From Marinifilum sp. (GTDB lineage: Bacteria; UBA9089; CG2-30-40-21): 53,488 bases of DNA. Of the stretch, positions 1-53,488 are shown one piece after another. A program made the translations under genes and the position numbers. The notes beneath the pieces are model-generated. The model was not told the DNA's origin. It was given only the letters and a program-made list of their open reading frames with translations, and searched no databases. The stretch is taken from contig DYDG01000002.1 in assembly GCA_020717845.1 (NCBI GenBank), positions 1-53,488 of the forward strand. Reading direction: 5' to 3'. Numbering within the stretch: the stretch's first letter is position 1; each line of letters opens with the position of its first letter.

Positions 1-42
1 TTATTCATAGCTCTGTGGTAAATTACCCTATTGCACAGGTCG

Positions 43-1053
43 CTATTTTTTACCTGTAATCCGTTTTATTTCTTTATCGAAATCAGAGATATAGTCCTTA
101 TCCTGTTGAATACGGTAAACCTCATATTCCTGTTCAGCCTTGAGTTTTGCCTCCAATGCGACTATTTTGCCCTTATCCTGCAAGATCGGATAGTTAGACA
201 ATTCCAGAAAGTTATGCAGAAATTCAACCCAGTCGGTCATTTTCATCAAAATCTGGCGATGCGCTCTGTTTTCAGCCAGATCAAGGTAGGCCGAGACGAT
301 CTGATTCAGTTCCTTGATGTGGGCTTCACCCAGGTAATTTTTAGCAACTGCAACATCAGATTTTAAGATTTTGCCATCCGGTGCATGTTTCCAGTTAGTC
401 AGCCCCATGTAGATTTTAGTCGCATCTGCTGAATCATAAATGATTTCAGCGGCTGTTTTCCCTGTGATGGCCCAATGCAGCTTGTTTTGCACTGTGGCAA
501 AAAACTCTTTGGTAATAGGCGCATTTTTATCATAATCAACAGACAGAGCGTATGTATCTGTAATTTTCTGATAAAACCGGCGTTCGCTGGCCCGGATTTC
601 CCTGATACGTTCTAACAATTCGTCAAAATAATCTTTACCAAAAACCTGATTGCCCTGCTTAAGCCGTTCATCATCCAGAACAAATCCTTTGATGATGAAC
701 TCTTTCAGAGTTTTGGTGGACCAGATACGAAATTGTGTGGCCTGATAGGAGTTGACACGGTAGCCGACAGAGATGATGGCGTCGAGGTTATAGAACCTTA
801 TGTTATAGCTTTTGCCATCACTGGCAGTTGTTAGGAATTCCCGAACAACTGAATTTTCATCAAGCTCACCTGTTTCGAAAATATTTGATAGATGCTCACT
901 AATGGTTGCTTTTGACTTTCCAAACAGCTCACCTATTGCCTTCTGGGTCAGCCAGACGGTTTCGTCTCTCAGCATTGCATTGATATTGACTTGCCCATTG
1001 TTTGATGTATAGAGAATAAAGCCAGATTGTCGTTCAGTTAGTTCATTTTTCAT
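43..1053 (-). CDS. rhuM: RhuM family protein
   Basis: A 336-residue protein recognised as the RhuM (virulence protein) family by overall sequence. The N-terminal part (about residues 1-125) carries a DNA-binding-like segment (WLTQKAIGELFGKSKATIS) followed by the conserved YNLDAIISVGYRVNS and FRIWST motifs typical of the family. The C-terminal part is mostly helical and charged. The biochemical role of RhuM is not established; homologues are often found next to restriction-modification genes and mobile DNA, which matches this location beside an HNH protein and two large methyltransferase genes. The length is normal for the family, so the gene looks intact. It is the leftmost gene on the minus strand and ends 42 bases from the window edge. 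Family assignment is confident; function is unknown. Confidence 0.9.
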   Translation of the reverse strand: MKNELTERQSGFILYTSNNGQVNINAMLRDETVWLTQKAIGELFGKSKATISEHLSNIFETGELDENSVVREFLTTASDGKSYNIRFYNLDAIISVGYRVNSYQATQFRIWSTKTLKEFIIKGFVLDDERLKQGNQVFGKDYFDELLERIREIRASERRFYQKITDTYALSVDYDKNAPITKEFFATVQNKLHWAITGKTAAEIIYDSADATKIYMGLTNWKHAPDGKILKSDVAVAKNYLGEAHIKELNQIVSAYLDLAENRAHRQILMKMTDWVEFLHNFLELSNYPILQDKGKIVALEAKLKAEQEYEVYRIQQDKDYISDFDKEIKRITGKK

Positions 1054-1084
1054 GAGAACCCCCTTCTTTTTGGTTATGCCTTAT

Positions 1085-1205
1085 CCGGAATTCACACACC
1101 CCTAACCCCTCTTATTAGAGGGAAATACAAAGAATCCCCTCTTGAGAGGGGGTAGGGGGTGTGTATCTTCCCTATAGAAATTCCCCCAATTCACTGACGC
1201 ATTAC
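1085..1205. repeat. Intergenic inverted-repeat element
   Basis: The gap between RhuM and the next small ORF holds an imperfect palindrome: a CACACCCCTAACCCCTC arm near 1093-1110 and a GAGAGGGGGTAGGGGGTGTG arm near 1143-1162. At 1191-1205 it carries TCACTGACGCATTAC, which is the reverse complement of the first 15 bases of the terminal repeat of the MITE-like element at 40753-40945. A weaker relative of the palindrome lies at about 37777-37820. This is a dispersed non-coding repeat. Confidence 0.6.
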
Positions 1206-1366
1206 AATTCCTTAGCTCTTTTATTCATTTCTACAGATATTGTTAACATCCTTTTAGCCCAGGGTTTAATAGAATTATTAATAGTCCTGCATGGTGCTGG
1301 TGAAGAGTATCTTATATAGTTTGATTTTTTATGATTCTCAAGGGATAAGTTAAGTTGTTGTGGCAT
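1202..1366 (-). pseudogene. 54-residue ORF resembling the N-terminus of the 840-aa methyltransferase
   Basis: A short minus-strand reading frame begins MPQQLNLSLENHKKSNY, which aligns with the first residues of the double-methyltransferase protein at 4142-6664 (MEQQLELAIENHNKPN). The DNA also matches: the stretch at 1330-1366 is close to 6627-6664. Similarity then fades and the frame stops after 54 codons, inside the neighbouring repeat. The simplest reading is a relic left by duplication or deletion of a methyltransferase gene start. It could instead be a small functional peptide. No domain is recognisable. Confidence 0.4.
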
Positions 1367-1466
1367 GTTTGATCATTTCCTTCTTAAGTGATGAGACCAG
1401 AATTCAGCGGCGGCACGTAAGTGCCGTCCGCTGCAATAATTTTTTAGACATCCTAAACTTTCTTCG

Positions 1467-1727
1467 TCATTTCTTCTTGTAAGGGTACTTATCGCTTTTC
1501 CTTCGATTCTCTTCCCAGTGGAGTGGCTGAATGTTCTTGGGAGTATCTGTTCCACCTTTTGATAGTGGGTTCTTATGATCTATCTCCCAACCATATTCTC
1601 CCTGTGTTCCATACGAAGGCTTGCGAATCAAAATTCCTAATACATCTTTTCCCCATACTTCAGGATTGCGTCCAGGAACAGGTTTGACTTTTTCCCACAC
1701 CTTGTCTATTTGCTTCTTGCTTGCCAT
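1467..1727 (-). CDS. Small HNH endonuclease-like protein
   Basis: An 86-residue protein with an HNH core: WEIDHKNP (about residues 48-55), then GG, then NIQPLHWEENRRKSDK. The order D-H, then N, then N-x-x-K is that of the HNH metal and catalytic motif. The N-terminal half is basic and contains no other domain. The start is supported by a near-perfect ribosome binding site, AGGAGGTGTTATC immediately before ATG. It lies downstream of the methyltransferase pair on the same strand, with about 70 bases between, so it may be their accessory nuclease or nickase. HNH proteins of this length occur both in restriction systems and as solitary genes; the substrate cannot be read from the sequence. Confidence 0.8.
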   Translation of the reverse strand: MASKKQIDKVWEKVKPVPGRNPEVWGKDVLGILIRKPSYGTQGEYGWEIDHKNPLSKGGTDTPKNIQPLHWEENRRKSDKYPYKKK

Positions 1728-1796
1728 GATAACACCTCCTTTTTATCAATTTACTAATCCACCCAAATTTGATTACTTTTTAAGCCCCATTATCTA

Positions 1797-4157
1797 TCAA
1801 TAATATTTCCCATGAAACCATCTTTCTGTCATTCCCCTAATCTGTATACCATTTATAAGCCCTACCCCTGTCTTTTCAGCCTCTATCTTCCCATCCTGAG
1901 TAAAGTCAGAAGTGGTGATACATATTGCCTTATCTTTATCCCTTGCCATCTGATAGCTATGCAATCTCTGGATTGGAGTACTCCCCACATTATGCCTCCA
2001 ATTCTTGCATTGAAATATTACCTTAGAATCGTTTATCTTTGCCTCTATATCTACACCCTTATCGCTGGGACTGCCAGTGATAACAACATCTTTGTAACCT
2101 TCTTTTATTAATACCTCTTTTATGAGTACTTCAAATTCCTTGCCTGAAAGTGTATGTAAGTCAATCTTACCTGTTGCCTTAATTGGTAAAATTATCTTCT
2201 TTTCAATAAATCCCTCATTAGTTTCATCGACATAGTTTTTCAGAACACTTATAATGAAACCCTTATCCTCATTGATGGATTCTATGGCATCCTTATCACC
2301 ATTATCTAAATACAGGCTTAAATTATAAATATAATCGTTATAGTTAAACGCCTCTTTCTTTTTGAGAAGGTCTTCAACTATCCTTGGTGTCCAATCAAGG
2401 ATTCTATTTTGGATGGTTTCTTTTCTGAAGTCCTCAAAGATGGTTATATCTATCTTAGGTAAGAGTGTCTGATTGGGAAGTATATCAAAATACCTCTTGA
2501 TTAATAAATGAATGAGTTTTGCATTTAAGTAGAGTATTTTAAATCCTTGAGATCTTGCTTCGCTGAGAACTATATCTACTGCCTCAAGGAATTTCAATTC
2601 CCTTTTTTCTTTTATGTAGCGTTGCAAGGTGTTATAAACTACTTTATCAAGCCAGACATCACCTTCATAGTAATATTTTTCAGTCTCATCAAGTTTTAGG
2701 AAAAATATAAGGCTATCTGAAGTTATTGACCAATTTGACGACCAGAGGTATCTCATGGAAGGGTCAGCTTTTGCGTATGCAATTCTATGGATTGGCTCAA
2801 ATCCTGCTTTTCGAGCTGAGAGTTTTATCCTGTTTATTATCTCCATCCATCTTTTCTTACCCGCTCTGAAAAATAATACACAATAACCGTAAACCTTTAT
2901 CTTTTTACTGAAATGGTCAAATATCTCATCTAAAGAAGAACAATACTGTTCCCATCTTCTTTTATTATTCCTTTCAGGGCTATCAGTTACAATAACCTCT
3001 TTCTGTTTCATATAGTTTGAGAATTTCCATGTTTCATCACCTGTCCAAAAATACAACCAATCCCTGAAAAGCTGGTTTCTCTCAAGGTAAGGGACAAGTT
3101 CAGAATATGGAGGTTCTGAGAATATCAAATCTACTGAGCCATCAGCTACAGGAATATCATTATAACTCAAGCTGTAAATATTTCTTATAGAATCTGATTT
3201 TAATACTTCTCCAAGCCCCTCATCATCAAACTTAAACTTCATGACTTTGTTAAACCTATCCTCAAAACACAGCCATACATTCCTTTCCATACAGCATTTA
3301 TCAGGGATATGGTACAAATCTTGACTCTTTGCCTTATAATCTGTAATTTTCATTAAATGAAGTGCTGTTACCAATGCCATCTGTAGGAATTCTCTCTCAG
3401 AGGATTTTTCAAGTTCAAGAATTGCCTCTTGAAGCAAACATAAAGCATACTGGTTTCTCTTAGTGAAAAAACAATCGTAATGGTCAGTTTTGCCCGGGGT
3501 AATATTTATTCTCGCATTTATAATTAGATTATGAGAGGGAAATCTATATCCTGAGTTAAGGTTTACAGAATCAATTTTCTTCTTATCAACCTCACTAAAT
3601 TTCTTTTTACGGTTTTCACATTCAGGACATCTGTAAGCCATAACTATATTTTTACCATCATCCATATATAAGTGTGGTGTAGGGTTATAAAATTCCATTG
3701 GATTCAGGTCAAAATATAACCTATCTATGTAGTTTTGTTCCCCACAGCATACGGTAGAATACAAATCCATTATCTTTTGCTTTATTTTACCTTCTAATTC
3801 CTTAAAGAGAGTAATTATCTTCTTTTTATCCAATGACTTTAAAAATGAATCAACAAGATACCATGAATAATTATCAATATCGCCTGCTGTAATCTTACAC
3901 TTATTTCTGATAGCCTCGTAGACAATAATACCTGAACCCATAAATGGGTCGTATAGATGAATTTCGTTTGTTTGACTAATCTTTTCAAAATAGCTTATAA
4001 CTCGGGAAGCGATATCACTTGACTTTCTACCGCTGAATATATATGCGTTTTTACAACAAGCCCATGGGTTAACCTCTGCAGACATTATTAACTCACCAAT
4101 CTCTTTAATTGTAGTTCTTGTTTCCTTTTGTTTCTGTGGGTCTAATAGCCAATACAT
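1797..4157 (-). CDS. DNA methyltransferase fused to Mrr-type restriction nuclease domain
   Basis: A 786-residue protein. The N-terminal half is an amino-methyltransferase: motif I LYDPFMGSG (about 68-76), a CPEC zinc-binding pair near 177, and a catalytic motif IV variant SEPPYS near 345-350. This order (motif I before the PPY motif, with a long insert between) is not the usual beta order. The last 130 residues carry an Mrr_cat fold of the PD-(D/E)XK type: LSGKEFEVLIKEVL, then KGVDIEA and IFQCKNW, giving the D and Q-x-K catalytic elements. One chain may therefore both modify and cleave DNA. Its start overlaps the end of the upstream two-domain methyltransferase by 16 bases, so the two are cotranscribed. 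An alternative start at 4085 has a plausible GGTGAG site. A family name is not assigned. Confidence 0.8.
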   Translation of the reverse strand: MYWLLDPQKQKETRTTIKEIGELIMSAEVNPWACCKNAYIFSGRKSSDIASRVISYFEKISQTNEIHLYDPFMGSGIIVYEAIRNKCKITAGDIDNYSWYLVDSFLKSLDKKKIITLFKELEGKIKQKIMDLYSTVCCGEQNYIDRLYFDLNPMEFYNPTPHLYMDDGKNIVMAYRCPECENRKKKFSEVDKKKIDSVNLNSGYRFPSHNLIINARINITPGKTDHYDCFFTKRNQYALCLLQEAILELEKSSEREFLQMALVTALHLMKITDYKAKSQDLYHIPDKCCMERNVWLCFEDRFNKVMKFKFDDEGLGEVLKSDSIRNIYSLSYNDIPVADGSVDLIFSEPPYSELVPYLERNQLFRDWLYFWTGDETWKFSNYMKQKEVIVTDSPERNNKRRWEQYCSSLDEIFDHFSKKIKVYGYCVLFFRAGKKRWMEIINRIKLSARKAGFEPIHRIAYAKADPSMRYLWSSNWSITSDSLIFFLKLDETEKYYYEGDVWLDKVVYNTLQRYIKEKRELKFLEAVDIVLSEARSQGFKILYLNAKLIHLLIKRYFDILPNQTLLPKIDITIFEDFRKETIQNRILDWTPRIVEDLLKKKEAFNYNDYIYNLSLYLDNGDKDAIESINEDKGFIISVLKNYVDETNEGFIEKKIILPIKATGKIDLHTLSGKEFEVLIKEVLIKEGYKDVVITGSPSDKGVDIEAKINDSKVIFQCKNWRHNVGSTPIQRLHSYQMARDKDKAICITTSDFTQDGKIEAEKTGVGLINGIQIRGMTERWFHGKYY

Positions 4158-6664
4158 TTTTTATAATACTCCTTATCCTTAATCCTCTCCATTGCAATTT
4201 TCAGGTATTCTTCATTCCTTTCTATCCCGGTACATCCTCTTTCATAAATATCTGCTGCCAAGGGAATACTCCCTACCCCCATAAATGGGTCTATTATATT
4301 ATCCTGTGGATTTGTACATCCAAGTATAAGTCTTTTAACCACCTCTAATGGCTTCTGGGCAGGGTGTTTTCCATGTTTTTTTTCTCTTAAGGGTGTCAGG
4401 GGGACATCCCACACATTTCTCATTTGCTTGCCATTATTTAATTCCTTCATTATATTGTAATTAAAAGTCCAATTTTTAGCTTTTTTGGGATTGTTATTCA
4501 CCGCCCATATTATGTATTCTGTGCTTTCGCAAAGCATCCTCTGGGTAATATTAGGGAAGGCATTTCTCTTATACCAGGTGATAGAATTCACAATTCTTAT
4601 CTCTAATTCATTTAAAATCTCGCCTATGGTAAAAATATTATGCATACTTCCAAAGATAATGATATTACCGTTTTCCTTTACCACTCTTGTTATCTTTTGA
4701 ATCCAATCCTTAGTGAACTTCACATAATCTTTATTGGAAAACTTATCCCAATCTTCAGATATCTTTGTGAATTTCTTTTGTTCTGCCCAGTAATCATTTG
4801 ATTTAAGCCAACCAATCTTCTTTTTATGGTCATATCCGGAGATGTTGTATGGTGGGTCAGTGATGCAAGCATCAAATTCATTTTCTCCAAATTCATCCAA
4901 CAAAGACAGACTATCATCAAGATAAAATTCCAAATTCCTATCTTTAAATTTAAGATTACCTTTAGGCTTTAGTGTCCAGGTGTTTTTATCCTTATTGTAG
5001 AGACAAACATCTTCTAAACAACCTGGCAGGTCTCTGTACTTTGTAGAAAGTTTATGAAGTTCTCCTCTCTTATACAACCCTTCAATTAAACCGCTATTAA
5101 CTATCTCGGATGTAGATGCCTCTCCTCCTTTAGCAGATAAAATTTTCTTTACCAAAGTTCTAAGTTCTATCTCTGAATCCCCTGTTTTTTTCTCCTTGGT
5201 TATAGATTTCTTTCTTTTCTGAAATATCAGGAGGCATTCCCCTTTAATTGTAGACTTAGGGCTATTAATTTGCTTATAGGTATACTTATTTCTATGGACA
5301 GGGATTTGCTTAATAAAATCAAACCCGGCATTAGTACAGGCATCAAGGAAATTGCACCAATTCTCAAGTTTAGTATCATTAAACCAGACACAGGCATACT
5401 TATTGGGTTTCAGCACATCATGGATTAATTGAAAGGATTTATGTATATCCTCAAAATATCTTTTGAAGTCTTTGCCTTGTTCCCGATTGCTTACTACAAT
5501 TTCATCCTCTAACACAGCCTTATATCCAGTGAAATATTCCCAGAGTTTTAAGTATTCTGAATAAGCAACGAGGTCCATATAAGGTGGGTCTGTCAGCACA
5601 AAATCAATACTATCAGGAGGGATTTCACCATTACTTATTTTCTGGAATGGTTTATTGAGAATAACCACAGAGTTTGTATTTATATTATTGTGTGTTTTCA
5701 TCCTTATCAATTTATCAAATCTATCTTGAAATAGATACCAGATATTTCTTTCTACTCGTTCTTTAGTTGGTATCCAATAGGGGAACTGAGATTGGGACTT
5801 ACGGTCAGTGAATTTAGCAAGGTGAATACATGAACTCAATACTGCAACAAGGTCTTCTTTTTCCGAGCAGTCTTCAAGTTTAAAGATAATTTCTTTTATC
5901 CTTTTCATGAAATAAAACGCTCTGTTAGGAAAGATATCCAATATATACATTCCATTTTTAATAGCTATCCTCGAATTTGGTAAAAGTTTCATAGATTCAT
6001 CAGGCAATATTTTTAATTCCTCATTAATTGCCATTTGTATATTAACTTCTTCATTGGAGATGTCCCTTTTATAAGTTCTTCCGCAAGAAGGACAATAATA
6101 TTGTAGCATCTTTGGAATATTCACACCATCTTTATAATCATATTCTATTTTTAATAGACTTCCTGAACCTCTACATTCCAAACATAGTACCGAATAATAT
6201 TTTTCAAGTTCATCTTTTAATTCAAATTTGACTTGCGATAGAAAGGTTTGTAGACAAACCAGATCACTTTTTCTCAATATAGTATCAAGGATTTTGACAG
6301 GAAGCTCATTTATTTCCACTCCAATAGGATGTATCCCTTTATTTTGTCTTAATGCCTCAAGAATAGTTGTCCCAGACCCCATAAATGGGTCTAAGAGTGT
6401 ACCTTTATCTGGCAGGAAGGATTTTAATACTAAATCAGTTACATTATGAGGCTTTTTTGACCAGTATAAATGCCAGTCATACATAAACCCCTTTTGGGTA
6501 GGGGTAATTTTAGAAATCTCTTCTTCTAACTTATCAAAATTTATATCCATAGCTTGCTCCGAGTTTGGGATATGAATATTGATATCCTTATTCAAATGGA
6601 AGGATTTATCAAGGCAGTTTGGTTTGTTATGATTCTCAATGGCTAACTCAAGTTGTTGTTCCAT
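4142..6664 (-). CDS. Protein with two DNA methyltransferase domains
   Basis: An 840-residue protein with two distinct amino-methyltransferase domains. Domain 1: motif I LLDPFMGSGTT (about 91-100), a CLEC...CPSC zinc-binding region about 170-210, and motif IV TDPPYMD near 357. Domain 2: motif IV TDPPYNISG near 601 followed by motif I DPFMGVGS near 791, the reverse (beta-class) order. A helical linker rich in lysine joins them at about 500-560. Both are expected to methylate exocyclic amines (N6-adenine or N4-cytosine) with S-adenosylmethionine. Two domains of different order suggest one for each strand of an asymmetric site. It is the first gene after a good minus-strand promoter at 6717-6745 and overlaps the methyltransferase-Mrr gene, so the pair probably forms one restriction-modification system. 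Confidence 0.85.
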   Translation of the reverse strand: MEQQLELAIENHNKPNCLDKSFHLNKDINIHIPNSEQAMDINFDKLEEEISKITPTQKGFMYDWHLYWSKKPHNVTDLVLKSFLPDKGTLLDPFMGSGTTILEALRQNKGIHPIGVEINELPVKILDTILRKSDLVCLQTFLSQVKFELKDELEKYYSVLCLECRGSGSLLKIEYDYKDGVNIPKMLQYYCPSCGRTYKRDISNEEVNIQMAINEELKILPDESMKLLPNSRIAIKNGMYILDIFPNRAFYFMKRIKEIIFKLEDCSEKEDLVAVLSSCIHLAKFTDRKSQSQFPYWIPTKERVERNIWYLFQDRFDKLIRMKTHNNINTNSVVILNKPFQKISNGEIPPDSIDFVLTDPPYMDLVAYSEYLKLWEYFTGYKAVLEDEIVVSNREQGKDFKRYFEDIHKSFQLIHDVLKPNKYACVWFNDTKLENWCNFLDACTNAGFDFIKQIPVHRNKYTYKQINSPKSTIKGECLLIFQKRKKSITKEKKTGDSEIELRTLVKKILSAKGGEASTSEIVNSGLIEGLYKRGELHKLSTKYRDLPGCLEDVCLYNKDKNTWTLKPKGNLKFKDRNLEFYLDDSLSLLDEFGENEFDACITDPPYNISGYDHKKKIGWLKSNDYWAEQKKFTKISEDWDKFSNKDYVKFTKDWIQKITRVVKENGNIIIFGSMHNIFTIGEILNELEIRIVNSITWYKRNAFPNITQRMLCESTEYIIWAVNNNPKKAKNWTFNYNIMKELNNGKQMRNVWDVPLTPLREKKHGKHPAQKPLEVVKRLILGCTNPQDNIIDPFMGVGSIPLAADIYERGCTGIERNEEYLKIAMERIKDKEYYKKCIGY

Positions 6665-6716
6665 GTTAATTCATTCCTTTCTAAATACTTCAATGAATTC
6701 AATTGAACTCATATAT

Positions 6717-6745
6717 AATATACCATATTTTCTAAAAGCTGTCAA
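6717..6745 (-). promoter_or_regulatory. Sigma70-type promoter for the methyltransferase operon
   Basis: On the minus strand there is TTGACA (6745-6740), a 17-base spacer, and TATATT (6722-6717). The predicted transcript would start near 6710, about 45 bases before the ATG of the double methyltransferase at 6664. Confidence 0.75.
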
Positions 6746-6753
6746 GTATTTTT

Positions 6754-7653
6754 TTACAATTCAGGCAAGACAATACTTATCTGTGTTCCGGGAAAGAAAC
6801 TAAGTGCGGATTGTTGAGGTTTTGTGGCATCCCATTGCGGGACTATGCCTACCTTTGCCATTCCTGAGCGAATCATAATTTTACCATTCCATTTTTGGAC
6901 CAATTTTCTGACGCTGGTTAATCCGTGTCCCCTGCCTATGTCATCATATCGAGATGCACTCTCAAATAAGGCAAGCCTGATGGCTACTGAATCAGACCAA
7001 TCCTTACTATACAAATGGCTATATTTTAGCGAAAGAGATTCTTTTACCCCTATTCCTAAATCCATTACAGAAATCTTCACTACCTTTTTACCAAACTTTT
7101 TCCCATAAAAATACTTTTGGATACCCACATAGCCTACATCCTGGCTATGTTCCGGAATATTCTGGCAAACCTCTGATAGGGCAACAATGAAGGAATCAAT
7201 CGCCATATTATCATAATGGAGATGCGTCCGGAGAATGATCTCGGCACCCCTCTTCACCCTATCCACTATCGAATGAATGTCATCCGAACCCTGTATTTTT
7301 GTCATCTCAAGCAAGACATCTGAATGCCTGCTTCGCAAGAATCGTTCCCCTATCTGAACTGTGGAAATATCCATCTCAAAGGGAGGGCTGGCATTCTTGA
7401 AAAAATCCATTCGCTCAAGATATTTTAATACATTCACTGATTCGGGGAAGTTCAGTATTGGAGCAATACCCAGCTTCTTCCTCAAATACCAGCCAAATTC
7501 CAGTAATCCAATCATTCCATAGGGATCGATAAACTCAATCTTTTCTAAGTTGATGATAACTTCGTTCCCTATCATGTCCCGATTAGATTGTAGCAATAGA
7601 TGCTCAAATGTATTTTCGTCTAAGTATGCAGGTGAGGATAAATTACATGGCAT
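6754..7653 (-). CDS. STAS-like domain fused to GHKL ATPase
   Basis: A 299-residue soluble protein. Residues about 1-95 look like a STAS/anti-anti-sigma domain (VIINLEKIEFIDPYGMIGLL). Residues about 130-299 are a GHKL ATPase: N-box ALSEVCQNIPEHS, G1-box DLGIGV, and G2-box GRGHGLTSV. A separate STAS antagonist and serine kinase normally form partner-switching pairs; here both are in one chain, as in other STAS-HATPase fusions of unknown role. The catalytic asparagine and both glycine boxes are present, so ATP binding is expected. The start has a strong AGGAGGAGACATT site before ATG. It stands alone between the methyltransferase promoter and the nucleotide-sugar dehydrogenase. The target is unknown. 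Confidence 0.75.
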   Translation of the reverse strand: MPCNLSSPAYLDENTFEHLLLQSNRDMIGNEVIINLEKIEFIDPYGMIGLLEFGWYLRKKLGIAPILNFPESVNVLKYLERMDFFKNASPPFEMDISTVQIGERFLRSRHSDVLLEMTKIQGSDDIHSIVDRVKRGAEIILRTHLHYDNMAIDSFIVALSEVCQNIPEHSQDVGYVGIQKYFYGKKFGKKVVKISVMDLGIGVKESLSLKYSHLYSKDWSDSVAIRLALFESASRYDDIGRGHGLTSVRKLVQKWNGKIMIRSGMAKVGIVPQWDATKPQQSALSFFPGTQISIVLPEL

Positions 7654-7732
7654 AATGTCTCCTCCTGTTCTTAGCCAGATGACTATAATCCTAAATTTAA
7701 GGTTGACGCGGCACTATACAATCAACCCTCTG

Positions 7733-9361
7733 CTAACATTCCTGCTTCAATCGCGAAATATGACCCCTGCCCATACCCTTGACCTCACACCCCAATCTCA
7801 GGTATTCCTTGATCCTTGCATCAGAAAGGATACAGAAGCAGTCAACAACTGCTACAGGCTTACCAACCATCTCTACCAGACTGGCTGGTTCAATCTTAAG
7901 ATATTCCTCGTGTGGAACAGCAAAGATTACACAATCAACATCCTTGCCAGACAGACAAGCAGTTAAATCCTGCTGCACCCTCAAGTCTGTTAACCCTTCC
8001 TGATTCTGGAAGAATCGTGACCATGAATGACCTGGTGACGGGTATGTATCCTGCTTCTCAAGCTCCCACCAATGGGATACATAAGGGTCATGAACAGCAA
8101 CACTTGCCCCCATTTCTGTAAGCTTACGAACCACAACCTCTGAACCGCTGTAGCGTGTATCGCCAACATCCTTTCGATAAGAGGCACCCATTAAAAGGAT
8201 TTTAGCCCCTTTAACCGTTTTGCCCATGTCTTTTAATGCCCCTTCAACAAGCTCAGCTACATGAAGGCTGCGTGTATCATTGATATTTATGGCCATGGTT
8301 GTCATCTTAAAGATTTTATCATCAAATCCAAGGATATTATTGTATGCCCATGCCCCCAATGCCCCATCCTTTGGCAGGCAATAGCCGCCAATACCAGGGC
8401 CAGGGAAGATAATGTTGTTATGGGTTGGCCGCACCTTTATAGCATTAACAACCTTGATAAGGTCTACCCCTGTTTTTTCAGCATACAGGCTCCATTCATC
8501 AAGGAATGCCAGCATGGTTGCCCGAAAGCTATTTTCAATTATCTTAGCTGTTTCAGACTCAATAGGCCTATCCAGAACAGTCAAGGGATACTCTTTTGTA
8601 TTAAGCACCTCAGTAAGGAACATGGTTACCTTTTCCCGACTCTCCTTAGTCACCCCGCTGCAAACCCGCCAGAAGTCACGAATAGACTTGACATACTCTC
8701 GTCCAGGCATAACCCTTTCATACGAATGGGCAAGTAATGGCTCTGTGGAGATTCCTCTGTTTTTAAATTCTTCCTGCAAAATAGGATAGGCAACAAACTC
8801 TGTTGTGCCTGGAGCAACAGTAGTCTCGATCAAGACAAGGGCTTCTGCCTGAATATTCTGTCCAATAACACGGATAGATTTTTTTAAGGCATCCATGTCT
8901 GCATGTCCGGTAGAAAGGTCACCCATAGATTCCTTGAGATAGTCGCACTGAACATCTACCACCACCACATCAGCCAATTTGAGGGCATCATGGGTATAGG
9001 TGGCGATAAGCGTTTCCTTTTCCTTCACACACCGCTGGATCATCTCATCTACCTCTGGATCCTCTGCCTTAACCGGAGAAATACCCTCATTCAGGTAATG
9101 TATCTTCCAGAAAGACCGAACCGATGGCCGCTGCATGCCAACAACAAACTTCTTTGGCTTTCCTGTCTGCTTATCCACGCTATCCGCGACCACCCCGGCC
9201 ATAACAGCACCCACAAACCCAACACCAACCACAACAACAATTTCATACCCCTCATCTCGTTTCTTGCCGACAATTTCTTTTAGCCGTTCAAACTCCTGAA
9301 CATACTCCTCTTGCGTTGGCAGGGCAAAACCCTTGCCATCTGGACTCATTGAATACTCCAT
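7733..9361 (-). CDS. Nucleotide-sugar dehydrogenase (UDP-glucose/UDP-HexNAc 6-dehydrogenase family)
   Basis: A 542-residue NAD-dependent enzyme that oxidises the C6 alcohol of a nucleotide sugar to a uronic acid in two steps. The N-terminal Rossmann segment is VVVVGVGFVGAVMAG (about 42-56). The catalytic cysteine lies in GPGIGGYCLPKDG, the family signature. The C-terminal domain has a second Rossmann-like segment (KILLMGASYRKDVGDTR). It is about 100 residues longer than typical members because of insertions in the first NAD domain (about 62-145). The substrate could be UDP-glucose or a UDP-N-acetylhexosamine; the sequence does not decide. The product feeds capsule, O-antigen or other glycan synthesis, but no glycosyltransferases lie next to it. 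The start has an AAGGAGGATATT site. It follows the small gene at 9394 closely and may be at the end of the valS operon. Confidence 0.88.
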   Translation of the reverse strand: MEYSMSPDGKGFALPTQEEYVQEFERLKEIVGKKRDEGYEIVVVVGVGFVGAVMAGVVADSVDKQTGKPKKFVVGMQRPSVRSFWKIHYLNEGISPVKAEDPEVDEMIQRCVKEKETLIATYTHDALKLADVVVVDVQCDYLKESMGDLSTGHADMDALKKSIRVIGQNIQAEALVLIETTVAPGTTEFVAYPILQEEFKNRGISTEPLLAHSYERVMPGREYVKSIRDFWRVCSGVTKESREKVTMFLTEVLNTKEYPLTVLDRPIESETAKIIENSFRATMLAFLDEWSLYAEKTGVDLIKVVNAIKVRPTHNNIIFPGPGIGGYCLPKDGALGAWAYNNILGFDDKIFKMTTMAININDTRSLHVAELVEGALKDMGKTVKGAKILLMGASYRKDVGDTRYSGSEVVVRKLTEMGASVAVHDPYVSHWWELEKQDTYPSPGHSWSRFFQNQEGLTDLRVQQDLTACLSGKDVDCVIFAVPHEEYLKIEPASLVEMVGKPVAVVDCFCILSDARIKEYLRLGCEVKGMGRGHISRLKQEC

Positions 9362-9393
9362 AATATCCTCCTTATAATTGTTAGATGGTCTCC

Positions 9394-9606
9394 TTATACA
9401 TTAATTTTCTTGAACTCCTTTATTTCTTTGACTATATCATCAACTGTATATTTAGTAAAAAGTTGTTTGCGTTCTTCAGTATAGTCTCCGAAACCAACAG
9501 AGAAATAATTGATAAACCTTGCCGTGTTTGCAGGACCGATTTGAGCTGTCAGAATATGCATCGCATCACTTATGACTTCGCACATGGGTTTTTGTTCAAT
9601 AATCAT
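9394..9606 (-). CDS. 70-residue protein paired with PIN-domain gene
   Basis: A 70-residue protein with no recognised fold. It contains a short sequence around AMHILTAQIGPANTARFINYF and ends in a lysine-rich helix (DDIVKEIKEFKKI). Its start codon overlaps the stop codon of the PIN-domain gene in the arrangement ATGA, so the two are translated together. A small gene paired with a PIN-domain ribonuclease is usually the antitoxin, although antitoxins more often come first. The helical content would fit an antitoxin or an adaptor. It could equally be an unrelated conserved small protein. Sequence family unknown to me. Confidence 0.65.
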   Translation of the reverse strand: MIIEQKPMCEVISDAMHILTAQIGPANTARFINYFSVGFGDYTEERKQLFTKYTVDDIVKEIKEFKKINV

Positions 9607-10043
9607 AATTTAAGCTCCTTTATCAAGTCTGTTGGTGAAAGCACTTTTACCTTGTTCACCTTCTTTGACCTTGCCTTTTTAATAATTTCATCATCACATG
9701 TACAAAAAAAGTCAGCATTGCCTGCTTCCGCAGAAGCTAAATGCAAAGAATCAACCCCTCTGAAGCCAAACTGTTCCAACTCAACTGCACGTTTTTTGAT
9801 TTCTTCTGTAAGAGATACATCTATTCTCGCTTTTTTCAGGACATCTTCAGCATATTCACGTCTGACGATATTCTGGCAGTTTCTGATTTCAAACCTTAGA
9901 ATATCCGAAGTAATCAAATCAGCATGTTTCCCTTTACAAAATTCTATGAGTCCAAGTATTGAGTCAGCTTCAAGTATAATTCTTAGTTGACGTTTTGTAT
10001 CTAAGGGTCTTTGAATACCGCAAGTGTCAATATATATTTTCAT
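9603..10043 (-). CDS. PIN-domain protein, putative ribonuclease toxin
   Basis: A 146-residue PIN-domain protein. The acidic residues of the metal site are visible: MKIYIDTCG (first Asp), the middle glutamate in SDILRFEI, RGVDSLHLASA (third acidic site) and the CTCDDEIIKKA segment near residue 115. PIN domains cleave RNA with bound Mg or Mn, most often as VapC-type toxins. The ORF starts inside the last codons of valS (ATGA overlap) and its end overlaps the 70-residue gene in the same way. It is therefore embedded in the valS transcript, which is unusual for a toxin-antitoxin locus. Function as a toxin is inferred only from the fold and the small partner. Confidence 0.8.
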   Translation of the reverse strand: MKIYIDTCGIQRPLDTKRQLRIILEADSILGLIEFCKGKHADLITSDILRFEIRNCQNIVRREYAEDVLKKARIDVSLTEEIKKRAVELEQFGFRGVDSLHLASAEAGNADFFCTCDDEIIKKARSKKVNKVKVLSPTDLIKELKL

Positions 10044-12691
10044 CCCAGCATCCTCAAATTTTCCTCAAGGCTCCTCTTCTTTGCCTCAAGCAATCCCCCT
10101 TGCTCCCTCACCTTATCCACTACCTCAGAGGGTGCCTTATCAACAAAGCCTGGATTATTTAGTTTAGCCTGAACACCCTTTAAGCCCTGCAGAACCTCTT
10201 CAATCTGCTTCCCAAGCCGCATCCTTTCCTTTTCCATGTCAATTAATCCCTCAAGAGGGATGTAAATCTCCATGCCTTTGGCTACAACTACAGCTGAGGC
10301 ATGTGGTTTTTCTGCTTCAGGGTCAAAGACAATTGTTTCTATATTACCAAGCCGTTTGATATATTCGATGCACGATTTAAGCACATCAGCTGTCTCTTCT
10401 AAAGAATGCTTAACCATAATTACAGGAAGGTTTGTTTTTAGCCCAATATTCATCATGGAGCGAATATTGCGGATAGCACTAACCACCTCCATAACCAATT
10501 CCATATCCTCAATAGCCTTTTGATTGACTGATTCTGACTTTGGCCATTTAGAAAGCATTATGGTTGTCTCTTCCCTTTCGATTGACAATCTTTGCCACAA
10601 CTCCTCAGTAATAAACGGCATGAATGGATGAAGCAGTTTCAGGATAGACTCAAAGGTTGTGGCTATCAGATACTGAGCTGCTTTCTTTGTTGCACCATCC
10701 TGTCTCAGTCTGGGTTTGACCAGCTCAAGATACCAATCACAATACTCATGCCAGACAAAATGATAGATAACAGCAGAGGCCCCTGCAAACTCGAAAGACT
10801 CAAGTCCTTGAGTAACCTGAGTAATTGTTTGATTAAGCCGTGAAACTATCCACTCATCCGCTACCTCTTGTTGACATCCTTCTACAGATAAACCATCGTA
10901 GTCCTCCAGATTCATGAGGATAAACCTTGATGCATTCCATATCTTATTACAAAAGTGCTTATACCCTTCAATTCGTTCCTCAGAAAGCAGAATATCCCGT
11001 CCCTGGACAGCCATAATTGCCAGGGTAAACCTGAGGGCATCAGTCCCATAATCATCGATAACATGAAGCGGGTCAATAACATTCCCCTTTGATTTACTCA
11101 TCTTTTGACCCTCAGCATCACGAATCAGGGCATGGATATAAACCTTATGAAAGGGAATATCCTCTTGAAACTTCAAGCCCATCATGATCATTCGAGCAAC
11201 CCAGAAAAAGATGATGTCAAAACCAGTAGAAAGAACGCTGGTAGGATAAAACCGTTTCAAGTCATGGGTATCATCAGGCCAGCCAAGCGTAGAAAAAGGC
11301 CAGAGGGCAGAAGAAAACCATGTATCAAGCACATCCTCATCCTGTTTTAATTCACCACCACAGTTAGGACAATTCCCCACAGGATCTTTGCTTTCAACCA
11401 ATACCCTGCCGCATTGCTGGCAATACCAGACCGGAATACGATGCCCCCACCATATCTGTCGTGAAATGCACCAATCCTTGATATTTCTCATCCATTCAAA
11501 GTATGTCTTTTCCCAGCTCCTGGGCACAAACTCTATCCGCCCATCCTCTACAGCCTTGATTGCTTCTTCTGCAAGTCCTTTCACCCGAACAAACCATTGG
11601 GGTGAAAGATATGGCTCAACAATGGTATGGCATCGATAACAATGTCCCACAGACAGGGCATGTTCTTCAATCTTTTCCACAAGCCCTTGCTCTTGCAGAT
11701 CATGCAACAGGTGTTTACGGCAATCATATCGATCCTGTCCTTGATAGCATCCAGCGTTTTCATTCATGGTTGCATCAGGATTCAGGATATTTATCTGTGG
11801 CAGATTATGCCTCTTGCCAATCTCAAAATCATTAGGGTCATGAGCAGGGGTAACCTTTACCGCACCAGTCCCAAAGTCAGGCTCAACAAAGGAATCAGCA
11901 ACAATAGGTATCCTCCGATTTAACACAGGCAAGATCACATACCTGCCAATCAAACCCTGATACCGTTCATCATCCGGATTTACCGCAACTGCGGTATCAC
12001 CAAGCATGGTCTCTGGTCTGGTAGTAGCGACAACAATATATTTGCTATCTCCTTCCCCCTCAATAGGATACCTGAGATAATACAGGTGTCCACTCATCTC
12101 CTTATGCTCAGACTCAATATCTGAGAGAGCGGTGTGGCACCTGGGACACCAATTAACAATATAATTATCCCGATAGATGAGCCCTTCCTCATAAAGCCGG
12201 ACAAAAACCTCTCGGACTGCTTTTGACAGGCCATCATCCATAGTAAACCTTATTCGTGACCAATCGCAGGAAGAGCCAAGCCGCTTCAATTGATTGATAA
12301 TGATATCACCATACTGCTTTTTCCACTCCCATACCCGCTCAATAAATTTTTCACGACCCAGATCGCCTCGAGTTAATCCCTGCTTCTTCAGCTCTCGTTC
12401 CACCACATTCTGTGTCGCAATACCAGCATGGTCAGTGCCTGGCACCCAGAGGACACTTATCCCCTGCATCCGTTTCCACCGAGCCAGAATATCCTGAATA
12501 GTATTATTCAAGGCATGCCCCATATGAAGCGAGCCAGTCACATTTGGCGGCGGAATAACCATAGAAAAACATTCCTCCTGTTTTCCTATGGCTTGATCTG
12601 GCACAAAGCAATTATTCTCTTCCCAGTATCTGTACCATTTCTCTTCTACATCACGAGGTTCATATGCTTTTGGAATATCCAGTACATTCAT
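10040..12691 (-). CDS. valS: Valine-tRNA ligase
   Basis: Class I aminoacyl-tRNA synthetase that charges tRNA-Val. The HIGH motif appears as GSLHMGHAL and the KMSKS motif as KMSKSKGNV. The editing domain, the anticodon-binding helical domain and the C-terminal coiled coil (from about residue 815, rich in E, K, R and L) are all present, so the enzyme looks complete at 883 residues. The frame is open to 12742, but the start at 12691 (MNVLDIPKAY) is chosen because it has AGGAG seven bases upstream and matches the usual start of the family. A CPRC/CHRC and CQQC/CPNC set of cysteines suggests bound zinc. The stop overlaps the PIN gene start by four bases. Confidence 0.97.
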   Translation of the reverse strand: MNVLDIPKAYEPRDVEEKWYRYWEENNCFVPDQAIGKQEECFSMVIPPPNVTGSLHMGHALNNTIQDILARWKRMQGISVLWVPGTDHAGIATQNVVERELKKQGLTRGDLGREKFIERVWEWKKQYGDIIINQLKRLGSSCDWSRIRFTMDDGLSKAVREVFVRLYEEGLIYRDNYIVNWCPRCHTALSDIESEHKEMSGHLYYLRYPIEGEGDSKYIVVATTRPETMLGDTAVAVNPDDERYQGLIGRYVILPVLNRRIPIVADSFVEPDFGTGAVKVTPAHDPNDFEIGKRHNLPQINILNPDATMNENAGCYQGQDRYDCRKHLLHDLQEQGLVEKIEEHALSVGHCYRCHTIVEPYLSPQWFVRVKGLAEEAIKAVEDGRIEFVPRSWEKTYFEWMRNIKDWCISRQIWWGHRIPVWYCQQCGRVLVESKDPVGNCPNCGGELKQDEDVLDTWFSSALWPFSTLGWPDDTHDLKRFYPTSVLSTGFDIIFFWVARMIMMGLKFQEDIPFHKVYIHALIRDAEGQKMSKSKGNVIDPLHVIDDYGTDALRFTLAIMAVQGRDILLSEERIEGYKHFCNKIWNASRFILMNLEDYDGLSVEGCQQEVADEWIVSRLNQTITQVTQGLESFEFAGASAVIYHFVWHEYCDWYLELVKPRLRQDGATKKAAQYLIATTFESILKLLHPFMPFITEELWQRLSIEREETTIMLSKWPKSESVNQKAIEDMELVMEVVSAIRNIRSMMNIGLKTNLPVIMVKHSLEETADVLKSCIEYIKRLGNIETIVFDPEAEKPHASAVVVAKGMEIYIPLEGLIDMEKERMRLGKQIEEVLQGLKGVQAKLNNPGFVDKAPSEVVDKVREQGGLLEAKKRSLEENLRMLG

Positions 12692-12823
12692 TACGTTACT
12701 CCTGTCTACAAAATACGGAATGCGTTGTCGAATTTCAAGCAACGGTTTGCATTATTTGCAAAGTTGCCTTTATGCAATTTAGCGAAGCGTTACAAATATG
12801 CTGTTATGCTGTAACCAACAAGC

Positions 12824-13039
12824 CTAAACTGCCATTTTTAATACTTCATATCTAACAGGAAAAAGTTGTTCCATATCTATATGTTTCGAAGCATCAAGAA
12901 TCTCAATTCCTACCACTTTCTCATCGTTACCTATATCCAGCACAATATCATCAGAGACTCGTCTGTTTATAATATCTTGTTTCCTATCGTCCAGCCGAAG
13001 ATATAACAAGTCAGTTTTATCATCAATCTGAATTCTCAT
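12824..13039 (-). CDS. DUF2283 family small protein
   Basis: A 71-residue protein of the DUF2283 family, recognised by DKTDLLYLRLDD near the start and the DIVLDIGNDEKVVGIEILDAS core. The family forms a small beta-rich fold and is commonly found beside toxin genes or DUF4258-type partners, but its role is not established. It lies 38 bases downstream of a 55-residue ORF on the same strand and about 130 bases upstream of valS. The gap before valS shows no obvious T-box element. It is probably a short accessory operon with its upstream neighbour. Confidence 0.85.
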   Translation of the reverse strand: MRIQIDDKTDLLYLRLDDRKQDIINRRVSDDIVLDIGNDEKVVGIEILDASKHIDMEQLFPVRYEVLKMAV

Positions 13040-13077
13040 ACGATCTTCCTTTTCCCTCGTGATATTCTCTGCTTCCC

Positions 13078-13245
13078 TTAATTCTTTTCAAACTCAGAGG
13101 TTTGGGATTTTAAAGCAGCACTCTTGAGTACTGGTGGTTTTAAACTTTTAGGATCAATTTTTTCACCTTTAGGTTGATATCCTTCATTAAGTATTCTTGG
13201 TTGATAATCTCTTGTTTTAATCTCCTTCTTACTCCTCTCTTTCAT
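13078..13245 (-). CDS. Small lysine- and proline-rich protein, 55 residues
   Basis: A 55-codon minus-strand frame with a strong purine-rich ribosome site (AAGGGGGTGGAAAAG) directly before ATG. The protein is very basic and low in complexity: it contains a repeated YQP (DYQPRILNEGYQPKGEK) and the segment PKSLKPPVLKSAALKS. It is predicted to be disordered. It sits just upstream of the DUF2283 gene in the same direction and may act with it. No family is recognised. The good ribosome site and clean codon use suggest a real gene. Confidence 0.6.
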   Translation of the reverse strand: MKERSKKEIKTRDYQPRILNEGYQPKGEKIDPKSLKPPVLKSAALKSQTSEFEKN

Positions 13246-13367
13246 CTTTTCCACCCCCTTTTACCTGATATTCAAAAAACTCTATAAATTTAATCCTATC
13301 CACATTTGTTTAAGAACAGTTTCTTTTGTATTATCAAGAGAGCTACACAGCAGAGGTTGTTAACTTT

Positions 13368-14576
13368 TTAGATATTATCCCATAAATTTTTAAATACTAA
13401 CCCTCGAATATTCTCAAAAGCATCAACAATGGAAAGGGTTGTATCCCCAACATTATTAAAATCTTTATGCTTACCTCTAACACCATTGCTTCTAAAATAA
13501 GTTGTAAGGTCAATAGCTGCATCAAAAATCATAGATAAGTATTTTTTAGTTTCTTCATATGTCAACCCAGATACATTATCACATTGAATTTTTAGACATT
13601 GCAAATAGTGTCTAAAAGCCTCTCGTTCAGAAAAATTAACTGTTGTTGGTTGTGCTCCTTGAAATAAAATGTCAGTATAATTCGAATTGAATACTGGATC
13701 GGTTTTCATATCTTTAAGAATTCCGCCACTATGAGCTATATCCAAGAACTGTATTTGATATTCAGTTAATGCCTGTGGACAATAATACCATGTGCTTTTT
13801 CGTCCTCCTTCTTGTTCATCATCATCTATTTTAAAATCACCTAAAGGAAACATTCTGGTTTTCATCCATGTACCTGCACAAATAGCATCAACCTTTGCTA
13901 ATGATAGAAATAAAAATTGATGATTAGAATACCCAACTATTACAGTTTTTTCAAATAGTTTTAAACCAGCAACCAAATCAAATAAATTAATTAACCAAGA
14001 AGCATTATCAATCAAGTAAGAATTGTTAGGATGTATAGGTACAATATAAAAACCGTCAACAGGATAATTCTCTAAATAATCGAGCAAAGCATGAGTTTTT
14101 TCCTCATTTTTTAATAAATCTTCGCCAATACAAAGGGTCATATATTTTGGAATCTTTATATTCATTTTGTTAACAGCATTTTGAATAATAGAATTTATTT
14201 TATCAAAATCACCGTCTACATTAGAAAAATATATCCCTGGAATAATGAATGCATTGGCTTTTAAGGGCAAGACATAATCATTATATAAAACATTTAACAT
14301 TTCAGAACAGCCACTACCATTTAAAAACATGTTTGTATTGTAATTTGAAGGCCAAAAAGAATGTTCACATAGATTCTCATGAGATGTTCTGGGTACATAA
14401 AATTGAGGATCAAAAATCACCGAACCGTTATATTTCTCTAAACTATCTGACAGATTAAGCATTTTTTCGATAGTCATATTTTTAGGACTTAAAATGGATG
14501 TTGCCCCTTTCCATTTTTTATTTAGCTCAACACAATGTTCACGCATTCCATGACCCATTTGTAAATATAAATTCAT
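13368..14576 (-). CDS. Unknown 402-residue protein of kinase-linked cassette
   Basis: Third gene of an AT-rich three-gene cassette. No named family is recognised with certainty. The protein is soluble and starts MNLYLQMGHGMREHC. Conserved-looking motifs are ILSPKNMT, SVIFDPQFYVPR, AFIIPGIYFS, DGFYIVPIHPNN and VDAICAGTWMKTRMF. The alternation of hydrophobic strands with helices, and the late segment combining a glycine-rich strand with VDAICAGTW, resemble a TIM-barrel such as the tRNA-guanine transglycosylase superfamily. That resemblance is weak and is inference only. The start has a GAGGATAATTGT site. It begins 10 bases after the kinase stop, so the kinase or its substrate is probably functionally linked. 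Confidence 0.7.
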   Translation of the reverse strand: MNLYLQMGHGMREHCVELNKKWKGATSILSPKNMTIEKMLNLSDSLEKYNGSVIFDPQFYVPRTSHENLCEHSFWPSNYNTNMFLNGSGCSEMLNVLYNDYVLPLKANAFIIPGIYFSNVDGDFDKINSIIQNAVNKMNIKIPKYMTLCIGEDLLKNEEKTHALLDYLENYPVDGFYIVPIHPNNSYLIDNASWLINLFDLVAGLKLFEKTVIVGYSNHQFLFLSLAKVDAICAGTWMKTRMFPLGDFKIDDDEQEGGRKSTWYYCPQALTEYQIQFLDIAHSGGILKDMKTDPVFNSNYTDILFQGAQPTTVNFSEREAFRHYLQCLKIQCDNVSGLTYEETKKYLSMIFDAAIDLTTYFRSNGVRGKHKDFNNVGDTTLSIVDAFENIRGLVFKNLWDNI

Positions 14577-14586
14577 ACAATTATCC

Positions 14587-15453
14587 TCATTCTATTAGTG
14601 TGCTTTTAACGACATCAAAAAGAACTTTAGCTTCAGTCACATTTCTCGGTCTTCTAGAGATTCTATTATCGCCAAGTGTCTTAATAAATCTTGCTAATAG
14701 GAATTGAGTATCACCAGATATTTTTAAACGCGGTAGTGGTTGTTGCTCTATATTTTTTATAATTTGAAGAATGTCATTAGCATTTTGTATATATGGATTA
14801 TAACCAAGGATCATTTCAGCAGCAACAACACCTAATGAAAACAAATCAGTTCTGATATCAATTTCTCTCTTACAATTTCTTAACTGTTCTGAAGCTGAAT
14901 ATCCTACAGTACATGGTCCGAAAGGAGAATTTGTAGCTGTAATGGATTGTAAATCAAGATGTCTTGAAATACCAAAGTCAATTAACCAGAATTTATTTAA
15001 TTTATCTAATATAATATTTTCTGGTTTTATATCTCTATGGACGATTCTATTAGACTCAGCTTTTTCGAGTATACTTAGCATTACATCAAAAAAATTGATA
15101 ACCTCTGTTAATTGGAATTTTCTTTTTTCGCTAATTTCTTGTCGTAATGATAAGCCTTCAATATATTCCTCAACAATCCATATTAATTCATTAGGACTTG
15201 TTATCTCATCTATATTTGTCTTAATAATTACTGGTATATGACTGCTATTTAAAATGTTACAAGCTCTAACCTCACGCTTAACTCTTTCTAAAGAGTTTTC
15301 ATCAGAATGTATTATTTTTAATACAACTGTTTGATTTTCATAAAGAGCTTGATACACATGTTTTTGTCCTCCTTTTCCAATCAATTTTATTATTTTCAAA
15401 TTTTCAATTCTTGAATTTATTGAGTCAATCATTTCTTGTGTAATGTCAAACAT
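14587..15453 (-). CDS. Serine/threonine protein kinase (Hanks type)
   Basis: A 288-residue compact kinase with no membrane segment or extra domain. All key elements are present: glycine loop IGKGGQKHV (about 22-30), the lysine in VVLKII, the catalytic loop IVHRDIKPENI, the metal-binding IDFGIS, the activation-segment end GYSASEQL (standing in for APE), and DLFSLGVVAAEMI. It should transfer phosphate to serine or threonine of a protein target. Its ATG overlaps the stop of the upstream nuclease-like gene by 8 bases and has GGGGTGAATT before it, so the genes are translationally coupled. Soluble stand-alone kinases within small cassettes occur in several phage-defence systems; that role here is inferred from context. 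Confidence 0.9.
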   Translation of the reverse strand: MFDITQEMIDSINSRIENLKIIKLIGKGGQKHVYQALYENQTVVLKIIHSDENSLERVKREVRACNILNSSHIPVIIKTNIDEITSPNELIWIVEEYIEGLSLRQEISEKRKFQLTEVINFFDVMLSILEKAESNRIVHRDIKPENIILDKLNKFWLIDFGISRHLDLQSITATNSPFGPCTVGYSASEQLRNCKREIDIRTDLFSLGVVAAEMILGYNPYIQNANDILQIIKNIEQQPLPRLKISGDTQFLLARFIKTLGDNRISRRPRNVTEAKVLFDVVKSTLIE

Positions 15454-16144
15454 AATTCACCCCTTTAGTTCTACCAATATATTCATGCATAAACCAGGTA
15501 GTAATATTTGAAGGCATTACATTTTTATCTGGATTCTTTATTATTTTATAATTGTTTTTGTAAGAAATAATTCCAACACTGGTATTTTTGTAACTATTTA
15601 ATAATTTTTCTGATATAGTATTTTCTGGAAAAAGAGAATATGATTTTGACGAAAAATACGTATTATTGATTGATTGCTCTAATGCTCTTTTCCAGTCCTT
15701 AAGCTTTGCTTCAATAGCAATAATTTCTTTAATAAAGAAAATATTTTTTAATGGTTTGGTTTTAAAGTTAAAACATTCCATTTCTTTGATTAGATTAATG
15801 TTACATAAAATATCAAGAGAATTTAAAATTACCTTTTTTGAAAAACCAAGCTCTGTAATTAATTCATCAATATTTTTACTATTAGATGATATATACAAAT
15901 GGTGAAGTATTTTTATGTCTGTAGTAGTCAACTTATTACGTTTTTCATCCCACTGAGTTCTCATTGATTTATCCCAAATTATACAAACTAAGTCTGGATA
16001 ACCAAAACCAGTAAAGGGTTCTTCAATTAGAGTATAATTATATTTCTCTGGATATTTATTATTATTAAAAAAATCAGATGATAAAAAATCTTTTAAAAAC
16101 AAGTATTCTTTTGTGATTTTCTGATTGGGTCTGATATAAATCAT
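15446..16144 (-). CDS. Putative PD-(D/E)XK-like protein with winged-helix insert
   Basis: First gene of the kinase cassette, 232 residues from the ATG at 16144, which has AAAAGGTG just upstream; a GTG at 16162 is an alternative. The N-terminal part contains TLIEEPFTGFGYPDLVCIIW, and after an insert the motif IIAIEAKLKDWKRAL followed by a helix. The pattern of an acidic residue, PD, then E-x-K on a strand followed by an amphipathic helix is that of PD-(D/E)XK nuclease folds. The insert between (about 75-125, TTTDIKILHHLYIS and ELGFSKKVILNSLD) looks like a winged helix. The fold assignment is inference from motifs. It may be a sensor or effector that the kinase controls. Base composition is strongly AT-rich. 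Confidence 0.6.
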   Translation of the reverse strand: MIYIRPNQKITKEYLFLKDFLSSDFFNNNKYPEKYNYTLIEEPFTGFGYPDLVCIIWDKSMRTQWDEKRNKLTTTDIKILHHLYISSNSKNIDELITELGFSKKVILNSLDILCNINLIKEMECFNFKTKPLKNIFFIKEIIAIEAKLKDWKRALEQSINNTYFSSKSYSLFPENTISEKLLNSYKNTSVGIISYKNNYKIIKNPDKNVMPSNITTWFMHEYIGRTKGVNYV

Positions 16145-16216
16145 ATAGCACCTTTTGGACACTTTTAAAATGTTTGTATCATGTCTATCTAATGCGGTTA
16201 TTTTCTACCACTAAAA

Positions 16217-16254
16217 CAAACAACACCCCATGTTTAAGCATGGGGTGTTGTTTG
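16217..16254 (-). terminator. Rho-independent-like terminator after ogt
   Basis: A perfect 16-base stem (16217-16232 with 16239-16254) around a 6-base loop, core ACACCCCATG / CATGGGGTGT. Reading on the minus strand it lies 40 bases after the ogt stop and is followed by TTTTAG. It separates ogt from the AT-rich kinase cassette. Confidence 0.75.
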
Positions 16255-16293
16255 TGAAACTTCAAATCGCAAGGATATGTCCCATATCTTCAC

Positions 16294-16845
16294 TTATGCA
16301 GCAAAACTTCCCATTACCTTCCCCATTCTTTCAATCTCCAATAATTTCCTTTTCCATTCAAACCCTCGAGTATAACTCTCTCTGGAGTATTCGCTGATAA
16401 CTACTCGATGGCAGGGGATGATAATTGGCAGGGGATTATATCTTAAGGCACTGGCTACTGGTCTGACTGCATCAGGGAAACCAACCTCTCTGGCAACCCA
16501 TCTATATGTCCTGATCTCACCATGAGGCACAGAACAGGTTATATCCCACACTTTTTTTTCAAATACATTTCCTCGATTAATATCTAAGGGGAAGTCAAAA
16601 ACTACCGATCTTTTTCTAAAATAATGCTTGAATGTCTCGCTTATCTCTGAAAAATAGTAAAAATCAAACAACATATTAGCATTGGGGGGGAGCTGTTTTC
16701 TCAACTCCCTGGCGACCATCTTTCGTTCCTTTTGGGGTAAGACTATAGCCCTTACCCCCTGGTCAGTAGATGCCAGTCCCATCCAACCGAGCTGGGTATT
16801 AAAATATACATAACGAAATATTTCTTGTTTTTCTGCTATTTCCAT
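16294..16845 (-). CDS. ogt: Methylated-DNA-protein-cysteine S-methyltransferase
   Basis: A 183-residue O6-alkylguanine repair protein. The active-site motif IPCHRVV holds the acceptor cysteine that takes the methyl group from O6-methylguanine in a suicidal reaction. The helix-turn-helix-like DNA-binding part (GEIRTYRWVAREVGFPDAVRPVA, read here as two segments) precedes it, with the conserved arginine finger region. The N-terminal domain (about 1-90) is divergent, as is normal for Ogt. No AraC-type Ada regulatory domain is fused. It is followed by a strong hairpin and preceded by two tRNA-Ser genes, so it is a single-gene unit. Confident assignment. Confidence 0.95.
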   Translation of the reverse strand: MEIAEKQEIFRYVYFNTQLGWMGLASTDQGVRAIVLPQKERKMVARELRKQLPPNANMLFDFYYFSEISETFKHYFRKRSVVFDFPLDINRGNVFEKKVWDITCSVPHGEIRTYRWVAREVGFPDAVRPVASALRYNPLPIIIPCHRVVISEYSRESYTRGFEWKRKLLEIERMGKVMGSFAA

Positions 16846-16878
16846 TATATTTTCACCAGATCATCAATGAAAATATGG

Positions 16879-16968
16879 CGGAGAGGGAGAGATTCGAACT
16901 CTCGGTAAGGTTTTAGGCCCTACAACTGCTTAGCAGGCAGCCCCAATCGGCCACTCTGGCACCTCTCC
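16879..16968 (-). tRNA. tRNA-Ser (anticodon GCT)
   Basis: A 90-base class II tRNA with a long variable arm. The acceptor arms are GGAGAGG (16968-16962) and CCTCTCC (16886-16880), the discriminator is G at 16879, and the anticodon loop CTGCTAAGC gives GCT. The CCA end is encoded (16878-16876). It decodes AGC/AGU serine codons. Confidence 0.96.
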
Positions 16969-16971
16969 GTG

Positions 16972-17048
16972 TTAGGTGTTTAGACTGAAGACTGTTAGGT
17001 TCAGATTCTTTCCTGCCTAACTAACAGCCTTTAGTCTAAACACCTTAT
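16972..17048. repeat. Imperfect inverted repeat between the tRNA-Ser genes
   Basis: AGGTGTTTAGACTGAAGACT on the left and AGTCTAAACACCT on the right form an imperfect hairpin that fills the spacer. The internal CTAACAGCCTTYAGTCTWAA unit also occurs at 38268-38290, and a related CTTCAGTCTTCAGCC cluster lies at 22488-22520. This is a dispersed repeat. It might act on processing of the tandem tRNA transcript, but that is a guess. Confidence 0.55.
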
Positions 17049-17054
17049 ATCTGG

Positions 17055-17141
17055 CGGCGGGAATAGGATTCGAACCTATGGATAGGTTACCCCATCAACG
17101 GTTTTCAAGACCGCCGCATTAAACCGCTCTGCCATCCCGCC
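17055..17141 (-). tRNA. tRNA-Ser (anticodon TGA)
   Basis: An 87-base class II tRNA. Acceptor arms are GGCGGGA (17141-17135) and TCCCGCC (17062-17056) with discriminator G at 17055; the anticodon loop CTTGAAA gives TGA. CCA is encoded at 17054-17052. It decodes UCN serine codons and lies 86 bases upstream of the GCT isoacceptor. Confidence 0.96.
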
Positions 17142-17144
17142 GTA

Positions 17145-17176
17145 AAAAGAATAAGTCCTATAAGACTTATTCTTTT
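17145..17176 (-). terminator. AT-rich hairpin terminator after the outer-membrane protein gene
   Basis: A 13-base perfect stem (17145-17157 with 17164-17176) with loop CTATAA begins two bases after the stop codon at 17178. On the minus strand the stem is followed by a short T run (TTTTTACGG). It separates the barrel gene from tRNA-Ser(TGA). Confidence 0.65.
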
Positions 17177-17177
17177 C

Positions 17178-18254
17178 TTAAAACTTCACTGTAGCCGATA
17201 AAAGATGTGTTCCACCACCATCTGATTCCAATAGACCATAATCAATCTGATACAGCATATTTGGTGCGGTTGACCCTTCTTCTGGCTTGCTTTTTAATCC
17301 AAATCCAATGGTATGCATACTCTTTCCATAGCACCCTGCCCTGACAGAGAACTTCTCGGTCAGCCATTTTTCTATCCCAATCCTGACCTCACTTTGCATC
17401 TCATTATCATATACATCCTTAACATTGAAATAATAGATGTCCACGGCAATGGTGGTATTCTCATCAGGCATCCAGGCTATACCTGGCCTGAAATTACGGG
17501 CATGTCGACGATGTAAATGATACGGTTCTATCTTTACACTCCGATCATATTTTTTCAAACATACAGGACACTCTGCACCAGGAGATACCTCAAAGGCATG
17601 TCCCCTATCGCAAACATAAATATCCTTATTAAAGTCATACCTTGGTTCGTTAACATCCTGGATTAATAATCCAAGGTTAACCTTATCAGACAGCTTATGC
17701 AGAACTCCAATATCGTATCCGTTTACCTCAGCCTCATATCCCATACCCTCGCGTGTATCCTTGCCATTCTCCCAGAGCTTAAAGTCATCCCTTTTTTCTA
17801 AGGATTGCGAATACCTGCGGATATTTACACCCATAGCTGTATTCTCAAACACCCCTGTTCCCCATCCTCCGATAGAGAGTGTCATCCAATCATCATTGGT
17901 ATAATAGGTATATTGATAAGTGCCAGTAGCAGCATCATAAATATCGAAATATGGATTTATTGCCTTAATCTGGCTTACACCAATCCCGCCACTTCCAATC
18001 TTTATCCCGCCAGCAGTCCAGTTCTGGTAATTAAGAAGAGCCTTATTATTCAATGTTTGCATATAAGTCAGCTCTGTCCCTTGCAGATTGCCCATACCAG
18101 CAGGGTTCCAATAACAGGAATGAATATCATCAGCCACCGCAACAAATGCCCCACCCATGGACAGGGGTCTTGCACCAAGACAGGCCTCTGTTATTCCCTG
18201 ATAACCAGGCAGCATCAAGATTGTTACTACCACATACCAGATCAATCTTTTCAT
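17178..18254 (-). CDS. PorV/FadL-like outer-membrane beta-barrel protein
   Basis: A 358-residue exported protein. A signal peptide (about 1-28) precedes GARPLSMGGAFVAVADD and CYWNPAGMG, the N-terminal signature of the PorV/PorQ/UPF0164 group of FadL-like barrels. The rest alternates in beta-strand pattern and ends in an aromatic strand (LLSATVKF), as outer-membrane barrels do. Members act as porins or as shuttle proteins for type IX-like secretion. An odd feature is VCDRGHAFEVS...CPVCLKKYD at about 214-235, which looks like a rubredoxin-type metal knuckle in an extracellular loop. The start at 18254 is chosen for GGAGGTAATTG; the codon before it is TTG. It follows a small membrane protein in the same direction. 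Confidence 0.8.
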   Translation of the reverse strand: MKRLIWYVVVTILMLPGYQGITEACLGARPLSMGGAFVAVADDIHSCYWNPAGMGNLQGTELTYMQTLNNKALLNYQNWTAGGIKIGSGGIGVSQIKAINPYFDIYDAATGTYQYTYYTNDDWMTLSIGGWGTGVFENTAMGVNIRRYSQSLEKRDDFKLWENGKDTREGMGYEAEVNGYDIGVLHKLSDKVNLGLLIQDVNEPRYDFNKDIYVCDRGHAFEVSPGAECPVCLKKYDRSVKIEPYHLHRRHARNFRPGIAWMPDENTTIAVDIYYFNVKDVYDNEMQSEVRIGIEKWLTEKFSVRAGCYGKSMHTIGFGLKSKPEEGSTAPNMLYQIDYGLLESDGGGTHLLSATVKF

Positions 18255-18296
18255 CAATTACCTCCAGATTATTTTGTTATTCGCCTTCAGCACATA

Positions 18297-18761
18297 CTAT
18301 TTCTCAAGCCTTTTTTCTGTCCTTTCTGGCCACAACATTTCATACACCAGAGCAATCACCAGCCCAATAAACAAGCTATTTATTAATCCAGCAGCTACCC
18401 ACAACACGGTCATTTCACTTGGTATAAGCATAAAATTTTTCACTGTTCCCGGAAATTCACCAATTGCCCAGATAATAAGCCCAAAGAATATACCCTTAAC
18501 AACCCTTTTCCCTGGCAGGCTATCGTGAAGGATAGCAAAAAGGCATCCAAAAAGGATACCAATAAGCATATCAACCAGCCACATCCTTGATTCCCAGTAG
18601 GTAGCTGGCTTAAACAGCTTCCATAATTGGGAAAAAGCATGAGGCATTTCGGTCTTCATAGCAAGATAGACCTTCTCAAATGACTTCCACTCAAGAACAC
18701 TAATCCCAATCTTTAATCCGCCGGCAATAAAACCAGCGATAACACCTCTCAGGAATCTCAT
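18297..18761 (-). CDS. Conserved membrane protein of unknown function
   Basis: A 154-residue protein with four predicted hydrophobic segments: the N-terminal FLRGVIAGFIAGGLKIG, then LVDMLIGILFGCLFAIL, then IFFGLIIWAIGEFPG, and LWVAAGLINSLFIGLVIALVYEML (shown here only as its core). It has an even-numbered helix pattern with conserved glycines, as in small inner-membrane proteins. I recognise no family. GAGGG five bases before ATG supports the start. It lies between pfk and the outer-membrane protein, 42 bases upstream of the latter, so the two may form an operon. Confidence 0.75.
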   Translation of the reverse strand: MRFLRGVIAGFIAGGLKIGISVLEWKSFEKVYLAMKTEMPHAFSQLWKLFKPATYWESRMWLVDMLIGILFGCLFAILHDSLPGKRVVKGIFFGLIIWAIGEFPGTVKNFMLIPSEMTVLWVAAGLINSLFIGLVIALVYEMLWPERTEKRLEK

Positions 18762-18836
18762 TTATTCCCTCGCTTTTAGATGTCAAAGAGTCACATTCGC
18801 TTGCCCCTTGAACCCTAACCCCTCGAACCCTTCCTT

Positions 18837-19856
18837 TTACTTAAACATCACCTGTGCCAGTTTCCACCAATCCTCGCTAACAGTTTTCAGGGTTGATGTT
18901 GCTGCCTCAAGCGGTGCAGAGGTTATCTCATTACCAACAAGGCAGGCCATCTGGCCAAATTTAGCCTCATGAATCAATTCAACAGCCTTCACGCCAACCC
19001 GTGTCCCTAACATGCGGTCAAAAAGGGTAGGGGCACCACCCCGCTGAATATGTCCAATCACAGCCATCCTTGTCTCAATCCCTGTCTTTTCCTCGATAAC
19101 CTTAGCTATATATTCGCCAACACCCTTTTCTTTCAGAATAACATGACCAAAGGCATCAACCTCTTGCTCCCCTTCTAACTCTGAAAATTTGGTGCCCTCT
19201 GAAACCACTACTATTCCATAATTTTTTCGTTGTTTAACCACCCTTAAGTGCTCACACATCTTTTCAATATCCGGCTCAACCTCAGGGAGCAGAATCCAAT
19301 CTGCACCGCCGGCAATCCCTGTAAAAAGGGCAACCCAGCCTGCATGTCTGCCCATAACCTCCAGAACCATTATTCGGCGATGGGATCTGCCCGTATCCCT
19401 CAACCTTTCCAAAGCATCAACTGCCACGGTTACTGATGTATCAAAGCCAAAGGTATAATCTGTGCAGGAAAGGTCATTATCCATGGTTTTAGGCACACCG
19501 ACAACATTTGTTCCATATTGTTTATAAAGCTTACTGGCAACACCCAGGGTATCCTCTCCACCAATCGCAATCAAGGCATCAAGATTTTTCATATTCTCCA
19601 GAACCTTGGGCACATCACTTTCAGCTTTCTTGAAAGGATTGGTTCGAGATGTCCCAATGATAGTGCCGCCCTTACCAATTATTTCTTCCACATCACTAAG
19701 GGTCAATTGCTTCATGTTCCCATTTATCATCCCCTTCCAGCCTTCCATCACCCCAAAGAGCTCATCGCCATAATCCATGGCTTTCATAAAAGCCCCTCTA
19801 ATAGCTGGATTTAATCCAGGACAATCACCGCCGCCAGTTAATATGCCAATCCTCAT
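18837..19856 (-). CDS. pfk: 6-phosphofructokinase, probably pyrophosphate-dependent
   Basis: A 339-residue phosphofructokinase that phosphorylates fructose 6-phosphate in glycolysis. Start GILTGGGDCPGLN, MGRHAGW and IGHIQRGG motifs are typical. Two positions set the phosphoryl donor in this family: ATP enzymes have GGDGS and PGTIDND, while this protein has GGEDT and PKTMDND. The Asp and Lys at these sites are the known hallmarks of pyrophosphate-dependent enzymes such as that of Amycolatopsis. It should therefore use pyrophosphate and could run in reverse. A clear promoter lies at 19899-19927. Substrate preference is inferred from these residues, not tested. Confidence 0.93.
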   Translation of the reverse strand: MRIGILTGGGDCPGLNPAIRGAFMKAMDYGDELFGVMEGWKGMINGNMKQLTLSDVEEIIGKGGTIIGTSRTNPFKKAESDVPKVLENMKNLDALIAIGGEDTLGVASKLYKQYGTNVVGVPKTMDNDLSCTDYTFGFDTSVTVAVDALERLRDTGRSHRRIMVLEVMGRHAGWVALFTGIAGGADWILLPEVEPDIEKMCEHLRVVKQRKNYGIVVVSEGTKFSELEGEQEVDAFGHVILKEKGVGEYIAKVIEEKTGIETRMAVIGHIQRGGAPTLFDRMLGTRVGVKAVELIHEAKFGQMACLVGNEITSAPLEAATSTLKTVSEDWWKLAQVMFK

Positions 19857-19898
19857 ACCTTGCGAGCCTCCTTGTTTAACAATCTACAAAACAGGTAA

Positions 19899-19927
19899 AG
19901 TATATCAAATACAAGCAAAAATGTCAA
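19899..19927 (-). promoter_or_regulatory. Sigma70-type promoter for pfk
   Basis: Minus strand: TTGACA (19927-19922), a 17-base spacer, TATACT (19904-19899). The predicted transcript starts near 19892, about 35 bases before the pfk start. Confidence 0.8.
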
Positions 19928-19956
19928 GCATTTTCCTGTTTTTTTCGGTAATAGTT

Positions 19957-20104
19957 CACCGCAGAGACGCAGAGGCGCTGAGAAATTAACAAAAATTAGA
20001 ATCCAGAACTATAGAAAGGTAAAAAGAAAGAATCAGTAGTCTCTCATCTGTGCTCTGTCCTCCTGATTTATTCTCTGCGTCTTTGCGTCTCTGCGGTTAG
20101 CTGA
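19957..20104. repeat. Pair of inverted CGCAGAGACGCAGAG-type repeats
   Basis: CACCGCAGAGACGCAGAGGC lies at 19959-19978, and its inverted relative, ending GCGTCTCTGCGGT, lies at about 20073-20098. The second copy overlaps the end of the YfhO gene and encodes its last, atypical residues. Relatives with ACAGAGGACACAGAGG spelling occur at 24137-24200 and 24375-24420. Confidence 0.6.
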
Positions 20105-22441
20105 ACTGTTACCTTTTTCGTAATTACAGGCAATCCCTGCTATACATAACAGAAAAATTGCACAAATACTTCCAGCCATTCCAATCTTAAATACCTGCGG
20201 ATAATAGATAAACTCAATTCTGTGAGCACCAGAGTCAACCTCTATGGCTCGAAAGACATAGTTTGCTCGATATATCTTTGTTTCCTTCCCATCTACAAAA
20301 GCCTTCCATCCTGGATAATAGGCATCTGCCAGGAACAGAAAGCCTGCTACACTGTTTTTTGCCTGAACAACTATCCTGTTTGGCTGGTAGGTATCAATCT
20401 TTACCTGATTTGATTTACAACCTTGCCACTTGAGAGGTAGCACCTCTGGCAGAGGTAGCACCTCTGGCAAATGATAGGTTGGCTTTTCAAAGATAACCAC
20501 CTCTTTTGCTGGATTAAATTCTGGACGCATGATGTAATGAAATGCCTCTTTTTTGTTTGCCACAATAGTTGCTTTTGGAACAAAGAATGCCCTTGGCAAG
20601 CAGCCTGTATTCTCGTATACCCAGATATTTTGGGTCGCGTATCTACCTATCTGCACCAACCCATCATACAAGAGTGGTGTTTCAGAGGCAATATATTTAA
20701 TATTCAACATACACAAAAGATGATAGATAGAAGAAATTTCTTCATTCCTTACATGCCAGATGAGCTTTTCATAATCCCTGATGGTCATGGCCTCATACCC
20801 ATAGGCATCAGGGATACGCCAGAGAAGCCCAAGGTTGCTGAATAGGGTAGATTTAGCCTGCCAGCAAATTAAGCCTCTGCCTCTTGCATCTTGAAGATAC
20901 GTCTTTTCTGTAGCAGGATCAAGAAGGTATCGATACGGCTCTGTTTCTCTTTCCAGCAGTTTCACAAGAGCCGGCTTCTGGTCGTAAAATTTCTGTAAGA
21001 TCAAAGGATTGAGGTTTATTCCATGAAAAGAAAGGTCTGCGGCTATTATTATCAACAACCCCATTTCGGTCCCTGAGCACTGTCGAAGGGCGACAGTGCT
21101 CAATGACCGCATTTCGACAGTGCTCAATGACCGCATTAGAGAAATGTTTCCTGCTTTCTTTCTCATCAGTCCCAGACTGATAATAATTAGAATAATCGGG
21201 ATTATCGGAAGATATTGCTGTTTCCCAATTATCTGTCCCCAGAGAGGAACACCCTGCTTGAGGACACCTATACCCCAAAAACAAATACAGAGTGTAAGCA
21301 AAACAAGAAGTATCCAGATAAATTCCTTCCTGAATCTTGAGATGGAGTTAAAGCCATATCCAGTTAATACTGCCCCACAAAAGGTCATAAGAGCGACAAA
21401 CTTGACTGCATGCCTGATCATGTTGAACCCAGGCAGATATTGGTAACATAGTGGATATAAAAAAAAGCATGAACCAAGTGAAAGCATAATAGAGATGACA
21501 AAAAGCCCTATCCAGAACCATTCCATCCTTTTCTGGTTTTTCCAAAAACAAAAGATACTCAGAAATATCATGCTTAGTGGAATGATTCCCATGTATAAAC
21601 TCAAGAGAAACCCCTGCCTGGGAAGCTTCATTATGTCTGAAAAAAAAGGGGTTAATAGGCTTAACAATTCTCCTGGATGTAATGACCAATCTGTTGCCTC
21701 CCCATACCCTACCCCATGTGCCCTTGGAGAGAAAAGTGTCAACTCAAAAAAAGGCAGCAGTTGGATAAGACTTATGCCAATGCCGGCAAGAAGGATTATC
21801 GAAAAGGAACAGATAGCATATTTGCAGCCACACTGGGAACAAATTCCGTATAAAAATAATGCCATTATGGTCATATAAACCACTACCGGCTCCCCAGCCA
21901 GAATCTGGATGGATAGGCATATCCCACAAAGGATTACCTGCAATAATGACCTTTTGGACAGGGCAGTATGATATATGGAAAAGATGAGTGGCAGCCAGGT
22001 AATTGAACAGAGAATGTTTGGATGGCTGATCATACATAAGGGAAAACCACTGAACATAAAGGTAATGCCTGCTGCAAGGGATGCTTTTGTTCCCAGATTA
22101 AGCGTTTTTCCCAGACAGTACATGAAGATACCAGAAAGCAGAAAGTGAGTAATGATAAAGAGCTTTATCCCCAGCTCAAAGGGCAGCAGATGCAAAAAGA
22201 TGGATAAGGGGTAAAATGTCCCAAGCTGAATTAAAGCAAGCAAAGGTGTCCCTGAGAATAGATATGGGTTCCAGAAGGGAAAGATACCATCCTTTATCAG
22301 GTTGACCTTCAGGTGATAAAATGGGTAGTAGTAGCGGTAAATGTCCCTGAAAACAAAGGTGTTTTCTGTAAATAATACGGGTGAGAAGAAGAAGATGGTT
22401 ATGGTTGCAAGAAACAAGACGGCAAGCAGGTTTTTTTTCAT
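20033..22441 (-). CDS. YfhO family polytopic membrane protein
   Basis: About 802 residues from the start chosen at 22441 (MKKNLLAVLFLA, with AAGGA nine bases upstream); the frame extends to 22486 but the extra codons come from a dispersed repeat. The first 440 residues hold a dozen or more membrane helices of the GT-C glycosyltransferase type. The C-terminal soluble part carries LADAYYPGWKAFVDG and HRIEFIYYP, the YfhO signature; family members are linked to glycosylation of lipoteichoic acid or cell-surface polymers. Two kinds of short repeat are inserted in frame: at 21075-21137 (encoding tandem RSLSTV segments) and at 20433-20469 (encoding tandem PEVLPL). The last residues also derive from a repeat. 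Confidence 0.85.
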   Translation of the reverse strand: MKKNLLAVLFLATITIFFFSPVLFTENTFVFRDIYRYYYPFYHLKVNLIKDGIFPFWNPYLFSGTPLLALIQLGTFYPLSIFLHLLPFELGIKLFIITHFLLSGIFMYCLGKTLNLGTKASLAAGITFMFSGFPLCMISHPNILCSITWLPLIFSIYHTALSKRSLLQVILCGICLSIQILAGEPVVVYMTIMALFLYGICSQCGCKYAICSFSIILLAGIGISLIQLLPFFELTLFSPRAHGVGYGEATDWSLHPGELLSLLTPFFSDIMKLPRQGFLLSLYMGIIPLSMIFLSIFCFWKNQKRMEWFWIGLFVISIMLSLGSCFFLYPLCYQYLPGFNMIRHAVKFVALMTFCGAVLTGYGFNSISRFRKEFIWILLVLLTLCICFWGIGVLKQGVPLWGQIIGKQQYLPIIPIILIIISLGLMRKKAGNISLMRSLSTVEMRSLSTVALRQCSGTEMGLLIIIAADLSFHGINLNPLILQKFYDQKPALVKLLERETEPYRYLLDPATEKTYLQDARGRGLICWQAKSTLFSNLGLLWRIPDAYGYEAMTIRDYEKLIWHVRNEEISSIYHLLCMLNIKYIASETPLLYDGLVQIGRYATQNIWVYENTGCLPRAFFVPKATIVANKKEAFHYIMRPEFNPAKEVVIFEKPTYHLPEVLPLPEVLPLKWQGCKSNQVKIDTYQPNRIVVQAKNSVAGFLFLADAYYPGWKAFVDGKETKIYRANYVFRAIEVDSGAHRIEFIYYPQVFKIGMAGSICAIFLLCIAGIACNYEKGNSSANRRDAKTQRINQEDRAQMRDY
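20433..20469. repeat. Tandem palindromic repeat A inside the YfhO gene
   Basis: GAGGTAGCACCTCTGGCA occurs twice in tandem; each unit is a palindrome around AGAGGTAGCACCTCT. In frame it adds PEVLPLPEVLPL to the protein. Further copies lie at 23491-23524, 23665-23730 and 42798-42819. Confidence 0.8.
21075..21137. repeat. Tandem repeat B inside the YfhO gene
   Basis: The unit CGACAGTGCTCAATGACCGC occurs twice, and an inverted half (GAGCACTGTCGAAGG) precedes it. The insertion keeps the frame. Related units lie at 40268-40312 and 46466-46489 (CGACTCTGCTCAATGACC). Confidence 0.75.
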
Positions 22442-22529
22442 AGATATTTTCCTTTTCAGTGGTTTAGGCTGAAGAGAAAAGAGCATCGTCTTCAGTCTTC
22501 AGCCTTCAGCCTTCTTCAGCCTATCTTCC

Positions 22530-24101
22530 CTACATCCATGTTACAAACTCCCGCAGCATTCGGAAAAATGCCATCCTGTCAGACGATTTTTTCAATCTTT
22601 TCCACACCTTGAATATCATCCTGGGTCTTAGGTAAAACTTTCTATATGAAAGCCGTCTGAGGTTCATGATTTCTTTTGCTGAAAGATGCGGGTAATCCAA
22701 TATAGAAAAATTTTGCTCAAACCTTGACCAATCAGTGGTATTAATCCAGTGATTGTGGCAGGCTTGTTCATACATCTCAGAACCCGGAAAGGGCACGGCA
22801 CAGTAAAACTGCACAAAATCAAGGTCAAGCTCAATGGTAAATTCTATGGTCTGCTTAATGGTTTGAGGGGTGTCAGCTGGCAATCCAATGATACAATGCC
22901 CAGAAACCTCCAGTCCAGCCTGATGGGATAATTGGACAGCCTTTCTTGTTTGTTGGACAGTAGTCCCTTTTTTGACGCTATCCAATACAGACTGACTGGC
23001 TGATTCAATTCCATAACCTATCATCCAGCAGCCAGCCTTTTTAATAGCCATTAACATCTCTAATGAGACATGATCCACGCGGCTGTTACATACCCATGAG
23101 ATTTGCAGCCCTCGTCTGATAATCTCATCACATACAGCCATAACAAATTTTGTATCCAGGGTAAATGACTCGGACCAGAAAAGGAATTCGTGAACATTAA
23201 ACTTTTCCTTGAGCCAGACCAATTCATCAACTAACTTCTGAGGAGAGCGTTTACGCAATAACTTACCATAATAGGTGCTGTCTGCACAAAAGGTGCAAGG
23301 ATATGGACAGCCTCTTGAGGTTGCAACCAGAAGAAATGGGACATTATGAAAGGGCATGATGTAGTCAGAGGTATCAATCAGATGCCAGGCTGGGAATGGC
23401 AAGCTGTCCATATCAAGCCAGGGACGAGGAGGGTTGTGAGTTACCCTGCCTTCTTCATAAAAAGAAAGCCCTTGCACACGAGGTAATCTCTCTGATAGAG
23501 GTGCTACCTCTGCCAGAGAGGCTCTCTTTAATAGAAGTTGGACATCTGTTGCTTGCAGGTCAGCCTGAATGACAGCCTTTTTGCCAGAATCAATTGTCTG
23601 GCACAGCTCTTGCAAGGTGAATTCAGGCTCTCCACGAATGATATAATCCAGGTCATAGCCAGCGTCTCTGCCAGAGGTGCTACCTCCGGCAAATGTCCTA
23701 CCTTCGGCAGAGGTCATGCCTCTGGAACAGGCACGAAAACACTCATCTGGAAGGGCTGTAGGATGGATGCCCATAATGGCTGTTTTGGCTTCTGGGCATG
23801 CCTGTTTGATGATAGATGTCATCTTAAGGTCAGATTCAATGGATGGTGTGCTGGTATTCAATACAACCAGATCCGGCTTAAACTCAGCTATTTGAAGCAT
23901 TAATTGCTCAGGCGAGGTCCCCTTGACGATACAGTCAAACAGCTTGACCTCAACCCCATCCTGTTCCAGGACAGCCGCACAAAGAGCCAGAGACAGCGGC
24001 GACCAGACCGCTGTCCAGGCTCCTTTTCTTTGCATACACCTGCCCTCTCGAACAACCTTTATCCCGTCTGGAGCCGGTGGATTAATTAAGAATACCTTCA
24101 T
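22530..24101 (-). CDS. B12-binding radical SAM protein
   Basis: About 523 residues from the ATG at 24101 (MKVFLINPPAPDG), supported by GGAG eight bases upstream; the frame is open to 24209 but that part is repeat-derived. The N-terminal domain (to about 200) is a cobalamin-binding Rossmann domain as in the BchE/P-methylase class. The radical SAM core has SRGCPYPCTFCADS, the CxxxCxxC ligands of the 4Fe-4S cluster that cleaves S-adenosylmethionine, followed by the KRSPQKLVDEL and GIESASQSVL segments. Members methylate unreactive carbons or phosphorus, or cyclise substrates. Two repeat A insertions lie in frame (encoding GMTSAEGRTFAGGS and AEVAPLSE). Substrate unknown. It is upstream of the YfhO gene on the same strand. 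Confidence 0.9.
   Translation of the reverse strand: MKVFLINPPAPDGIKVVREGRCMQRKGAWTAVWSPLSLALCAAVLEQDGVEVKLFDCIVKGTSPEQLMLQIAEFKPDLVVLNTSTPSIESDLKMTSIIKQACPEAKTAIMGIHPTALPDECFRACSRGMTSAEGRTFAGGSTSGRDAGYDLDYIIRGEPEFTLQELCQTIDSGKKAVIQADLQATDVQLLLKRASLAEVAPLSERLPRVQGLSFYEEGRVTHNPPRPWLDMDSLPFPAWHLIDTSDYIMPFHNVPFLLVATSRGCPYPCTFCADSTYYGKLLRKRSPQKLVDELVWLKEKFNVHEFLFWSESFTLDTKFVMAVCDEIIRRGLQISWVCNSRVDHVSLEMLMAIKKAGCWMIGYGIESASQSVLDSVKKGTTVQQTRKAVQLSHQAGLEVSGHCIIGLPADTPQTIKQTIEFTIELDLDFVQFYCAVPFPGSEMYEQACHNHWINTTDWSRFEQNFSILDYPHLSAKEIMNLRRLSYRKFYLRPRMIFKVWKRLKKSSDRMAFFRMLREFVTWM
23491..23524. repeat. Palindromic repeat A in the radical SAM gene (copy 1)
   Basis: AGAGGTGCTACCTCTGCCAG, inserted in frame, encodes AEVAPLS. 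It is the inverse spelling of the unit in the YfhO gene. Confidence 0.75.
23665..23730. repeat. Cluster of repeat A units in the radical SAM gene (copy 2)
   Basis: Three degenerate units in a row: GCCAGAGGTGCTACCTCCGG, then CTACCTTCGGCAGAGG, then CATGCCTCTGG. They form an in-frame insert in the B12-binding domain, just after the HPTALPDECF segment and before the DYIIRGEPE segment, at a surface-loop position. Confidence 0.7.
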
Positions 24102-24112
24102 GATATCGACTC

Positions 24113-24422
24113 CGTTCAAGCAAAGAACGATTGCAACCGTTGTGTCCTCTGTGAATTTCTTCGTGTCCTCTGTGGTTAATCTTCTTAATATTTTTACCAC
24201 AGAGAACACAAAGTAGGCACAAAGTTCACTAATGTCGCGTCAACCTTAATCTGTCGCATGTAGTAGAGATGCGATTAATCGCGTCTCTACATTGGGAAAA
24301 GGCAGGGACAAGCCCTGCAGCTACATTAATAAACCATTCGACACTTGAGACTTGACACGACACCAAGATTTTTTCTTTGTGTCCTCTGTGAATTCCTCTG
24401 TGTCCTCTGTGGTTAATCTTCA
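24113..24422. repeat. Repeat-rich spacer (three dispersed families)
   Basis: The gap between the giant surface protein gene and the radical SAM gene holds no gene. It contains (i) GTGTCCTCTGTG-type units at about 24138-24177 and 24378-24415, with an inverted ACCACAGAGAACACAAAG near 24196; (ii) a palindrome at about 24262-24290 (GTAGAGATGCGATTAATCGC and its complement), with a sister copy at 50152-50187; (iii) TGTCGCGTCAACCTTAA at about 24233-24249, with a relative near 7692-7710. No CRISPR-like spacing is seen. Confidence 0.7.
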
Positions 24423-24430
24423 TACAGTAA

Positions 24431-27400
24431 TTATTCCAGCGTTATATCCCCCAGATTTGTCAAGGAGGTATCAGCTGTTTTTTTACCACGTCCATCCTCA
24501 TTGCCGTCTACAACTACCTCAATGGTATCCCCTGATGTAGAATAGCTGAAGAGCCCGGTCATATCCAATTTGCGAATGGTATTAATATCAACACTCCAGG
24601 CACCACTTGAGTTTGTCCTCGTAGATGCCCAAGCAGATACCCCTGAATCGCCGGTTGCGTCTGTATCCCTTAGCCTGACATAGACCATGGCATCCTTAGA
24701 TACACCCCCGACTTTACCGGATACGATTTTGCTTCCAGCAGCACTGATTGCCCCACCCGTCTTAAAGCTATAATGCTTCTCATTATTATCATCTGTTGAG
24801 CCGCTGGTGATAATGTCATAGTAGTAGGTGGTATTTGGTGCTAAGCCACTAAGATTGACATAGTGTTTTGTTGTCTGGCTGCCCTCACCACGAATATCAT
24901 AGACAAGATTTGTCAAAACAGCACTATTTGTGCCATACCTCAGCCAGCTTGAGACATTATCCCATGTTGTATAAGATACAACAGCTGTATTACTGCCAAC
25001 GTTAGAAAGAGTGATACGATTTGGCGAATACAAACTTCCTTCATTAGCATACACAAAGTATCCCTTGCCAAGCGTAATATCAAATGTATCGGCAAACCCA
25101 TCAGGAAACCCATCAGTAAATATTGTTGTCAACCACTTACTGGCAAGATTATTCCATGATTGAATGACAGTGCATGTGCCGTCTTGATAACGAATATCCT
25201 TGCCAAGCAGATTGCTGCTTATGGTTCCTGCTGATGGCAATCCAAGCAGCCGACCACTCATGGTTCCTATTGGCAGTCCAATCAGATTCCAGCCAGGAAC
25301 AAATTGCAGCTGCTGTGTCTTAACCTGCACACCGCTAACCGTAAACACAGACGGACTCTCACAGTAGACAAAATACCCCTTGCCAATCTCGATAGTAAAC
25401 GTATCGCCAATGCCAACATCCACCTTTCTTGTCTTCCATGCCCCGCCCTGCCATGATTGAACAATGGTGCATTTCCCGCTCTGGATGTTTATAGCCGCAC
25501 CAAGGCTCTGGGATGTGTATTTGGTTGACGACTTCAGCGGCAGGGAATACAGGTTCCAGCCTTGAGACAACCTGGTAGATGTCGATAGTGTTGGGGCAGC
25601 GTTGGTTGTTATAGATAGCTTGTTTGACAGTCCAGACCAATTCCCTATCTCATCACAACTCTTCAGGTAAAAATAATAGGTTGTTGATGGCTGCAAATCA
25701 GTAATTGGTATGTTCTGGTTCTCGCCTGCCTTTATGGGCACTGGCTCACCATCGCACTGGCTATAGCTGTCAAACACAGCTACAGGTGAAACAGAACGGC
25801 GAATATCATAGACTGTTACTGTCCCCTTGCTACCATTATCACCTGGTGATGTCCATTCCAGGGTTATGGACGACTCTGTCTTTACTGTGCTTTTGAGTAT
25901 AACAGTAGCTGGCGGCCAGATATCACCTGGTGCAGCTGATGACGGGTTGGATTGCGAGCTCTCCTCGGTTCCATCAACAGCGGTAACCACATAACAATAG
26001 GTAATATCCTCATCCATGGTTATATCAACATAGCTTGTCTTTGTGCCCAGGATGGCAATCTTGGTATATGTCCCAGCGTTGATGCCCTCGCTTCGATAGA
26101 CATTATACCCCTTTGCCGCAGTAACTGCATTCCAGCTCAGGCTAACAGAGCCTGGATGACTCGTAGCCACAAGTCCATTTGGTGCAGTCAAAATTGCTGG
26201 TGCAGCCATGATAGTCAGGCTGCCCTTGGGTGAAGGCGTAACCTTTTTACCGGTAAATGAATCCTCGAAATTGATCCCGGTTGTGGTTATCAAGGTATAT
26301 GTGGGTGCTGCTGCCCTGACAATAGGGGGAGACTTAGATGCAGCCTTCTTTGAAGCTGCCTTTAACATTGGAGCTGATGATGTCGTCCCGGCTGGCGGAG
26401 TAATGGATACGGTTATCTTTACCTCTTTAACCGCACCAGGGGCAATATCACCAAGGTTATCCCAGATAACCGTGTCCCCCTCCTTACGGCAGAGTATAGA
26501 AGAGGATCCAAGTGTTACCCCGCTTCCAAGGGTAACCGTTCCCTTAGCCTTATTGGCAATATTGTCACCCTCATTAGAAAGGGTTATCCGCAGTTCAACA
26601 TCGTTTTTCTCACCCATAATCAATTCCTTGGTTAATACCTGATTAAAACCACGTCTTACCCCATCAAGGATATAGCCCATCTCAACCCTTGGACCATGGG
26701 CAACCACGCTCTGAGATGTACTGGCAGATGTACCGATATTACTAAAGTGATCTGTATACTCAACATTTGCCCCGCTGTTAACCATCTTCATCCCGCTTGT
26801 TCCCACAGCTGTCTCAGACTTTACCACCACATAGAATGTCTTTGTCTCTGTGCCATCATATGTCCAGGGCACAGTGGTCGCCGTTGCCTTTGGGTCAGTG
26901 ATGCTGGACATCTTAAAGGTTACATTCGAACCAACCTGTGTAGTGCTGATATCTCTGCCTGCCCCTAAACCATCAAAGTATACAGAGGCACTTGTCCCTC
27001 GCGGATACTGGTCAATATCCCAGCCCATCTGGCCAATAAATGTCTCCTTCTCCGACTCTGTCATCAGCTTTGCCTTTTCAACCTGGACAAAATCAGGAAA
27101 ACCATCCTTAAGTGTAACAATATTTGCCTTGCCATAGGTAGTGGTTATCTTGCCTTGATCATCATATACCCCTATCCATGCCTCAGGGATGATGCTTTTT
27201 GTCGTATTCTCTGAAAGGTTGCGGAATTCAGTGAGTTTGCCGCCAGGGTCTGTGCAGCTAAGCTTGAACTTTATCGGATGCACCTTACCCTTAGCCTCGT
27301 CAGGAATATTATTAGTTGTTATCTTGAAATAGAGAACCCCCTTCCATGACTCATAGATAGCTGGATTCTCTGTTTGTGAGGCAAGCAAATAGACCAGATC

Positions 27401-30400
27401 ACCGTGAATAGGCGGAATGGTGTTCCATAACACATCCTGAGAAATGCTCATCCATCCTGGAACAGTAGAAGCATCTGGCTCTATCTTTACATCTGTAAGG
27501 TGATATGCTTTACCATCAAAATCCCCTAAGTTATTGCAAACCTCTATACGCACCATCGTGCTCTCACCAGAGTGCAGCCTTGAACTATAGAGATTCTCAT
27601 TCTCCCTGCCGCCAACAAATATGGTTGATGCCAGCCCGCCAAACCCATAGCTCCGTAAGTACGGATCCATCTCAAACTGTCGCGGCTCATACGGGTCCTC
27701 AACCTTGATGATATGGTAGATGGTATCGCCATAGTTGCCAATATTCACTGGTGCCACCTTTTTGGTAACCTCAACATTGTTGCCTATACCAAAGACACCT
27801 TGAACATGGGCATTGAATATCTGGTACTGGTTTGGTCCAGCCTTTGGGGTATGATAGACATACTCAGTCCCATCGTTGACCTTCATAAACCCTTCACGGT
27901 GCACATCAGGATAGGTAGTCATGGTAGCATAGACATTAATCTGCTCACGCTTGCCAGCATCTAACCTCTGTTGAAACTGGAGAACATGAAACATATCTGT
28001 ATCAAACTCCTTGACAAGCTGAGTAGGATTGCCAATCTTCTGCAAGTCATCACAACTCCAGTGTCCTCCATACTCAATGTTATACCCAAGCCCCTTGAAA
28101 ACCGAGCAGGTGATAACATTCTGATCCCGATTAAGGTTATAGATATCAGCTGGTTTAACTACATCCGGGAATTCTGTGGAGATATTGCCTGTCTTGATAA
28201 CTAAATGCAGTTTTGCCTTTTTGGTAATATCATACTCAAGGAAGAGTTTTTCATTAGTATCCCAAATGTCATTATTATTCGTATCTTCAAACAACTCAAA
28301 GGTATCATTAACCTCTGGATGCAGCTTGACTGTGGGGAAAAAGTCTGATACCTTAGCATACTGTGGATCCATTGTCCGAAGCGTAGCAGTATGCGGCCTG
28401 TTCCAGATGTCCTGATAGGTAAGCATAGGAATATCAGCCGGGTCTGTTACCCTTGGGGCATATGCCCCGGAGGATGCAAGAAGCTCACGATATGGGATTG
28501 GGTCACCACCAAGCAGGATCATAAACCCGAGTGCCGGGGCATCCATGATTACCTTGCCATTAACCACATAATTATCCGGGATATTGGGCAGGGTCTTCAT
28601 AAGAATGGTTCTGGCATACTCAACCCCGTCTGGCGGCAGCTCAATCGCTCGTATCCCATACCGGATAGCCGGCTCAAGGTAGTCATAACCCTGAATGGTA
28701 GCCCCATCTGTTCCCTTAGCCAGACTGGGCCAGGTGAGTTGATAGGCAGGCAGGATAATATCGCCAGTCTCTGTTTTCTGAATAAGCGGGACATTATGCT
28801 CTGGTCCCCATACTGCGGACTTATACCTGTCTGGAACAACAATATCTGTACTACTCCCCTCTGGCTGCTCAAAGACATAGGTTGTCTTCCCATCCCAATC
28901 ATTGATATTAAACCGCCTCTTTATATCATTCTCTGCCTCTGCTGGAAGCGGGTATTTACCATCCTGGAAAAAGTAGGCCTCATTCTGTATCCAGATAGAG
29001 TGATTATTGCCATTGTTGGTGTTCCAGACCGCAGATGGGATGCGACGATAGTTTGTCGGGTCAATGGCTGGTGAGACAAGTGCTACTAAGTCCTGGATAT
29101 ACACCTTTCTTGCCTCTGTATCCTCCTTGTTTTCAATAGGAAACTTCACATCAAAATGTGTGCCTGCACCAGAGACACCATAAACAGACTGCTTTTCCAG
29201 GGCACGGTCGCCAACAAGCCTGGCTGCCATCTGTGCCCGCATCTTTACCGGCAGGGCATAAACAGTTATTTTCTCGTCCCCTTCAGTATAAACAGCCTTT
29301 GTCTCACAGACCACTGCCTCACCCTTTTTCAAGGCATTTGCCTCGGTAAAGACCGTGTAGCAGAAGGTCAGCCTGCCTTGCAACATTTGATCAAATGTCC
29401 AGCTAAGGATAGTGGTGCCGTCTGTCCCTATTGTCTGTGTAGCCTGCGGGGTTACATTTGAATTGTCTGTTATCTTGAACCCCTTCTGGACAACAGAGAT
29501 AACCTCAACACTATTAAGTGTTGTATTCCAGAAATTAGAAAAGCTAACGCTTACATTTACCGGCACATCCGCCTCTAAGCCCGGGATAACATCCCTTTCA
29601 ACCTCTTCATTGAATTTTTGCACACCATCACAGGCAAGGCCTGCCTTCTGGCTCATTGCCCAGAGCACTGGATTAAGGGCTAAGGGATAGTATTCCCGCT
29701 TATCTGACGGGTGACCGTTCATGAGAATGACCTGTCCACGATTTTTTTCAACAGTTACAATAGCTGGCGGATTGCCAGAGACATTGGTATACCTGGCAAC
29801 CGTTGTCTGCCCTTCCTTGTCTTTAAGCATAGGGTCATCAAGAACATACATATTATTACTCAATCTGGCAAAAACAACCGGGGAGCTGTCATCCAGAATA
29901 CTCATCTGTCCAATGCTGTCTGGGATGCTTACCCTTGTGTTTAGGTCAACCGTGCCTGTGCCAACCAACCCAGCCATCTCAGCAATATAGTTTGACTCAC
30001 CCTGGCTGTATAAAAACCCGCCTGCCTCGACAAATGACCTGAGATTAGTTAACCCGCCAGCTGTAATCGCTCCACGAATTGCATCCATATATCCCTTTTT
30101 TACTGCCGGAAAGATAACCATGTCATAGTTACTCAACGCTCCGCCTGCTATCCCTGCCTCATCAATGCTTGTAAATTTCTGAGCATCCCAGAGGTACATC
30201 CTGAAAAGCCTTTCAAAGTAGCCCTCTTCCCAGGTAATCGGCTGTCCATAGGTATCCTTGACCCCACTGTAAAAAACAGCAACCCTGACCTTTTGTAAGG
30301 AATATGACTTCGTTACCCCGAGAACATTTCCCATACCAACACCCGGCTCACTGACAACAAGATCAAAGCCGGTAAGTGTCCCTACAGCGGTTAAGGTAGA

Positions 30401-33073
30401 AAAGGTTGTCCCACTGCCAGTGGAAAACTCTGAGATGAACGTGCCTCGCAGATAATTTTTCCCATCATACGGCAAGGCATTGCTTGCTGTCCAGGCAACA
30501 GAGCCGCCATTCTTCACATGCTCAAAAATAGCCTTGTAAGCATTCCTTAATTGATCAAGCTCAAGTGGTGAAGTAACAGGATTTGCCTGTTGTCCACCCA
30601 TAGGAATGATCACGCTCTGCGGTAAAAATTGATAGCCCATGCCAAGCGGCTCACCGGTTATTTCCATAGAATAATCGCTGGGATAGTTGTTGGTATTATA
30701 GGCACGAACAGCGATGTAATATTTTGTCCCATTATCAAGACCGGTCAGGGTATAGGTGCAGGCATTACCAGCGTCAACAGGCTGATTGTATGCCTGTTTA
30801 TTAGCTGTAGCCGCACAGGAGATTGTGCCATAATAGACCAAATATCCGCCAACATCAGGGACATTGGTTGGACTCCAACTGAAAATAAGCTGTGAATCCA
30901 TGGCAATGGCTGACAGATTGCCTGGCGGGGCAGGAAATTGTCCAGTAGTAATGCCATAAATACAGTTAGAAAGTGGTGAAAGGTTTCCGGCATCGTCTAT
31001 TGCCTTTAGGGCAAGATAGTATTTGGTGTTAAAGTTTAAGCCAGTGACAGTCCATGTCTGACCACTACCGCCTGCCAAAGGTTGAGGCTCACCAAAAACC
31101 TCTTGACACGATGACCAGCTTGCCTCAGTGATAGGCGAGGTTGAATAGCGAATATCATAGGCTGTAATTGTCCCGCGACTGCCATTATCCCCGGGTGCCT
31201 TCCATGAAATATCAATGGTGCTGGCTGAGACAGTCCCTGCCTTAAGGTCAGTGATATTCCCTGGCATAAGCCTGTCTATGGAGACAATGTTAGACAGCCC
31301 GGAAAAGTTTTTCTCCTCATCCATGGTTTTTATCCCAAAATAGTATTCGTCAGCATTCAAGGAAAGCCCGGAGACAATGGTTACCTGAGCCTGCCCTTCT
31401 TTGGACGGCATAGGTGCATTTGGCACAGATTTAGCATATGCCCAGTTTGCCTCAATTATAGTGGATGTTGAGTATCTAATATCATAGGTGTCTGCATGAC
31501 CTACTGCATCCCTGTGCCAGGTAAATGTACCGTCATCACCCGGCGATGTCCAAACAAGCATCAATGAATTACTGGTTGGGTTAACAATGCCCAGGTCAGT
31601 GATGGTTCCTGGCGAGGTCATGTCCTTTGTCCTGCCAGAGGCGACACTACCACCACTTGGAAAAAGGTTAGACATAGGAGAGGATGAGACACCATCTGAT
31701 GCCTTTAAGGCAAAGTAGTACTGTGTTTCCGGCTGGATGGTGCGGCTGCCAAATGGCTTCTTGAGATCACCATCAGCGATGACAACCATGTGCTCCCTTC
31801 CACCTGCCTCAGACGGGGTTGGGATAATGCCGGGGACGGTCAGGCATGAGTCAAAATTCCCCTCAGTAATAAAAGAGGTTGAATATTTTATGGTATAACT
31901 GCCGGCAATGCCCCCTGCTCCATCGCCGCCCGGTGCTGTCCAGTTTAGTATCATGCTATGATCCGTTGGGTCCATGGCATACCATGTCCCCTCCCATTTA
32001 TACTTGCTGTCAAGGTCTGTAACCTGAGATGGGGCAATGTTGGAGAGAAAGACAGAGGTGGATACTGCCGGAGAGTATTCTGGATAGGATGTAGTGGTCC
32101 CCTGTGTCATGGTCCCCTGATCCTTATAGCAAAAGACAGCGTAATGATAGGTCTCATTAAGCGTAAGGTTGTAGTTGTCCACATGCTCATCCTGCCAGAC
32201 ATTATAGCTGGTTGCCGTAGCATTGTAGATAACCGTAGCTGAACCAATCTTATCACCAACCGTATATGTTGCACCAGTAGTCGGTGTAGCCATGATTTTT
32301 ACTGTATCTCGCAGGATAAGCACACCCTTAAGACAACCTACTGGCGGGTTTTTCCACTTCAATCGGATGCTGTCATTGTTTGACTGGGCAGAAAGGTCTG
32401 TTACTGGATTAATGTTCCAATCTTTAAGGTCAAACCCAAAGGTAACCTTTGCCTTTGCCGGCAGCCTTACGTGAAACATGTCCGCCAATTGAAGGTCAAT
32501 GGTATATGTCCCTGGGGTAAGGTTGTTAAAGGTATATTCTGTATCATTGTGGAAAAATCCCATCCACGGCTCCTGCTTGGTCTGGCTGCCAACCAATGTC
32601 TCCTTCCAGAGTACAACAATAATACTCCCCTCAGCCACCTTATCCTCTCCCTCTCCAGTGGCAGTTAAAGAAAAGTCCTGCACATCGAATTTAGCGGTTA
32701 CCGTGCCATTACTTTTTGTTTGTGTTCCTGGTGTTGGCCAGATAATGCTCAAGCTTGGCACACGTTTACTGGCGGTGAAGCTGACATCAGTGATACTGGC
32801 ATTACTTATGGTACGAGTAGCTGAGCCGGGTGTAAACTTTAAGCCCGACTGCTCCGGGATGATAGTATATGTGCCGGCATTCAATCCGGTAAACTTGAAT
32901 GAGCCAGCAGAATTGGTAAGCACTGCCTTAGAGGCAGCACCAGACAGAGACACGGTGATACTTCCCACAGCAACACCGCCTGTAATCGTGCCACTAATCT
33001 CGTATGCCCAGACAGGCACACAAGCAACAAAATACAACAACGATAGAACCATAACCCTTTTGATAATGTTCAT
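24431..33073 (-). CDS. Giant secreted protein with fibronectin type III domains
   Basis: A 2880-residue exported protein. Signal peptide at 1-24 (ending VWA). Order of parts: a carboxypeptidase-regulatory-like beta domain (25-100, SGTITGG); about five fibronectin type III domains (about 220-810, each with LKWxxP or WTSPGDDG and TKYYxAxKA patterns); a region about 950-1110 resembling a ThuA/glutamine-amidotransferase-like fold; a long central part with DUF11-like beta domains (near 2200-2290); two more type III domains (about 2370-2560); two GWNL...GKGYFVY repeats (about 2575-2720); a metallophosphatase-type Fn3; and a terminal beta domain. It is probably a surface or matrix adhesin. No LPXTG, Por or PEP-CTERM sorting tail is visible. 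A consensus promoter lies upstream and GGAGGG precedes ATG. Confidence 0.85.
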   Translation of the reverse strand: MNIIKRVMVLSLLYFVACVPVWAYEISGTITGGVAVGSITVSLSGAASKAVLTNSAGSFKFTGLNAGTYTIIPEQSGLKFTPGSATRTISNASITDVSFTASKRVPSLSIIWPTPGTQTKSNGTVTAKFDVQDFSLTATGEGEDKVAEGSIIVVLWKETLVGSQTKQEPWMGFFHNDTEYTFNNLTPGTYTIDLQLADMFHVRLPAKAKVTFGFDLKDWNINPVTDLSAQSNNDSIRLKWKNPPVGCLKGVLILRDTVKIMATPTTGATYTVGDKIGSATVIYNATATSYNVWQDEHVDNYNLTLNETYHYAVFCYKDQGTMTQGTTTSYPEYSPAVSTSVFLSNIAPSQVTDLDSKYKWEGTWYAMDPTDHSMILNWTAPGGDGAGGIAGSYTIKYSTSFITEGNFDSCLTVPGIIPTPSEAGGREHMVVIADGDLKKPFGSRTIQPETQYYFALKASDGVSSSPMSNLFPSGGSVASGRTKDMTSPGTITDLGIVNPTSNSLMLVWTSPGDDGTFTWHRDAVGHADTYDIRYSTSTIIEANWAYAKSVPNAPMPSKEGQAQVTIVSGLSLNADEYYFGIKTMDEEKNFSGLSNIVSIDRLMPGNITDLKAGTVSASTIDISWKAPGDNGSRGTITAYDIRYSTSPITEASWSSCQEVFGEPQPLAGGSGQTWTVTGLNFNTKYYLALKAIDDAGNLSPLSNCIYGITTGQFPAPPGNLSAIAMDSQLIFSWSPTNVPDVGGYLVYYGTISCAATANKQAYNQPVDAGNACTYTLTGLDNGTKYYIAVRAYNTNNYPSDYSMEITGEPLGMGYQFLPQSVIIPMGGQQANPVTSPLELDQLRNAYKAIFEHVKNGGSVAWTASNALPYDGKNYLRGTFISEFSTGSGTTFSTLTAVGTLTGFDLVVSEPGVGMGNVLGVTKSYSLQKVRVAVFYSGVKDTYGQPITWEEGYFERLFRMYLWDAQKFTSIDEAGIAGGALSNYDMVIFPAVKKGYMDAIRGAITAGGLTNLRSFVEAGGFLYSQGESNYIAEMAGLVGTGTVDLNTRVSIPDSIGQMSILDDSSPVVFARLSNNMYVLDDPMLKDKEGQTTVARYTNVSGNPPAIVTVEKNRGQVILMNGHPSDKREYYPLALNPVLWAMSQKAGLACDGVQKFNEEVERDVIPGLEADVPVNVSVSFSNFWNTTLNSVEVISVVQKGFKITDNSNVTPQATQTIGTDGTTILSWTFDQMLQGRLTFCYTVFTEANALKKGEAVVCETKAVYTEGDEKITVYALPVKMRAQMAARLVGDRALEKQSVYGVSGAGTHFDVKFPIENKEDTEARKVYIQDLVALVSPAIDPTNYRRIPSAVWNTNNGNNHSIWIQNEAYFFQDGKYPLPAEAENDIKRRFNINDWDGKTTYVFEQPEGSSTDIVVPDRYKSAVWGPEHNVPLIQKTETGDIILPAYQLTWPSLAKGTDGATIQGYDYLEPAIRYGIRAIELPPDGVEYARTILMKTLPNIPDNYVVNGKVIMDAPALGFMILLGGDPIPYRELLASSGAYAPRVTDPADIPMLTYQDIWNRPHTATLRTMDPQYAKVSDFFPTVKLHPEVNDTFELFEDTNNNDIWDTNEKLFLEYDITKKAKLHLVIKTGNISTEFPDVVKPADIYNLNRDQNVITCSVFKGLGYNIEYGGHWSCDDLQKIGNPTQLVKEFDTDMFHVLQFQQRLDAGKREQINVYATMTTYPDVHREGFMKVNDGTEYVYHTPKAGPNQYQIFNAHVQGVFGIGNNVEVTKKVAPVNIGNYGDTIYHIIKVEDPYEPRQFEMDPYLRSYGFGGLASTIFVGGRENENLYSSRLHSGESTMVRIEVCNNLGDFDGKAYHLTDVKIEPDASTVPGWMSISQDVLWNTIPPIHGDLVYLLASQTENPAIYESWKGVLYFKITTNNIPDEAKGKVHPIKFKLSCTDPGGKLTEFRNLSENTTKSIIPEAWIGVYDDQGKITTTYGKANIVTLKDGFPDFVQVEKAKLMTESEKETFIGQMGWDIDQYPRGTSASVYFDGLGAGRDISTTQVGSNVTFKMSSITDPKATATTVPWTYDGTETKTFYVVVKSETAVGTSGMKMVNSGANVEYTDHFSNIGTSASTSQSVVAHGPRVEMGYILDGVRRGFNQVLTKELIMGEKNDVELRITLSNEGDNIANKAKGTVTLGSGVTLGSSSILCRKEGDTVIWDNLGDIAPGAVKEVKITVSITPPAGTTSSAPMLKAASKKAASKSPPIVRAAAPTYTLITTTGINFEDSFTGKKVTPSPKGSLTIMAAPAILTAPNGLVATSHPGSVSLSWNAVTAAKGYNVYRSEGINAGTYTKIAILGTKTSYVDITMDEDITYCYVVTAVDGTEESSQSNPSSAAPGDIWPPATVILKSTVKTESSITLEWTSPGDNGSKGTVTVYDIRRSVSPVAVFDSYSQCDGEPVPIKAGENQNIPITDLQPSTTYYFYLKSCDEIGNWSGLSNKLSITTNAAPTLSTSTRLSQGWNLYSLPLKSSTKYTSQSLGAAINIQSGKCTIVQSWQGGAWKTRKVDVGIGDTFTIEIGKGYFVYCESPSVFTVSGVQVKTQQLQFVPGWNLIGLPIGTMSGRLLGLPSAGTISSNLLGKDIRYQDGTCTVIQSWNNLASKWLTTIFTDGFPDGFADTFDITLGKGYFVYANEGSLYSPNRITLSNVGSNTAVVSYTTWDNVSSWLRYGTNSAVLTNLVYDIRGEGSQTTKHYVNLSGLAPNTTYYYDIITSGSTDDNNEKHYSFKTGGAISAAGSKIVSGKVGGVSKDAMVYVRLRDTDATGDSGVSAWASTRTNSSGAWSVDINTIRKLDMTGLFSYSTSGDTIEVVVDGNEDGRGKKTADTSLTNLGDITLE

Positions 33074-33245
33074 AACATAGCCCTCCTTGTGAATTTTGAA
33101 TGATTTTCGTGAAATGGCTGCGAAGAAGCTGCGAAGAAGCGAATTTTTGCGATTTTTTTTGCTCGCAAGGGTAGTCTCTCACATCCCTTTTTCTCCTCCA
33201 GAGATAAAGAAGAGAAAAGAGATGATAATTGAAGACTATACTATT

Positions 33246-33274
33246 ATAATAACACTTAATTTGAGAAATGTCAA
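33246..33274 (-). promoter_or_regulatory. Sigma70-type promoter for the giant surface protein
   Basis: Minus strand: TTGACA (33274-33269), 17-base spacer, TATTAT (33251-33246), with a second TATAAT-like hexamer just after. The leader to the ATG at 33073 is about 165 bases, and contains a repeated GCTTCTTCGCAG that could fold. The rest of the 33074-33366 gap shows nothing else. Confidence 0.75.
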
Positions 33275-33366
33275 GAAAAAATAAGGCAAAAGCAGGACAA
33301 AAGAAATTGGTTGGTCATTAACAGGGCAACCTGTCTTCTGCTTCAAAGCTACGTTTTCTCATCTTC

Positions 33367-33966
33367 TCATCCCTTTGAATTCATGTTCATTGCAGCCACC
33401 ACGCCAGCAGTAAGAATAGTGGCTACTGTTGTTGCGATTAGCTCAATGCTCTGAGTAATCTTTAGTTTTTCATCCTCTTCAAACCTTGACAGAACAAACT
33501 CAGCCATATCCGTCCCTTCTGGTGAAGAGCCAATTCCTATTCGTATTCTTGGAAATTCTTTGGTTCCAAGGCAATCAATTATTGATTGCACCCCATTATG
33601 TCCGCCAGAGCTCCCCTGCTGACGAACACGGATCTTTCCAACAGGAAGGCTGACATCATCATGGATAATTATTATTTGCGATAAAGGAACACGATACCGC
33701 TTACACAGTTCAACAACAGCCCTGCCGCTCAGATTCATAAATGTATCTGGCTTAGCCAGGACAACATCCTTTTCTTCGATAGTTCCTTCCCCTATCATTG
33801 CCTGGCATTTATTTTGTCCAGGCTTAATGTTGTGCAGCCTACAAAGATAATCTATGACCATAAATCCTACATTATGTCTGGTCTGATTATATTTTTGGCC
33901 AGGGTTGCCAAGTCCAACAATAATCCATTTGTCTATCGAAGTTTTATGTATTCGTGGAAATATCAT
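33367..33966 (-). CDS. pth: Peptidyl-tRNA hydrolase
   Basis: Releases peptides from peptidyl-tRNA that drops off ribosomes. The start motif WIIVGLGNPGQKY, the catalytic-histidine motif NQTRHNVGF, and the conserved DDVSLPVGKIRVR and GSSGGHNGV segments are all present. About 199 residues from the ATG at 33966 (MIFPRIHKTS), slightly longer than usual at the N-terminus. The frame is open to 34038, but the longer start would overlap the AAA remnant upstream, so the shorter start is preferred. The ribosome site is weak (AGGA about 11 bases upstream). It lies downstream of the restriction-modification operon on the same strand. Confidence 0.93.
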   Translation of the reverse strand: MIFPRIHKTSIDKWIIVGLGNPGQKYNQTRHNVGFMVIDYLCRLHNIKPGQNKCQAMIGEGTIEEKDVVLAKPDTFMNLSGRAVVELCKRYRVPLSQIIIIHDDVSLPVGKIRVRQQGSSGGHNGVQSIIDCLGTKEFPRIRIGIGSSPEGTDMAEFVLSRFEEDEKLKITQSIELIATTVATILTAGVVAAMNMNSKG

Positions 33967-33982
33967 CCGAAAATCCGTCCTG

Positions 33983-34593
33983 TTAGAAATAGGCTGTTTT
34001 ATCCAAAGTTTTTTCAAATTCATCTCTAAATCTTTCAACTATATCTTCATTTTCTTTTTTCCATCGGTTAAACAATTTCGAACATCCGCTTCCCCAATAT
34101 TGTGCTTGGAACATAAACCATTTTTTCATTATTTCTCTATTATCACTAATATTTGCCAAATTCCTAAAACAAACTTGTTGAGTGTATTGTCCTGTTCCAC
34201 CCCAGAAAGGATCGTTTGCAGGTAAATCTCTCAAAAATTCATAAAAAATGTCTTCTGTCCTTTTACCTCCGGGTAACAAAAGAACTCGAGGAATATTGCA
34301 CGGACAATATCCCCATTATCTAATTCAACAGAGTACTTATGTTCTCCTGTTTTATCATTGTTTGGATAAGAAAATCTGAATACTTCCGAAAACTTAATTT
34401 CAAATGGTTTATCACTTATTGTCTTAATATTCTTCCCTTTTTCTCTAAAACTAAAGATATTTCCAGCAAGTCCTAAAATAGATGATTTCCCAGTACCATT
34501 CTGTCCTGCAATTGCAGTTATTAATTTCCCAAATTTTATCTCAATGTTTTCTATGTGCCTAAACTTTTCAATTTTCAATGTATTAATTTTCAT
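33983..34593 (-). pseudogene. Broken AAA ATPase of the restriction-modification operon
   Basis: Two overlapping frames make one degraded gene. The first (34593-34231) starts MKINTLKIEKFRHIENI and has a perfect Walker A (AGQNGTGKSSILG). The second (about 34300-33983) has RVLLLPGGKRTEDIFYEFL, a Trp-rich WGGTGQYT segment and a lysine-rich end. The switch needs a one-base gain or two-base loss near 34293-34298 (ATATT). Even when joined, about 200 residues remain, without a visible Walker B or signature motif, whereas related AAA proteins (SMC/RecF-like) are several hundred residues long. The middle of the gene therefore appears deleted. It overlaps nothing but starts 6 bases after the D12 methylase stop, so it belonged to that operon. 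Confidence 0.7.
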
Positions 34594-34598
34594 AATAA

Positions 34599-35411
34599 TT
34601 ACTTCTCCACAATATCATAATTTGCAATCAACAATTCTTTCCCCTTTTGTGCTGTTTGCTGTTTATAATTGTTCATTCCGTATTGCAATTCCCACTCAAC
34701 CTGATAAAAGTCTCTAAATAATGTTCGGATATATTCATTATTATCATAGGTTATTAACCATTTATGTTTACATTGCTTGAGATTTTCAAAAAATATTTTG
34801 TGATCAAACCCTACATGAAGACACCCCTTTTTCCCATATAACCTTGACTGAGTAGTTGAATAATATGGTGGGTCCAAAAAAATAAACACATTTTCTCCAT
34901 TTCTATATAAAAGCTCAGTATAATCTTTTGGGCTGAATTCTATATGTTTAACAATATTGTAAGCGTTTTCTAATCGCTCAATTGAAGACAGTGTAAATCG
35001 TTTTTCAAATGCTTGTTCTGAATATCCTCCACTATCTACAACACCAGAAAATGTAATTCTGTTTAGTACAAAAAAATCAATTGCTCGCTGAAAATCTGAT
35101 AATGCCTGCTTTCGTTTAGCAATAAGTTCTTGAAATAATTCTCTTCCATTGACATATTCTTTTTTTACTCGGAGGATTTCTTTGATTAAATTATCCTTAT
35201 TTGATTGTAATTCCTTCCAAAAACAATATAAGTCATAATTTGCATCACTTGCATAATACCGAGTAGATGATTTTTTTTGAACACAATAAAATGAAAATGA
35301 CCCTCCTCCAAAAAACGGTTCTCTCAACTCTTCATATTGAGGAATGAAAGCAGAAAGATAGCCTACTGCCCTGGATTTTCCTCCTGGATAACGCAAAGGA
35401 CTCTTAATCAT
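34599..35411 (-). CDS. D12-class DNA adenine N6-methyltransferase
   Basis: About 270 residues of the Dam/DpnM (D12) family. Motif X/I: SPLRYPGGKSRAVGYL and REPFFGGGSFSF bind S-adenosylmethionine; the catalytic motif is FIFLDPPYYST; YDNNEYI follows. It methylates adenine N6 in a short site; the recognition sequence is not readable. The ATG at 35411 overlaps the stop of the nuclease gene by 8 bases (ATGATTAA) and has AGAGGAAAAAAG just before it; the longer GTG start at 35426 is less likely. Together with the nuclease and a second methyltransferase this resembles DpnII/MboI-like operons, which carry two methylases. Confidence 0.92.
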   Translation of the reverse strand: MIKSPLRYPGGKSRAVGYLSAFIPQYEELREPFFGGGSFSFYCVQKKSSTRYYASDANYDLYCFWKELQSNKDNLIKEILRVKKEYVNGRELFQELIAKRKQALSDFQRAIDFFVLNRITFSGVVDSGGYSEQAFEKRFTLSSIERLENAYNIVKHIEFSPKDYTELLYRNGENVFIFLDPPYYSTTQSRLYGKKGCLHVGFDHKIFFENLKQCKHKWLITYDNNEYIRTLFRDFYQVEWELQYGMNNYKQQTAQKGKELLIANYDIVEK

Positions 35412-36555
35412 CTTTTTTCCTCTCACCGTATTCTATTACGACCTCAAAGTTGTTTGCTCTTGCTTCCTTGAACAAGGTATTAACAAATTCTTCTTTATTT
35501 TTCCTGAAACGGTTCTCATGGAAGAATGTTTTAATCTCACTTTCGTTCATATTTGTTGTAATTTTGCCCTGTATTTTTTCGGATGTTAGCCTGAGTACAG
35601 GAATAAAATTGACAAGCGTTTTTGAGTTAATATCTGTTTCTTCATAAAGTTTATCTATATTTGAAAAAAGCATCATCTTGATAAGCCCATCTTTTATATC
35701 ATTTTCTCCAGGTAAAATTGACTTTTTGGAATGTTTGCTTTCGATAAGTTCATACCTGTTGTCATGAATAATCACATCATCAACTGTTAGAAAATATTTA
35801 CCGCCCAAATAATTCTCTATTTCGATAGGTGTTTTTACTCCTACGCTTAATACCTCTTTTGGTTGAGTCGTCCCTATTTCTCTTTTCTGTGCCTGAGCAG
35901 ATTTGAGTCTTGAAAAGGCTAAAAAACTCTCTTGACTTATAATGATACGTTCTCTGAAGGCTTCTATCCCTGCTTCATTATGAAGCTTAACGCCTGTCTT
36001 ATTTGAAATTAGTCGATAACTGAGAATGACTTTTTCCATAAGACCATCTAATTTTTCAGGGCTCAATTGATTTAAGTTCCAGTGTAGAGCAGATGAATGA
36101 TAGTTGGATAACTCCTTTAATTGAGCTTTTACGAAATCACCATCCAACTGTTGTTTTGTTATTCTATTTGGTTTTTGAGCGTCTCGATAATTCTTTTGGG
36201 CATCCATATAATAAGCAAGGATGACATATACATTTAACAAGCTCATTAATTGGACAGTGTCCCATTGGAGATAGTCTATGTTTTGAGAATCTGCTCCTTC
36301 ATCTTTTACAATAGGTATAACCGTAATGGTTTTTCCTCCACAAGTAGATAAAGTGTCATACACACTGGCGAATGGATATGTTCTTGTTCTTTTCGGACCA
36401 GTCCATTTACTGACTGCATAAATTGTATCGTTATCCTTAATACAACATCTTGATTGCCAAGCATTCACATCAGTATCAAATAATACGGTTAACAAAGGGC
36501 TTTTAAGAAAACTTTCGTACCTCATATTCATTATTTTGCCAATTAATTTGGACAT
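35404..36555 (-). CDS. Probable type II restriction endonuclease
   Basis: A 383-residue protein between two methyltransferase genes. No family name is recognised. A PD-(D/E)XK-like catalytic motif is visible: FLTVDDVIIHDNRYELIESK (about 254-273), where an aspartate pair precedes E-x-K on a beta strand, followed by a serine-rich turn and the helix NDIKDGLIKMMLF. The N-terminal 240 residues are mainly helical and could form the recognition domain. A GGGGG ribosome site lies eight bases upstream of ATG. The stop overlaps the D12 methylase start, and the RadC-methyltransferase gene ends 16 bases upstream. Position and motif support a restriction nuclease; specificity unknown. Confidence 0.75.
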   Translation of the reverse strand: MSKLIGKIMNMRYESFLKSPLLTVLFDTDVNAWQSRCCIKDNDTIYAVSKWTGPKRTRTYPFASVYDTLSTCGGKTITVIPIVKDEGADSQNIDYLQWDTVQLMSLLNVYVILAYYMDAQKNYRDAQKPNRITKQQLDGDFVKAQLKELSNYHSSALHWNLNQLSPEKLDGLMEKVILSYRLISNKTGVKLHNEAGIEAFRERIIISQESFLAFSRLKSAQAQKREIGTTQPKEVLSVGVKTPIEIENYLGGKYFLTVDDVIIHDNRYELIESKHSKKSILPGENDIKDGLIKMMLFSNIDKLYEETDINSKTLVNFIPVLRLTSEKIQGKITTNMNESEIKTFFHENRFRKNKEEFVNTLFKEARANNFEVVIEYGERKKDD

Positions 36556-36571
36556 ATTTACAACCCCCTGT

Positions 36572-37687
36572 TTATTTAGTTATTTGGTTTAATCGTTCAA
36601 TAGCATATTGAACATACTTTTCCTGAGTATCAATCCCAATATGTTTCCGTCCTAATTTCTCAGCAACTATATTTGTTTGTCCGCTTCCAGCAAATATATC
36701 GATAACAGTATCGTCTTTATATGAATAAAACTGAATAATTCTTTTGGCTAATTCTTCTGGAAAAGGACAGGGATGAAGATTTTGTTGGGGAGCAACCGGG
36801 GGAATCTTCCAGACATTTTTGCTCAGTTCTCCTTGATAATCTCTCAAATCAATCTTATTTGTTTGCTTATCTTCACGTGAACGAAAGTAGTAGATATTAT
36901 TTTCTTCCTTTTTACCTGCTGGCTTTTGGAAAACCAATACATATTCAGCAACCAAACTTGGATAATAATAACCTGGATATGGGTGTTGCATTAACACACC
37001 GCTTCTCTTATCTTTTGCAATCTCTTTTTCCCAAATAATATCTTCCTTGAACTGCCAGCCTATTTCCTCCATCCATCCTGTAAAATGAAAAGGTAATGGT
37101 ACTCGGATACCGTTCCATCCTACTGGAGAAATATTCACAACATTATATCCTCCTGGCTTAATAATACGATATAATTCCTTAAATCGATCAGTCAAAAATG
37201 TTCGATAAAAGTCGTAGGAAACTTCTTTGCGTGTCCAATACTCGATTTTTCCCTCAAGTTTTTGGATATGTTCCTCATAATTGATAGCGTTATGATATGG
37301 AGGAGAAGTAAAGGCAAGGATAATAGAATCATCAGCAATAGATTTCATAGCTTCCAGACAGTCGCCTTGAATAATTTCTCCTCGTCCAATTTCATGAACT
37401 CTGATCTTCTCTTGTGTCCATTTAAATCGTCTCCCTAATTCTAAGGCTGAAATAATCTGTAACGCTTTCGTGGTTCCAATCCCTGGGAATTCGCTTAATT
37501 TTTCTATAGAAATCGAATTGTTTAGATTTGTGCGGATATATTCAACCAGTTCTTTGCTTAAATCAAAGACATTTTTCCCTTTAGAACCATGCCCCAAAAT
37601 AATAGCAATCAAATCTTCAGTACTTATTTGTGTAGGATTTTTAATTTCAAGTAATTTTTCTCTTGGTTTTTTAGATTCGGTATTCAT
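36572..37687 (-). CDS. RadC-type helix-hairpin-helix domain fused to DNA methyltransferase
   Basis: A 371-residue fusion. Residues about 6-90 match the N-terminal helix-hairpin-helix domain of RadC/UPF0758 proteins: PREKLLE, TEDLIAIILGHGSKGKNV, and LSEFPGIGTTKALQI. The C-terminal JAB/MPN protease domain of RadC is absent. Instead residues about 98-371 form a beta-class amino-methyltransferase: GEIIQGDCLEAM, catalytic TSPPYHN (126-133), and motif I DIFAGSGQTN (about 329-338). SPPY points to N4-cytosine, or possibly N6-adenine. The HhH domain probably helps DNA binding. First gene of the restriction-modification operon, with AAGGTACG before ATG. The fusion is uncommon; the boundary (about residue 90) is clean. 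Confidence 0.85.
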   Translation of the reverse strand: MNTESKKPREKLLEIKNPTQISTEDLIAIILGHGSKGKNVFDLSKELVEYIRTNLNNSISIEKLSEFPGIGTTKALQIISALELGRRFKWTQEKIRVHEIGRGEIIQGDCLEAMKSIADDSIILAFTSPPYHNAINYEEHIQKLEGKIEYWTRKEVSYDFYRTFLTDRFKELYRIIKPGGYNVVNISPVGWNGIRVPLPFHFTGWMEEIGWQFKEDIIWEKEIAKDKRSGVLMQHPYPGYYYPSLVAEYVLVFQKPAGKKEENNIYYFRSREDKQTNKIDLRDYQGELSKNVWKIPPVAPQQNLHPCPFPEELAKRIIQFYSYKDDTVIDIFAGSGQTNIVAEKLGRKHIGIDTQEKYVQYAIERLNQITK

Positions 37688-37865
37688 CGTACCTTAAACT
37701 TCCTGTCTTGAATTCGATTTATTATGATTTCTTAACAAATCGCAGGTGAACTTCACATAATCTTTATTGGAAAACTCCCCTAAATCCACTCTTGAGAGTG
37801 GGTAGGAAGTGTGTAATCCCCTAAACCACTAAAAGCAAATGGCATGGGTGTACTATCATGAAATG
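37688..37865. other. Spacer with a degraded repeat
   Basis: No gene is seen. It contains a degraded palindrome of the CCCCTAAATCCACTCTTGAG / GGTAGGAAGTGTG family also found at 1090-1162. The segment GTGAACTTCACATAATCTTT at 37746-37765 also occurs inside the 840-residue methyltransferase gene near 4715-4740 (AGTGAACTTCACATAATC...TTGGAAAAC), an identical stretch of about 33 bases, so a small piece of that gene has been copied here. Confidence 0.5.
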
Positions 37866-38003
37866 TCAAAGTCCCCATACTTCTTCCATATTCTCAATCT
37901 CCGGATCATCATATCTATTCGCGAGCCATTCAGGCATTTCTTCTTTTATTGATTCCTTCAAAGTAGAAAAAGCTTCTTCCGATATTTTACTTTGCTCATA
38001 CAT
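37866..38003 (-). CDS. 45-residue acidic protein (uncertain)
   Basis: A short frame MYEQSKISEEAFSTLKESI... that ends EIENMEEVWGL. Composition is normal for a real helical, acidic protein, and the frame remains open upstream without a sensible sequence. Its ATG overlaps the stop of the preceding frame (ATGTATGA), an arrangement typical of coupled genes. No ribosome site is clear and no family is recognised. It may be a remnant. Confidence 0.35.
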   Translation of the reverse strand: MYEQSKISEEAFSTLKESIKEEMPEWLANRYDDPEIENMEEVWGL

Positions 38004-38200
38004 GAAAAGGCATTGGTACCTTGTCCTTTGATTCTCGCAAATCCACTTGTCTTTCAACGAACCACAACTCAACAAATGGGGTTTTTCGGACTCGGATTTC
38101 CTTTTTCTGGCTTTGACCACCATCCACTGCAACCTCCAACTTAATAACTGATTCTTCCACAGTAACCTCAACGGCATCCGCAAAAGGAGATACTCAAGTT
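37996..38200 (-). pseudogene. 5'-truncated gene fragment
   Basis: In a frame different from the downstream 45-residue ORF, the minus strand reads SPFADAVEVTVEESVIKL, then GGQSQKKEIRVRKTPFVELW and ends VPMPFHV. It is preceded by an in-frame stop at about 38200 with no ATG between; only a GTG at 38160 could serve. The composition looks coding. I read it as the 3' end of a lost gene. Confidence 0.35.
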
Positions 38201-38303
38201 CGTACTAACACCAGACTTACGATAGACCTTTTATTGGACATTAGGCGTATCCTACTCTTTCCCTTCCTAACAGCCTTCAGTCTTCATCCTATCCCTGCAC
38301 ATA

Positions 38304-40037
38304 CTATTCCTTTACTACTGTCTGTGTCTGCGTACTGCTTCCATGTCTAATATTTGGGTTTGGAAGAAGATGACGATATGGAAGAACTCTTTTGCATATC
38401 TCTCTAAATGCCGGGGCAGCCACGGTTCCACCCCAATATTCACTGGTTTTTGGCTCATCAATAATAACAGTAATCAAAAGTTGTGGGTCATCTGCAGGCA
38501 GATAACCAATAAATGAGGCAATATATTTATCCTTTGAATATCCCTTTGACCCGGCAACAACCTTTTGTGCTGTTCCTGTTTTTCCTGCAATCTCGTATCC
38601 ATCGATTTGAGCTTTTATCCCAGTGCCTTCATCCACAGCCTTTTTTAACAACTTGTTAATATTTCTCGCTGTATTGGCAGAAACCACCCTTTTCTCTTGA
38701 GTTGGCTGATAAGACTTGACAGTTTTATTTTTACTATCCTTAATTGTCTTGACTATCATGGGTTTCATAAGAATACCATCATTAGCTATAGCTGCCAGTG
38801 CCAGAGAAAGCTGGATAGGGGTTGTAGATATTCCCTGTCCAATAGATAATACCGACATAGACAGCCTTGACCATTGTGCAGGCTTAGATAATATTCCTCC
38901 TTCTTCTCCAGGCAATTCTATCCCTGTTGGTTTTGTTAAGCCAAAGGAATCAAGATAGGAATAAAGCTTTTGAGGGGATAATCGTTTTACAGATTGAATC
39001 ATACCAATATTACATGATTTAGATAGGACCTCAGCAAAGGATACCTTGTCATGAACATGGGCACAATGGATAACCTTTTTCCCAACATGAGTTTCTCCTG
39101 AGCAATAAAATTCTTCAAATGGAGATATTACCCCTTCCTCAAGAAGACAGGCTGCAACCAGAGGCTTAAAAGTAGAACCAGGCTCAAGTGTATCTGAAAT
39201 GGCCTTGTTTCTTCGGCAATATGTTGGATACCTTGAAAAGTAATTGGGATTATACGCAGGATATGAAGCCAGAGCCAATATCTCCCCTGTTTTAGGATTC
39301 ATGACAAGAGCACACCCGCCAAGGGCATTATACTCCATACAGGTTTTTCGTATCTCTGCCTCTGCTGCATATTGGATCACCTCATCAATAGTCAGGGTAA
39401 CATCACATCCCTTATCAAAGAAAAAAGACATGTTTTTTTTATCTACAATTATATGTCCAGTTGCATCCCTTGTCAGAACAATAGATTTTGTTGGTCCTTT
39501 CAATGACTTATCAAAGGAAAGCTCAACACCCTCCAGCCCGCAATTATCTATTCCAGCAAAGCCAAGAATATGGGCACCCAATTCCATCTTAGGATAAAAT
39601 CGTTTGTATTCCTTGACAAAGTTAACAGAGGGAAGTTTTAGTTTGGCAATCCGCGATGCTTCTCTTGTGGTAAGCTTTCTTTTTATCCAGACAAAAGAGG
39701 ATTTTTTTTTCAGCAAAGATACTATATGATTTCTTTTCATCTGAATAATGGGGGCTAATTTATCAGCAATAGCCTCTGGGCAGCTAATCTCCCTTGGAGA
39801 GGCATATAAAGAATCAACCTCAATGCTTACCGCCAATTCTCGTTGATGACAATCGTATATTGTCCCTCGTTTCATTTCAAGGGTCATCAGCCTTTCCTGA
39901 CTCTCAGAGGCAAACTCCTTCATCCTTTGTCCAGATATTAATTGAATATATACCAGACGGCTGATAAGAATCGCTGCTATAAAAAATATTAGAAAAAAAC
40001 CAACAACTACCCGCTCTTTATATGTTTTAACAGACAT
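38304..40037 (-). CDS. ftsI: Class B penicillin-binding protein (FtsI/PBP2-type transpeptidase)
   Basis: A 577-residue peptidoglycan D,D-transpeptidase. One N-terminal membrane helix (about 10-30, VVGFFLIFFIAAILISRLVYI as a core) anchors it in the inner membrane. The pedestal dimer domain follows. The transpeptidase domain has all three active-site motifs: STFK with the nucleophilic serine (in LEPGSTFKPLV), SCN (in SKSCNIGM), and KTGTAQ. The length matches division-type FtsI/PbpB; no PASTA repeats are seen. It is not in an mra/fts cluster here, so a role in sporulation- or elongation-type synthesis cannot be excluded. Three tandem AAAAGAGGAC-like units lie just upstream at 40048-40074. Symbol is given for the family, not a proven function. 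Confidence 0.9.
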   Translation of the reverse strand: MSVKTYKERVVVGFFLIFFIAAILISRLVYIQLISGQRMKEFASESQERLMTLEMKRGTIYDCHQRELAVSIEVDSLYASPREISCPEAIADKLAPIIQMKRNHIVSLLKKKSSFVWIKRKLTTREASRIAKLKLPSVNFVKEYKRFYPKMELGAHILGFAGIDNCGLEGVELSFDKSLKGPTKSIVLTRDATGHIIVDKKNMSFFFDKGCDVTLTIDEVIQYAAEAEIRKTCMEYNALGGCALVMNPKTGEILALASYPAYNPNYFSRYPTYCRRNKAISDTLEPGSTFKPLVAACLLEEGVISPFEEFYCSGETHVGKKVIHCAHVHDKVSFAEVLSKSCNIGMIQSVKRLSPQKLYSYLDSFGLTKPTGIELPGEEGGILSKPAQWSRLSMSVLSIGQGISTTPIQLSLALAAIANDGILMKPMIVKTIKDSKNKTVKSYQPTQEKRVVSANTARNINKLLKKAVDEGTGIKAQIDGYEIAGKTGTAQKVVAGSKGYSKDKYIASFIGYLPADDPQLLITVIIDEPKTSEYWGGTVAAPAFREICKRVLPYRHLLPNPNIRHGSSTQTQTVVKE

Positions 40038-40086
40038 TACTTTTTTTGTCCTCTTTTGTCCTCTTTTGTCCTTTCAAAAATTAGCG

Positions 40087-40158
40087 AGCCGACGAGAGGA
40101 ATTGAACCTCCGACCAACTGATTACGAATCAGTTGCTCTACCCCTGAGCTACGTCGGC
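40087..40158 (-). tRNA. tRNA-Thr (anticodon CGT)
   Basis: A 72-base tRNA: acceptor arms GCCGACG (40158-40152) and CGTCGGC (40094-40088), discriminator T at 40087, anticodon loop TTCGTAA giving CGT. CCA is not encoded (TCGC follows), unlike the other three tRNAs here. It decodes ACG. Confidence 0.95.
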
Positions 40159-40224
40159 ATAATTTATTTTACGCCCTTTTATAATGAGCGACTATTGATA
40201 ATCAATAATTATATACTCAATAGC

Positions 40225-40254
40225 GTTATAATTTGTGATTTTCAATTTTGTCAA
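40225..40254 (-). promoter_or_regulatory. Likely promoter for tRNA-Thr
   Basis: Minus strand: TTGACA (40254-40249), 18-base spacer, TATAAC (40230-40225). The predicted start is about 60 bases upstream of the tRNA. Confidence 0.6.
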
Positions 40255-40261
40255 GTTCAGG

Positions 40262-40609
40262 CATAATCGTTTCGACATTTCGACTTCGCTCAATGACCGC
40301 TCCGCTCAACGACCATGTTCCCAACGTTATCTGCAAGCAAAGAAAATCACAATTTGTGCCAGTGTTGAGTATAATTTAGATAATGCTTAATACCGCAGCT
40401 TCCAACTTGAGCAAGCAAGACCACAAGCAGGATGCTTGTAATACTATAACAACTCAAGCCCCCAGCTTGATAGGCAGGAGATACCACACACTATGTGTCC
40501 TATTATCCATAACACAAGCAGGATGCTTGCAGGACATGCAGAAGCAAAGAATCATATTTAGATAAATTGAGTTGATTTCTCACAATACAACAGTTTCATG
40601 AGCATAAAA
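40262..40609. repeat. Gene-free gap with dispersed repeats B and C
   Basis: Between the two tRNA genes. At 40268-40312 a repeat B-type unit (TTCGACTTCGCTCAATGACC followed by a degenerate CGCTCAACGACC). At about 40399-40490, repeat C: GAGCAAGCAAGACCACAAGC through AGGAGATACCACA, about 80 percent identical to 50572-50655, each with a CAAGCAGGATGCTTG palindrome; another palindrome copy lies at about 40512-40528. No open frame of interest. Confidence 0.65.
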
Positions 40610-40612
40610 TGG

Positions 40613-40685
<73 letters not shown>

Positions 40686-40703
40686 ACAAGAAAGATTTTT
40701 CTT

Positions 40704-40732
40704 ATTATACTATGATTTCCCCTGATTGTCAA
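40704..40732 (-). promoter_or_regulatory. Consensus promoter for tRNA-Phe
   Basis: Minus strand: TTGACA (40732-40727), 17-base spacer, perfect TATAAT (40709-40704). The tRNA begins about 18 bases after the -10 box. Confidence 0.88.
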
Positions 40733-40752
40733 GATAATTTTTATATTTTTGT

Positions 40753-40945
40753 GTAATGCGTCAGTGATTGGTAGGGAAGATGTGTAAGAAGAAGGAGAAG
40801 TGGAAAAAGGGAGAATTGGAGAAAAAGCTTTAAGGTGTTGCAATAACAGATATTTTCCCCTTTTCTCCATCTTCTCCTTTTCCCCTTTTTTACACCTCTG
40901 GACAATGCACTATCTTCTTTTACCTACCAATCACTAACGCATTAC
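40753..40945. mobile_element. MITE-like element with 23-bp terminal inverted repeats
   Basis: The 193-base element begins GTAATGCGTCAGTGATTGG (40753) and ends with the complement of GTAATGCGTTAGTGATTGG (to 40945); the 23-base ends differ at one position. Inside are purine-rich arms (GTGTAAGAAGAAGGAGAAG against AGGAGAAGATGGAG on the other side) that could pair. It has no ORF. The gap 40686-40964 otherwise holds the tRNA-Phe promoter. It ends 20 bases before the promoter of the large ATPase gene. Confidence 0.75.
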
Positions 40946-40964
40946 TTCTCACCTAAAAAAACAC

Positions 40965-40993
40965 TTGCAAATCACTACCATTTATGATATAGT
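40965..40993 (+). promoter_or_regulatory. Promoter of the ATPase-PglZ gene, possibly leaderless
   Basis: TTGCAA (40965-40970), 17-base spacer, TATAGT (40988-40993), then TAAAATC and ATGATG at 41001. Transcription would start within a few bases of the ATG, and no Shine-Dalgarno sequence is visible, so the transcript may be leaderless. Confidence 0.6.
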
Positions 40994-41000
40994 TAAAATC

Positions 41001-44000
41001 ATGATGAAGATCAGGGATTTGATTGAAACACCACAGGTTAAAACGGTTATCCAGTTAGAAGATGTGCATTCAAAGGATAGGGGTGTTCTTGAAGAGCTGC
41101 TGAATTCCTTTGTCTTTACTGAAGAGGTATCATTTAACCTTGAAGTACTATTTGATGCCTTTAGTAAACCCACAGGCACAGGCTGTTTTTTGAAAGGCAA
41201 TTATGGCAGTGGAAAGTCACACTTTCTGGCAGTTCTCTCCATCTTGCTGGAACACATGCCTCTGGTTGATAAAAGGGAGATTGCTTCCAGATACTTATTG
41301 AGGGAAAAGAGATTTCTGACGGTTAAGATCCCATTGGTACGCTACCCCAGCTCGCTCAAGTTAGAGGAGATTATCCTCTCTTCTATTGAGAAGGAATTTC
41401 CTACACCTATCATTTTAGCCAACCATAACCGTTTGGTCAATGATTTTAACAAATATATCCTGCCTCAGCACCCAGAATTCCTCAAAGAACGTACCCAGCA
41501 GCAGTGGCAGGGATTAATCCAGGAGGATTCACTGACCGCTGCTCGGGAGATTGTCAGCTACTTAAATACCCTTGAGTCTGTCCCCTTAAAGTATCATTAT
41601 GACCGGGAAGAGGCTTTTGAAAGGATAAGGGCAGCGATTAATGGTGAGGGATTAGTTCTGCTTATTGATGAGCTTTCAGAATTCCTTAAGGCAAAGCAAA
41701 AAACTACTGATTTTAATGAGGATGTGCGTTATCTGCAATATCTGGGTGAGAAGGCAGCATCCTCGCCGCTCTGGATAATTGCCTCCCTGCAGGAAGGGAT
41801 TGAGGAGATAGGCTATTTAGAGGAGGCATTGTTTAACCGCATCAAGGACCGCTATCCAAAACGGCTCACCCTTTCCTCACGCCACATCGAGGAGCTGATT
41901 GACAAAAGACTGATTATCAAGAAACAGGGAGCCACAGCACACATCAGCCAGGTCTACACCAATCTCAGGCACGCCTTCCCACACTTAGTCATGGATAAGG
42001 AGAAATTCATCCAGCTTTATCCAACTCATCCAGCAACCATTCGCATGTTAGAAGGGTTGTCCCTGCTCTTTTCCCAGCATCGCGGGGTAGTTGATTACAT
42101 CCACTACCAGATTGCCGGCGACATGAGCCGACAGATTGAAGGGATGCTGGATAAACCTGCTGACACACTTCTTACCCCTGATACCATCTTTGACCATTTT
42201 AGCCATCGTATCAAGGAGACGGTTGAGATTGCCCCTTATTATAATATTGCCTTCAGCTATTTTCAGCGGGAGATACCTGAGCTCTTTAAGAAAGAGTTTG
42301 ACCAGAAGATTGCCTTAAATCTGGTTAAGCTATTGATCCTTACCGAGCTGTCACCACTGGAAAAAAGGCATACCGTCAGAGAACTCACCAATATGCTGGT
42401 CAAGAAGGTAACAGATCTGGAAAGCGGGTTTAATTATGACTATATCAAAGAGGCTATCTTAGACAGATTGCTGATAGAGGCAGCCTATATTAAGAGTGAG
42501 CCTGCGGAAAATCCTTTAGATGCTATTTATTACCTTGACCTTGAGGCAAATATCAACCAGCTTATTGCCCGCTATACCAAGGAACTCATCAAGGAATTGA
42601 AGACAAAGGAACAAAGTTGTTTGGGGCTGCTTAAGGCTATTAACCCCACCTACCTACCTCTGTCTGGTCTGTCTGAAGGCAGACAGAAACAATTTATCCG
42701 CTGGGAAAATACAACCAGAGAGGGGATAGTAACCCTGTGTGATTTGCGAGACGTCTCATTAAGTGAGATGGAATTGCTTTCTCAAAACCTGCTTAAAGAG
42801 GTAGCACCTCTGGCACAGGAGACAGATTTTGTCCTTTTAATGGGGTTGCCTGTTTCTATTGATGAGCAAAAGGAGTATATCACTAAACTATTGGGTTATC
42901 AGCAGGCTAATGCCCTTTTGCAGAATATTGTTGTCTGGCTGCCAACTTATCTAACCCCGCAGGATGAGGACTATTGTTTTACTACCTACAGCCATCAGAT
43001 ACTTATGCAAAGGTGCCAGAATAATGACCCGCATCAACTCAAGCCTGTCCTGAGCAAGATGGTGGAAAAAGAAATGCCAAGGATGCGTGAAATCTTAACT
43101 GAGGTCTACTTTAGGGGTAGTTTGTTTAATGCCCAGGGAGAGAGGAAAACCGCATTAAAGGATCTGGGTTATCCTGCCTTTGAGCATTTATTAAAGACCA
43201 TATTCAGCCCGCTGCTTTCTTTAAGCTATCCCAAACATACCGAGATTATGCCTTACACAGATTATATCACCCCGCATACCATCGAAACGCTCTGGACAGA
43301 ATTCATCACCCTCGAAAAAATTACCCTGAAGCAGGCACAGGAAAAGGATGTGCAAAATAGTATTGAAACAATTGCTATCCCTATGGGATTGGCTAAAAAA
43401 ACCGCTAATTATTTTATCTTGAATGTAGAGGCAACCAAAAATGAATTAATTATCGATTATCTGTCCCATCTTTTGCCGGGTAAAAGGGTGAAGCTTGAAA
43501 ATCTTTACTGGCGATTGCGTAAAAGCCCATGGGGGATAGACAGACACCAATTTAATCTCCTGACCGCAGCCCTTATCCATACAGGCTATCTCACCCCTTA
43601 CAAGGAAGGACGCATCAGCCCATTTCCTTCACCAGCAAAGCTTTATTCATTTGGGATAGACGAGCTGGGTGAAGGGAAATTATTGGAAAAGGAATATCTT
43701 GAGCTTTTGCCTTTGGGCAATTTTATCTGGGGTGGGGTAAGCAGGACACCCTTTACCCTGATTACCCAACGTCAGCTCTGGGATGAGGCATTGAAATTCA
43801 AATCAAAGACAGACACCAGCCAATCGGCAAGGGTTTATACCCGTTTCAGCGATTATTCGGCATTCAAATCACTCATCGTGGATGAAATCAATAAAATTGT
43901 CTTATCAGTAGAGGATTTTCTGGATGAGATTAAAATAAGCTATGATTCTAAGAATGGCCTGGAGCGAATTCTCTCCTACCTTCAAGAGCATTCTGATGTT

Positions 44001-46229
44001 AGTAATGATTATACTGCCTTTCAAAATTTACTAACCTTTTTCCCCCCCTTTTCTCAATACGCCCAGGAGTATAACCGTATTTATAATTATATCCATCATC
44101 CGCAGCTTTATATTCCAGCTAATGAGGAATTCAGCTATCTGAGGCAGAAAAAGGAGAGGCTTGACACTATCAATTTAAGCGAGATTATCTTTAATGGTGA
44201 GTTTGGGGAGGTGCAAAGCGATTATGGTGACTTTGTTACTGCCTTTGGAGAGGTTTACAGCCAGCACCATCAAGATTATTATAACCAGAGCTATTTCAGT
44301 CAGATAAAGGAATTTCGACAGGAATTGGAGTATAACCTCTTAGAGCGTCTGTCAAGGACAAACCTGATTTCAGTAGAAAATGACCTGGTTTTTATAGAAC
44401 GACTGCTCTCTTCTGGGCAAAAAGAGTGTACAAAAAGATTAAACGAGGAGCTTGAGCTTAAACCTATATGCAGCTGTCAGTATCGACTGGGACAGGAGGG
44501 CTGCTTCCCGAACCTGGAAGAGGTGCGAATGAAGATACGCAGCGGTATTGTGGAATATATTCAGGCAATTAAAGAGCCAAACATCCGTGCCCCACTTGAG
44601 AGTCATATCCGTGGTTTGAGTGAACTCGGCCGTCAGGAGGCAGAAGACTTGAGAAAACTTATTCAACTGGATACCTCTAATCAGGAACGGTTAATCACCC
44701 AGTTGCGTTATCTTCTAACCGATAACCTGATTGACCAATTAAATCAGGCACTTGAAGGCAGACAGCTGATTGTTAAACGGAATCTGGAGGATTTGATTGA
44801 CCGAATTGTCCAACGCAAGTTTCAGAAGGCAAAACTCAAGAAATGCTTTGAGGATTGGCTGGATGGTGGTGAGAAACTCAGCGAAGAGGTTTATGTCTCA
44901 ATTAATTCAGGGAAAACAAATGTTGAGTATGCTGGCTTAGAAGAGATTGTCAAGGAAGAGGACGAAAGATTTTTAACTGCTTTCTGGGCAGTTTGTGCCT
45001 TAGCCCAGCATAAACCTATGGAGGTATTAAGGCAAAGCCTGTTTTTACGCAGCTCTTATCAGATTGACCTGAATCGATTGGATGAGGTTATCAACAAGGG
45101 CAGTGAATTAAAAAAACAGCCGCAAGCTGTAAATCAGATTGAGCTTGCAGAGCAAAGGATAAGGGATCAGAACCAGACAGAGCAGTTTTTAAGGGAGCTG
45201 AACCTTGCTGCCAGGACTGTTGATGAGCTATTGCAGCTGATTGGTGGTGAGGAAATATTCAGGTTTGTGTCCAAAGAGGCGGTCAGGCTGTTGCTTACTC
45301 GATTATTGAGCGAAGAGATCCAGCAGCCATTAAGTATTGAGTTGGTGAGACCTGACTGGTATCACCTGCAGATGGCAAATGATTTGTCCATGCTCCTGTC
45401 GCGGATGAAAAGCTATCAGACAGAAAAGGCAGAAACGGATCTTTTCAATGCCTACATCAACCATATCTCGCCAATCAACTTTTTGATAGAACGGCTTGCT
45501 AATAACAACTTCAGGGAAGGTATTCTGGTTGATAGCACGCTTAAGGAATTGAGACAGAGGGTCAGTCAATTGACTAAGGAGTATCAGCAGCGGTTCTCTA
45601 CAGAGCTGTCAAGGCACAAGCATTGGACAACAGCTGATTTTCTTAAAAAGATATTCCATCCCACCCGGGCAAAATATTCTGAGACAACCTGTTTTATCCT
45701 TATCCTGGACGCTGGCCGCTGGGATGTGTTTGAGTATCTTCTGCCTGACATAAAAGCCTGCCTGTCCAATCACGAATTATCCATGATAACCCCGTTAGAG
45801 GCACTTGAGCCAACAACCACGGAGGTTAACCGCCAGGCAATGGTGGGTGCATTGTTAGAAAAAGAGGAAGAAAAGGCTGAGGCTGTTTTTTATACCTATG
45901 TTGAGGGAATAAACAAACGGGAAGAGATCGGGCAGGTATTAAGCGATGAAAAACCTATCAAAATATTCAACTTCAATTTTATTGACAAGCGGCTTCATAC
46001 CTCCATGCTTGAACCTCCTCTTCTTTACCAGGAGCTCAAGTTAGAGCTAAAAGCCAATATCCTGCCGTATTTCAAGAACATACCCAGACAGAGCCTGATT
46101 TTCATCCTTTCTGACCACGGTTTTTCATATCAGCCATCAAAAAAGGAAGCCTACGCACACGGCGGTAGCTCGGTGTTTGAAAAGGTTGTTCCCTGCGGGG
46201 TATGGGTGCCGAAGGTGGGAAATTGGTAG
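41001..46229 (+). CDS. Large P-loop ATPase (DUF6079/BrxC-PglY-like) with C-terminal PglZ-type domain
   Basis: A 1742-residue protein. Residues about 65-230 hold an ATPase core: Walker A FLKGNYGSGKSHFL (64-77) and Walker B GLVLLIDELSEFL (217-229), matching the BrxC/PglY/DUF6079 group of BREX and Pgl systems. A cysteine cluster KPICSCQYRLGQEGC lies near 1155. Long helical segments follow. The end looks like a PglZ alkaline-phosphatase fold: FILILDAGRWD (about 1563), TPLEALEPTTTEVNRQ with a likely Thr nucleophile (about 1594-1609), and SDHGFSY...AYAHGGSS near 1703-1720 supplying D, H and H metal ligands. All key residues are present. The start at 41001 is preferred over TTG at 40965, which falls in the promoter. 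It is a probable defence gene; no other BREX genes lie beside it. Confidence 0.82.
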   Translation: MMKIRDLIETPQVKTVIQLEDVHSKDRGVLEELLNSFVFTEEVSFNLEVLFDAFSKPTGTGCFLKGNYGSGKSHFLAVLSILLEHMPLVDKREIASRYLLREKRFLTVKIPLVRYPSSLKLEEIILSSIEKEFPTPIILANHNRLVNDFNKYILPQHPEFLKERTQQQWQGLIQEDSLTAAREIVSYLNTLESVPLKYHYDREEAFERIRAAINGEGLVLLIDELSEFLKAKQKTTDFNEDVRYLQYLGEKAASSPLWIIASLQEGIEEIGYLEEALFNRIKDRYPKRLTLSSRHIEELIDKRLIIKKQGATAHISQVYTNLRHAFPHLVMDKEKFIQLYPTHPATIRMLEGLSLLFSQHRGVVDYIHYQIAGDMSRQIEGMLDKPADTLLTPDTIFDHFSHRIKETVEIAPYYNIAFSYFQREIPELFKKEFDQKIALNLVKLLILTELSPLEKRHTVRELTNMLVKKVTDLESGFNYDYIKEAILDRLLIEAAYIKSEPAENPLDAIYYLDLEANINQLIARYTKELIKELKTKEQSCLGLLKAINPTYLPLSGLSEGRQKQFIRWENTTREGIVTLCDLRDVSLSEMELLSQNLLKEVAPLAQETDFVLLMGLPVSIDEQKEYITKLLGYQQANALLQNIVVWLPTYLTPQDEDYCFTTYSHQILMQRCQNNDPHQLKPVLSKMVEKEMPRMREILTEVYFRGSLFNAQGERKTALKDLGYPAFEHLLKTIFSPLLSLSYPKHTEIMPYTDYITPHTIETLWTEFITLEKITLKQAQEKDVQNSIETIAIPMGLAKKTANYFILNVEATKNELIIDYLSHLLPGKRVKLENLYWRLRKSPWGIDRHQFNLLTAALIHTGYLTPYKEGRISPFPSPAKLYSFGIDELGEGKLLEKEYLELLPLGNFIWGGVSRTPFTLITQRQLWDEALKFKSKTDTSQSARVYTRFSDYSAFKSLIVDEINKIVLSVEDFLDEIKISYDSKNGLERILSYLQEHSDVSNDYTAFQNLLTFFPPFSQYAQEYNRIYNYIHHPQLYIPANEEFSYLRQKKERLDTINLSEIIFNGEFGEVQSDYGDFVTAFGEVYSQHHQDYYNQSYFSQIKEFRQELEYNLLERLSRTNLISVENDLVFIERLLSSGQKECTKRLNEELELKPICSCQYRLGQEGCFPNLEEVRMKIRSGIVEYIQAIKEPNIRAPLESHIRGLSELGRQEAEDLRKLIQLDTSNQERLITQLRYLLTDNLIDQLNQALEGRQLIVKRNLEDLIDRIVQRKFQKAKLKKCFEDWLDGGEKLSEEVYVSINSGKTNVEYAGLEEIVKEEDERFLTAFWAVCALAQHKPMEVLRQSLFLRSSYQIDLNRLDEVINKGSELKKQPQAVNQIELAEQRIRDQNQTEQFLRELNLAARTVDELLQLIGGEEIFRFVSKEAVRLLLTRLLSEEIQQPLSIELVRPDWYHLQMANDLSMLLSRMKSYQTEKAETDLFNAYINHISPINFLIERLANNNFREGILVDSTLKELRQRVSQLTKEYQQRFSTELSRHKHWTTADFLKKIFHPTRAKYSETTCFILILDAGRWDVFEYLLPDIKACLSNHELSMITPLEALEPTTTEVNRQAMVGALLEKEEEKAEAVFYTYVEGINKREEIGQVLSDEKPIKIFNFNFIDKRLHTSMLEPPLLYQELKLELKANILPYFKNIPRQSLIFILSDHGFSYQPSKKEAYAHGGSSVFEKVVPCGVWVPKVGNW
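42798..42819. repeat. Palindromic repeat A copy in the ATPase gene
   Basis: GAGGTAGCACCTCTGGCA, identical to the unit in the YfhO gene, is read in frame as EVAPLA (context LLKEVAPLAQETD). Because the sequence is continuous here it could be chance or insertion. Confidence 0.6.
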
Positions 46230-46234
46230 GCGTT

Positions 46235-46346
46235 CAGGTGTAAATAAGGGAAAAGAGGAAAGTTGAAAAAAGGGGAAATCTAATTATTCCATAGATTCTT
46301 TTTTCCATTTTCCCCTATTTCCCCTTTTCCCTTCATTACACCCTGA
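46235..46346. repeat. Hairpin element directly after the ATPase gene
   Basis: It starts 5 bases after the stop codon. Left arm CAGGTGTAAATAAGGGAAAA; the right arm, read as complement, is CAGGGTGTAATGAAGGGAAAA. The arms share further purine-rich blocks, and resemble the inner arms of the MITE-like element at 40753-40945 (GTGTAA...AAGG). It may act as a terminator as well as being a repeat. Confidence 0.65.
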
Positions 46347-46607
46347 TGGGTGGTCAGCTTGAGTGTCTTGTTCAGTGATTATTCCTGGAATTTCATATTC
46401 TATACGCCCATTTTTCCACACCGGAATTTTATATTTGTTTTTTCGTGAGCGTTGCATGGCAACATTTCGACTCTGCTCAATGACCACCAAAGCCATATGG
46501 ACACTCGTAAGCAATGATTGACTCCCTTTTCTGCCATATTTCAGGGCAAACGCATTTAAATCCCACAATTGCATCTGCCGATCGTTCAGGATGTGTATCC
46601 TGAACAC
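46284..46607 (-). CDS. Hypothetical protein, possibly a fragment
   Basis: A 107-residue minus-strand frame. The middle, LWDLNAFALKYGRKGSQSL and SRKNKYKIPVWKNGRIEYEI, has a normal protein composition. In between lies VVIEQSRNVA, which is encoded by a repeat B unit (46466-46489), and the last 25 residues are encoded by the hairpin element. So the ORF looks like an older short gene with two repeat insertions. No family recognised, no clear ribosome site. May be decayed. Confidence 0.35.
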   Translation of the reverse strand: MFRIHILNDRQMQLWDLNAFALKYGRKGSQSLLTSVHMALVVIEQSRNVAMQRSRKNKYKIPVWKNGRIEYEIPGIITEQDTQADHPSGCNEGKRGNRGKWKKESME

Positions 46608-46640
46608 AAAGTTGAGGACTGTCAGCAGTTAAGATTTATC

Positions 46641-46669
46641 TTGACTGCCATGCAGATTTGTGATATATT
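46641..46669 (+). promoter_or_regulatory. Candidate promoter upstream of the AlbA_2 remnant and ruvB
   Basis: TTGACT (46641-46646), 17-base spacer, TATATT (46664-46669). The next frames on this strand are the remnant at 46880 and ruvB, so it may drive ruvB. The 46608-46879 gap holds nothing else supported; a 68-residue frame crossing the promoter is doubtful. Confidence 0.5.
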
Positions 46670-46879
46670 AATTCAAAAAGTAAAAGAGGATCTGCAAGCC
46701 TATTTGAGCATAAGATGCCCGGGGAATAAGCAATCAAATTTTCCAAGTAAACGACTGCTGAATAGACATAAATAGTCATAATGGTTAGCACACTCATCCA
46801 AAAATCACAGTGTGAAGCTCATAACATTGCTCGAGGATGAAAACAATGAGTAATGTGTCAAATTCCTTAAGAGGTTGCT

Positions 46880-47205
46880 ATGAAAGAAACCCAGACAATT
46901 GAATACAAACAGTCATGGCGGGATGAATATCTGAAATGGATTTGTGGCTATGCCAATGCCAATGGTGGACCGGCTACTGGGAGATACTTGGGGATCATTC
47001 AGACAAACAAAAAAAGGTAGATGCTACCCAAGAAAAAATCATTGATCTTATCAAAGCACAGCCATACATTACACGTAGCGAATTAGCTAAAAAAATTAGC
47101 ATGAGCAGCGATGGGGTCAAGTATCACTTAGACAACTTGAAATCTGCCGGAATCATTCAGCATGTTGGTTCTACTAAATCCGGCCACTGGGAGATATTAA
47201 AATGA
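46880..47205 (+). pseudogene. Remnant of an AlbA_2 (Schlafen-like) regulator with winged helix
   Basis: Good ribosome site (AAGAGGTTGCT) then MKETQTIEYKQSWRDEY and LKWICGYANANGG, the start of AlbA_2/DUF4062-type Schlafen-like DNA-binding proteins. The frame stops after 46 residues at 47018-47020. In another frame the sequence continues with KKVDATQEKIIDLIKAQPYI, SRSELA-like helix-turn-helix (TRSELAKKISMSSDGV) and ends SGHWEILK, the usual C-terminal winged helix. The several-hundred-residue middle is missing and the frame is shifted near 46990-47015. A full gene has been reduced by an internal deletion. Its last codon overlaps the ruvB start (ATGA), so it may now serve only to lead translation into ruvB. 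Confidence 0.65.
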
Positions 47206-48230
47206 GCATTATGAAAGAAGGTCCAACAACACCAACCAGAACAACTGAGGACAAAGAGATTGAAAGGTCTCTTAGACCGGGTGGTTTTTCTGATTTTATA
47301 GGTCAAAGCAAGTTAAAGGAAAACTTAGCGGTATTTATTCAGGCTGCTACTGCTCGCGGGGATTCCCTGGATCACATCCTTTTTTATGGTCCACCTGGGT
47401 TGGGAAAGACAACCCTGTCAAATATCATTGCCTCTGAATTAGGGGTCAATATAAAGTCTATTGCCGCACCTGTTCTGGAAAAACCAGGGGATCTGGCAGC
47501 TATGCTGACAGACCTTTCCCCATTTGATGTTTTGTTTATCGATGAGATCCATCGATTAAACCGCATGACTGAAGAGCTGCTTTATCTGGCAATGGAAGAT
47601 TTTAAGCTGGACATCCTTATCGGCAATGGTCCGTCTGCAAAGAGTGTCCGAATTGATCTGCCAAAATTCACCTTAGTTGGAGCAACTACCCGTGCAGGAC
47701 AGCTTACCTCACCCCTAAGGGATAGGTTTGGAATAATCAATCGGATGGACTTTTACACACAAGAAGAGATGGAGCAGATAGTTAAACGGGCAGCTGAGAT
47801 ACTTTGTGTAGGAATAGATGGATTTGGAATAGAAGAGATTGCCCGTCGCTCCCGCGGAACACCCAGAATATCCAATCGGCTATTGAAAAGAATCCGTGAC
47901 TTTGCCCAGGTCAAGGGGGATGGCAGGATTACAAAGGAGATGGCCTGCCTTGGGCTTGATGCCTTAGAGGTAGATGAGTATGGCCTGGATGCTATGGATA
48001 GAAAGATAATGGAGACATTAATTGATAAGTTCCGTGGCGGACCAGTAGGGCTTAATACCCTAACTATCGCTGTTAGCGAAGAGACTGTAACGGTTGAGGA
48101 TGTGTATGAGCCTTATCTGGTAAAAATAGGGTTTCTTGAAAGAACACCTCGCGGCAGAATGGCAACAGAGCTGGCATATAAGTATTTTAAGCGGGATCTG
48201 TGGAAACAGGTAAAGGCAGAGCAAGGATAA
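47202..48230 (+). CDS. ruvB: Holliday junction branch migration ATPase
   Basis: A 342-residue AAA+ helicase motor that, with RuvA, drives branch migration of Holliday junctions. N-terminal [12 protein letters not shown], Walker [11 protein letters not shown], Walker [10 protein letters not shown], sensor motif VGATTRAG, arginine-finger area SPLRDRFG, and C-terminal winged helix with [14 protein letters not shown] are all typical. Length is normal. The first ATG overlaps the remnant stop codon (ATGA), with GGGAG upstream; a second ATG lies nine bases later. No ruvA or ruvC is beside it. Confidence 0.97.
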
Positions 48231-48292
48231 CATCATTGCATTTCAGAGAGCGTTGCAGAGTCAATTCAATATTTATAAGGCTAATTTATACC

Positions 48293-48321
48293 TTGACATC
48301 CAATAGCCTGTATGATAAACT
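48293..48321 (+). promoter_or_regulatory. Sigma70-type promoter after ruvB
   Basis: TTGACA (48293-48298), 17-base spacer, TAAACT (48316-48321). No intact gene follows until argG, about 490 bases on. Confidence 0.6.
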
Positions 48322-48329
48322 TAATCTAT

Positions 48330-48809
48330 AAAAAGATGGTATGGTGAGACTGTGCTAAGGCTGCTTACCAGAAAGGGGATCTTGAGGAGTCGATTAGGAT
48401 ACTATCAATAGCTCTTAGCTTGATACAGAAACAAAAGAGAAGATAACTCACTGGCACTATGACAAATACCCTTTTCTGTTTCTCGATATGGGAAGCTTAG
48501 GAACTGTAGCGTCGGTGATTAACAAAAGTTGGATAAAGCCCAATGAGCTATACAAAAAAAAACAGATGTGATTAACGCAGAGGAACTTGGGAAGAATCAA
48601 TAACTTCAACACTCACTGTTAGTCGGCAAAACATGGAGACGTAATAAATGGAACACAGCGATAGGGTTAAGAACGAACTACACAAGGGGAATAGGGACAG
48701 AGTGACCGTTTTTTGATTGACAAATTAAGGTGGACAAGGTGAACTATCCAGAAAAGAATTAAAATTGGACGATAAGAAAGGAATATCAAGAAGGAAGAAA
48801 GGAGGAAAA
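48330..48809 (+). pseudogene. Degraded coding remnants before argG
   Basis: Two short stretches read like protein but in different frames: AKAAYQKGDLEESIRILS (about 48357-48440, TPR-like) and HWHYDKYPFLFLDMGSL (about 48445-48570, ending YKKKQM). Stops interrupt both. Neither has a start or ribosome site. They suggest one or two lost genes. A second weak promoter-like pair (TTGACA near 48717) lies nearer argG. Nothing else is seen in the gap. Confidence 0.3.
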
Positions 48810-50012
48810 ATGTCAACACAACCAAAAACGGGGCCAAAAAAAATTGTTCTGGCTTATTCAGGCGGATTGGATACATCGGTGATGATCCAGTGGCTGAAGG
48901 AGCAGTATGATGCAGAGATCATTGCCTTTGCTGCTGATCTGGGGCAGGGTGAGGATCTGGAGCCTTTAAGACAAAAAGCGATTGCTACTGGTGCAAGTAA
49001 GATATATATCGAGGATCTCAAGCAAGAGTTTGTTCAAGACTATATCTTTCCTGCCCTTAAGGCAGATGCTGTCTATGAAAAAAAATACCTGTTAGCCACA
49101 GCCCTTTCAAGGCCGTTGATTGCTAAGAAATTGGTAGAAATAGCCAGACTTGAATCAGCAGATGCGGTTGCTCATGGGTGTACAGGTAAGGGAAACGATC
49201 AGGTCCGATTTGAGGTAGGCATCTCTACCCTTGCCCCGGAGATTCAGATCCTTGCTCCGGCCAGGGGATGGGAGTTTAAGTCAAGAGAGGAAGAGATGGA
49301 GTATGCTCAGAAGCATAATATCCCTGTTTCAGTGAAAAAAGGCAGTCTTTATAGCATTGATAAAAACCTCTGGGGAATAAGTGTGGAGTGCGGGGTTATC
49401 GAAAACCCTGCCATTGAGCCGCCGGATGACAGCTATCAAGTAGTTGCTCCTGTAAACAATACGCCTGATACACCTGAATATGTGGAGATAGAGTTTGAGG
49501 CAGGTGTGCCAGTGGGTATGAATGGTGAACGAATGAACCCTGTAGAGCTTATCACGAGATTAAATACACTTGGCGGCAAACACGGTGTGGGCAGGGTAGA
49601 TATGGTGGAAAACAGGATCGTAGGGATTAAGTCCAGAGAGGTCTATGAAGCACCTGGGGCATATATCCTGCATGAGGCACATTGGGCACTTCAGGCTCTG
49701 ATTCTGGATCGTGAATGCAGCCATTTTAAGGAAATGGTGGCTTTGAGGTATGCAGAGTTGATATATTATGGGCTGTGGTGGACCCCATTGAAAAAAGCAC
49801 TGGATGCTTTTGTGGAGACAACACAGGCTAATGTTACTGGCATGGTCCGGTTGCGGCTATACAAGGGCACGGTAAGTATTGCTGGCAGAACATCCCCATT
49901 TTCTCTATACAGCTATAAAATGGCTACCTATGATGCGGCCGATGCCTTTGATCATCAAGCAGCAGAAGGCTTTGTGAAAATATGGGGGCTGCCGTATAAA
50001 TATATGCCATGA
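48810..50012 (+). CDS. argG: Argininosuccinate synthase
   Basis: A 400-residue ATP-dependent enzyme joining citrulline and aspartate in arginine synthesis. The N-terminal ATP pyrophosphatase P-loop AYSGGLDTSV is present, followed by the family motifs HGCTGKGNDQVRFE, KKGSLYSIDKNLWG, and the C-terminal multimerisation helix. The start at 48810 has GGAGG four bases upstream and gives the usual length; the frame is open from 48765, but the extra codons cover the ribosome site. No argH follows here. Confidence 0.97.
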   Translation: MSTQPKTGPKKIVLAYSGGLDTSVMIQWLKEQYDAEIIAFAADLGQGEDLEPLRQKAIATGASKIYIEDLKQEFVQDYIFPALKADAVYEKKYLLATALSRPLIAKKLVEIARLESADAVAHGCTGKGNDQVRFEVGISTLAPEIQILAPARGWEFKSREEEMEYAQKHNIPVSVKKGSLYSIDKNLWGISVECGVIENPAIEPPDDSYQVVAPVNNTPDTPEYVEIEFEAGVPVGMNGERMNPVELITRLNTLGGKHGVGRVDMVENRIVGIKSREVYEAPGAYILHEAHWALQALILDRECSHFKEMVALRYAELIYYGLWWTPLKKALDAFVETTQANVTGMVRLRLYKGTVSIAGRTSPFSLYSYKMATYDAADAFDHQAAEGFVKIWGLPYKYMP

Positions 50013-50732
50013 TATGGATAAGCCAGAAGTAAATAGGTGATCAGTGATCGGTAAGAGGTAATCATGTAGCAGATTGATCACCAGTGTTGCATAGAGTTGT
50101 AGGATGGGTGCTAACTCATCTATCCCATCTGTATACGTCGTTATGTTTGACGCATGTAGTAGAGACGCAAGATGTTGCGTCTCTACGTTGGAAAAAGACA
50201 AGGAGCAAGGAGACGAAAGCTGCCAGCGAGTGGAGAGAAAACAGCGGTGGCAGGAATCATTGCCCCACCAAAGAAGCTGATGCAGCAATTCTCAATAGTA
50301 GGGCAAGCATCCTTGCTTGCCTTTGTGTGCCCCAAAATAAGGTGGTGTCTGAGAATAGCTTAGCTTGTTAGTTGTCGGATAATTTCTGCCACAAAGGCAC
50401 TAAGACACGAAGGTTCTCTAAGACATATCTTATAAAATTATCCGTTCTTTCCGTTCTTAATGAGTGCTTTAAAATTTTCTTTGTGCATCTTAGTGCCTTA
50501 GTGCCTTTGTGCCTTTGTGGCAAACTTTTAGCTAATTTCAGACACCACCGTTTTTTCTTATTGAACCGCCTTGAGCAAGTAAAACCACAAGCAGGATGCT
50601 TGTGATACTAAAGTAAGTCAAGCTTCCAGCTTGACAGGTAGGAGATACCACAGCACTGTTTCACTGCTAAAGTGCCAATGGTGGCAAAAAACTTGAACAT
50701 CGAGTTATAGCGAAGCAATAAAGAGGTGTTGA
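50013..50732. repeat. 720-base gap with three dispersed repeats and no gene
   Basis: Contains: a palindrome at 50152-50187 (GTAGAGACGCAAGATGTTGC with its complement), sister of 24262-24290; an inverted pair at about 50388-50409 and 50490-50524 (CACAAAGGCACTAAGACACG and its complement-like GTGCCTTAGTGCCTTTGTG); and repeat C at 50572-50655, matching 40399-40490. A short run of plus-strand frames crosses it but they read through repeats and show no domain. I see no RNA gene. Confidence 0.6.
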
Positions 50733-51122
50733 ATGGATGTCAAAGAAAAGATAGAATATTGGCTTGATATTTCTTGCTATGATATGGACACTGCAGAGGC
50801 AATGCAAAGAAGTGGAAGATACCTGTATGCTGTTTTTATGTGTCAGCAAGCCATAGAGAAGCTATTAAAAACTCTTCATATTCAAAAGCTTGGGACAGAG
50901 TCCCCTTTTTCTCATAATTTGGTTTACCTCCAGAGCTTGCTTGATATTAGTCCTGATAAATCCTATTTAGAATCAATGGCAGAGTTGACTGCCTATTACC
51001 TGGAAGGACGGTACCCTACTTATAAGCAGAAACTCTCTTCGTTAATCACTCAAGAGAAGGCAGAAGATATTTTGAAGAAAACAAAGGAAATATTTCAATG
51101 GTTAATATCTCTCCTGAAATAA
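50733..51122 (+). CDS. HEPN-domain protein
   Basis: A 129-residue helical protein of the HEPN family (PF05168-type): YWLDISCYDMDTAEAM, then YAVFMCQQAIEKLLKTL, then SHNLVYLQSLL, and YYLEGRYPTY near residue 95. The RxxxxH ribonuclease motif of toxic HEPN proteins is not obvious; the conserved basic residue is in GRYP. HEPN proteins pair with MNT nucleotidyltransferases as toxin-antitoxin modules or as small signalling pairs. Ribosome site AGAGGTGTTGA. The MNT start lies within its last 25 bases, so the pair is coupled. Confidence 0.88.
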   Translation: MDVKEKIEYWLDISCYDMDTAEAMQRSGRYLYAVFMCQQAIEKLLKTLHIQKLGTESPFSHNLVYLQSLLDISPDKSYLESMAELTAYYLEGRYPTYKQKLSSLITQEKAEDILKKTKEIFQWLISLLK

Positions 51123-51430
51123 GAAAGGCTATTATGAGTTATATTGGTGAAATAAATAATATCTGTTCAATAGATAAGGCTATTGTCTTTGGATCATATG
51201 CCTCAGGACATCATTCTCTAAATAGTGATATTGATATAGCCATATTTTCCAGAGAGATTAACGATAATAACCGTCTGGAATTTACAAAAACCTTCTTTAT
51301 GAAGATTGATAAGTATAAATTGGATATTCAACCTTTAGCTTTTGCTTTGACTGACCTTATGAATGAGAATAATGACTTTATTATTAATGAAATAAAAAAT
51401 AAGGGGATAGAAATATATAGTCGGGGTTAA
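51098..51430 (+). CDS. MNT-type nucleotidyltransferase
   Basis: A 110-residue minimal nucleotidyltransferase. The catalytic motif is GSYASG...SDIDIAIFS with both aspartates, and a third acidic site lies in YKLDIQPL. MNT proteins of this type transfer AMP to a tyrosine of the partner HEPN protein and so inactivate it in known toxin-antitoxin pairs. Here the order is HEPN then MNT with a 25-base overlap, a common arrangement. Ribosome site AAAGGAAATATTTCA. It could also modify another target. Confidence 0.88.
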   Translation: MVNISPEIRKAIMSYIGEINNICSIDKAIVFGSYASGHHSLNSDIDIAIFSREINDNNRLEFTKTFFMKIDKYKLDIQPLAFALTDLMNENNDFIINEIKNKGIEIYSRG

Positions 51431-51442
51431 AACTATACATAG

Positions 51443-51479
51443 TACCTCATGACATTTAATCTTAGGGGTAGGGTGGGCA
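51443..51479. repeat. Left copy of a 37-bp inverted repeat
   Basis: TACCTCATGACATTTAATCT and the following AGGGGTAGGGTGGGCA match, in inverted orientation, 52299-52335 with one difference. It covers the first codons of the FGE-like ORF. Confidence 0.85.
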
Positions 51480-51784
51480 AAGGCAAGTATTTAGGGAAAA
51501 CAACACCAGTTGGAAGTTATCCGCCCAATGCCTTTGGGCTTTATGATATGCATGGCAATGTTTGGGAGTGGTGTTCTGATTGGTATGGAGAAAAGTACTA
51601 CGATGAGTGCAAGGAACAGGGGGTTGCAGAGAATCCTGAGGGGCCGGAAACCGGTTCGCACCGTGTGCTGCGCGGCGGTAGCTGGGGCGACTTTGCCATG
51701 CCCTGCCGCTGTGCGTCTCGCCACTACTACAGCCCGGGCTACCGCGGCGGCACTATCGGTTTCCGCCTGGTCTTCGTCCCGTAG
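51449..51784 (+). pseudogene. C-terminal FGE-sulfatase (SUMF1) domain fragment, DGR-target-like
   Basis: A 111-residue fragment of the formylglycine-generating-enzyme/SUMF1 C-type-lectin-like fold: NAFGLYDMHGNVWEWCSDWY, then HRVLRGGSWGDF, and the end TIGFRLVFVP. The N-terminal two-thirds of the domain is missing; the apparent start lies in a repeat, with no ribosome site. The last 35 codons (about 51673-51783) are much richer in G and C than the rest and end almost all in C or T at positions where DGR target proteins carry N in the template (RGGSWNNN, RNNN). That matches the variable region of diversity-generating retroelements. No reverse transcriptase or template repeat is in the window. 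Confidence 0.65.
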
Positions 51785-51905
51785 TCAGTTGGCGGTTGTT
51801 CGACTTTACCTATGAGCATACGAGTTGTTTGAACGGAAGGAGTGGGAGCGGAGGGACGAAGCGACCGACGAGTGGAGTGAATTAACCAAAGAGGAGGATA
51901 AAACT

Positions 51906-52259
51906 ATGGGCGTTACTTATGTTGAAGGCCAGGTGAAAGGGTTGGCGGGTAAACAAGAAAATGTGAAATTTCTTGTTGATAGTGGAGCAACTTACTCACT
52001 TTTACCTAAAGCTGTGTGGGAAACAGTTGGATTGGAGCCTAAACGGAAATTATCTTTCACCCTTGCTGATGGTACCACAATTGAGAGATCGGTGTCCGAA
52101 GCTTTTGTTGTCTTTCCACAAGGAGAAGCTCATACACCAGTAATTTTGGGCGAAGAAGGCGATGAAGCATTGTTAGGTGTAGTTACCTTAGAAATTTTGG
52201 GTCTTGTATTGAATCCTTTTGATCGCACCCTTCATCCTATGCATATGTTGTTGTGTTGA
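51906..52259 (+). CDS. Retropepsin-like aspartyl protease
   Basis: A 117-residue protein with the aspartyl protease active-site motif VKFLVDSGATYSLLP (Asp-Ser-Gly-Ala), then ADGTTIER and LLGVVTLEILGLVLNP, the second conserved block. It matches the clan AA family of small bacterial retroviral-like proteases. They are thought to be dimeric. The start at 51906 is chosen for AGAGGAGGATAAAACT before ATG; the frame is open from 51825. No signal peptide or partner is seen. It could cleave an unknown substrate or be an antitoxin-like partner. Confidence 0.85.
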   Translation: MGVTYVEGQVKGLAGKQENVKFLVDSGATYSLLPKAVWETVGLEPKRKLSFTLADGTTIERSVSEAFVVFPQGEAHTPVILGEEGDEALLGVVTLEILGLVLNPFDRTLHPMHMLLC

Positions 52260-52298
52260 TTAAAAAGGTGTAGCTGATGGAAATAGATTGGTGGGCAA

Positions 52299-52335
52299 TG
52301 CCCACCCTACCCCTAAGATTAAATGTTATGAGGTA
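52299..52335. repeat. Right copy of the 37-bp inverted repeat
   Basis: Inverted match to 51443-51479. It is preceded by GTGGGCAATGCCCAC at 52291-52305, a small palindrome. The two copies bracket the FGE fragment and the protease (about 890 bases). Confidence 0.85.
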
Positions 52336-52408
52336 GTGGTGTTGTGTCAACCATCAATTACTTACCTTCTCCTCTACCTGACTACTTCTTAAAAGCAGGT
52401 GTTTGTTC

Positions 52409-53386
52409 ATGAATAAACTCAAATGGCTTGGCTTATTTATCAGTGCTGTCCTATTGGGGTTGATCGTCTGGAAGATAGATATAGCCACCTTTGGGAAATG
52501 CTTGATTGGGCTAAATTATCCTGTTCTCATAGCCGGGGTATTGGTCTACCTTCTGGGCTATGCAGTCAGGGCTGTCAGGTGGTACTATCTGTTATCCCAC
52601 GCCAAAAAGATAAGGTTTAGCAGCCTGCTCAGCATCATGATTATTGGATTCATGGCAAACAATGTCCTGCCGGCAAGGGCTGGGGAGTTTGTGCGGGCAT
52701 ACATGCTGGGGATAAAGGAATCTCAGAGCAAGAGCCTTGCCTTAGCAACAGTGGTTATGGAAAGGATTCTTGATGGGCTGGTATTTGTTTTCTTGCTCAT
52801 TATCATCTGGCTGTTCTTCCCTCTGCCTGAATGGATAAAGACAACAGGGATCTTTGCCGCAGCCATCTTTGGGTGTGCCATTTTATTTATGTTCTGGCTT
52901 CACTCCTATAAACTTCATGCCTTAGAATTATTTCGCAAATTTTTTTCATGGCTGCCTCAAAAACTATTGGATAAGATAATCTATCTGCTTAAATACTTTA
53001 TCGAAGGTTTGCAGGTTCTTCAAAGCAAAAAGGATTTTTTAAGGGTTTGCCTGCTTTCGTTGATTACCTGGGGTATAGAATTGGGGATGTACTACCTCAC
53101 CATCCTCTCCTTTGGCATAAATCTGCCCTTTTATGGAATAGTCCTTCTCATGGTTATGGTTAATCTCTGTATCATGATCCCTTCAGCTCCAGCCTATATT
53201 GGTGTATTTCAGGTTGCGGTATTGGGTGTCCTGTGTAAATGCTTTATGCTTGAATATAACTTAGCCTTATCTGTCTCTGTTGTTCTTCATGGGATTATTG
53301 TTATTCCAGTGACGATACTTGGGTTTATCTTTATGGCAAGAGAGCATATGTCGCTTGCAGGAATAATTAAGCAGACTAAAAGTTAA
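52409..53386 (+). CDS. UPF0104/AglD-like membrane protein (LPG synthase TM family)
   Basis: About 325 residues with eight or so hydrophobic segments. The conserved motifs GYAVRAVRWYYLLSHAKKI, FMANNVLPARAGEFVRAYML and VMERILDGLVF are those of the UPF0104/AglD family, related to the membrane part of lysyl-phosphatidylglycerol synthases. The family includes lipid flippase-like and synthase-like proteins; the function here is not known. The start at 52409 has an AGGTG site; the frame begins six bases earlier with TTG. It stands alone at the end of the window. Confidence 0.9.
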   Translation: MNKLKWLGLFISAVLLGLIVWKIDIATFGKCLIGLNYPVLIAGVLVYLLGYAVRAVRWYYLLSHAKKIRFSSLLSIMIIGFMANNVLPARAGEFVRAYMLGIKESQSKSLALATVVMERILDGLVFVFLLIIIWLFFPLPEWIKTTGIFAAAIFGCAILFMFWLHSYKLHALELFRKFFSWLPQKLLDKIIYLLKYFIEGLQVLQSKKDFLRVCLLSLITWGIELGMYYLTILSFGINLPFYGIVLLMVMVNLCIMIPSAPAYIGVFQVAVLGVLCKCFMLEYNLALSVSVVLHGIIVIPVTILGFIFMAREHMSLAGIIKQTKS

Positions 53387-53395
53387 GATAACTAC

Positions 53396-53424
53396 TTGAC
53401 TGCTAAGGCATGAGATGGTATAAT
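53396..53424 (+). promoter_or_regulatory. Near-consensus sigma70 promoter at the right edge
   Basis: TTGACT (53396-53401), 17-base spacer, TATAAT (53419-53424). The 64 bases that follow show no start codon with a ribosome site, and contain TGTGGCTCATAGGAACCACC, so the product may be an RNA or a gene beyond the window. Confidence 0.85.
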
Positions 53425-53488
53425 ATGTATATCTCGATGTTCAAGGTTTTTGTGGCTCATAGGAACCACCAGTCCAGAACGGTAAAAT

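What the first reader, a model, noticed from the sequence alone, without database searches (positions are those of the whole stretch)
1797..6664. Two-gene modification/restriction pair with three methyltransferase domains and an Mrr nuclease tail
The upstream protein has two methyltransferase domains in opposite motif order; the downstream one has a methyltransferase domain like domain 1 of its partner, fused to Mrr_cat. Both have cysteine-pair zinc sites in the same place. The genes overlap and share a promoter. This does not match a textbook type I-IV layout.
Basis: partly seen in the sequence, partly recalled or inferred. Interest (0 to 1): 0.65.

Follow-up and report, generated by a model that had tools for sequence, protein, structure and literature searches.

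The report
Restriction enzyme guided by decayed methyltransferase
Two overlapping bacterial genes look like a DNA restriction-modification pair in which the cutting protein carries a copy of its partner's DNA-methylating domain, with an altered catalytic motif, apparently used to find or check the target rather than to methylate it.

Summary
Window 4142-6664(-) encodes M: MT1, a DPFMGSG...DPPY methyltransferase (MTase), plus a C-terminal CcrM-like beta MTase. Window 1797-4157(-) encodes R: a paralogue of MT1 fused to an Mrr nuclease. They overlap by 16 nt behind a strong conserved promoter. I found 20 distinct R proteins; the pair is adjacent in 18 of 18 loci where this could be seen. R domains and MT1 domains form two clades with matched branching (one ancient duplication, co-inherited since). 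Nuclease residues D703/Q716/K718 are kept in 18 of 18 R proteins covering them. Motif IV is DPPY in 18 of 18 MT1 domains, but in R it is DFPY (16), EPPY (2, here and sister) or DPPY (2): two separate changes. In most relatives the second MTase is a D12 domain; here a beta MTase replaces it. Best reading: a Type II-like R-M system in which M marks both strands and R uses a largely non-catalytic MTase fold as guide and methylation sensor. BpuSI and MhoVII are close precedents, so this is a new variant of a known kind. HNH and RhuM are not part of it. Activity, specificity and cofactor use are untested.

The parts
4142..6664 (-). M: 840-aa double methyltransferase
5195..6547 (-). MT1 domain of M (residues 40-490): motif I, Cys-containing insert, motif IV
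6371..6391 (-). M motif I DPFMGSG (residues 92-98)
6083..6184 (-). M cysteine pairs C161/C164 and C191/C194 (putative zinc site)
   Evidence: zinc not testable
5579..5590 (-). M motif IV DPPY (residues 359-362), 18 of 18 relatives DPPY
4187..4873 (-). C-terminal beta-class (CcrM/DpnA-like) MTase domain of M (residues 598-826)
4142..4157 (-). 16-nt overlap of the end of M and the start of R
1797..4157 (-). R: 786-aa MTase-like + Mrr protein
2685..4094 (-). MTase-like domain of R (residues 22-491), paralogue of MT1
3930..3950 (-). R motif I DPFMGSG (residues 70-76)
3618..3749 (-). R cysteine pairs C137/C138 and C177/C180 (putative zinc site)
   Evidence: zinc not testable
3105..3116 (-). R motif IV EPPY (residues 348-351); DFPY in 16 and DPPY in 2 of 20 R proteins
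1836..2156 (-). Mrr_cat nuclease domain of R (residues 668-774), with D703, Q716, K718
6717..6745 (-). Promoter TTGACA-17-TATATT in front of M
6693..6712 (-). 20-bp palindrome between promoter and M (one mismatched pair here; perfect in three relatives)

Best explanation
A Type II-like restriction-modification system. M carries two active-looking amino-MTase domains (MT1 and a beta MTase) that most likely methylate adenines on the two strands of one, probably asymmetric, site. R arose when the MT1 domain was duplicated and joined to an Mrr-type PD-(D/E)XK nuclease. Its MTase-like domain most likely binds, and perhaps flips, the target adenine to read the site and check whether it is methylated; in most members it no longer methylates. 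The nuclease then cuts unmethylated foreign DNA. Shown here: domains, homology, linkage, co-inheritance, conserved nuclease residues, altered motif IV, purifying selection. Inferred: activity, strand assignment, same site for M and R, sensing by the MTase-like domain.
For: Linkage: M next to R in 18 of 18 loci where the contig reaches far enough (L028 and L033 run off their contigs); in 8 of 8 genomes searched whole, R and MT1 are the only two family members and lie side by side. Co-inheritance: distance correlation R versus M 0.98 over 17 pairs and 0.92 over the 14 Firmicutes-type pairs, permutation p 0.0001; one R clade 100/99 and one M clade 98/94. Nuclease residues 18 of 18; motif IV DPPY in 2 of 20 R and 18 of 18 MT1, by two changes inside R and none inside M. 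In the relative G006, M is intact while R has lost residues 66-547 and carries stops: the order of loss expected of an R-M pair. A homologous HTH gene lies directly upstream of R in 14 of 17 Firmicutes-type loci; four were tested with Pfam and all four are HTH, as in controller-regulated Type II systems (recalled). dN/dS against the sister 0.18 (R MTase-like), 0.14 (Mrr), 0.13 (MT1), 0.17 (beta).
Against: No activity, motif or cofactor data. Two R proteins (L025, L089) keep DPPY, and DFPY may still be catalytic: rRNA MTases of the KsgA/Erm kind use N-[IL]-P-Y (recalled). R keeps the SAM loop in most members (motif I G76 in 19 of 20), but the scan that found most of them favoured DPFMGS, so that count is biased. 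R shows no excess similarity to its own M over other M proteins in the Cys-containing insert (p 0.42-0.95), so a shared specificity is not supported by covariation. The deletion in G006 rests on one draft genome.
Confidence: 0.58

Rival explanations
1. R is a true third MTase: a Type IIG-like enzyme that both methylates and cuts, with M as a supplementary double MTase (the BpuSI arrangement).
For: R keeps motif I and the fold; L025 and L089 keep DPPY; BpuSI has two extra MTases; the MTase-like domain is under purifying selection.
Against: Motif IV changed in 18 of 20 R and in 0 of 18 MT1; the window's EPPY recalls the EPPL of the inactive METTL14 (PMC5023411 passages).
Confidence: 0.22
2. R and MT1 form a heterodimer in which R is the reading half of the methyltransferase as well (METTL3-METTL14-like or EcoP15I-like division of labour), so that R is needed for methylation.
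For: Paralogous domains co-inherited with matched trees; division of labour is known in EcoP15I Mod2 (PMC4490356 passages) and METTL3-METTL14.
Against: In G006 M is kept, with dN/dS 0.14 against the window's M, while R is destroyed. No complex could be predicted here.
Confidence: 0.12
3. R is a modification-dependent (Type IV-like) nuclease that happens to travel with an MTase.
For: Mrr and MspJI are listed among the modification-dependent enzymes (PMC4081073 passage); the model's nuclease resembles MspJI and AF1548.
Against: R is tied to its M in 18 of 18 testable loci and co-inherited; an enzyme cutting methylated sites would attack a host that M methylates unless the sites differ.
Confidence: 0.08

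Closest known systems
Type IIC/IIG enzyme BpuSI with two accompanying MTases
   Same: Nuclease and MTase domain in one chain plus two further MTases (PMC4081073 passages).
   Different: Type IIG has a gamma-class MTase domain; here the order is motif I, Cys-containing insert, motif IV, the nuclease is C-terminal Mrr, the domain is a paralogue of the partner's MT1, and motif IV is mostly altered.
MhoVII (and FokI) Type II systems with a fused double MTase
   Same: One chain with two 6mA MTases of different class (YhdJ-like and D12 in MhoVII), each for one strand of a non-palindromic site (PMC12898733 abstract and passages). The same two broad classes (D12 and beta) alternate as second MTase in this family.
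   Different: Here MT1 is a further, Cys-containing class, and R contains an MTase-like domain.
DpnII/LlaDCHI type systems
   Same: The beta MTase of M is 39% identical to the second MTase on plasmid pSRQ700, where it accompanies a D12-type adenine methylase and a nuclease; that this is LlaDCHI is recalled.
   Different: No MT1, no MTase-like nuclease.
METTL3-METTL14
   Same: Active MTase with a paralogue whose motif IV is degenerate (DPPW versus EPPL, PMC5023411 passages).
   Different: RNA enzyme, no nuclease, unrelated subfamily.
Mrr and MspJI nucleases
   Same: Same nuclease fold and D-QxK residues.
   Different: Those act on modified DNA without a linked MTase (partly recalled).

Membership tests
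Type IIG/IIC R-M enzyme | Nuclease and MTase domain in one chain | tested here: met
Type IIG/IIC R-M enzyme | gamma-class MTase domain | tested here: not met
   Motif I at 70-76, about 215-residue insert, motif IV at 348-351: alpha-like order; the class orders are recalled
Type IIG/IIC R-M enzyme | R itself methylates | tested here: inconclusive
   Motif IV altered in 18 of 20; no assay
Type IIG/IIC R-M enzyme | Cleavage stimulated by or dependent on SAM | not testable with these tools
   no biochemistry
Type II system with fused double MTase (FokI, MhoVII) | Two amino-MTase domains in one modification protein | tested here: met
Type II system with fused double MTase (FokI, MhoVII) | Each domain methylates one strand of an asymmetric site | not testable with these tools
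   no methylome
Type II system with fused double MTase (FokI, MhoVII) | Nuclease without MTase domain (recalled) | tested here: not met
   R has an MTase-like domain
Type IV (Mrr-like, modification-dependent) | Mrr_cat nuclease | tested here: met
Type IV (Mrr-like, modification-dependent) | No cognate MTase | tested here: not met
   M adjacent in 18 of 18 testable loci
Type I or Type III | Helicase motor in the restriction subunit | tested here: not met
   No helicase domain found in R: Pfam shows none; the PADLOC hit to ZorD covers only its Mrr-like nuclease end
BREX / PglX | PglZ and other BREX genes beside the MTase | tested here: not met
   PglX-type hit only at domain level; the four neighbour proteins tested are RhuM, HNH, HATPase and PIN

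The most novel reading that the evidence does not exclude
A family of restriction systems in which the cutting subunit was made from the modifying subunit: a duplicated methyltransferase domain, with its catalytic motif changed at least twice independently, became the DNA-reading and methylation-checking module of an Mrr nuclease, while the second methyltransferase of the partner could be exchanged (D12 for a CcrM-like enzyme) without breaking the pair.
Probability: 0.45. Interest if true: 0.65.

Novelty: new variant of a known kind. Interest (0 to 1): 0.5.

Why it matters
If right, it shows how a restriction specificity can be born from its own modification enzyme, which would keep cutting and protection matched from the start, and it gives a bacterial DNA counterpart of the METTL3-METTL14 active/degenerate pair with a built-in nuclease. 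Natural variants with DPPY, DFPY and EPPY make the step from active to degenerate directly testable. Named hosts such as Pseudobacteroides cellulosolvens, Youngiibacter fragilis and Veillonella montpellierensis carry it.

Tried and rejected
HNH (1467-1727) and RhuM (43-1053) as parts of the system: rejected, no tblastn hit in 23 related loci; in the sister genome a different HNH gene occupies the place.

Concerted evolution or shared-specificity signal between R and its own M: not found (13 and 11 non-redundant pairs). Scan of viral contigs with the three-row R alignment: 600 candidates, no relative. A third scan of viral contigs returned the same three contigs as the second. Scan with the M alignment: 80 of 537 loci kept; a blastp of the domain queries showed only beta-MTase hits plus short motif matches, no MT1-beta fusion. 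Plasmid collection: no full-length R. Phage collection: one full-length R, MT836948. PDB sequence search with R: none. Foldseek on the whole R model: one weak hit at E <= 0.001, MspJI; the VIA second look covered both domains. The M model is poor beyond residue about 570, so nothing is concluded from its C-terminal half.

Literature: seven searches, read as listings, showed no description of an MTase-like + Mrr restriction protein with a double-MTase partner; this covers open-licence papers only, not REBASE.

A first promoter pattern had a wrong spacer and matched nothing, not even the window; corrected. A notebook entry overstated the palindrome (28 instead of 20 bp) and the pattern (35 instead of 27 specified bases); corrected.

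Rows left out of counts: L038 (near copy of L026), L024 (same contig as L019), L088 and L111 (the L025 sequence again), L110 and L112 (same contigs as L087 and L089), L039 (fragmentary M without R). L034 R is split into two frames and L033 R is cut by the contig end; both are counted for motif IV, not for the nuclease.

Full report
What is there. On the minus strand, M (4142-6664, 840 aa) is followed with a 16-nt overlap by R (1797-4157, 786 aa). M holds MT1 (motif I at 92-98, four cysteines, motif IV DPPY at 359-362) and a C-terminal beta-class MTase (Pfam N6_N4_Mtase 598-826, E 2.5e-60; CcrM E 5e-41 and DpnA E 2e-26 in the PDB). R holds a domain homologous to MT1 (30% identity, E 2e-28) and an Mrr_cat nuclease (668-774, E 3e-22). 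A structure model of R (24 sequences, mean pLDDT 83) places a class I MTase fold at about 22-491, with an inserted stretch between roughly 107 and 324, and an Mrr-like nuclease at 671-784. A promoter-like site with 11 of 12 consensus matches ends 53 nt before M.

Relatives. R-like proteins came from a genome-contig scan (57 loci, of which 16 hold R: 15 over most of its length and L033 in part), viral contigs (3 loci), the phage collection (1 record) and whole genomes. After removing copies, 20 distinct R proteins were used. They occur in the window's genus, in Bacillota, in Gastranaerophilales and on viral contigs. The family is rare: 2 of 391 genomes of one class, one of these being the centre chosen because it has it. 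M is adjacent to R in 18 of 18 loci where the contig reaches far enough. In 8 of 8 genomes searched whole, R and its MT1 are the only two members and lie side by side.

Two arrangements. In the window, its sister (L019) and the viral contig L089, M precedes R in tandem; in the other 15 loci R and M converge. A homologous HTH gene lies directly upstream of R in 14 of 17 Firmicutes-type loci; four tested by Pfam are HTH. The second MTase is a D12 domain fused to the N-terminus of MT1 in 11 of 18 loci, a separate D12 gene in 5, and the C-terminal beta MTase in 2 (window and sister; the relative G006, whose R is broken, has it too). L089, the tandem relative, has D12, so the beta MTase most likely replaced D12 in the window's lineage (inference).

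Origin and decay. On a maximum-likelihood tree the MTase-like domains of R form one group (100/99) and the MT1 domains another (98/94). Distances among R proteins and among M proteins agree (0.98 for 17 pairs; 0.92 for the 14 Firmicutes-type pairs; permutation p 0.0001). So one old duplication produced R's domain and the pair has travelled together. Long branches (L089, the outgroup rows) make the deepest order unsure. Motif IV is DPPY in 18 of 18 MT1 domains. In R it is DFPY in 16, EPPY in 2 and DPPY in 2 of 20, which on the tree means two changes within R and none within M; a more distant relative, L083, also has DFPY. Nuclease residues D703, Q716 and K718 are present in 18 of 18 R proteins that cover them. 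Against the sister genome, dN/dS is 0.18 for R's MTase-like domain, 0.14 for its nuclease, 0.13 for MT1 and 0.17 for the beta domain: the altered domain is not drifting. EPPY resembles the EPPL of METTL14, shown to be inactive (PMC5023411, passages). DFPY is less clear, since some rRNA MTases use N-[IL]-P-Y (recalled).

Loss in a relative. G006 keeps an intact M, while R has lost residues 66-547 and contains stop codons. M without R is tolerated, as expected of an R-M pair, and M there cannot depend on R. This rests on one draft genome.

How it most likely works. M methylates both strands of one site; R reads the same site with its MTase-derived domain, senses the unmethylated base and cuts through the Mrr domain. 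All of these activities are inferred from the domains, not shown. R shows no excess likeness to its own M over others in the inserted stretch, so equal specificity is not supported by covariation, though it would also look like this if the whole family read one site.

Comparison. BpuSI (Type IIC/IIG plus two MTases; PMC4081073, passages) and MhoVII (fused double 6mA MTase, GATG/CATC, nuclease cuts unmethylated DNA; PMC12898733, abstract and passages) are the nearest precedents. Type IIG is described there as having a gamma-class MTase domain, which R does not have. EcoP15I shows division of labour between a reading and a methylating Mod subunit (PMC4490356, passages). No named system was matched in PADLOC-DB or NCBIfam.

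Surroundings. The pair lies in a slot bounded by a HATPase gene (6754-7653) and, in relatives, by a STAS-like DUF4325 gene. Five of 19 genomes of the phylum have both genes, and the same five have exactly one copy of the same promoter with palindrome right after the HATPase gene, with no mismatch in 27 specified bases; the other 14 genomes and the reversed control have none. Behind that promoter the cargo differs: this pair (G000, G002), M with a broken R (G006), a different R-M-like set (G005) and a HsdM-like gene (G007). In G000 the slot appears split between contigs, with the DUF4325 gene at the edge of C66.

Noticed in passing
window 6693-6745(-); L105-L109: A fixed promoter (TTGACA-17-TATATT) with a 20-bp palindrome follows the HATPase gene in 5 of 5 genomes that have that gene and stands before varying R-M-like cargo; the cargo appears to be exchanged behind a constant regulatory start.
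   Followed up: partly
window 6754-7653(-); L019:1864-2448(-): A protein with a STAS-like N-terminus (by eye) and a HATPase domain, and a DUF4325 protein with a possible winged-helix C-terminus (by eye), flank the slot and could regulate its cargo.
   Followed up: partly
window 6664(-) start of M; L102:7861(-); L022:4769(-): Otherwise different cargo MTases share the N-terminal peptide M[EP]QQLxL; it resembles the beta-clamp-binding motif QLxLF (recalled), or is a remnant of cargo exchange.
   Followed up: no
L016:15-857, L027:721-1722, L028:6456-7460, L029:2855-3859, L032:6477-7448: Five loci carry an extra gene upstream of the HTH gene, all related to the L016 copy; that copy matches the PvuII endonuclease family above its cut-off, the L032 copy below it, the other three not at all. 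These systems may have a second nuclease.
   Followed up: partly
window 34599-37687(-): A second probable R-M set: a D12 MTase, a 383-aa protein without Pfam hit, and an N6_N4 MTase fused to an UPF0758 (RadC-type) N-terminal domain.
   Followed up: no
L022 (G007:C94): A related 639-aa MTase, a 512-aa protein without Pfam hit and a D12 MTase next to the DUF4325 gene: possibly another system of this kind with a different nuclease.
   Followed up: no
L016 (MT836948), L087, L089: The pair also occurs on contigs classed as viral, so it may travel on prophages.
   Followed up: no

Follow-up and report, generated by a model that had tools for sequence, protein, structure and literature searches.

Among the closest described systems, PglW of type 2 BREX and DndF carry a nuclease (NERD-REase) fused with a Ser/Thr kinase (PMC12839542). 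In KKP, a pair of kinases bearing CSD/FHA domains is combined with a PP2C phosphatase, and toxicity is set by the balance between kinase and phosphatase (PMC11341870). CapK and CapS, which belong to the GHKL kinases and the STAS proteins, respectively, represent a further arrangement (PMC13373217). Here, we describe a locus of Marinifilum sp. in which a Ser/Thr kinase is encoded between a nuclease-like protein with a winged helix, P1, and a TIM-barrel protein, P3. Among open-access PMC papers, no description of this triplet was found.

Gene order, composition and acquisition of the triplet

The stretch of DNA analyzed in this study, hereafter the window, comprises 53,488 nucleotides of contig DYDG01000002.1. 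The triplet occupies positions 13368-16144 of its minus strand and encodes, in this order, P1 (232 aa; 15446-16144), a soluble Hanks-type Ser/Thr kinase (288 aa; 14587-15453), and P3 (402 aa; 13368-14576). Two alternative starts are available for P1, an ATG at 16144 with a strong AAAGGTG ribosome site, resulting in 232 aa, and a weaker GTG at 16162, resulting in 238 aa. The latter matches the upper limit of 16162 given in the original prediction. The kinase start, whose ribosome site is AAGGGGTGA, overlaps with the stop of P1; ten bases separate the kinase stop from the P3 start, whose ribosome site is GAGGATAA. The three genes are thus tightly coupled and equipped with good ribosome sites, as had been predicted. 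The claim that the base composition is far more AT-rich than on both sides was also borne out. The GC content of the triplet is 0.284, and all 508 of 508 sliding windows of equal size have higher values, while GC3 amounts to 0.17-0.20 in the triplet genes versus 0.39-0.45 in five flanking genes. Two other parts of the window, 2001-7000 and 34001-38000, are AT-rich too (GC 0.31-0.36) and may represent further acquired segments. Directly downstream of valS, at 9603-10043, a 146-aa PIN-like protein was recognized by eye.

A same-genus genome (G002) contains valS, an MGMT-like gene, and two tRNA-Ser genes in the order found in the window. Homology between the two sequences ends at position 12702 and restarts at 16214; in place of 12703-16213, G002 has 657 bases (L087, 5389-6045) with two small genes. 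Because G002 keeps the flanking genes without the triplet, we conclude that the triplet in the window was acquired. It is carried by the insert at 12703-16213, which is missing at the syntenic valS/MGMT-tRNA-Ser site, and gene content at the valS/MGMT junction is variable. The distribution of P3 in its phylum is patchy, with one of 19 genomes containing the gene. As judged by eye, the two small genes of G002 are a DUF433/DUF5615 toxin-antitoxin pair, and a small DUF2283-like gene accompanies the triplet within 12703-16213.

Recurrence of the triplet as a mobile unit

Scanning of IMG/VR and GTDB genomes yielded 59 non-duplicate loci, with the window counted in. Profile searches detected P1 and P3, with the kinase beside P3, in 56 of them. 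The full triplet is missing only from L019, L060, and L063, whose contigs are short or cut, and one locus (L005) has a shortened kinase frame. Among the hosts are a haloarchaeon, a Heimdallarchaeote, and members of about a dozen bacterial phyla; the triplet is carried on plasmids, in prophages and a P4-like satellite, and among Mu-like phage genes, and it was also found on viral contigs. In the haloarchaeon Natribaculum breve, tblastn detected P3 on a plasmid, where the three genes follow the order of the window. Phage records contained no tblastn match to P3, and a DNA-level search of E. coli genomes gave no match. The layout P1-kinase-P3 on one strand occurs at 35 loci and kinase-P3 with a convergent P1 at 21, and the P3 tree requires two changes in all between these classes. 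Distance matrices of P1, the kinase, and P3 correlate at 0.56-0.60, which was reached in none of 2000 permutations. The triplet is AT-richer than its own flanks in 43 of 47 loci. Phyla are mixed on the P3 tree, where the P3 of the window stands beside those of Actinomycetota, Nitrospirota, and Bacterium C-53.

A reverse search starting from P1 recovered the full triplet in six loci (L094, L095, L096, and L099-L101), of which L096 is a new divergent one. On four phage contigs (L102-L105), P1 is intact, the kinase truncated, and P3 gone, with the remnants lying between structural genes. These are decayed copies, in which the loss of P3 goes along with that of the kinase end. The other matches were one contig end and one lone short P1 (L097, 3776-4306), a P1-like nuclease of 176 aa located among phage structural genes and accompanied by neither kinase nor P3. 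We conclude that the three genes move horizontally as one unit. The original prediction had proposed a neighborhood analysis and had named a lack of conservation, or a match to a housekeeping pathway, as evidence against itself. That analysis revealed conservation of the triplet in bacteria and archaea as well as on mobile elements, and the kinase alone matches a family.

The triplet lies in a P4-like satellite (L003), between a prophage ImmA-type gene and the prophage integrase (L004), among Mu-like structural genes (L012), and adjacent to a Tn7-like TniQ/transposase set (L041). At other loci, a type I REase immediately precedes the triplet (L028), a type III MTase closely follows it (L062), or an Eco57I/MmeI-type MTase lies next to it (L013). 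At L030 (6348-9182), the triplet is part of a BREX-type operon with the order DUF6079, DNA MTase, triplet, BrxH helicase, and PglZ, and the reading frames overlap on both sides of it. In the genome carrying L030, no PglW exceeds the curated cut-off, and the triplet possibly takes the place of PglW in this operon. Many neighbors are ordinary genes, some of them metabolic. The prophage moron sites, the P4-like satellite, the BREX-type operon, and the RM and Tn7-like genes fit a role in defense. In a minority of loci, a calcineurin-like phosphoesterase adjoins the triplet, namely in L003 (6982-7740), L013 (9225-9914), L040/L042 (9917-10681 in L040), L046 (9957-10724), L049 (9959-10723), and L056 (4397-5167), and it is encoded nearby in L010. 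This optional fourth gene could reverse the action of the kinase.

Features of the three proteins

In an alignment of 49 P1 proteins, E151, K153, and Q163 were invariant (49/49), and E19 (48/49), G54 and D57 (46-48/49), and G197 were nearly so. The E151-x-K153 motif is encoded at 15704-15712 and D57, the catalytic-type aspartate of a GxxD motif (48/49), at 15992-15994, both on the minus strand. The structural model of P1 (pLDDT 92) shows the elements H18-27, E41-47, E58-64, insert, E144-152, H157-167, and E173-179, so that a predicted PD-(D/E)XK core is split by a winged helix (residues about 65-141 in the 238-aa numbering; 15740-15970, minus strand). The elements follow the core order alpha-beta-beta-beta-alpha-beta of PD-(D/E)XK proteins, with an acidic residue in helix 1, an aspartate before strand 2, and ExK in strand 3. 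Four P1 relatives of 169-170 aa are devoid of the insert and retain E, GxxD, ExK, and QxY. Matches to sequence profiles were restricted to the winged helix, and Foldseek comparison with solved structures returned winged-helix proteins only, none at E<=1e-3. PDDEXK_9 was weakly matched by one of 46 P1 members, and the only PADLOC match of the window protein was a weak one to CasR. Because the profile and fold searches match the winged helix only, the nuclease assignment rests on motifs, topology, and the insert-free homologs. These features suggest that P1 is a nuclease of the PD-(D/E)XK type whose core harbors a winged helix, in agreement with the PD and E-x-K pattern around a winged helix noticed in the original prediction. 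Alternatively, P1 could serve as a regulator in which the nuclease fold is vestigial.

The kinase, predicted to be intact, indeed contains all catalytic motifs: K46, E61, HRD at residues 139-141, D159, and G161. The HRD catalytic loop (15031-15039, minus strand) and DxG are retained in 49 of 49 proteins, and the catalytic lysine, HRD, the DFG-type aspartate, and a Pkinase profile match identify the protein as a Hanks-type kinase.

The third protein had been described as lacking a recognizable family, and none of Pfam, NCBIfam, and PADLOC names its family. Scanning of 51 P3 homologs revealed no Pfam or NCBIfam family, with PF01702 (TGT) absent from all 51, and in PADLOC isolated single-member matches only, up to E 1, which did not amount to a family. 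In PHROGs, two of the 51 members gave one weak match each, to unnamed families. The model of P3 (pLDDT 93) shows a (beta/alpha)8 barrel followed by a helical C-terminal extension. The invariant residues Q6, G8, S30-P31, D56-P57-Q58-Y60, P113, and G235/N239/F243 map in the model to the C-terminal ends of strands 1, 2, 3, 4, and 8 or to positions immediately behind them; D56-P57-Q58, at the end of strand 3, is encoded at 14403-14411 of the minus strand. Active sites of TIM barrels lie at the C-terminal strand ends. P3 is confidently predicted to be a TIM barrel with a conserved, enzyme-like rim.

Fold comparison of P3 with solved structures retrieved generic barrels, none at E<=1e-3, and a sequence search of solved structures gave chance matches only. 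Among the matches in a viral fold library, the queuine tRNA-ribosyltransferase of a Sulfolobales rod-shaped virus reached the highest target TM-score (TMt 0.57, E 1.4e-3). An hhalign comparison of P3 with TGT of relatives and ten phage DpdA sequences resulted in a probability below 1%. Membership of P3 in TGT/DpdA was rejected because the hhalign result was not significant, and the resemblance serves as a fold-level lead. The TGT-like TIM barrel of the original prediction therefore holds at the level of the fold and fails as a profile relationship. The host genome itself (G000) has no TGT (PF01702) match, whereas its three same-genus relatives do; this may reflect incompleteness of the assembly and is given no weight here.

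Possible functions and relation to known systems

The genomic context suggests a role in defense, in support of the sensor-effector defense or stress system of the original prediction. We consider the chances about even that the triplet is a horizontally mobile conflict module, most likely directed against phages. A more specific and tentative reading is that of a new immune module, common to bacteria, haloarchaea, Asgard archaea, phages, and satellites, in which a phosphorylation-gated winged-helix-in-nuclease effector is combined with a previously unnamed TIM-barrel enzyme that acts as the sensor or as an additional effector. In the conflict module as we envisage it, P1 would be the DNA-damaging effector, a RecB-like PD-(D/E)XK nuclease docking on DNA via its built-in winged helix. 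The kinase would act as a switch that phosphorylates P1 and/or P3 and thereby releases or restrains cutting. P3 would sense an infection-derived ligand, such as a nucleotide or a modified base, and relay the signal to the kinase; alternatively, it may be a second nucleic-acid-directed enzyme. The identity of the sensor, the phosphorylated protein, and the choice between phage and host DNA as target are put forward as proposals.

The triplet might instead be a toxin-antitoxin or lysogeny/stability module operating by phosphorylation, a principle demonstrated by KKP (PMC11341870), with a kinase that is toxic or controls prophage genes. P1 would then be mainly a winged-helix DNA-binding regulator, and the antidote would be the phosphatase encoded by the fourth gene of some loci, or P3. 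Both the phosphoesterase gene beside a minority of the triplets and the occurrence in prophage lysogeny regions would suit such a module, which we nevertheless regard as unlikely. The phosphatase is missing from the window and most loci, the nuclease residues E151, K153, and Q163 of P1 are invariant, and the insert-free homologs retain the nuclease core and drop the winged helix, which is the opposite of what a regulator predicts.

The likeness of P3 to TGT raises the further option of a restriction-like activity against modified phage DNA, in which P3 would recognize or exchange a modified base, P1 would cut the marked DNA, and the kinase would license the reaction. Apart from the viral TGT with its leading TM-score, the invariant DPQ closing strand 3 seems to be placed like DSGG/DSGA of TGT/DpdA. 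The nucleophile of TGT is the strand-8 aspartate, however, which is not conserved in P3, and neither hhalign nor Pfam relates P3 to TGT; we judge this option to be quite improbable. Least probable in our view is a stress or metabolic module outside defense, for example in the DNA-damage response, that has spread on mobile elements. The ordinary metabolic genes among the neighbors speak for it; the patchy distribution within the phylum and the phage, satellite, and BREX contexts speak against it.

The anti-phage reading remains the one we prefer. Regardless of function, the triplet is a defined three-gene unit with an as yet unnamed protein family; it crosses the divide between bacteria and archaea, and phages carry it themselves. 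If the defense role is true, phosphorylation control of a DNA-cutting effector and the role of a TIM barrel in immunity become directly testable.

In PADLOC, neither the P1 of the window nor P3 matched a system-defining model. With regard to the defense kinases PD-T4-6 and Stk2, the kinase domain matches PD-T4-6 best in PADLOC, although the match spans the generic kinase domain only and many other kinase models match as well. P3 shares with TGT/DpdA the TIM-barrel fold and, presumably, an aspartate-containing motif after barrel strand 3, but differs in the lack of significant profile similarity and of the conserved nucleophilic aspartate in strand 8. The triplet resembles CapK/CapS and VapKSC in the logic of kinase, winged-helix protein, and nuclease in defense, yet no GHKL or STAS fold match was found in it. 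Like KKP, which is prophage- and P4-borne and anti-phage, it is a Ser/Thr kinase module present on prophages and a P4-like satellite. The two kinases and the PP2C phosphatase that define KKP are not found in the triplet, which combines a single kinase with a nuclease-like protein and a TIM-barrel protein; its optional phosphoesterase is of the calcineurin type and unrelated to the KKP phosphatase. Adjacent PglZ, MTase, and DUF6079 genes, indicative of type 2 BREX, occur at L030 only, and neither in the window nor at most loci. Unlike PglW/DndF, the triplet consists of separate genes, stands alone in almost all loci, and adds a TIM-barrel protein; its P1 has no NERD match in Pfam and carries the winged helix inside the nuclease core. 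Like PglW/DndF, it couples a restriction-type nuclease domain, a Ser/Thr kinase, and a winged-helix DNA-binding module. A true defense role would mean that the nuclease-plus-kinase logic of PglW/DndF exists also as a compact stand-alone module.

Follow-up and report, generated by a model that had tools for sequence, protein, structure and literature searches.

The window, a stretch of 53,488 nucleotides, carries at 40965-46229 of the forward strand an open, intact reading frame with a TTG start, inside which an ATG gives an alternative start (41001/41004-46229). The upstream promoter-like block and the onset of homology among relatives favour the ATG as the start: homology to the relatives sets in at the block, at ~40955, and at methionine 41001/41004, which gives a protein of ~1,742 residues, and the single frame of 1742 residues described in an earlier note on this DNA was found to be intact and open. 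The promoter-like block has 9 of 12 consensus matches and a TG extension in a consensus scan, such matches also arising by chance, and is kept in the copies of the genomes G001, G005 and G006 despite differing outer flanks, with homology beginning at 40955. The mRNA of this gene is probably leaderless. The features are listed in Table 1, and residues are numbered from the methionine at 41001 as residue 1.

Table 1 Features of the fusion gene and its upstream block, with the evidence for each.
Feature	Position	Strand	Evidence
Promoter-like block TTGCAA-17-TATAGT, ~7-10 nt before the ATG	40965..40993	+	Consensus scan, conservation
BrxC/DUF6079-PglZ fusion gene, 1742 aa	41001..46229	+	Open frame; Pfam, PADLOC and NCBIfam; homologues; dN/dS 0.11
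N-terminal ORC/Cdc6-type AAA+ domain (boundary approximate)	41001..42350	+	Foldseek, profile against PDB
Walker A, GNYGSGKSH	41196..41222	+	G, G and GKSH invariant in 12 family members
Walker B region with D223 and E224 (LLIDELSEF)	41655..41684	+	DELSEFL core invariant in the family
Middle and C-terminal region of BrxC type, with alpha+beta and helical segments predicted	42351..44687	+	DUF6079 profile
C-x13-CxC motif (C1143, C1157, C1159), possible metal site	44427..44477	+	Conserved in the fusion family
PglZ domain (alkaline-phosphatase superfamily), all metal-site positions present	45687..46226	+	Profiles, hhalign, Foldseek, alignment

Elsewhere in the window, a Type II restriction-modification (RM) cassette at 34231-38183 encodes a restriction endonuclease, a D12 methylase and an N6/N4 methylase with a UPF0758/RadC N-terminal domain. 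The cassette separates the genes of PTH and a penicillin-binding protein (PBP), which abut each other in the sister genomes G001 and G003 and are separated by one other gene in G002. Two overlapping large genes at 1797-6664 gave several Type II methylase matches and a weak PglXI match. A HEPN/MNT toxin-antitoxin-like pair lies at 50733-51430; in G002 and G006, similar small gene pairs are located close to the fusion. The window's 24431-33073 encodes a very large secreted-looking protein of 2,880 aa with apparent fibronectin-type repeats, as seen from reading the sequence.

Two folds in one protein

The N-terminus had been described as a BREX/Pgl-type ATPase with Walker A and B motifs; both motifs were found, and the family conserves them. 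This part of the protein matched Pfam DUF6079 at 6.7e-35 and PADLOC BrxC at 1.2e-26; the NCBIfam BrxC model matched it as well, but under its equivalog cut-off. The fold was checked with HMM profiles and Foldseek, and solved BrxC was the best structural match: the family profile found solved BrxC chains in the PDB at 5.5e-16, and the best Foldseek matches of the N-terminal model were the solved BrxC chains 9zll/9zdx, followed by ORC/Cdc6 proteins. The AlphaFold model used, of residues 2-1195, had a mean pLDDT of 84 and a pTM of 0.48, and because of the latter the arrangement of its domains is uncertain. In the G092 homologue, the DUF6079 profile alignment spans residues 741-1305. A motif similar to C-x13-CxC occurs in the Halorarius BREX BrxC, and no CxC was present in three other DUF6079/BrxC proteins compared.

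Pfam PglZ run directly on the window protein gave no match at E values up to 1, and the identity of the C-terminal domain was therefore established through homologues, other profiles and folds. The Pfam PglZ cut-off was reached by the frameshifted homologue of G003 (30.4 bits; its neighbours are in frame), PADLOC PglZ matched the C-terminus of the window protein at 8.3e-5, and hhalign against two BREX PglZ proteins gave probabilities of 94-95%. With the family profile, the C-terminus matched solved PorX at 4e-9 and Salmonella BREX PglZ at 9e-5. All 18 Foldseek matches with E <0.001 were PorX or BREX PglZ entries, with PorX on top, and no non-PglZ fold appeared among the top matches; the TM-scores were modest (0.35-0.47 on the query) and the rmsd large, so that the match is that of a domain and not of one rigid whole. 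The alkaline-phosphatase-superfamily motifs claimed near the C-terminus were recovered in full: seven metal-site positions (D1570, T1605-1607, D1662, H1666, D1705, H1706 and H1720) are invariant among nine aligned homologues, and T1607 is aligned by hhalign to the Thr common to BREX-3 PglZ. As aligned, this is the predicted metal-site set expected of PglZ. Taken together, the matches at the two ends of the frame go far beyond chance.

Judged from sequences and predicted models, the BrxC-PglZ fusion is real, with both folds present and the active-site motifs intact in both. All genomes concerned are draft assemblies, which might suggest that the fusion arose as an artefact of assembly or frame; such a reading is in practice refuted by continuous frames in seven genomes (G000, G001, G002, G005, G006, G092 and G136) with 23-88% identity to the window protein.

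Distribution and genome context

Broken copies counted, 7 of the 19 genomes of the phylum carry the fusion gene. It is full-length in G000, G001, G002, G005 and G006, frameshifted in G003, and in G013 it ends before PglZ. Beyond the phylum, the fusion was found in two unrelated lineages (G092 and G136), and a homologue in G166 is interrupted by a contig end. The BrxC-like part occurs without a fused PglZ in G095, G105, G237 and G259, where a search with the family C-terminal profile gave no convincing PglZ. In G095 and G237 the PglZ-less gene lies within a conserved chromosomal block of nine genes, a setting that is unlike that of a typical defence gene. In G259 two genes, located on different contigs (L087:2036-4657 and L088:8745-10319), share the BrxC-like protein between them, and G283 has a lone PglZ protein of 517 residues related to the fusion C-terminus (L092:190-1743), with a BrxC-like gene on another contig (L115:3808-7536). 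The G002 fusion (L018:5153-11086) is lengthened to 1,978 residues by in-frame insertions resembling a dispersed repeat, another copy of which lies upstream at L018:972-1503; a different in-frame repeat, THSLNA, is present in the G006 copy (L016).

A further search of 386 genomes centred on G105 gave no new fusion carriers, and a scan of genome contigs led to a single contig, that of G001 (L015). In collections of phages, plasmids and viral contigs no copy of the fusion was found, the matches covering the N-terminal part as an ordinary BREX BrxC does. No viral contig was found with the narrow family alignment, and at the loci to which the broader alignment led, the match was confined to the query's N-terminal part; the plasmid matches likewise covered this part only, and the three loci examined were BREX loci.

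In BREX systems the ATPase and PglZ are normally separate proteins, and the PglX gene normally belongs to the locus. The earlier note held that no PglX, BrxL or BrxA/B-type gene adjoins the fusion, and this agrees with our results. No PglX/BrxX methyltransferase or PT apparatus adjoined the fusion in the window or at the homologue loci examined, no BrxA, BrxB or BrxL was recognised among the neighbouring genes scanned, where small and fast-evolving ones could escape notice, and next to none of the fusion or PglZ-less homologues was a canonical BREX set recognised. Across the lineages surveyed, the homologues keep the fusion in every case without a BREX set. No HerA/FtsK translocase, STAND NTPase or DUF4007 was recognised among the window neighbours, nor any gene of the BREX-Related Capture (BRC) type near the homologues, where neighbouring ORFs were judged by reading only. 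By the criteria applied, the fusion locus is not a BREX system, yet it is built of BREX parts.

The earlier note considered a methylase encoded elsewhere as a partner; a methylation-dependent BREX-like system of this kind, using for example the Type II enzymes of the window, appears highly improbable to us. Candidates do exist in the window, namely its Type II RM genes (34.2-37.7 kb) and large methylase genes (1.8-6.7 kb); however, the methylase models that match best are those of Type II, PglXI scoring far lower, a BREX PglX gene normally sits in the locus, and neither these RM genes nor any other methylase was recognised beside homologues in the stretches examined. With no conserved neighbourhood to support it, the partnership was rejected.

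Selection and horizontal transfer

Comparison of the window copy with its relatives gave a dN/dS of ~0.11 for the whole gene and 0.14-0.22 for the PglZ domain, and hence both halves are maintained, under purifying selection. A lone gene with broken copies in two relatives could be taken for the decaying remnant of a BREX locus, but the low dN/dS, the retention of all catalytic positions in intact copies and the sharing of the fusion by several lineages leave little room for such an origin.

The window protein is 81-82% identical to those of G005 and G006, which belong to another family, and 43-47% identical to those of G002 and G003 from its own genus, whereas the neighbouring PBP shows the reverse pattern (85% with G002, 76% with G003, 48% with G005 and G006). 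In the tree, the G000 and G001 copies group with those of G005 and G006 at full support. Judging by these comparisons, the window copy is horizontally acquired. Nucleotide homology is limited to the gene and ~46 bases upstream, consistent with transfer as a solitary cassette. In the same tree the fusion-family proteins, unlike canonical BrxC, form a branch of their own, apart from three canonical BrxC proteins; the branches are long, and the root is therefore unsure.

Co-occurrence with a TPR protein

A TPR protein of ~330 residues is encoded directly upstream of the family gene, in the same direction, in G002, G092 and G166, which represent three lineages. Single-copy orthologs (490-530 bits) were found in 5 of the 7 carriers of the phylum (G002, G003, G005, G006 and G013) and in none of its 12 non-carriers, where the best TPR match had 71 bits; the hypergeometric probability of such co-occurrence is 0.0018, shared ancestry being ignored. 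G105 also has a clear relative (161 bits). In G000 and G001 no ortholog was found, the best matches having 53 and 59 bits, and since these draft genomes are 94% and 96% complete, the absence is likely but unproven. The window copy therefore appears to have come, or stayed, without the TPR protein. The co-occurrence, with the apparent absence from the window's genome, is both the main new finding of this analysis and its main puzzle.

The description of the fusion as a single-gene system thus holds in part. In the window it is solitary, no second DUF6079 or PglZ gene having been found in the genome; for the family the term may be wrong, because the TPR protein co-occurs with the fusion and is often adjacent to it. 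Tentatively, the two may form a two-gene system that derives from BREX parts and does not depend on DNA modification; ATPase and nuclease would be joined in a single molecule, with the TPR protein either sensing the invader or holding the enzyme in check.

Comparison with known systems

Like BrxC (PglY), the fusion has an ORC/Cdc6-type AAA+ N-terminus, a DUF6079 profile match and solved BrxC as the closest structure; unlike BrxC, it bears a C-terminal PglZ, with no PglX, BrxA, BrxB or BrxL recognised alongside. The fold and metal-site residues of its C-terminus are shared with BREX PglZ and the PglZ domain of PorX. In contrast to BREX PglZ, this domain is not encoded by a separate gene and has no Type 1 PglZ C-terminal extension, and no separate N-terminal PglZ domain was recognised; like PorX, the chain stops right after the HGG..E..P motif, but it has no receiver domain.

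BREX-Related (BR) and BRC systems use BrxC-like (DUF6079) or DUF499 ATPases, and BRC and Type-3 BR use PglZ outside classical BREX (PMC12839542). These systems are multi-gene, combining a separate PglZ with a methylase and helicase or with HerA, STAND or DUF4007, none of which was recognised at the fusion. Type-3 BR consists of a DUF499 ATPase, a DUF1156 methylase, a helicase and a separate PglZ, whereas here a DUF6079 ATPase and PglZ are fused. The sections of PMC12839542 consulted make no mention of a BrxC-PglZ fusion, and literature searches on PglZ fusions found no paper with such phrases. As far as the literature and libraries searched go, the fusion is undescribed.

Proposed mechanism and role

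How BREX restricts phages is largely unresolved (PMC12205998). BrxC binds double-stranded DNA when ATP-bound and its AAA+ domain binds BrxB:PglZ, BrxB being the proposed bridge (PMC13326643). By analogy with BrxC, the ATP-loaded N-terminal part of the fusion would bind double-stranded DNA and multimerise; the C-terminal domain would, on the model of PglZ, nick DNA or cleave oligonucleotides with the help of metal ions. The covalent fusion would stand in for the BrxB bridge, bringing PglZ to DNA without BrxB, so that ATP-gated assembly on DNA would put several nuclease domains there. In the usual form of the family the TPR protein may act as an adaptor, sensor or regulator; the window's genome appears to be without it, and this copy may therefore act alone or with an unrelated partner. 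By such analogies, the fusion is probably an ATP-dependent DNA-binding nuclease with a putative anti-invader function.

We incline, with some reserve, to the view that the BrxC AAA+ ATPase and the PglZ nuclease form a self-contained unit in one chain, most likely for defence against invaders without a methylation mark. Patchy presence in the phylum and the damaged copies of G003 and G013 speak for defence, and we also count for it the Type II RM cassette, which adjoins the same PBP/tRNA block as the fusion and is absent from sister genomes. The stable chromosomal positions of the PglZ-less relatives in G095 and G237 argue for caution, and that no copy of the fusion turned up in the phage, plasmid and viral-contig collections also counts against defence. 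A cellular role, in which an ORC/Cdc6-like ATPase with a TPR adaptor would act on host DNA or in signalling and a PorX-like PglZ would cleave oligonucleotides or a second messenger in a lineage-restricted manner, is less probable than not, but it keeps an appreciable weight because of the nine-gene synteny around the PglZ-less form and because the TPR genes of G003, G005 and G006 stand beside housekeeping genes (alaS or pheT-type), diverge like vertical genes and look vertically inherited. That PorX ranks first among the structural matches to the C-terminus points the same way; the restriction of the gene to those seven genomes of the phylum and a few others, its horizontal transfer into G000 and G001 and the broken copies point away from such a role.

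Returning to the self-contained ATPase-nuclease, a natural single-chain BrxC-PglZ suggests that the two activities cooperate directly, without BrxB, methylase or BrxL, and with one or two proteins as against six it is a simple test object. If it serves in defence, the question becomes how self is distinguished from non-self when there is no methylation; if the cellular role is true, BREX parts have host functions beyond defence.
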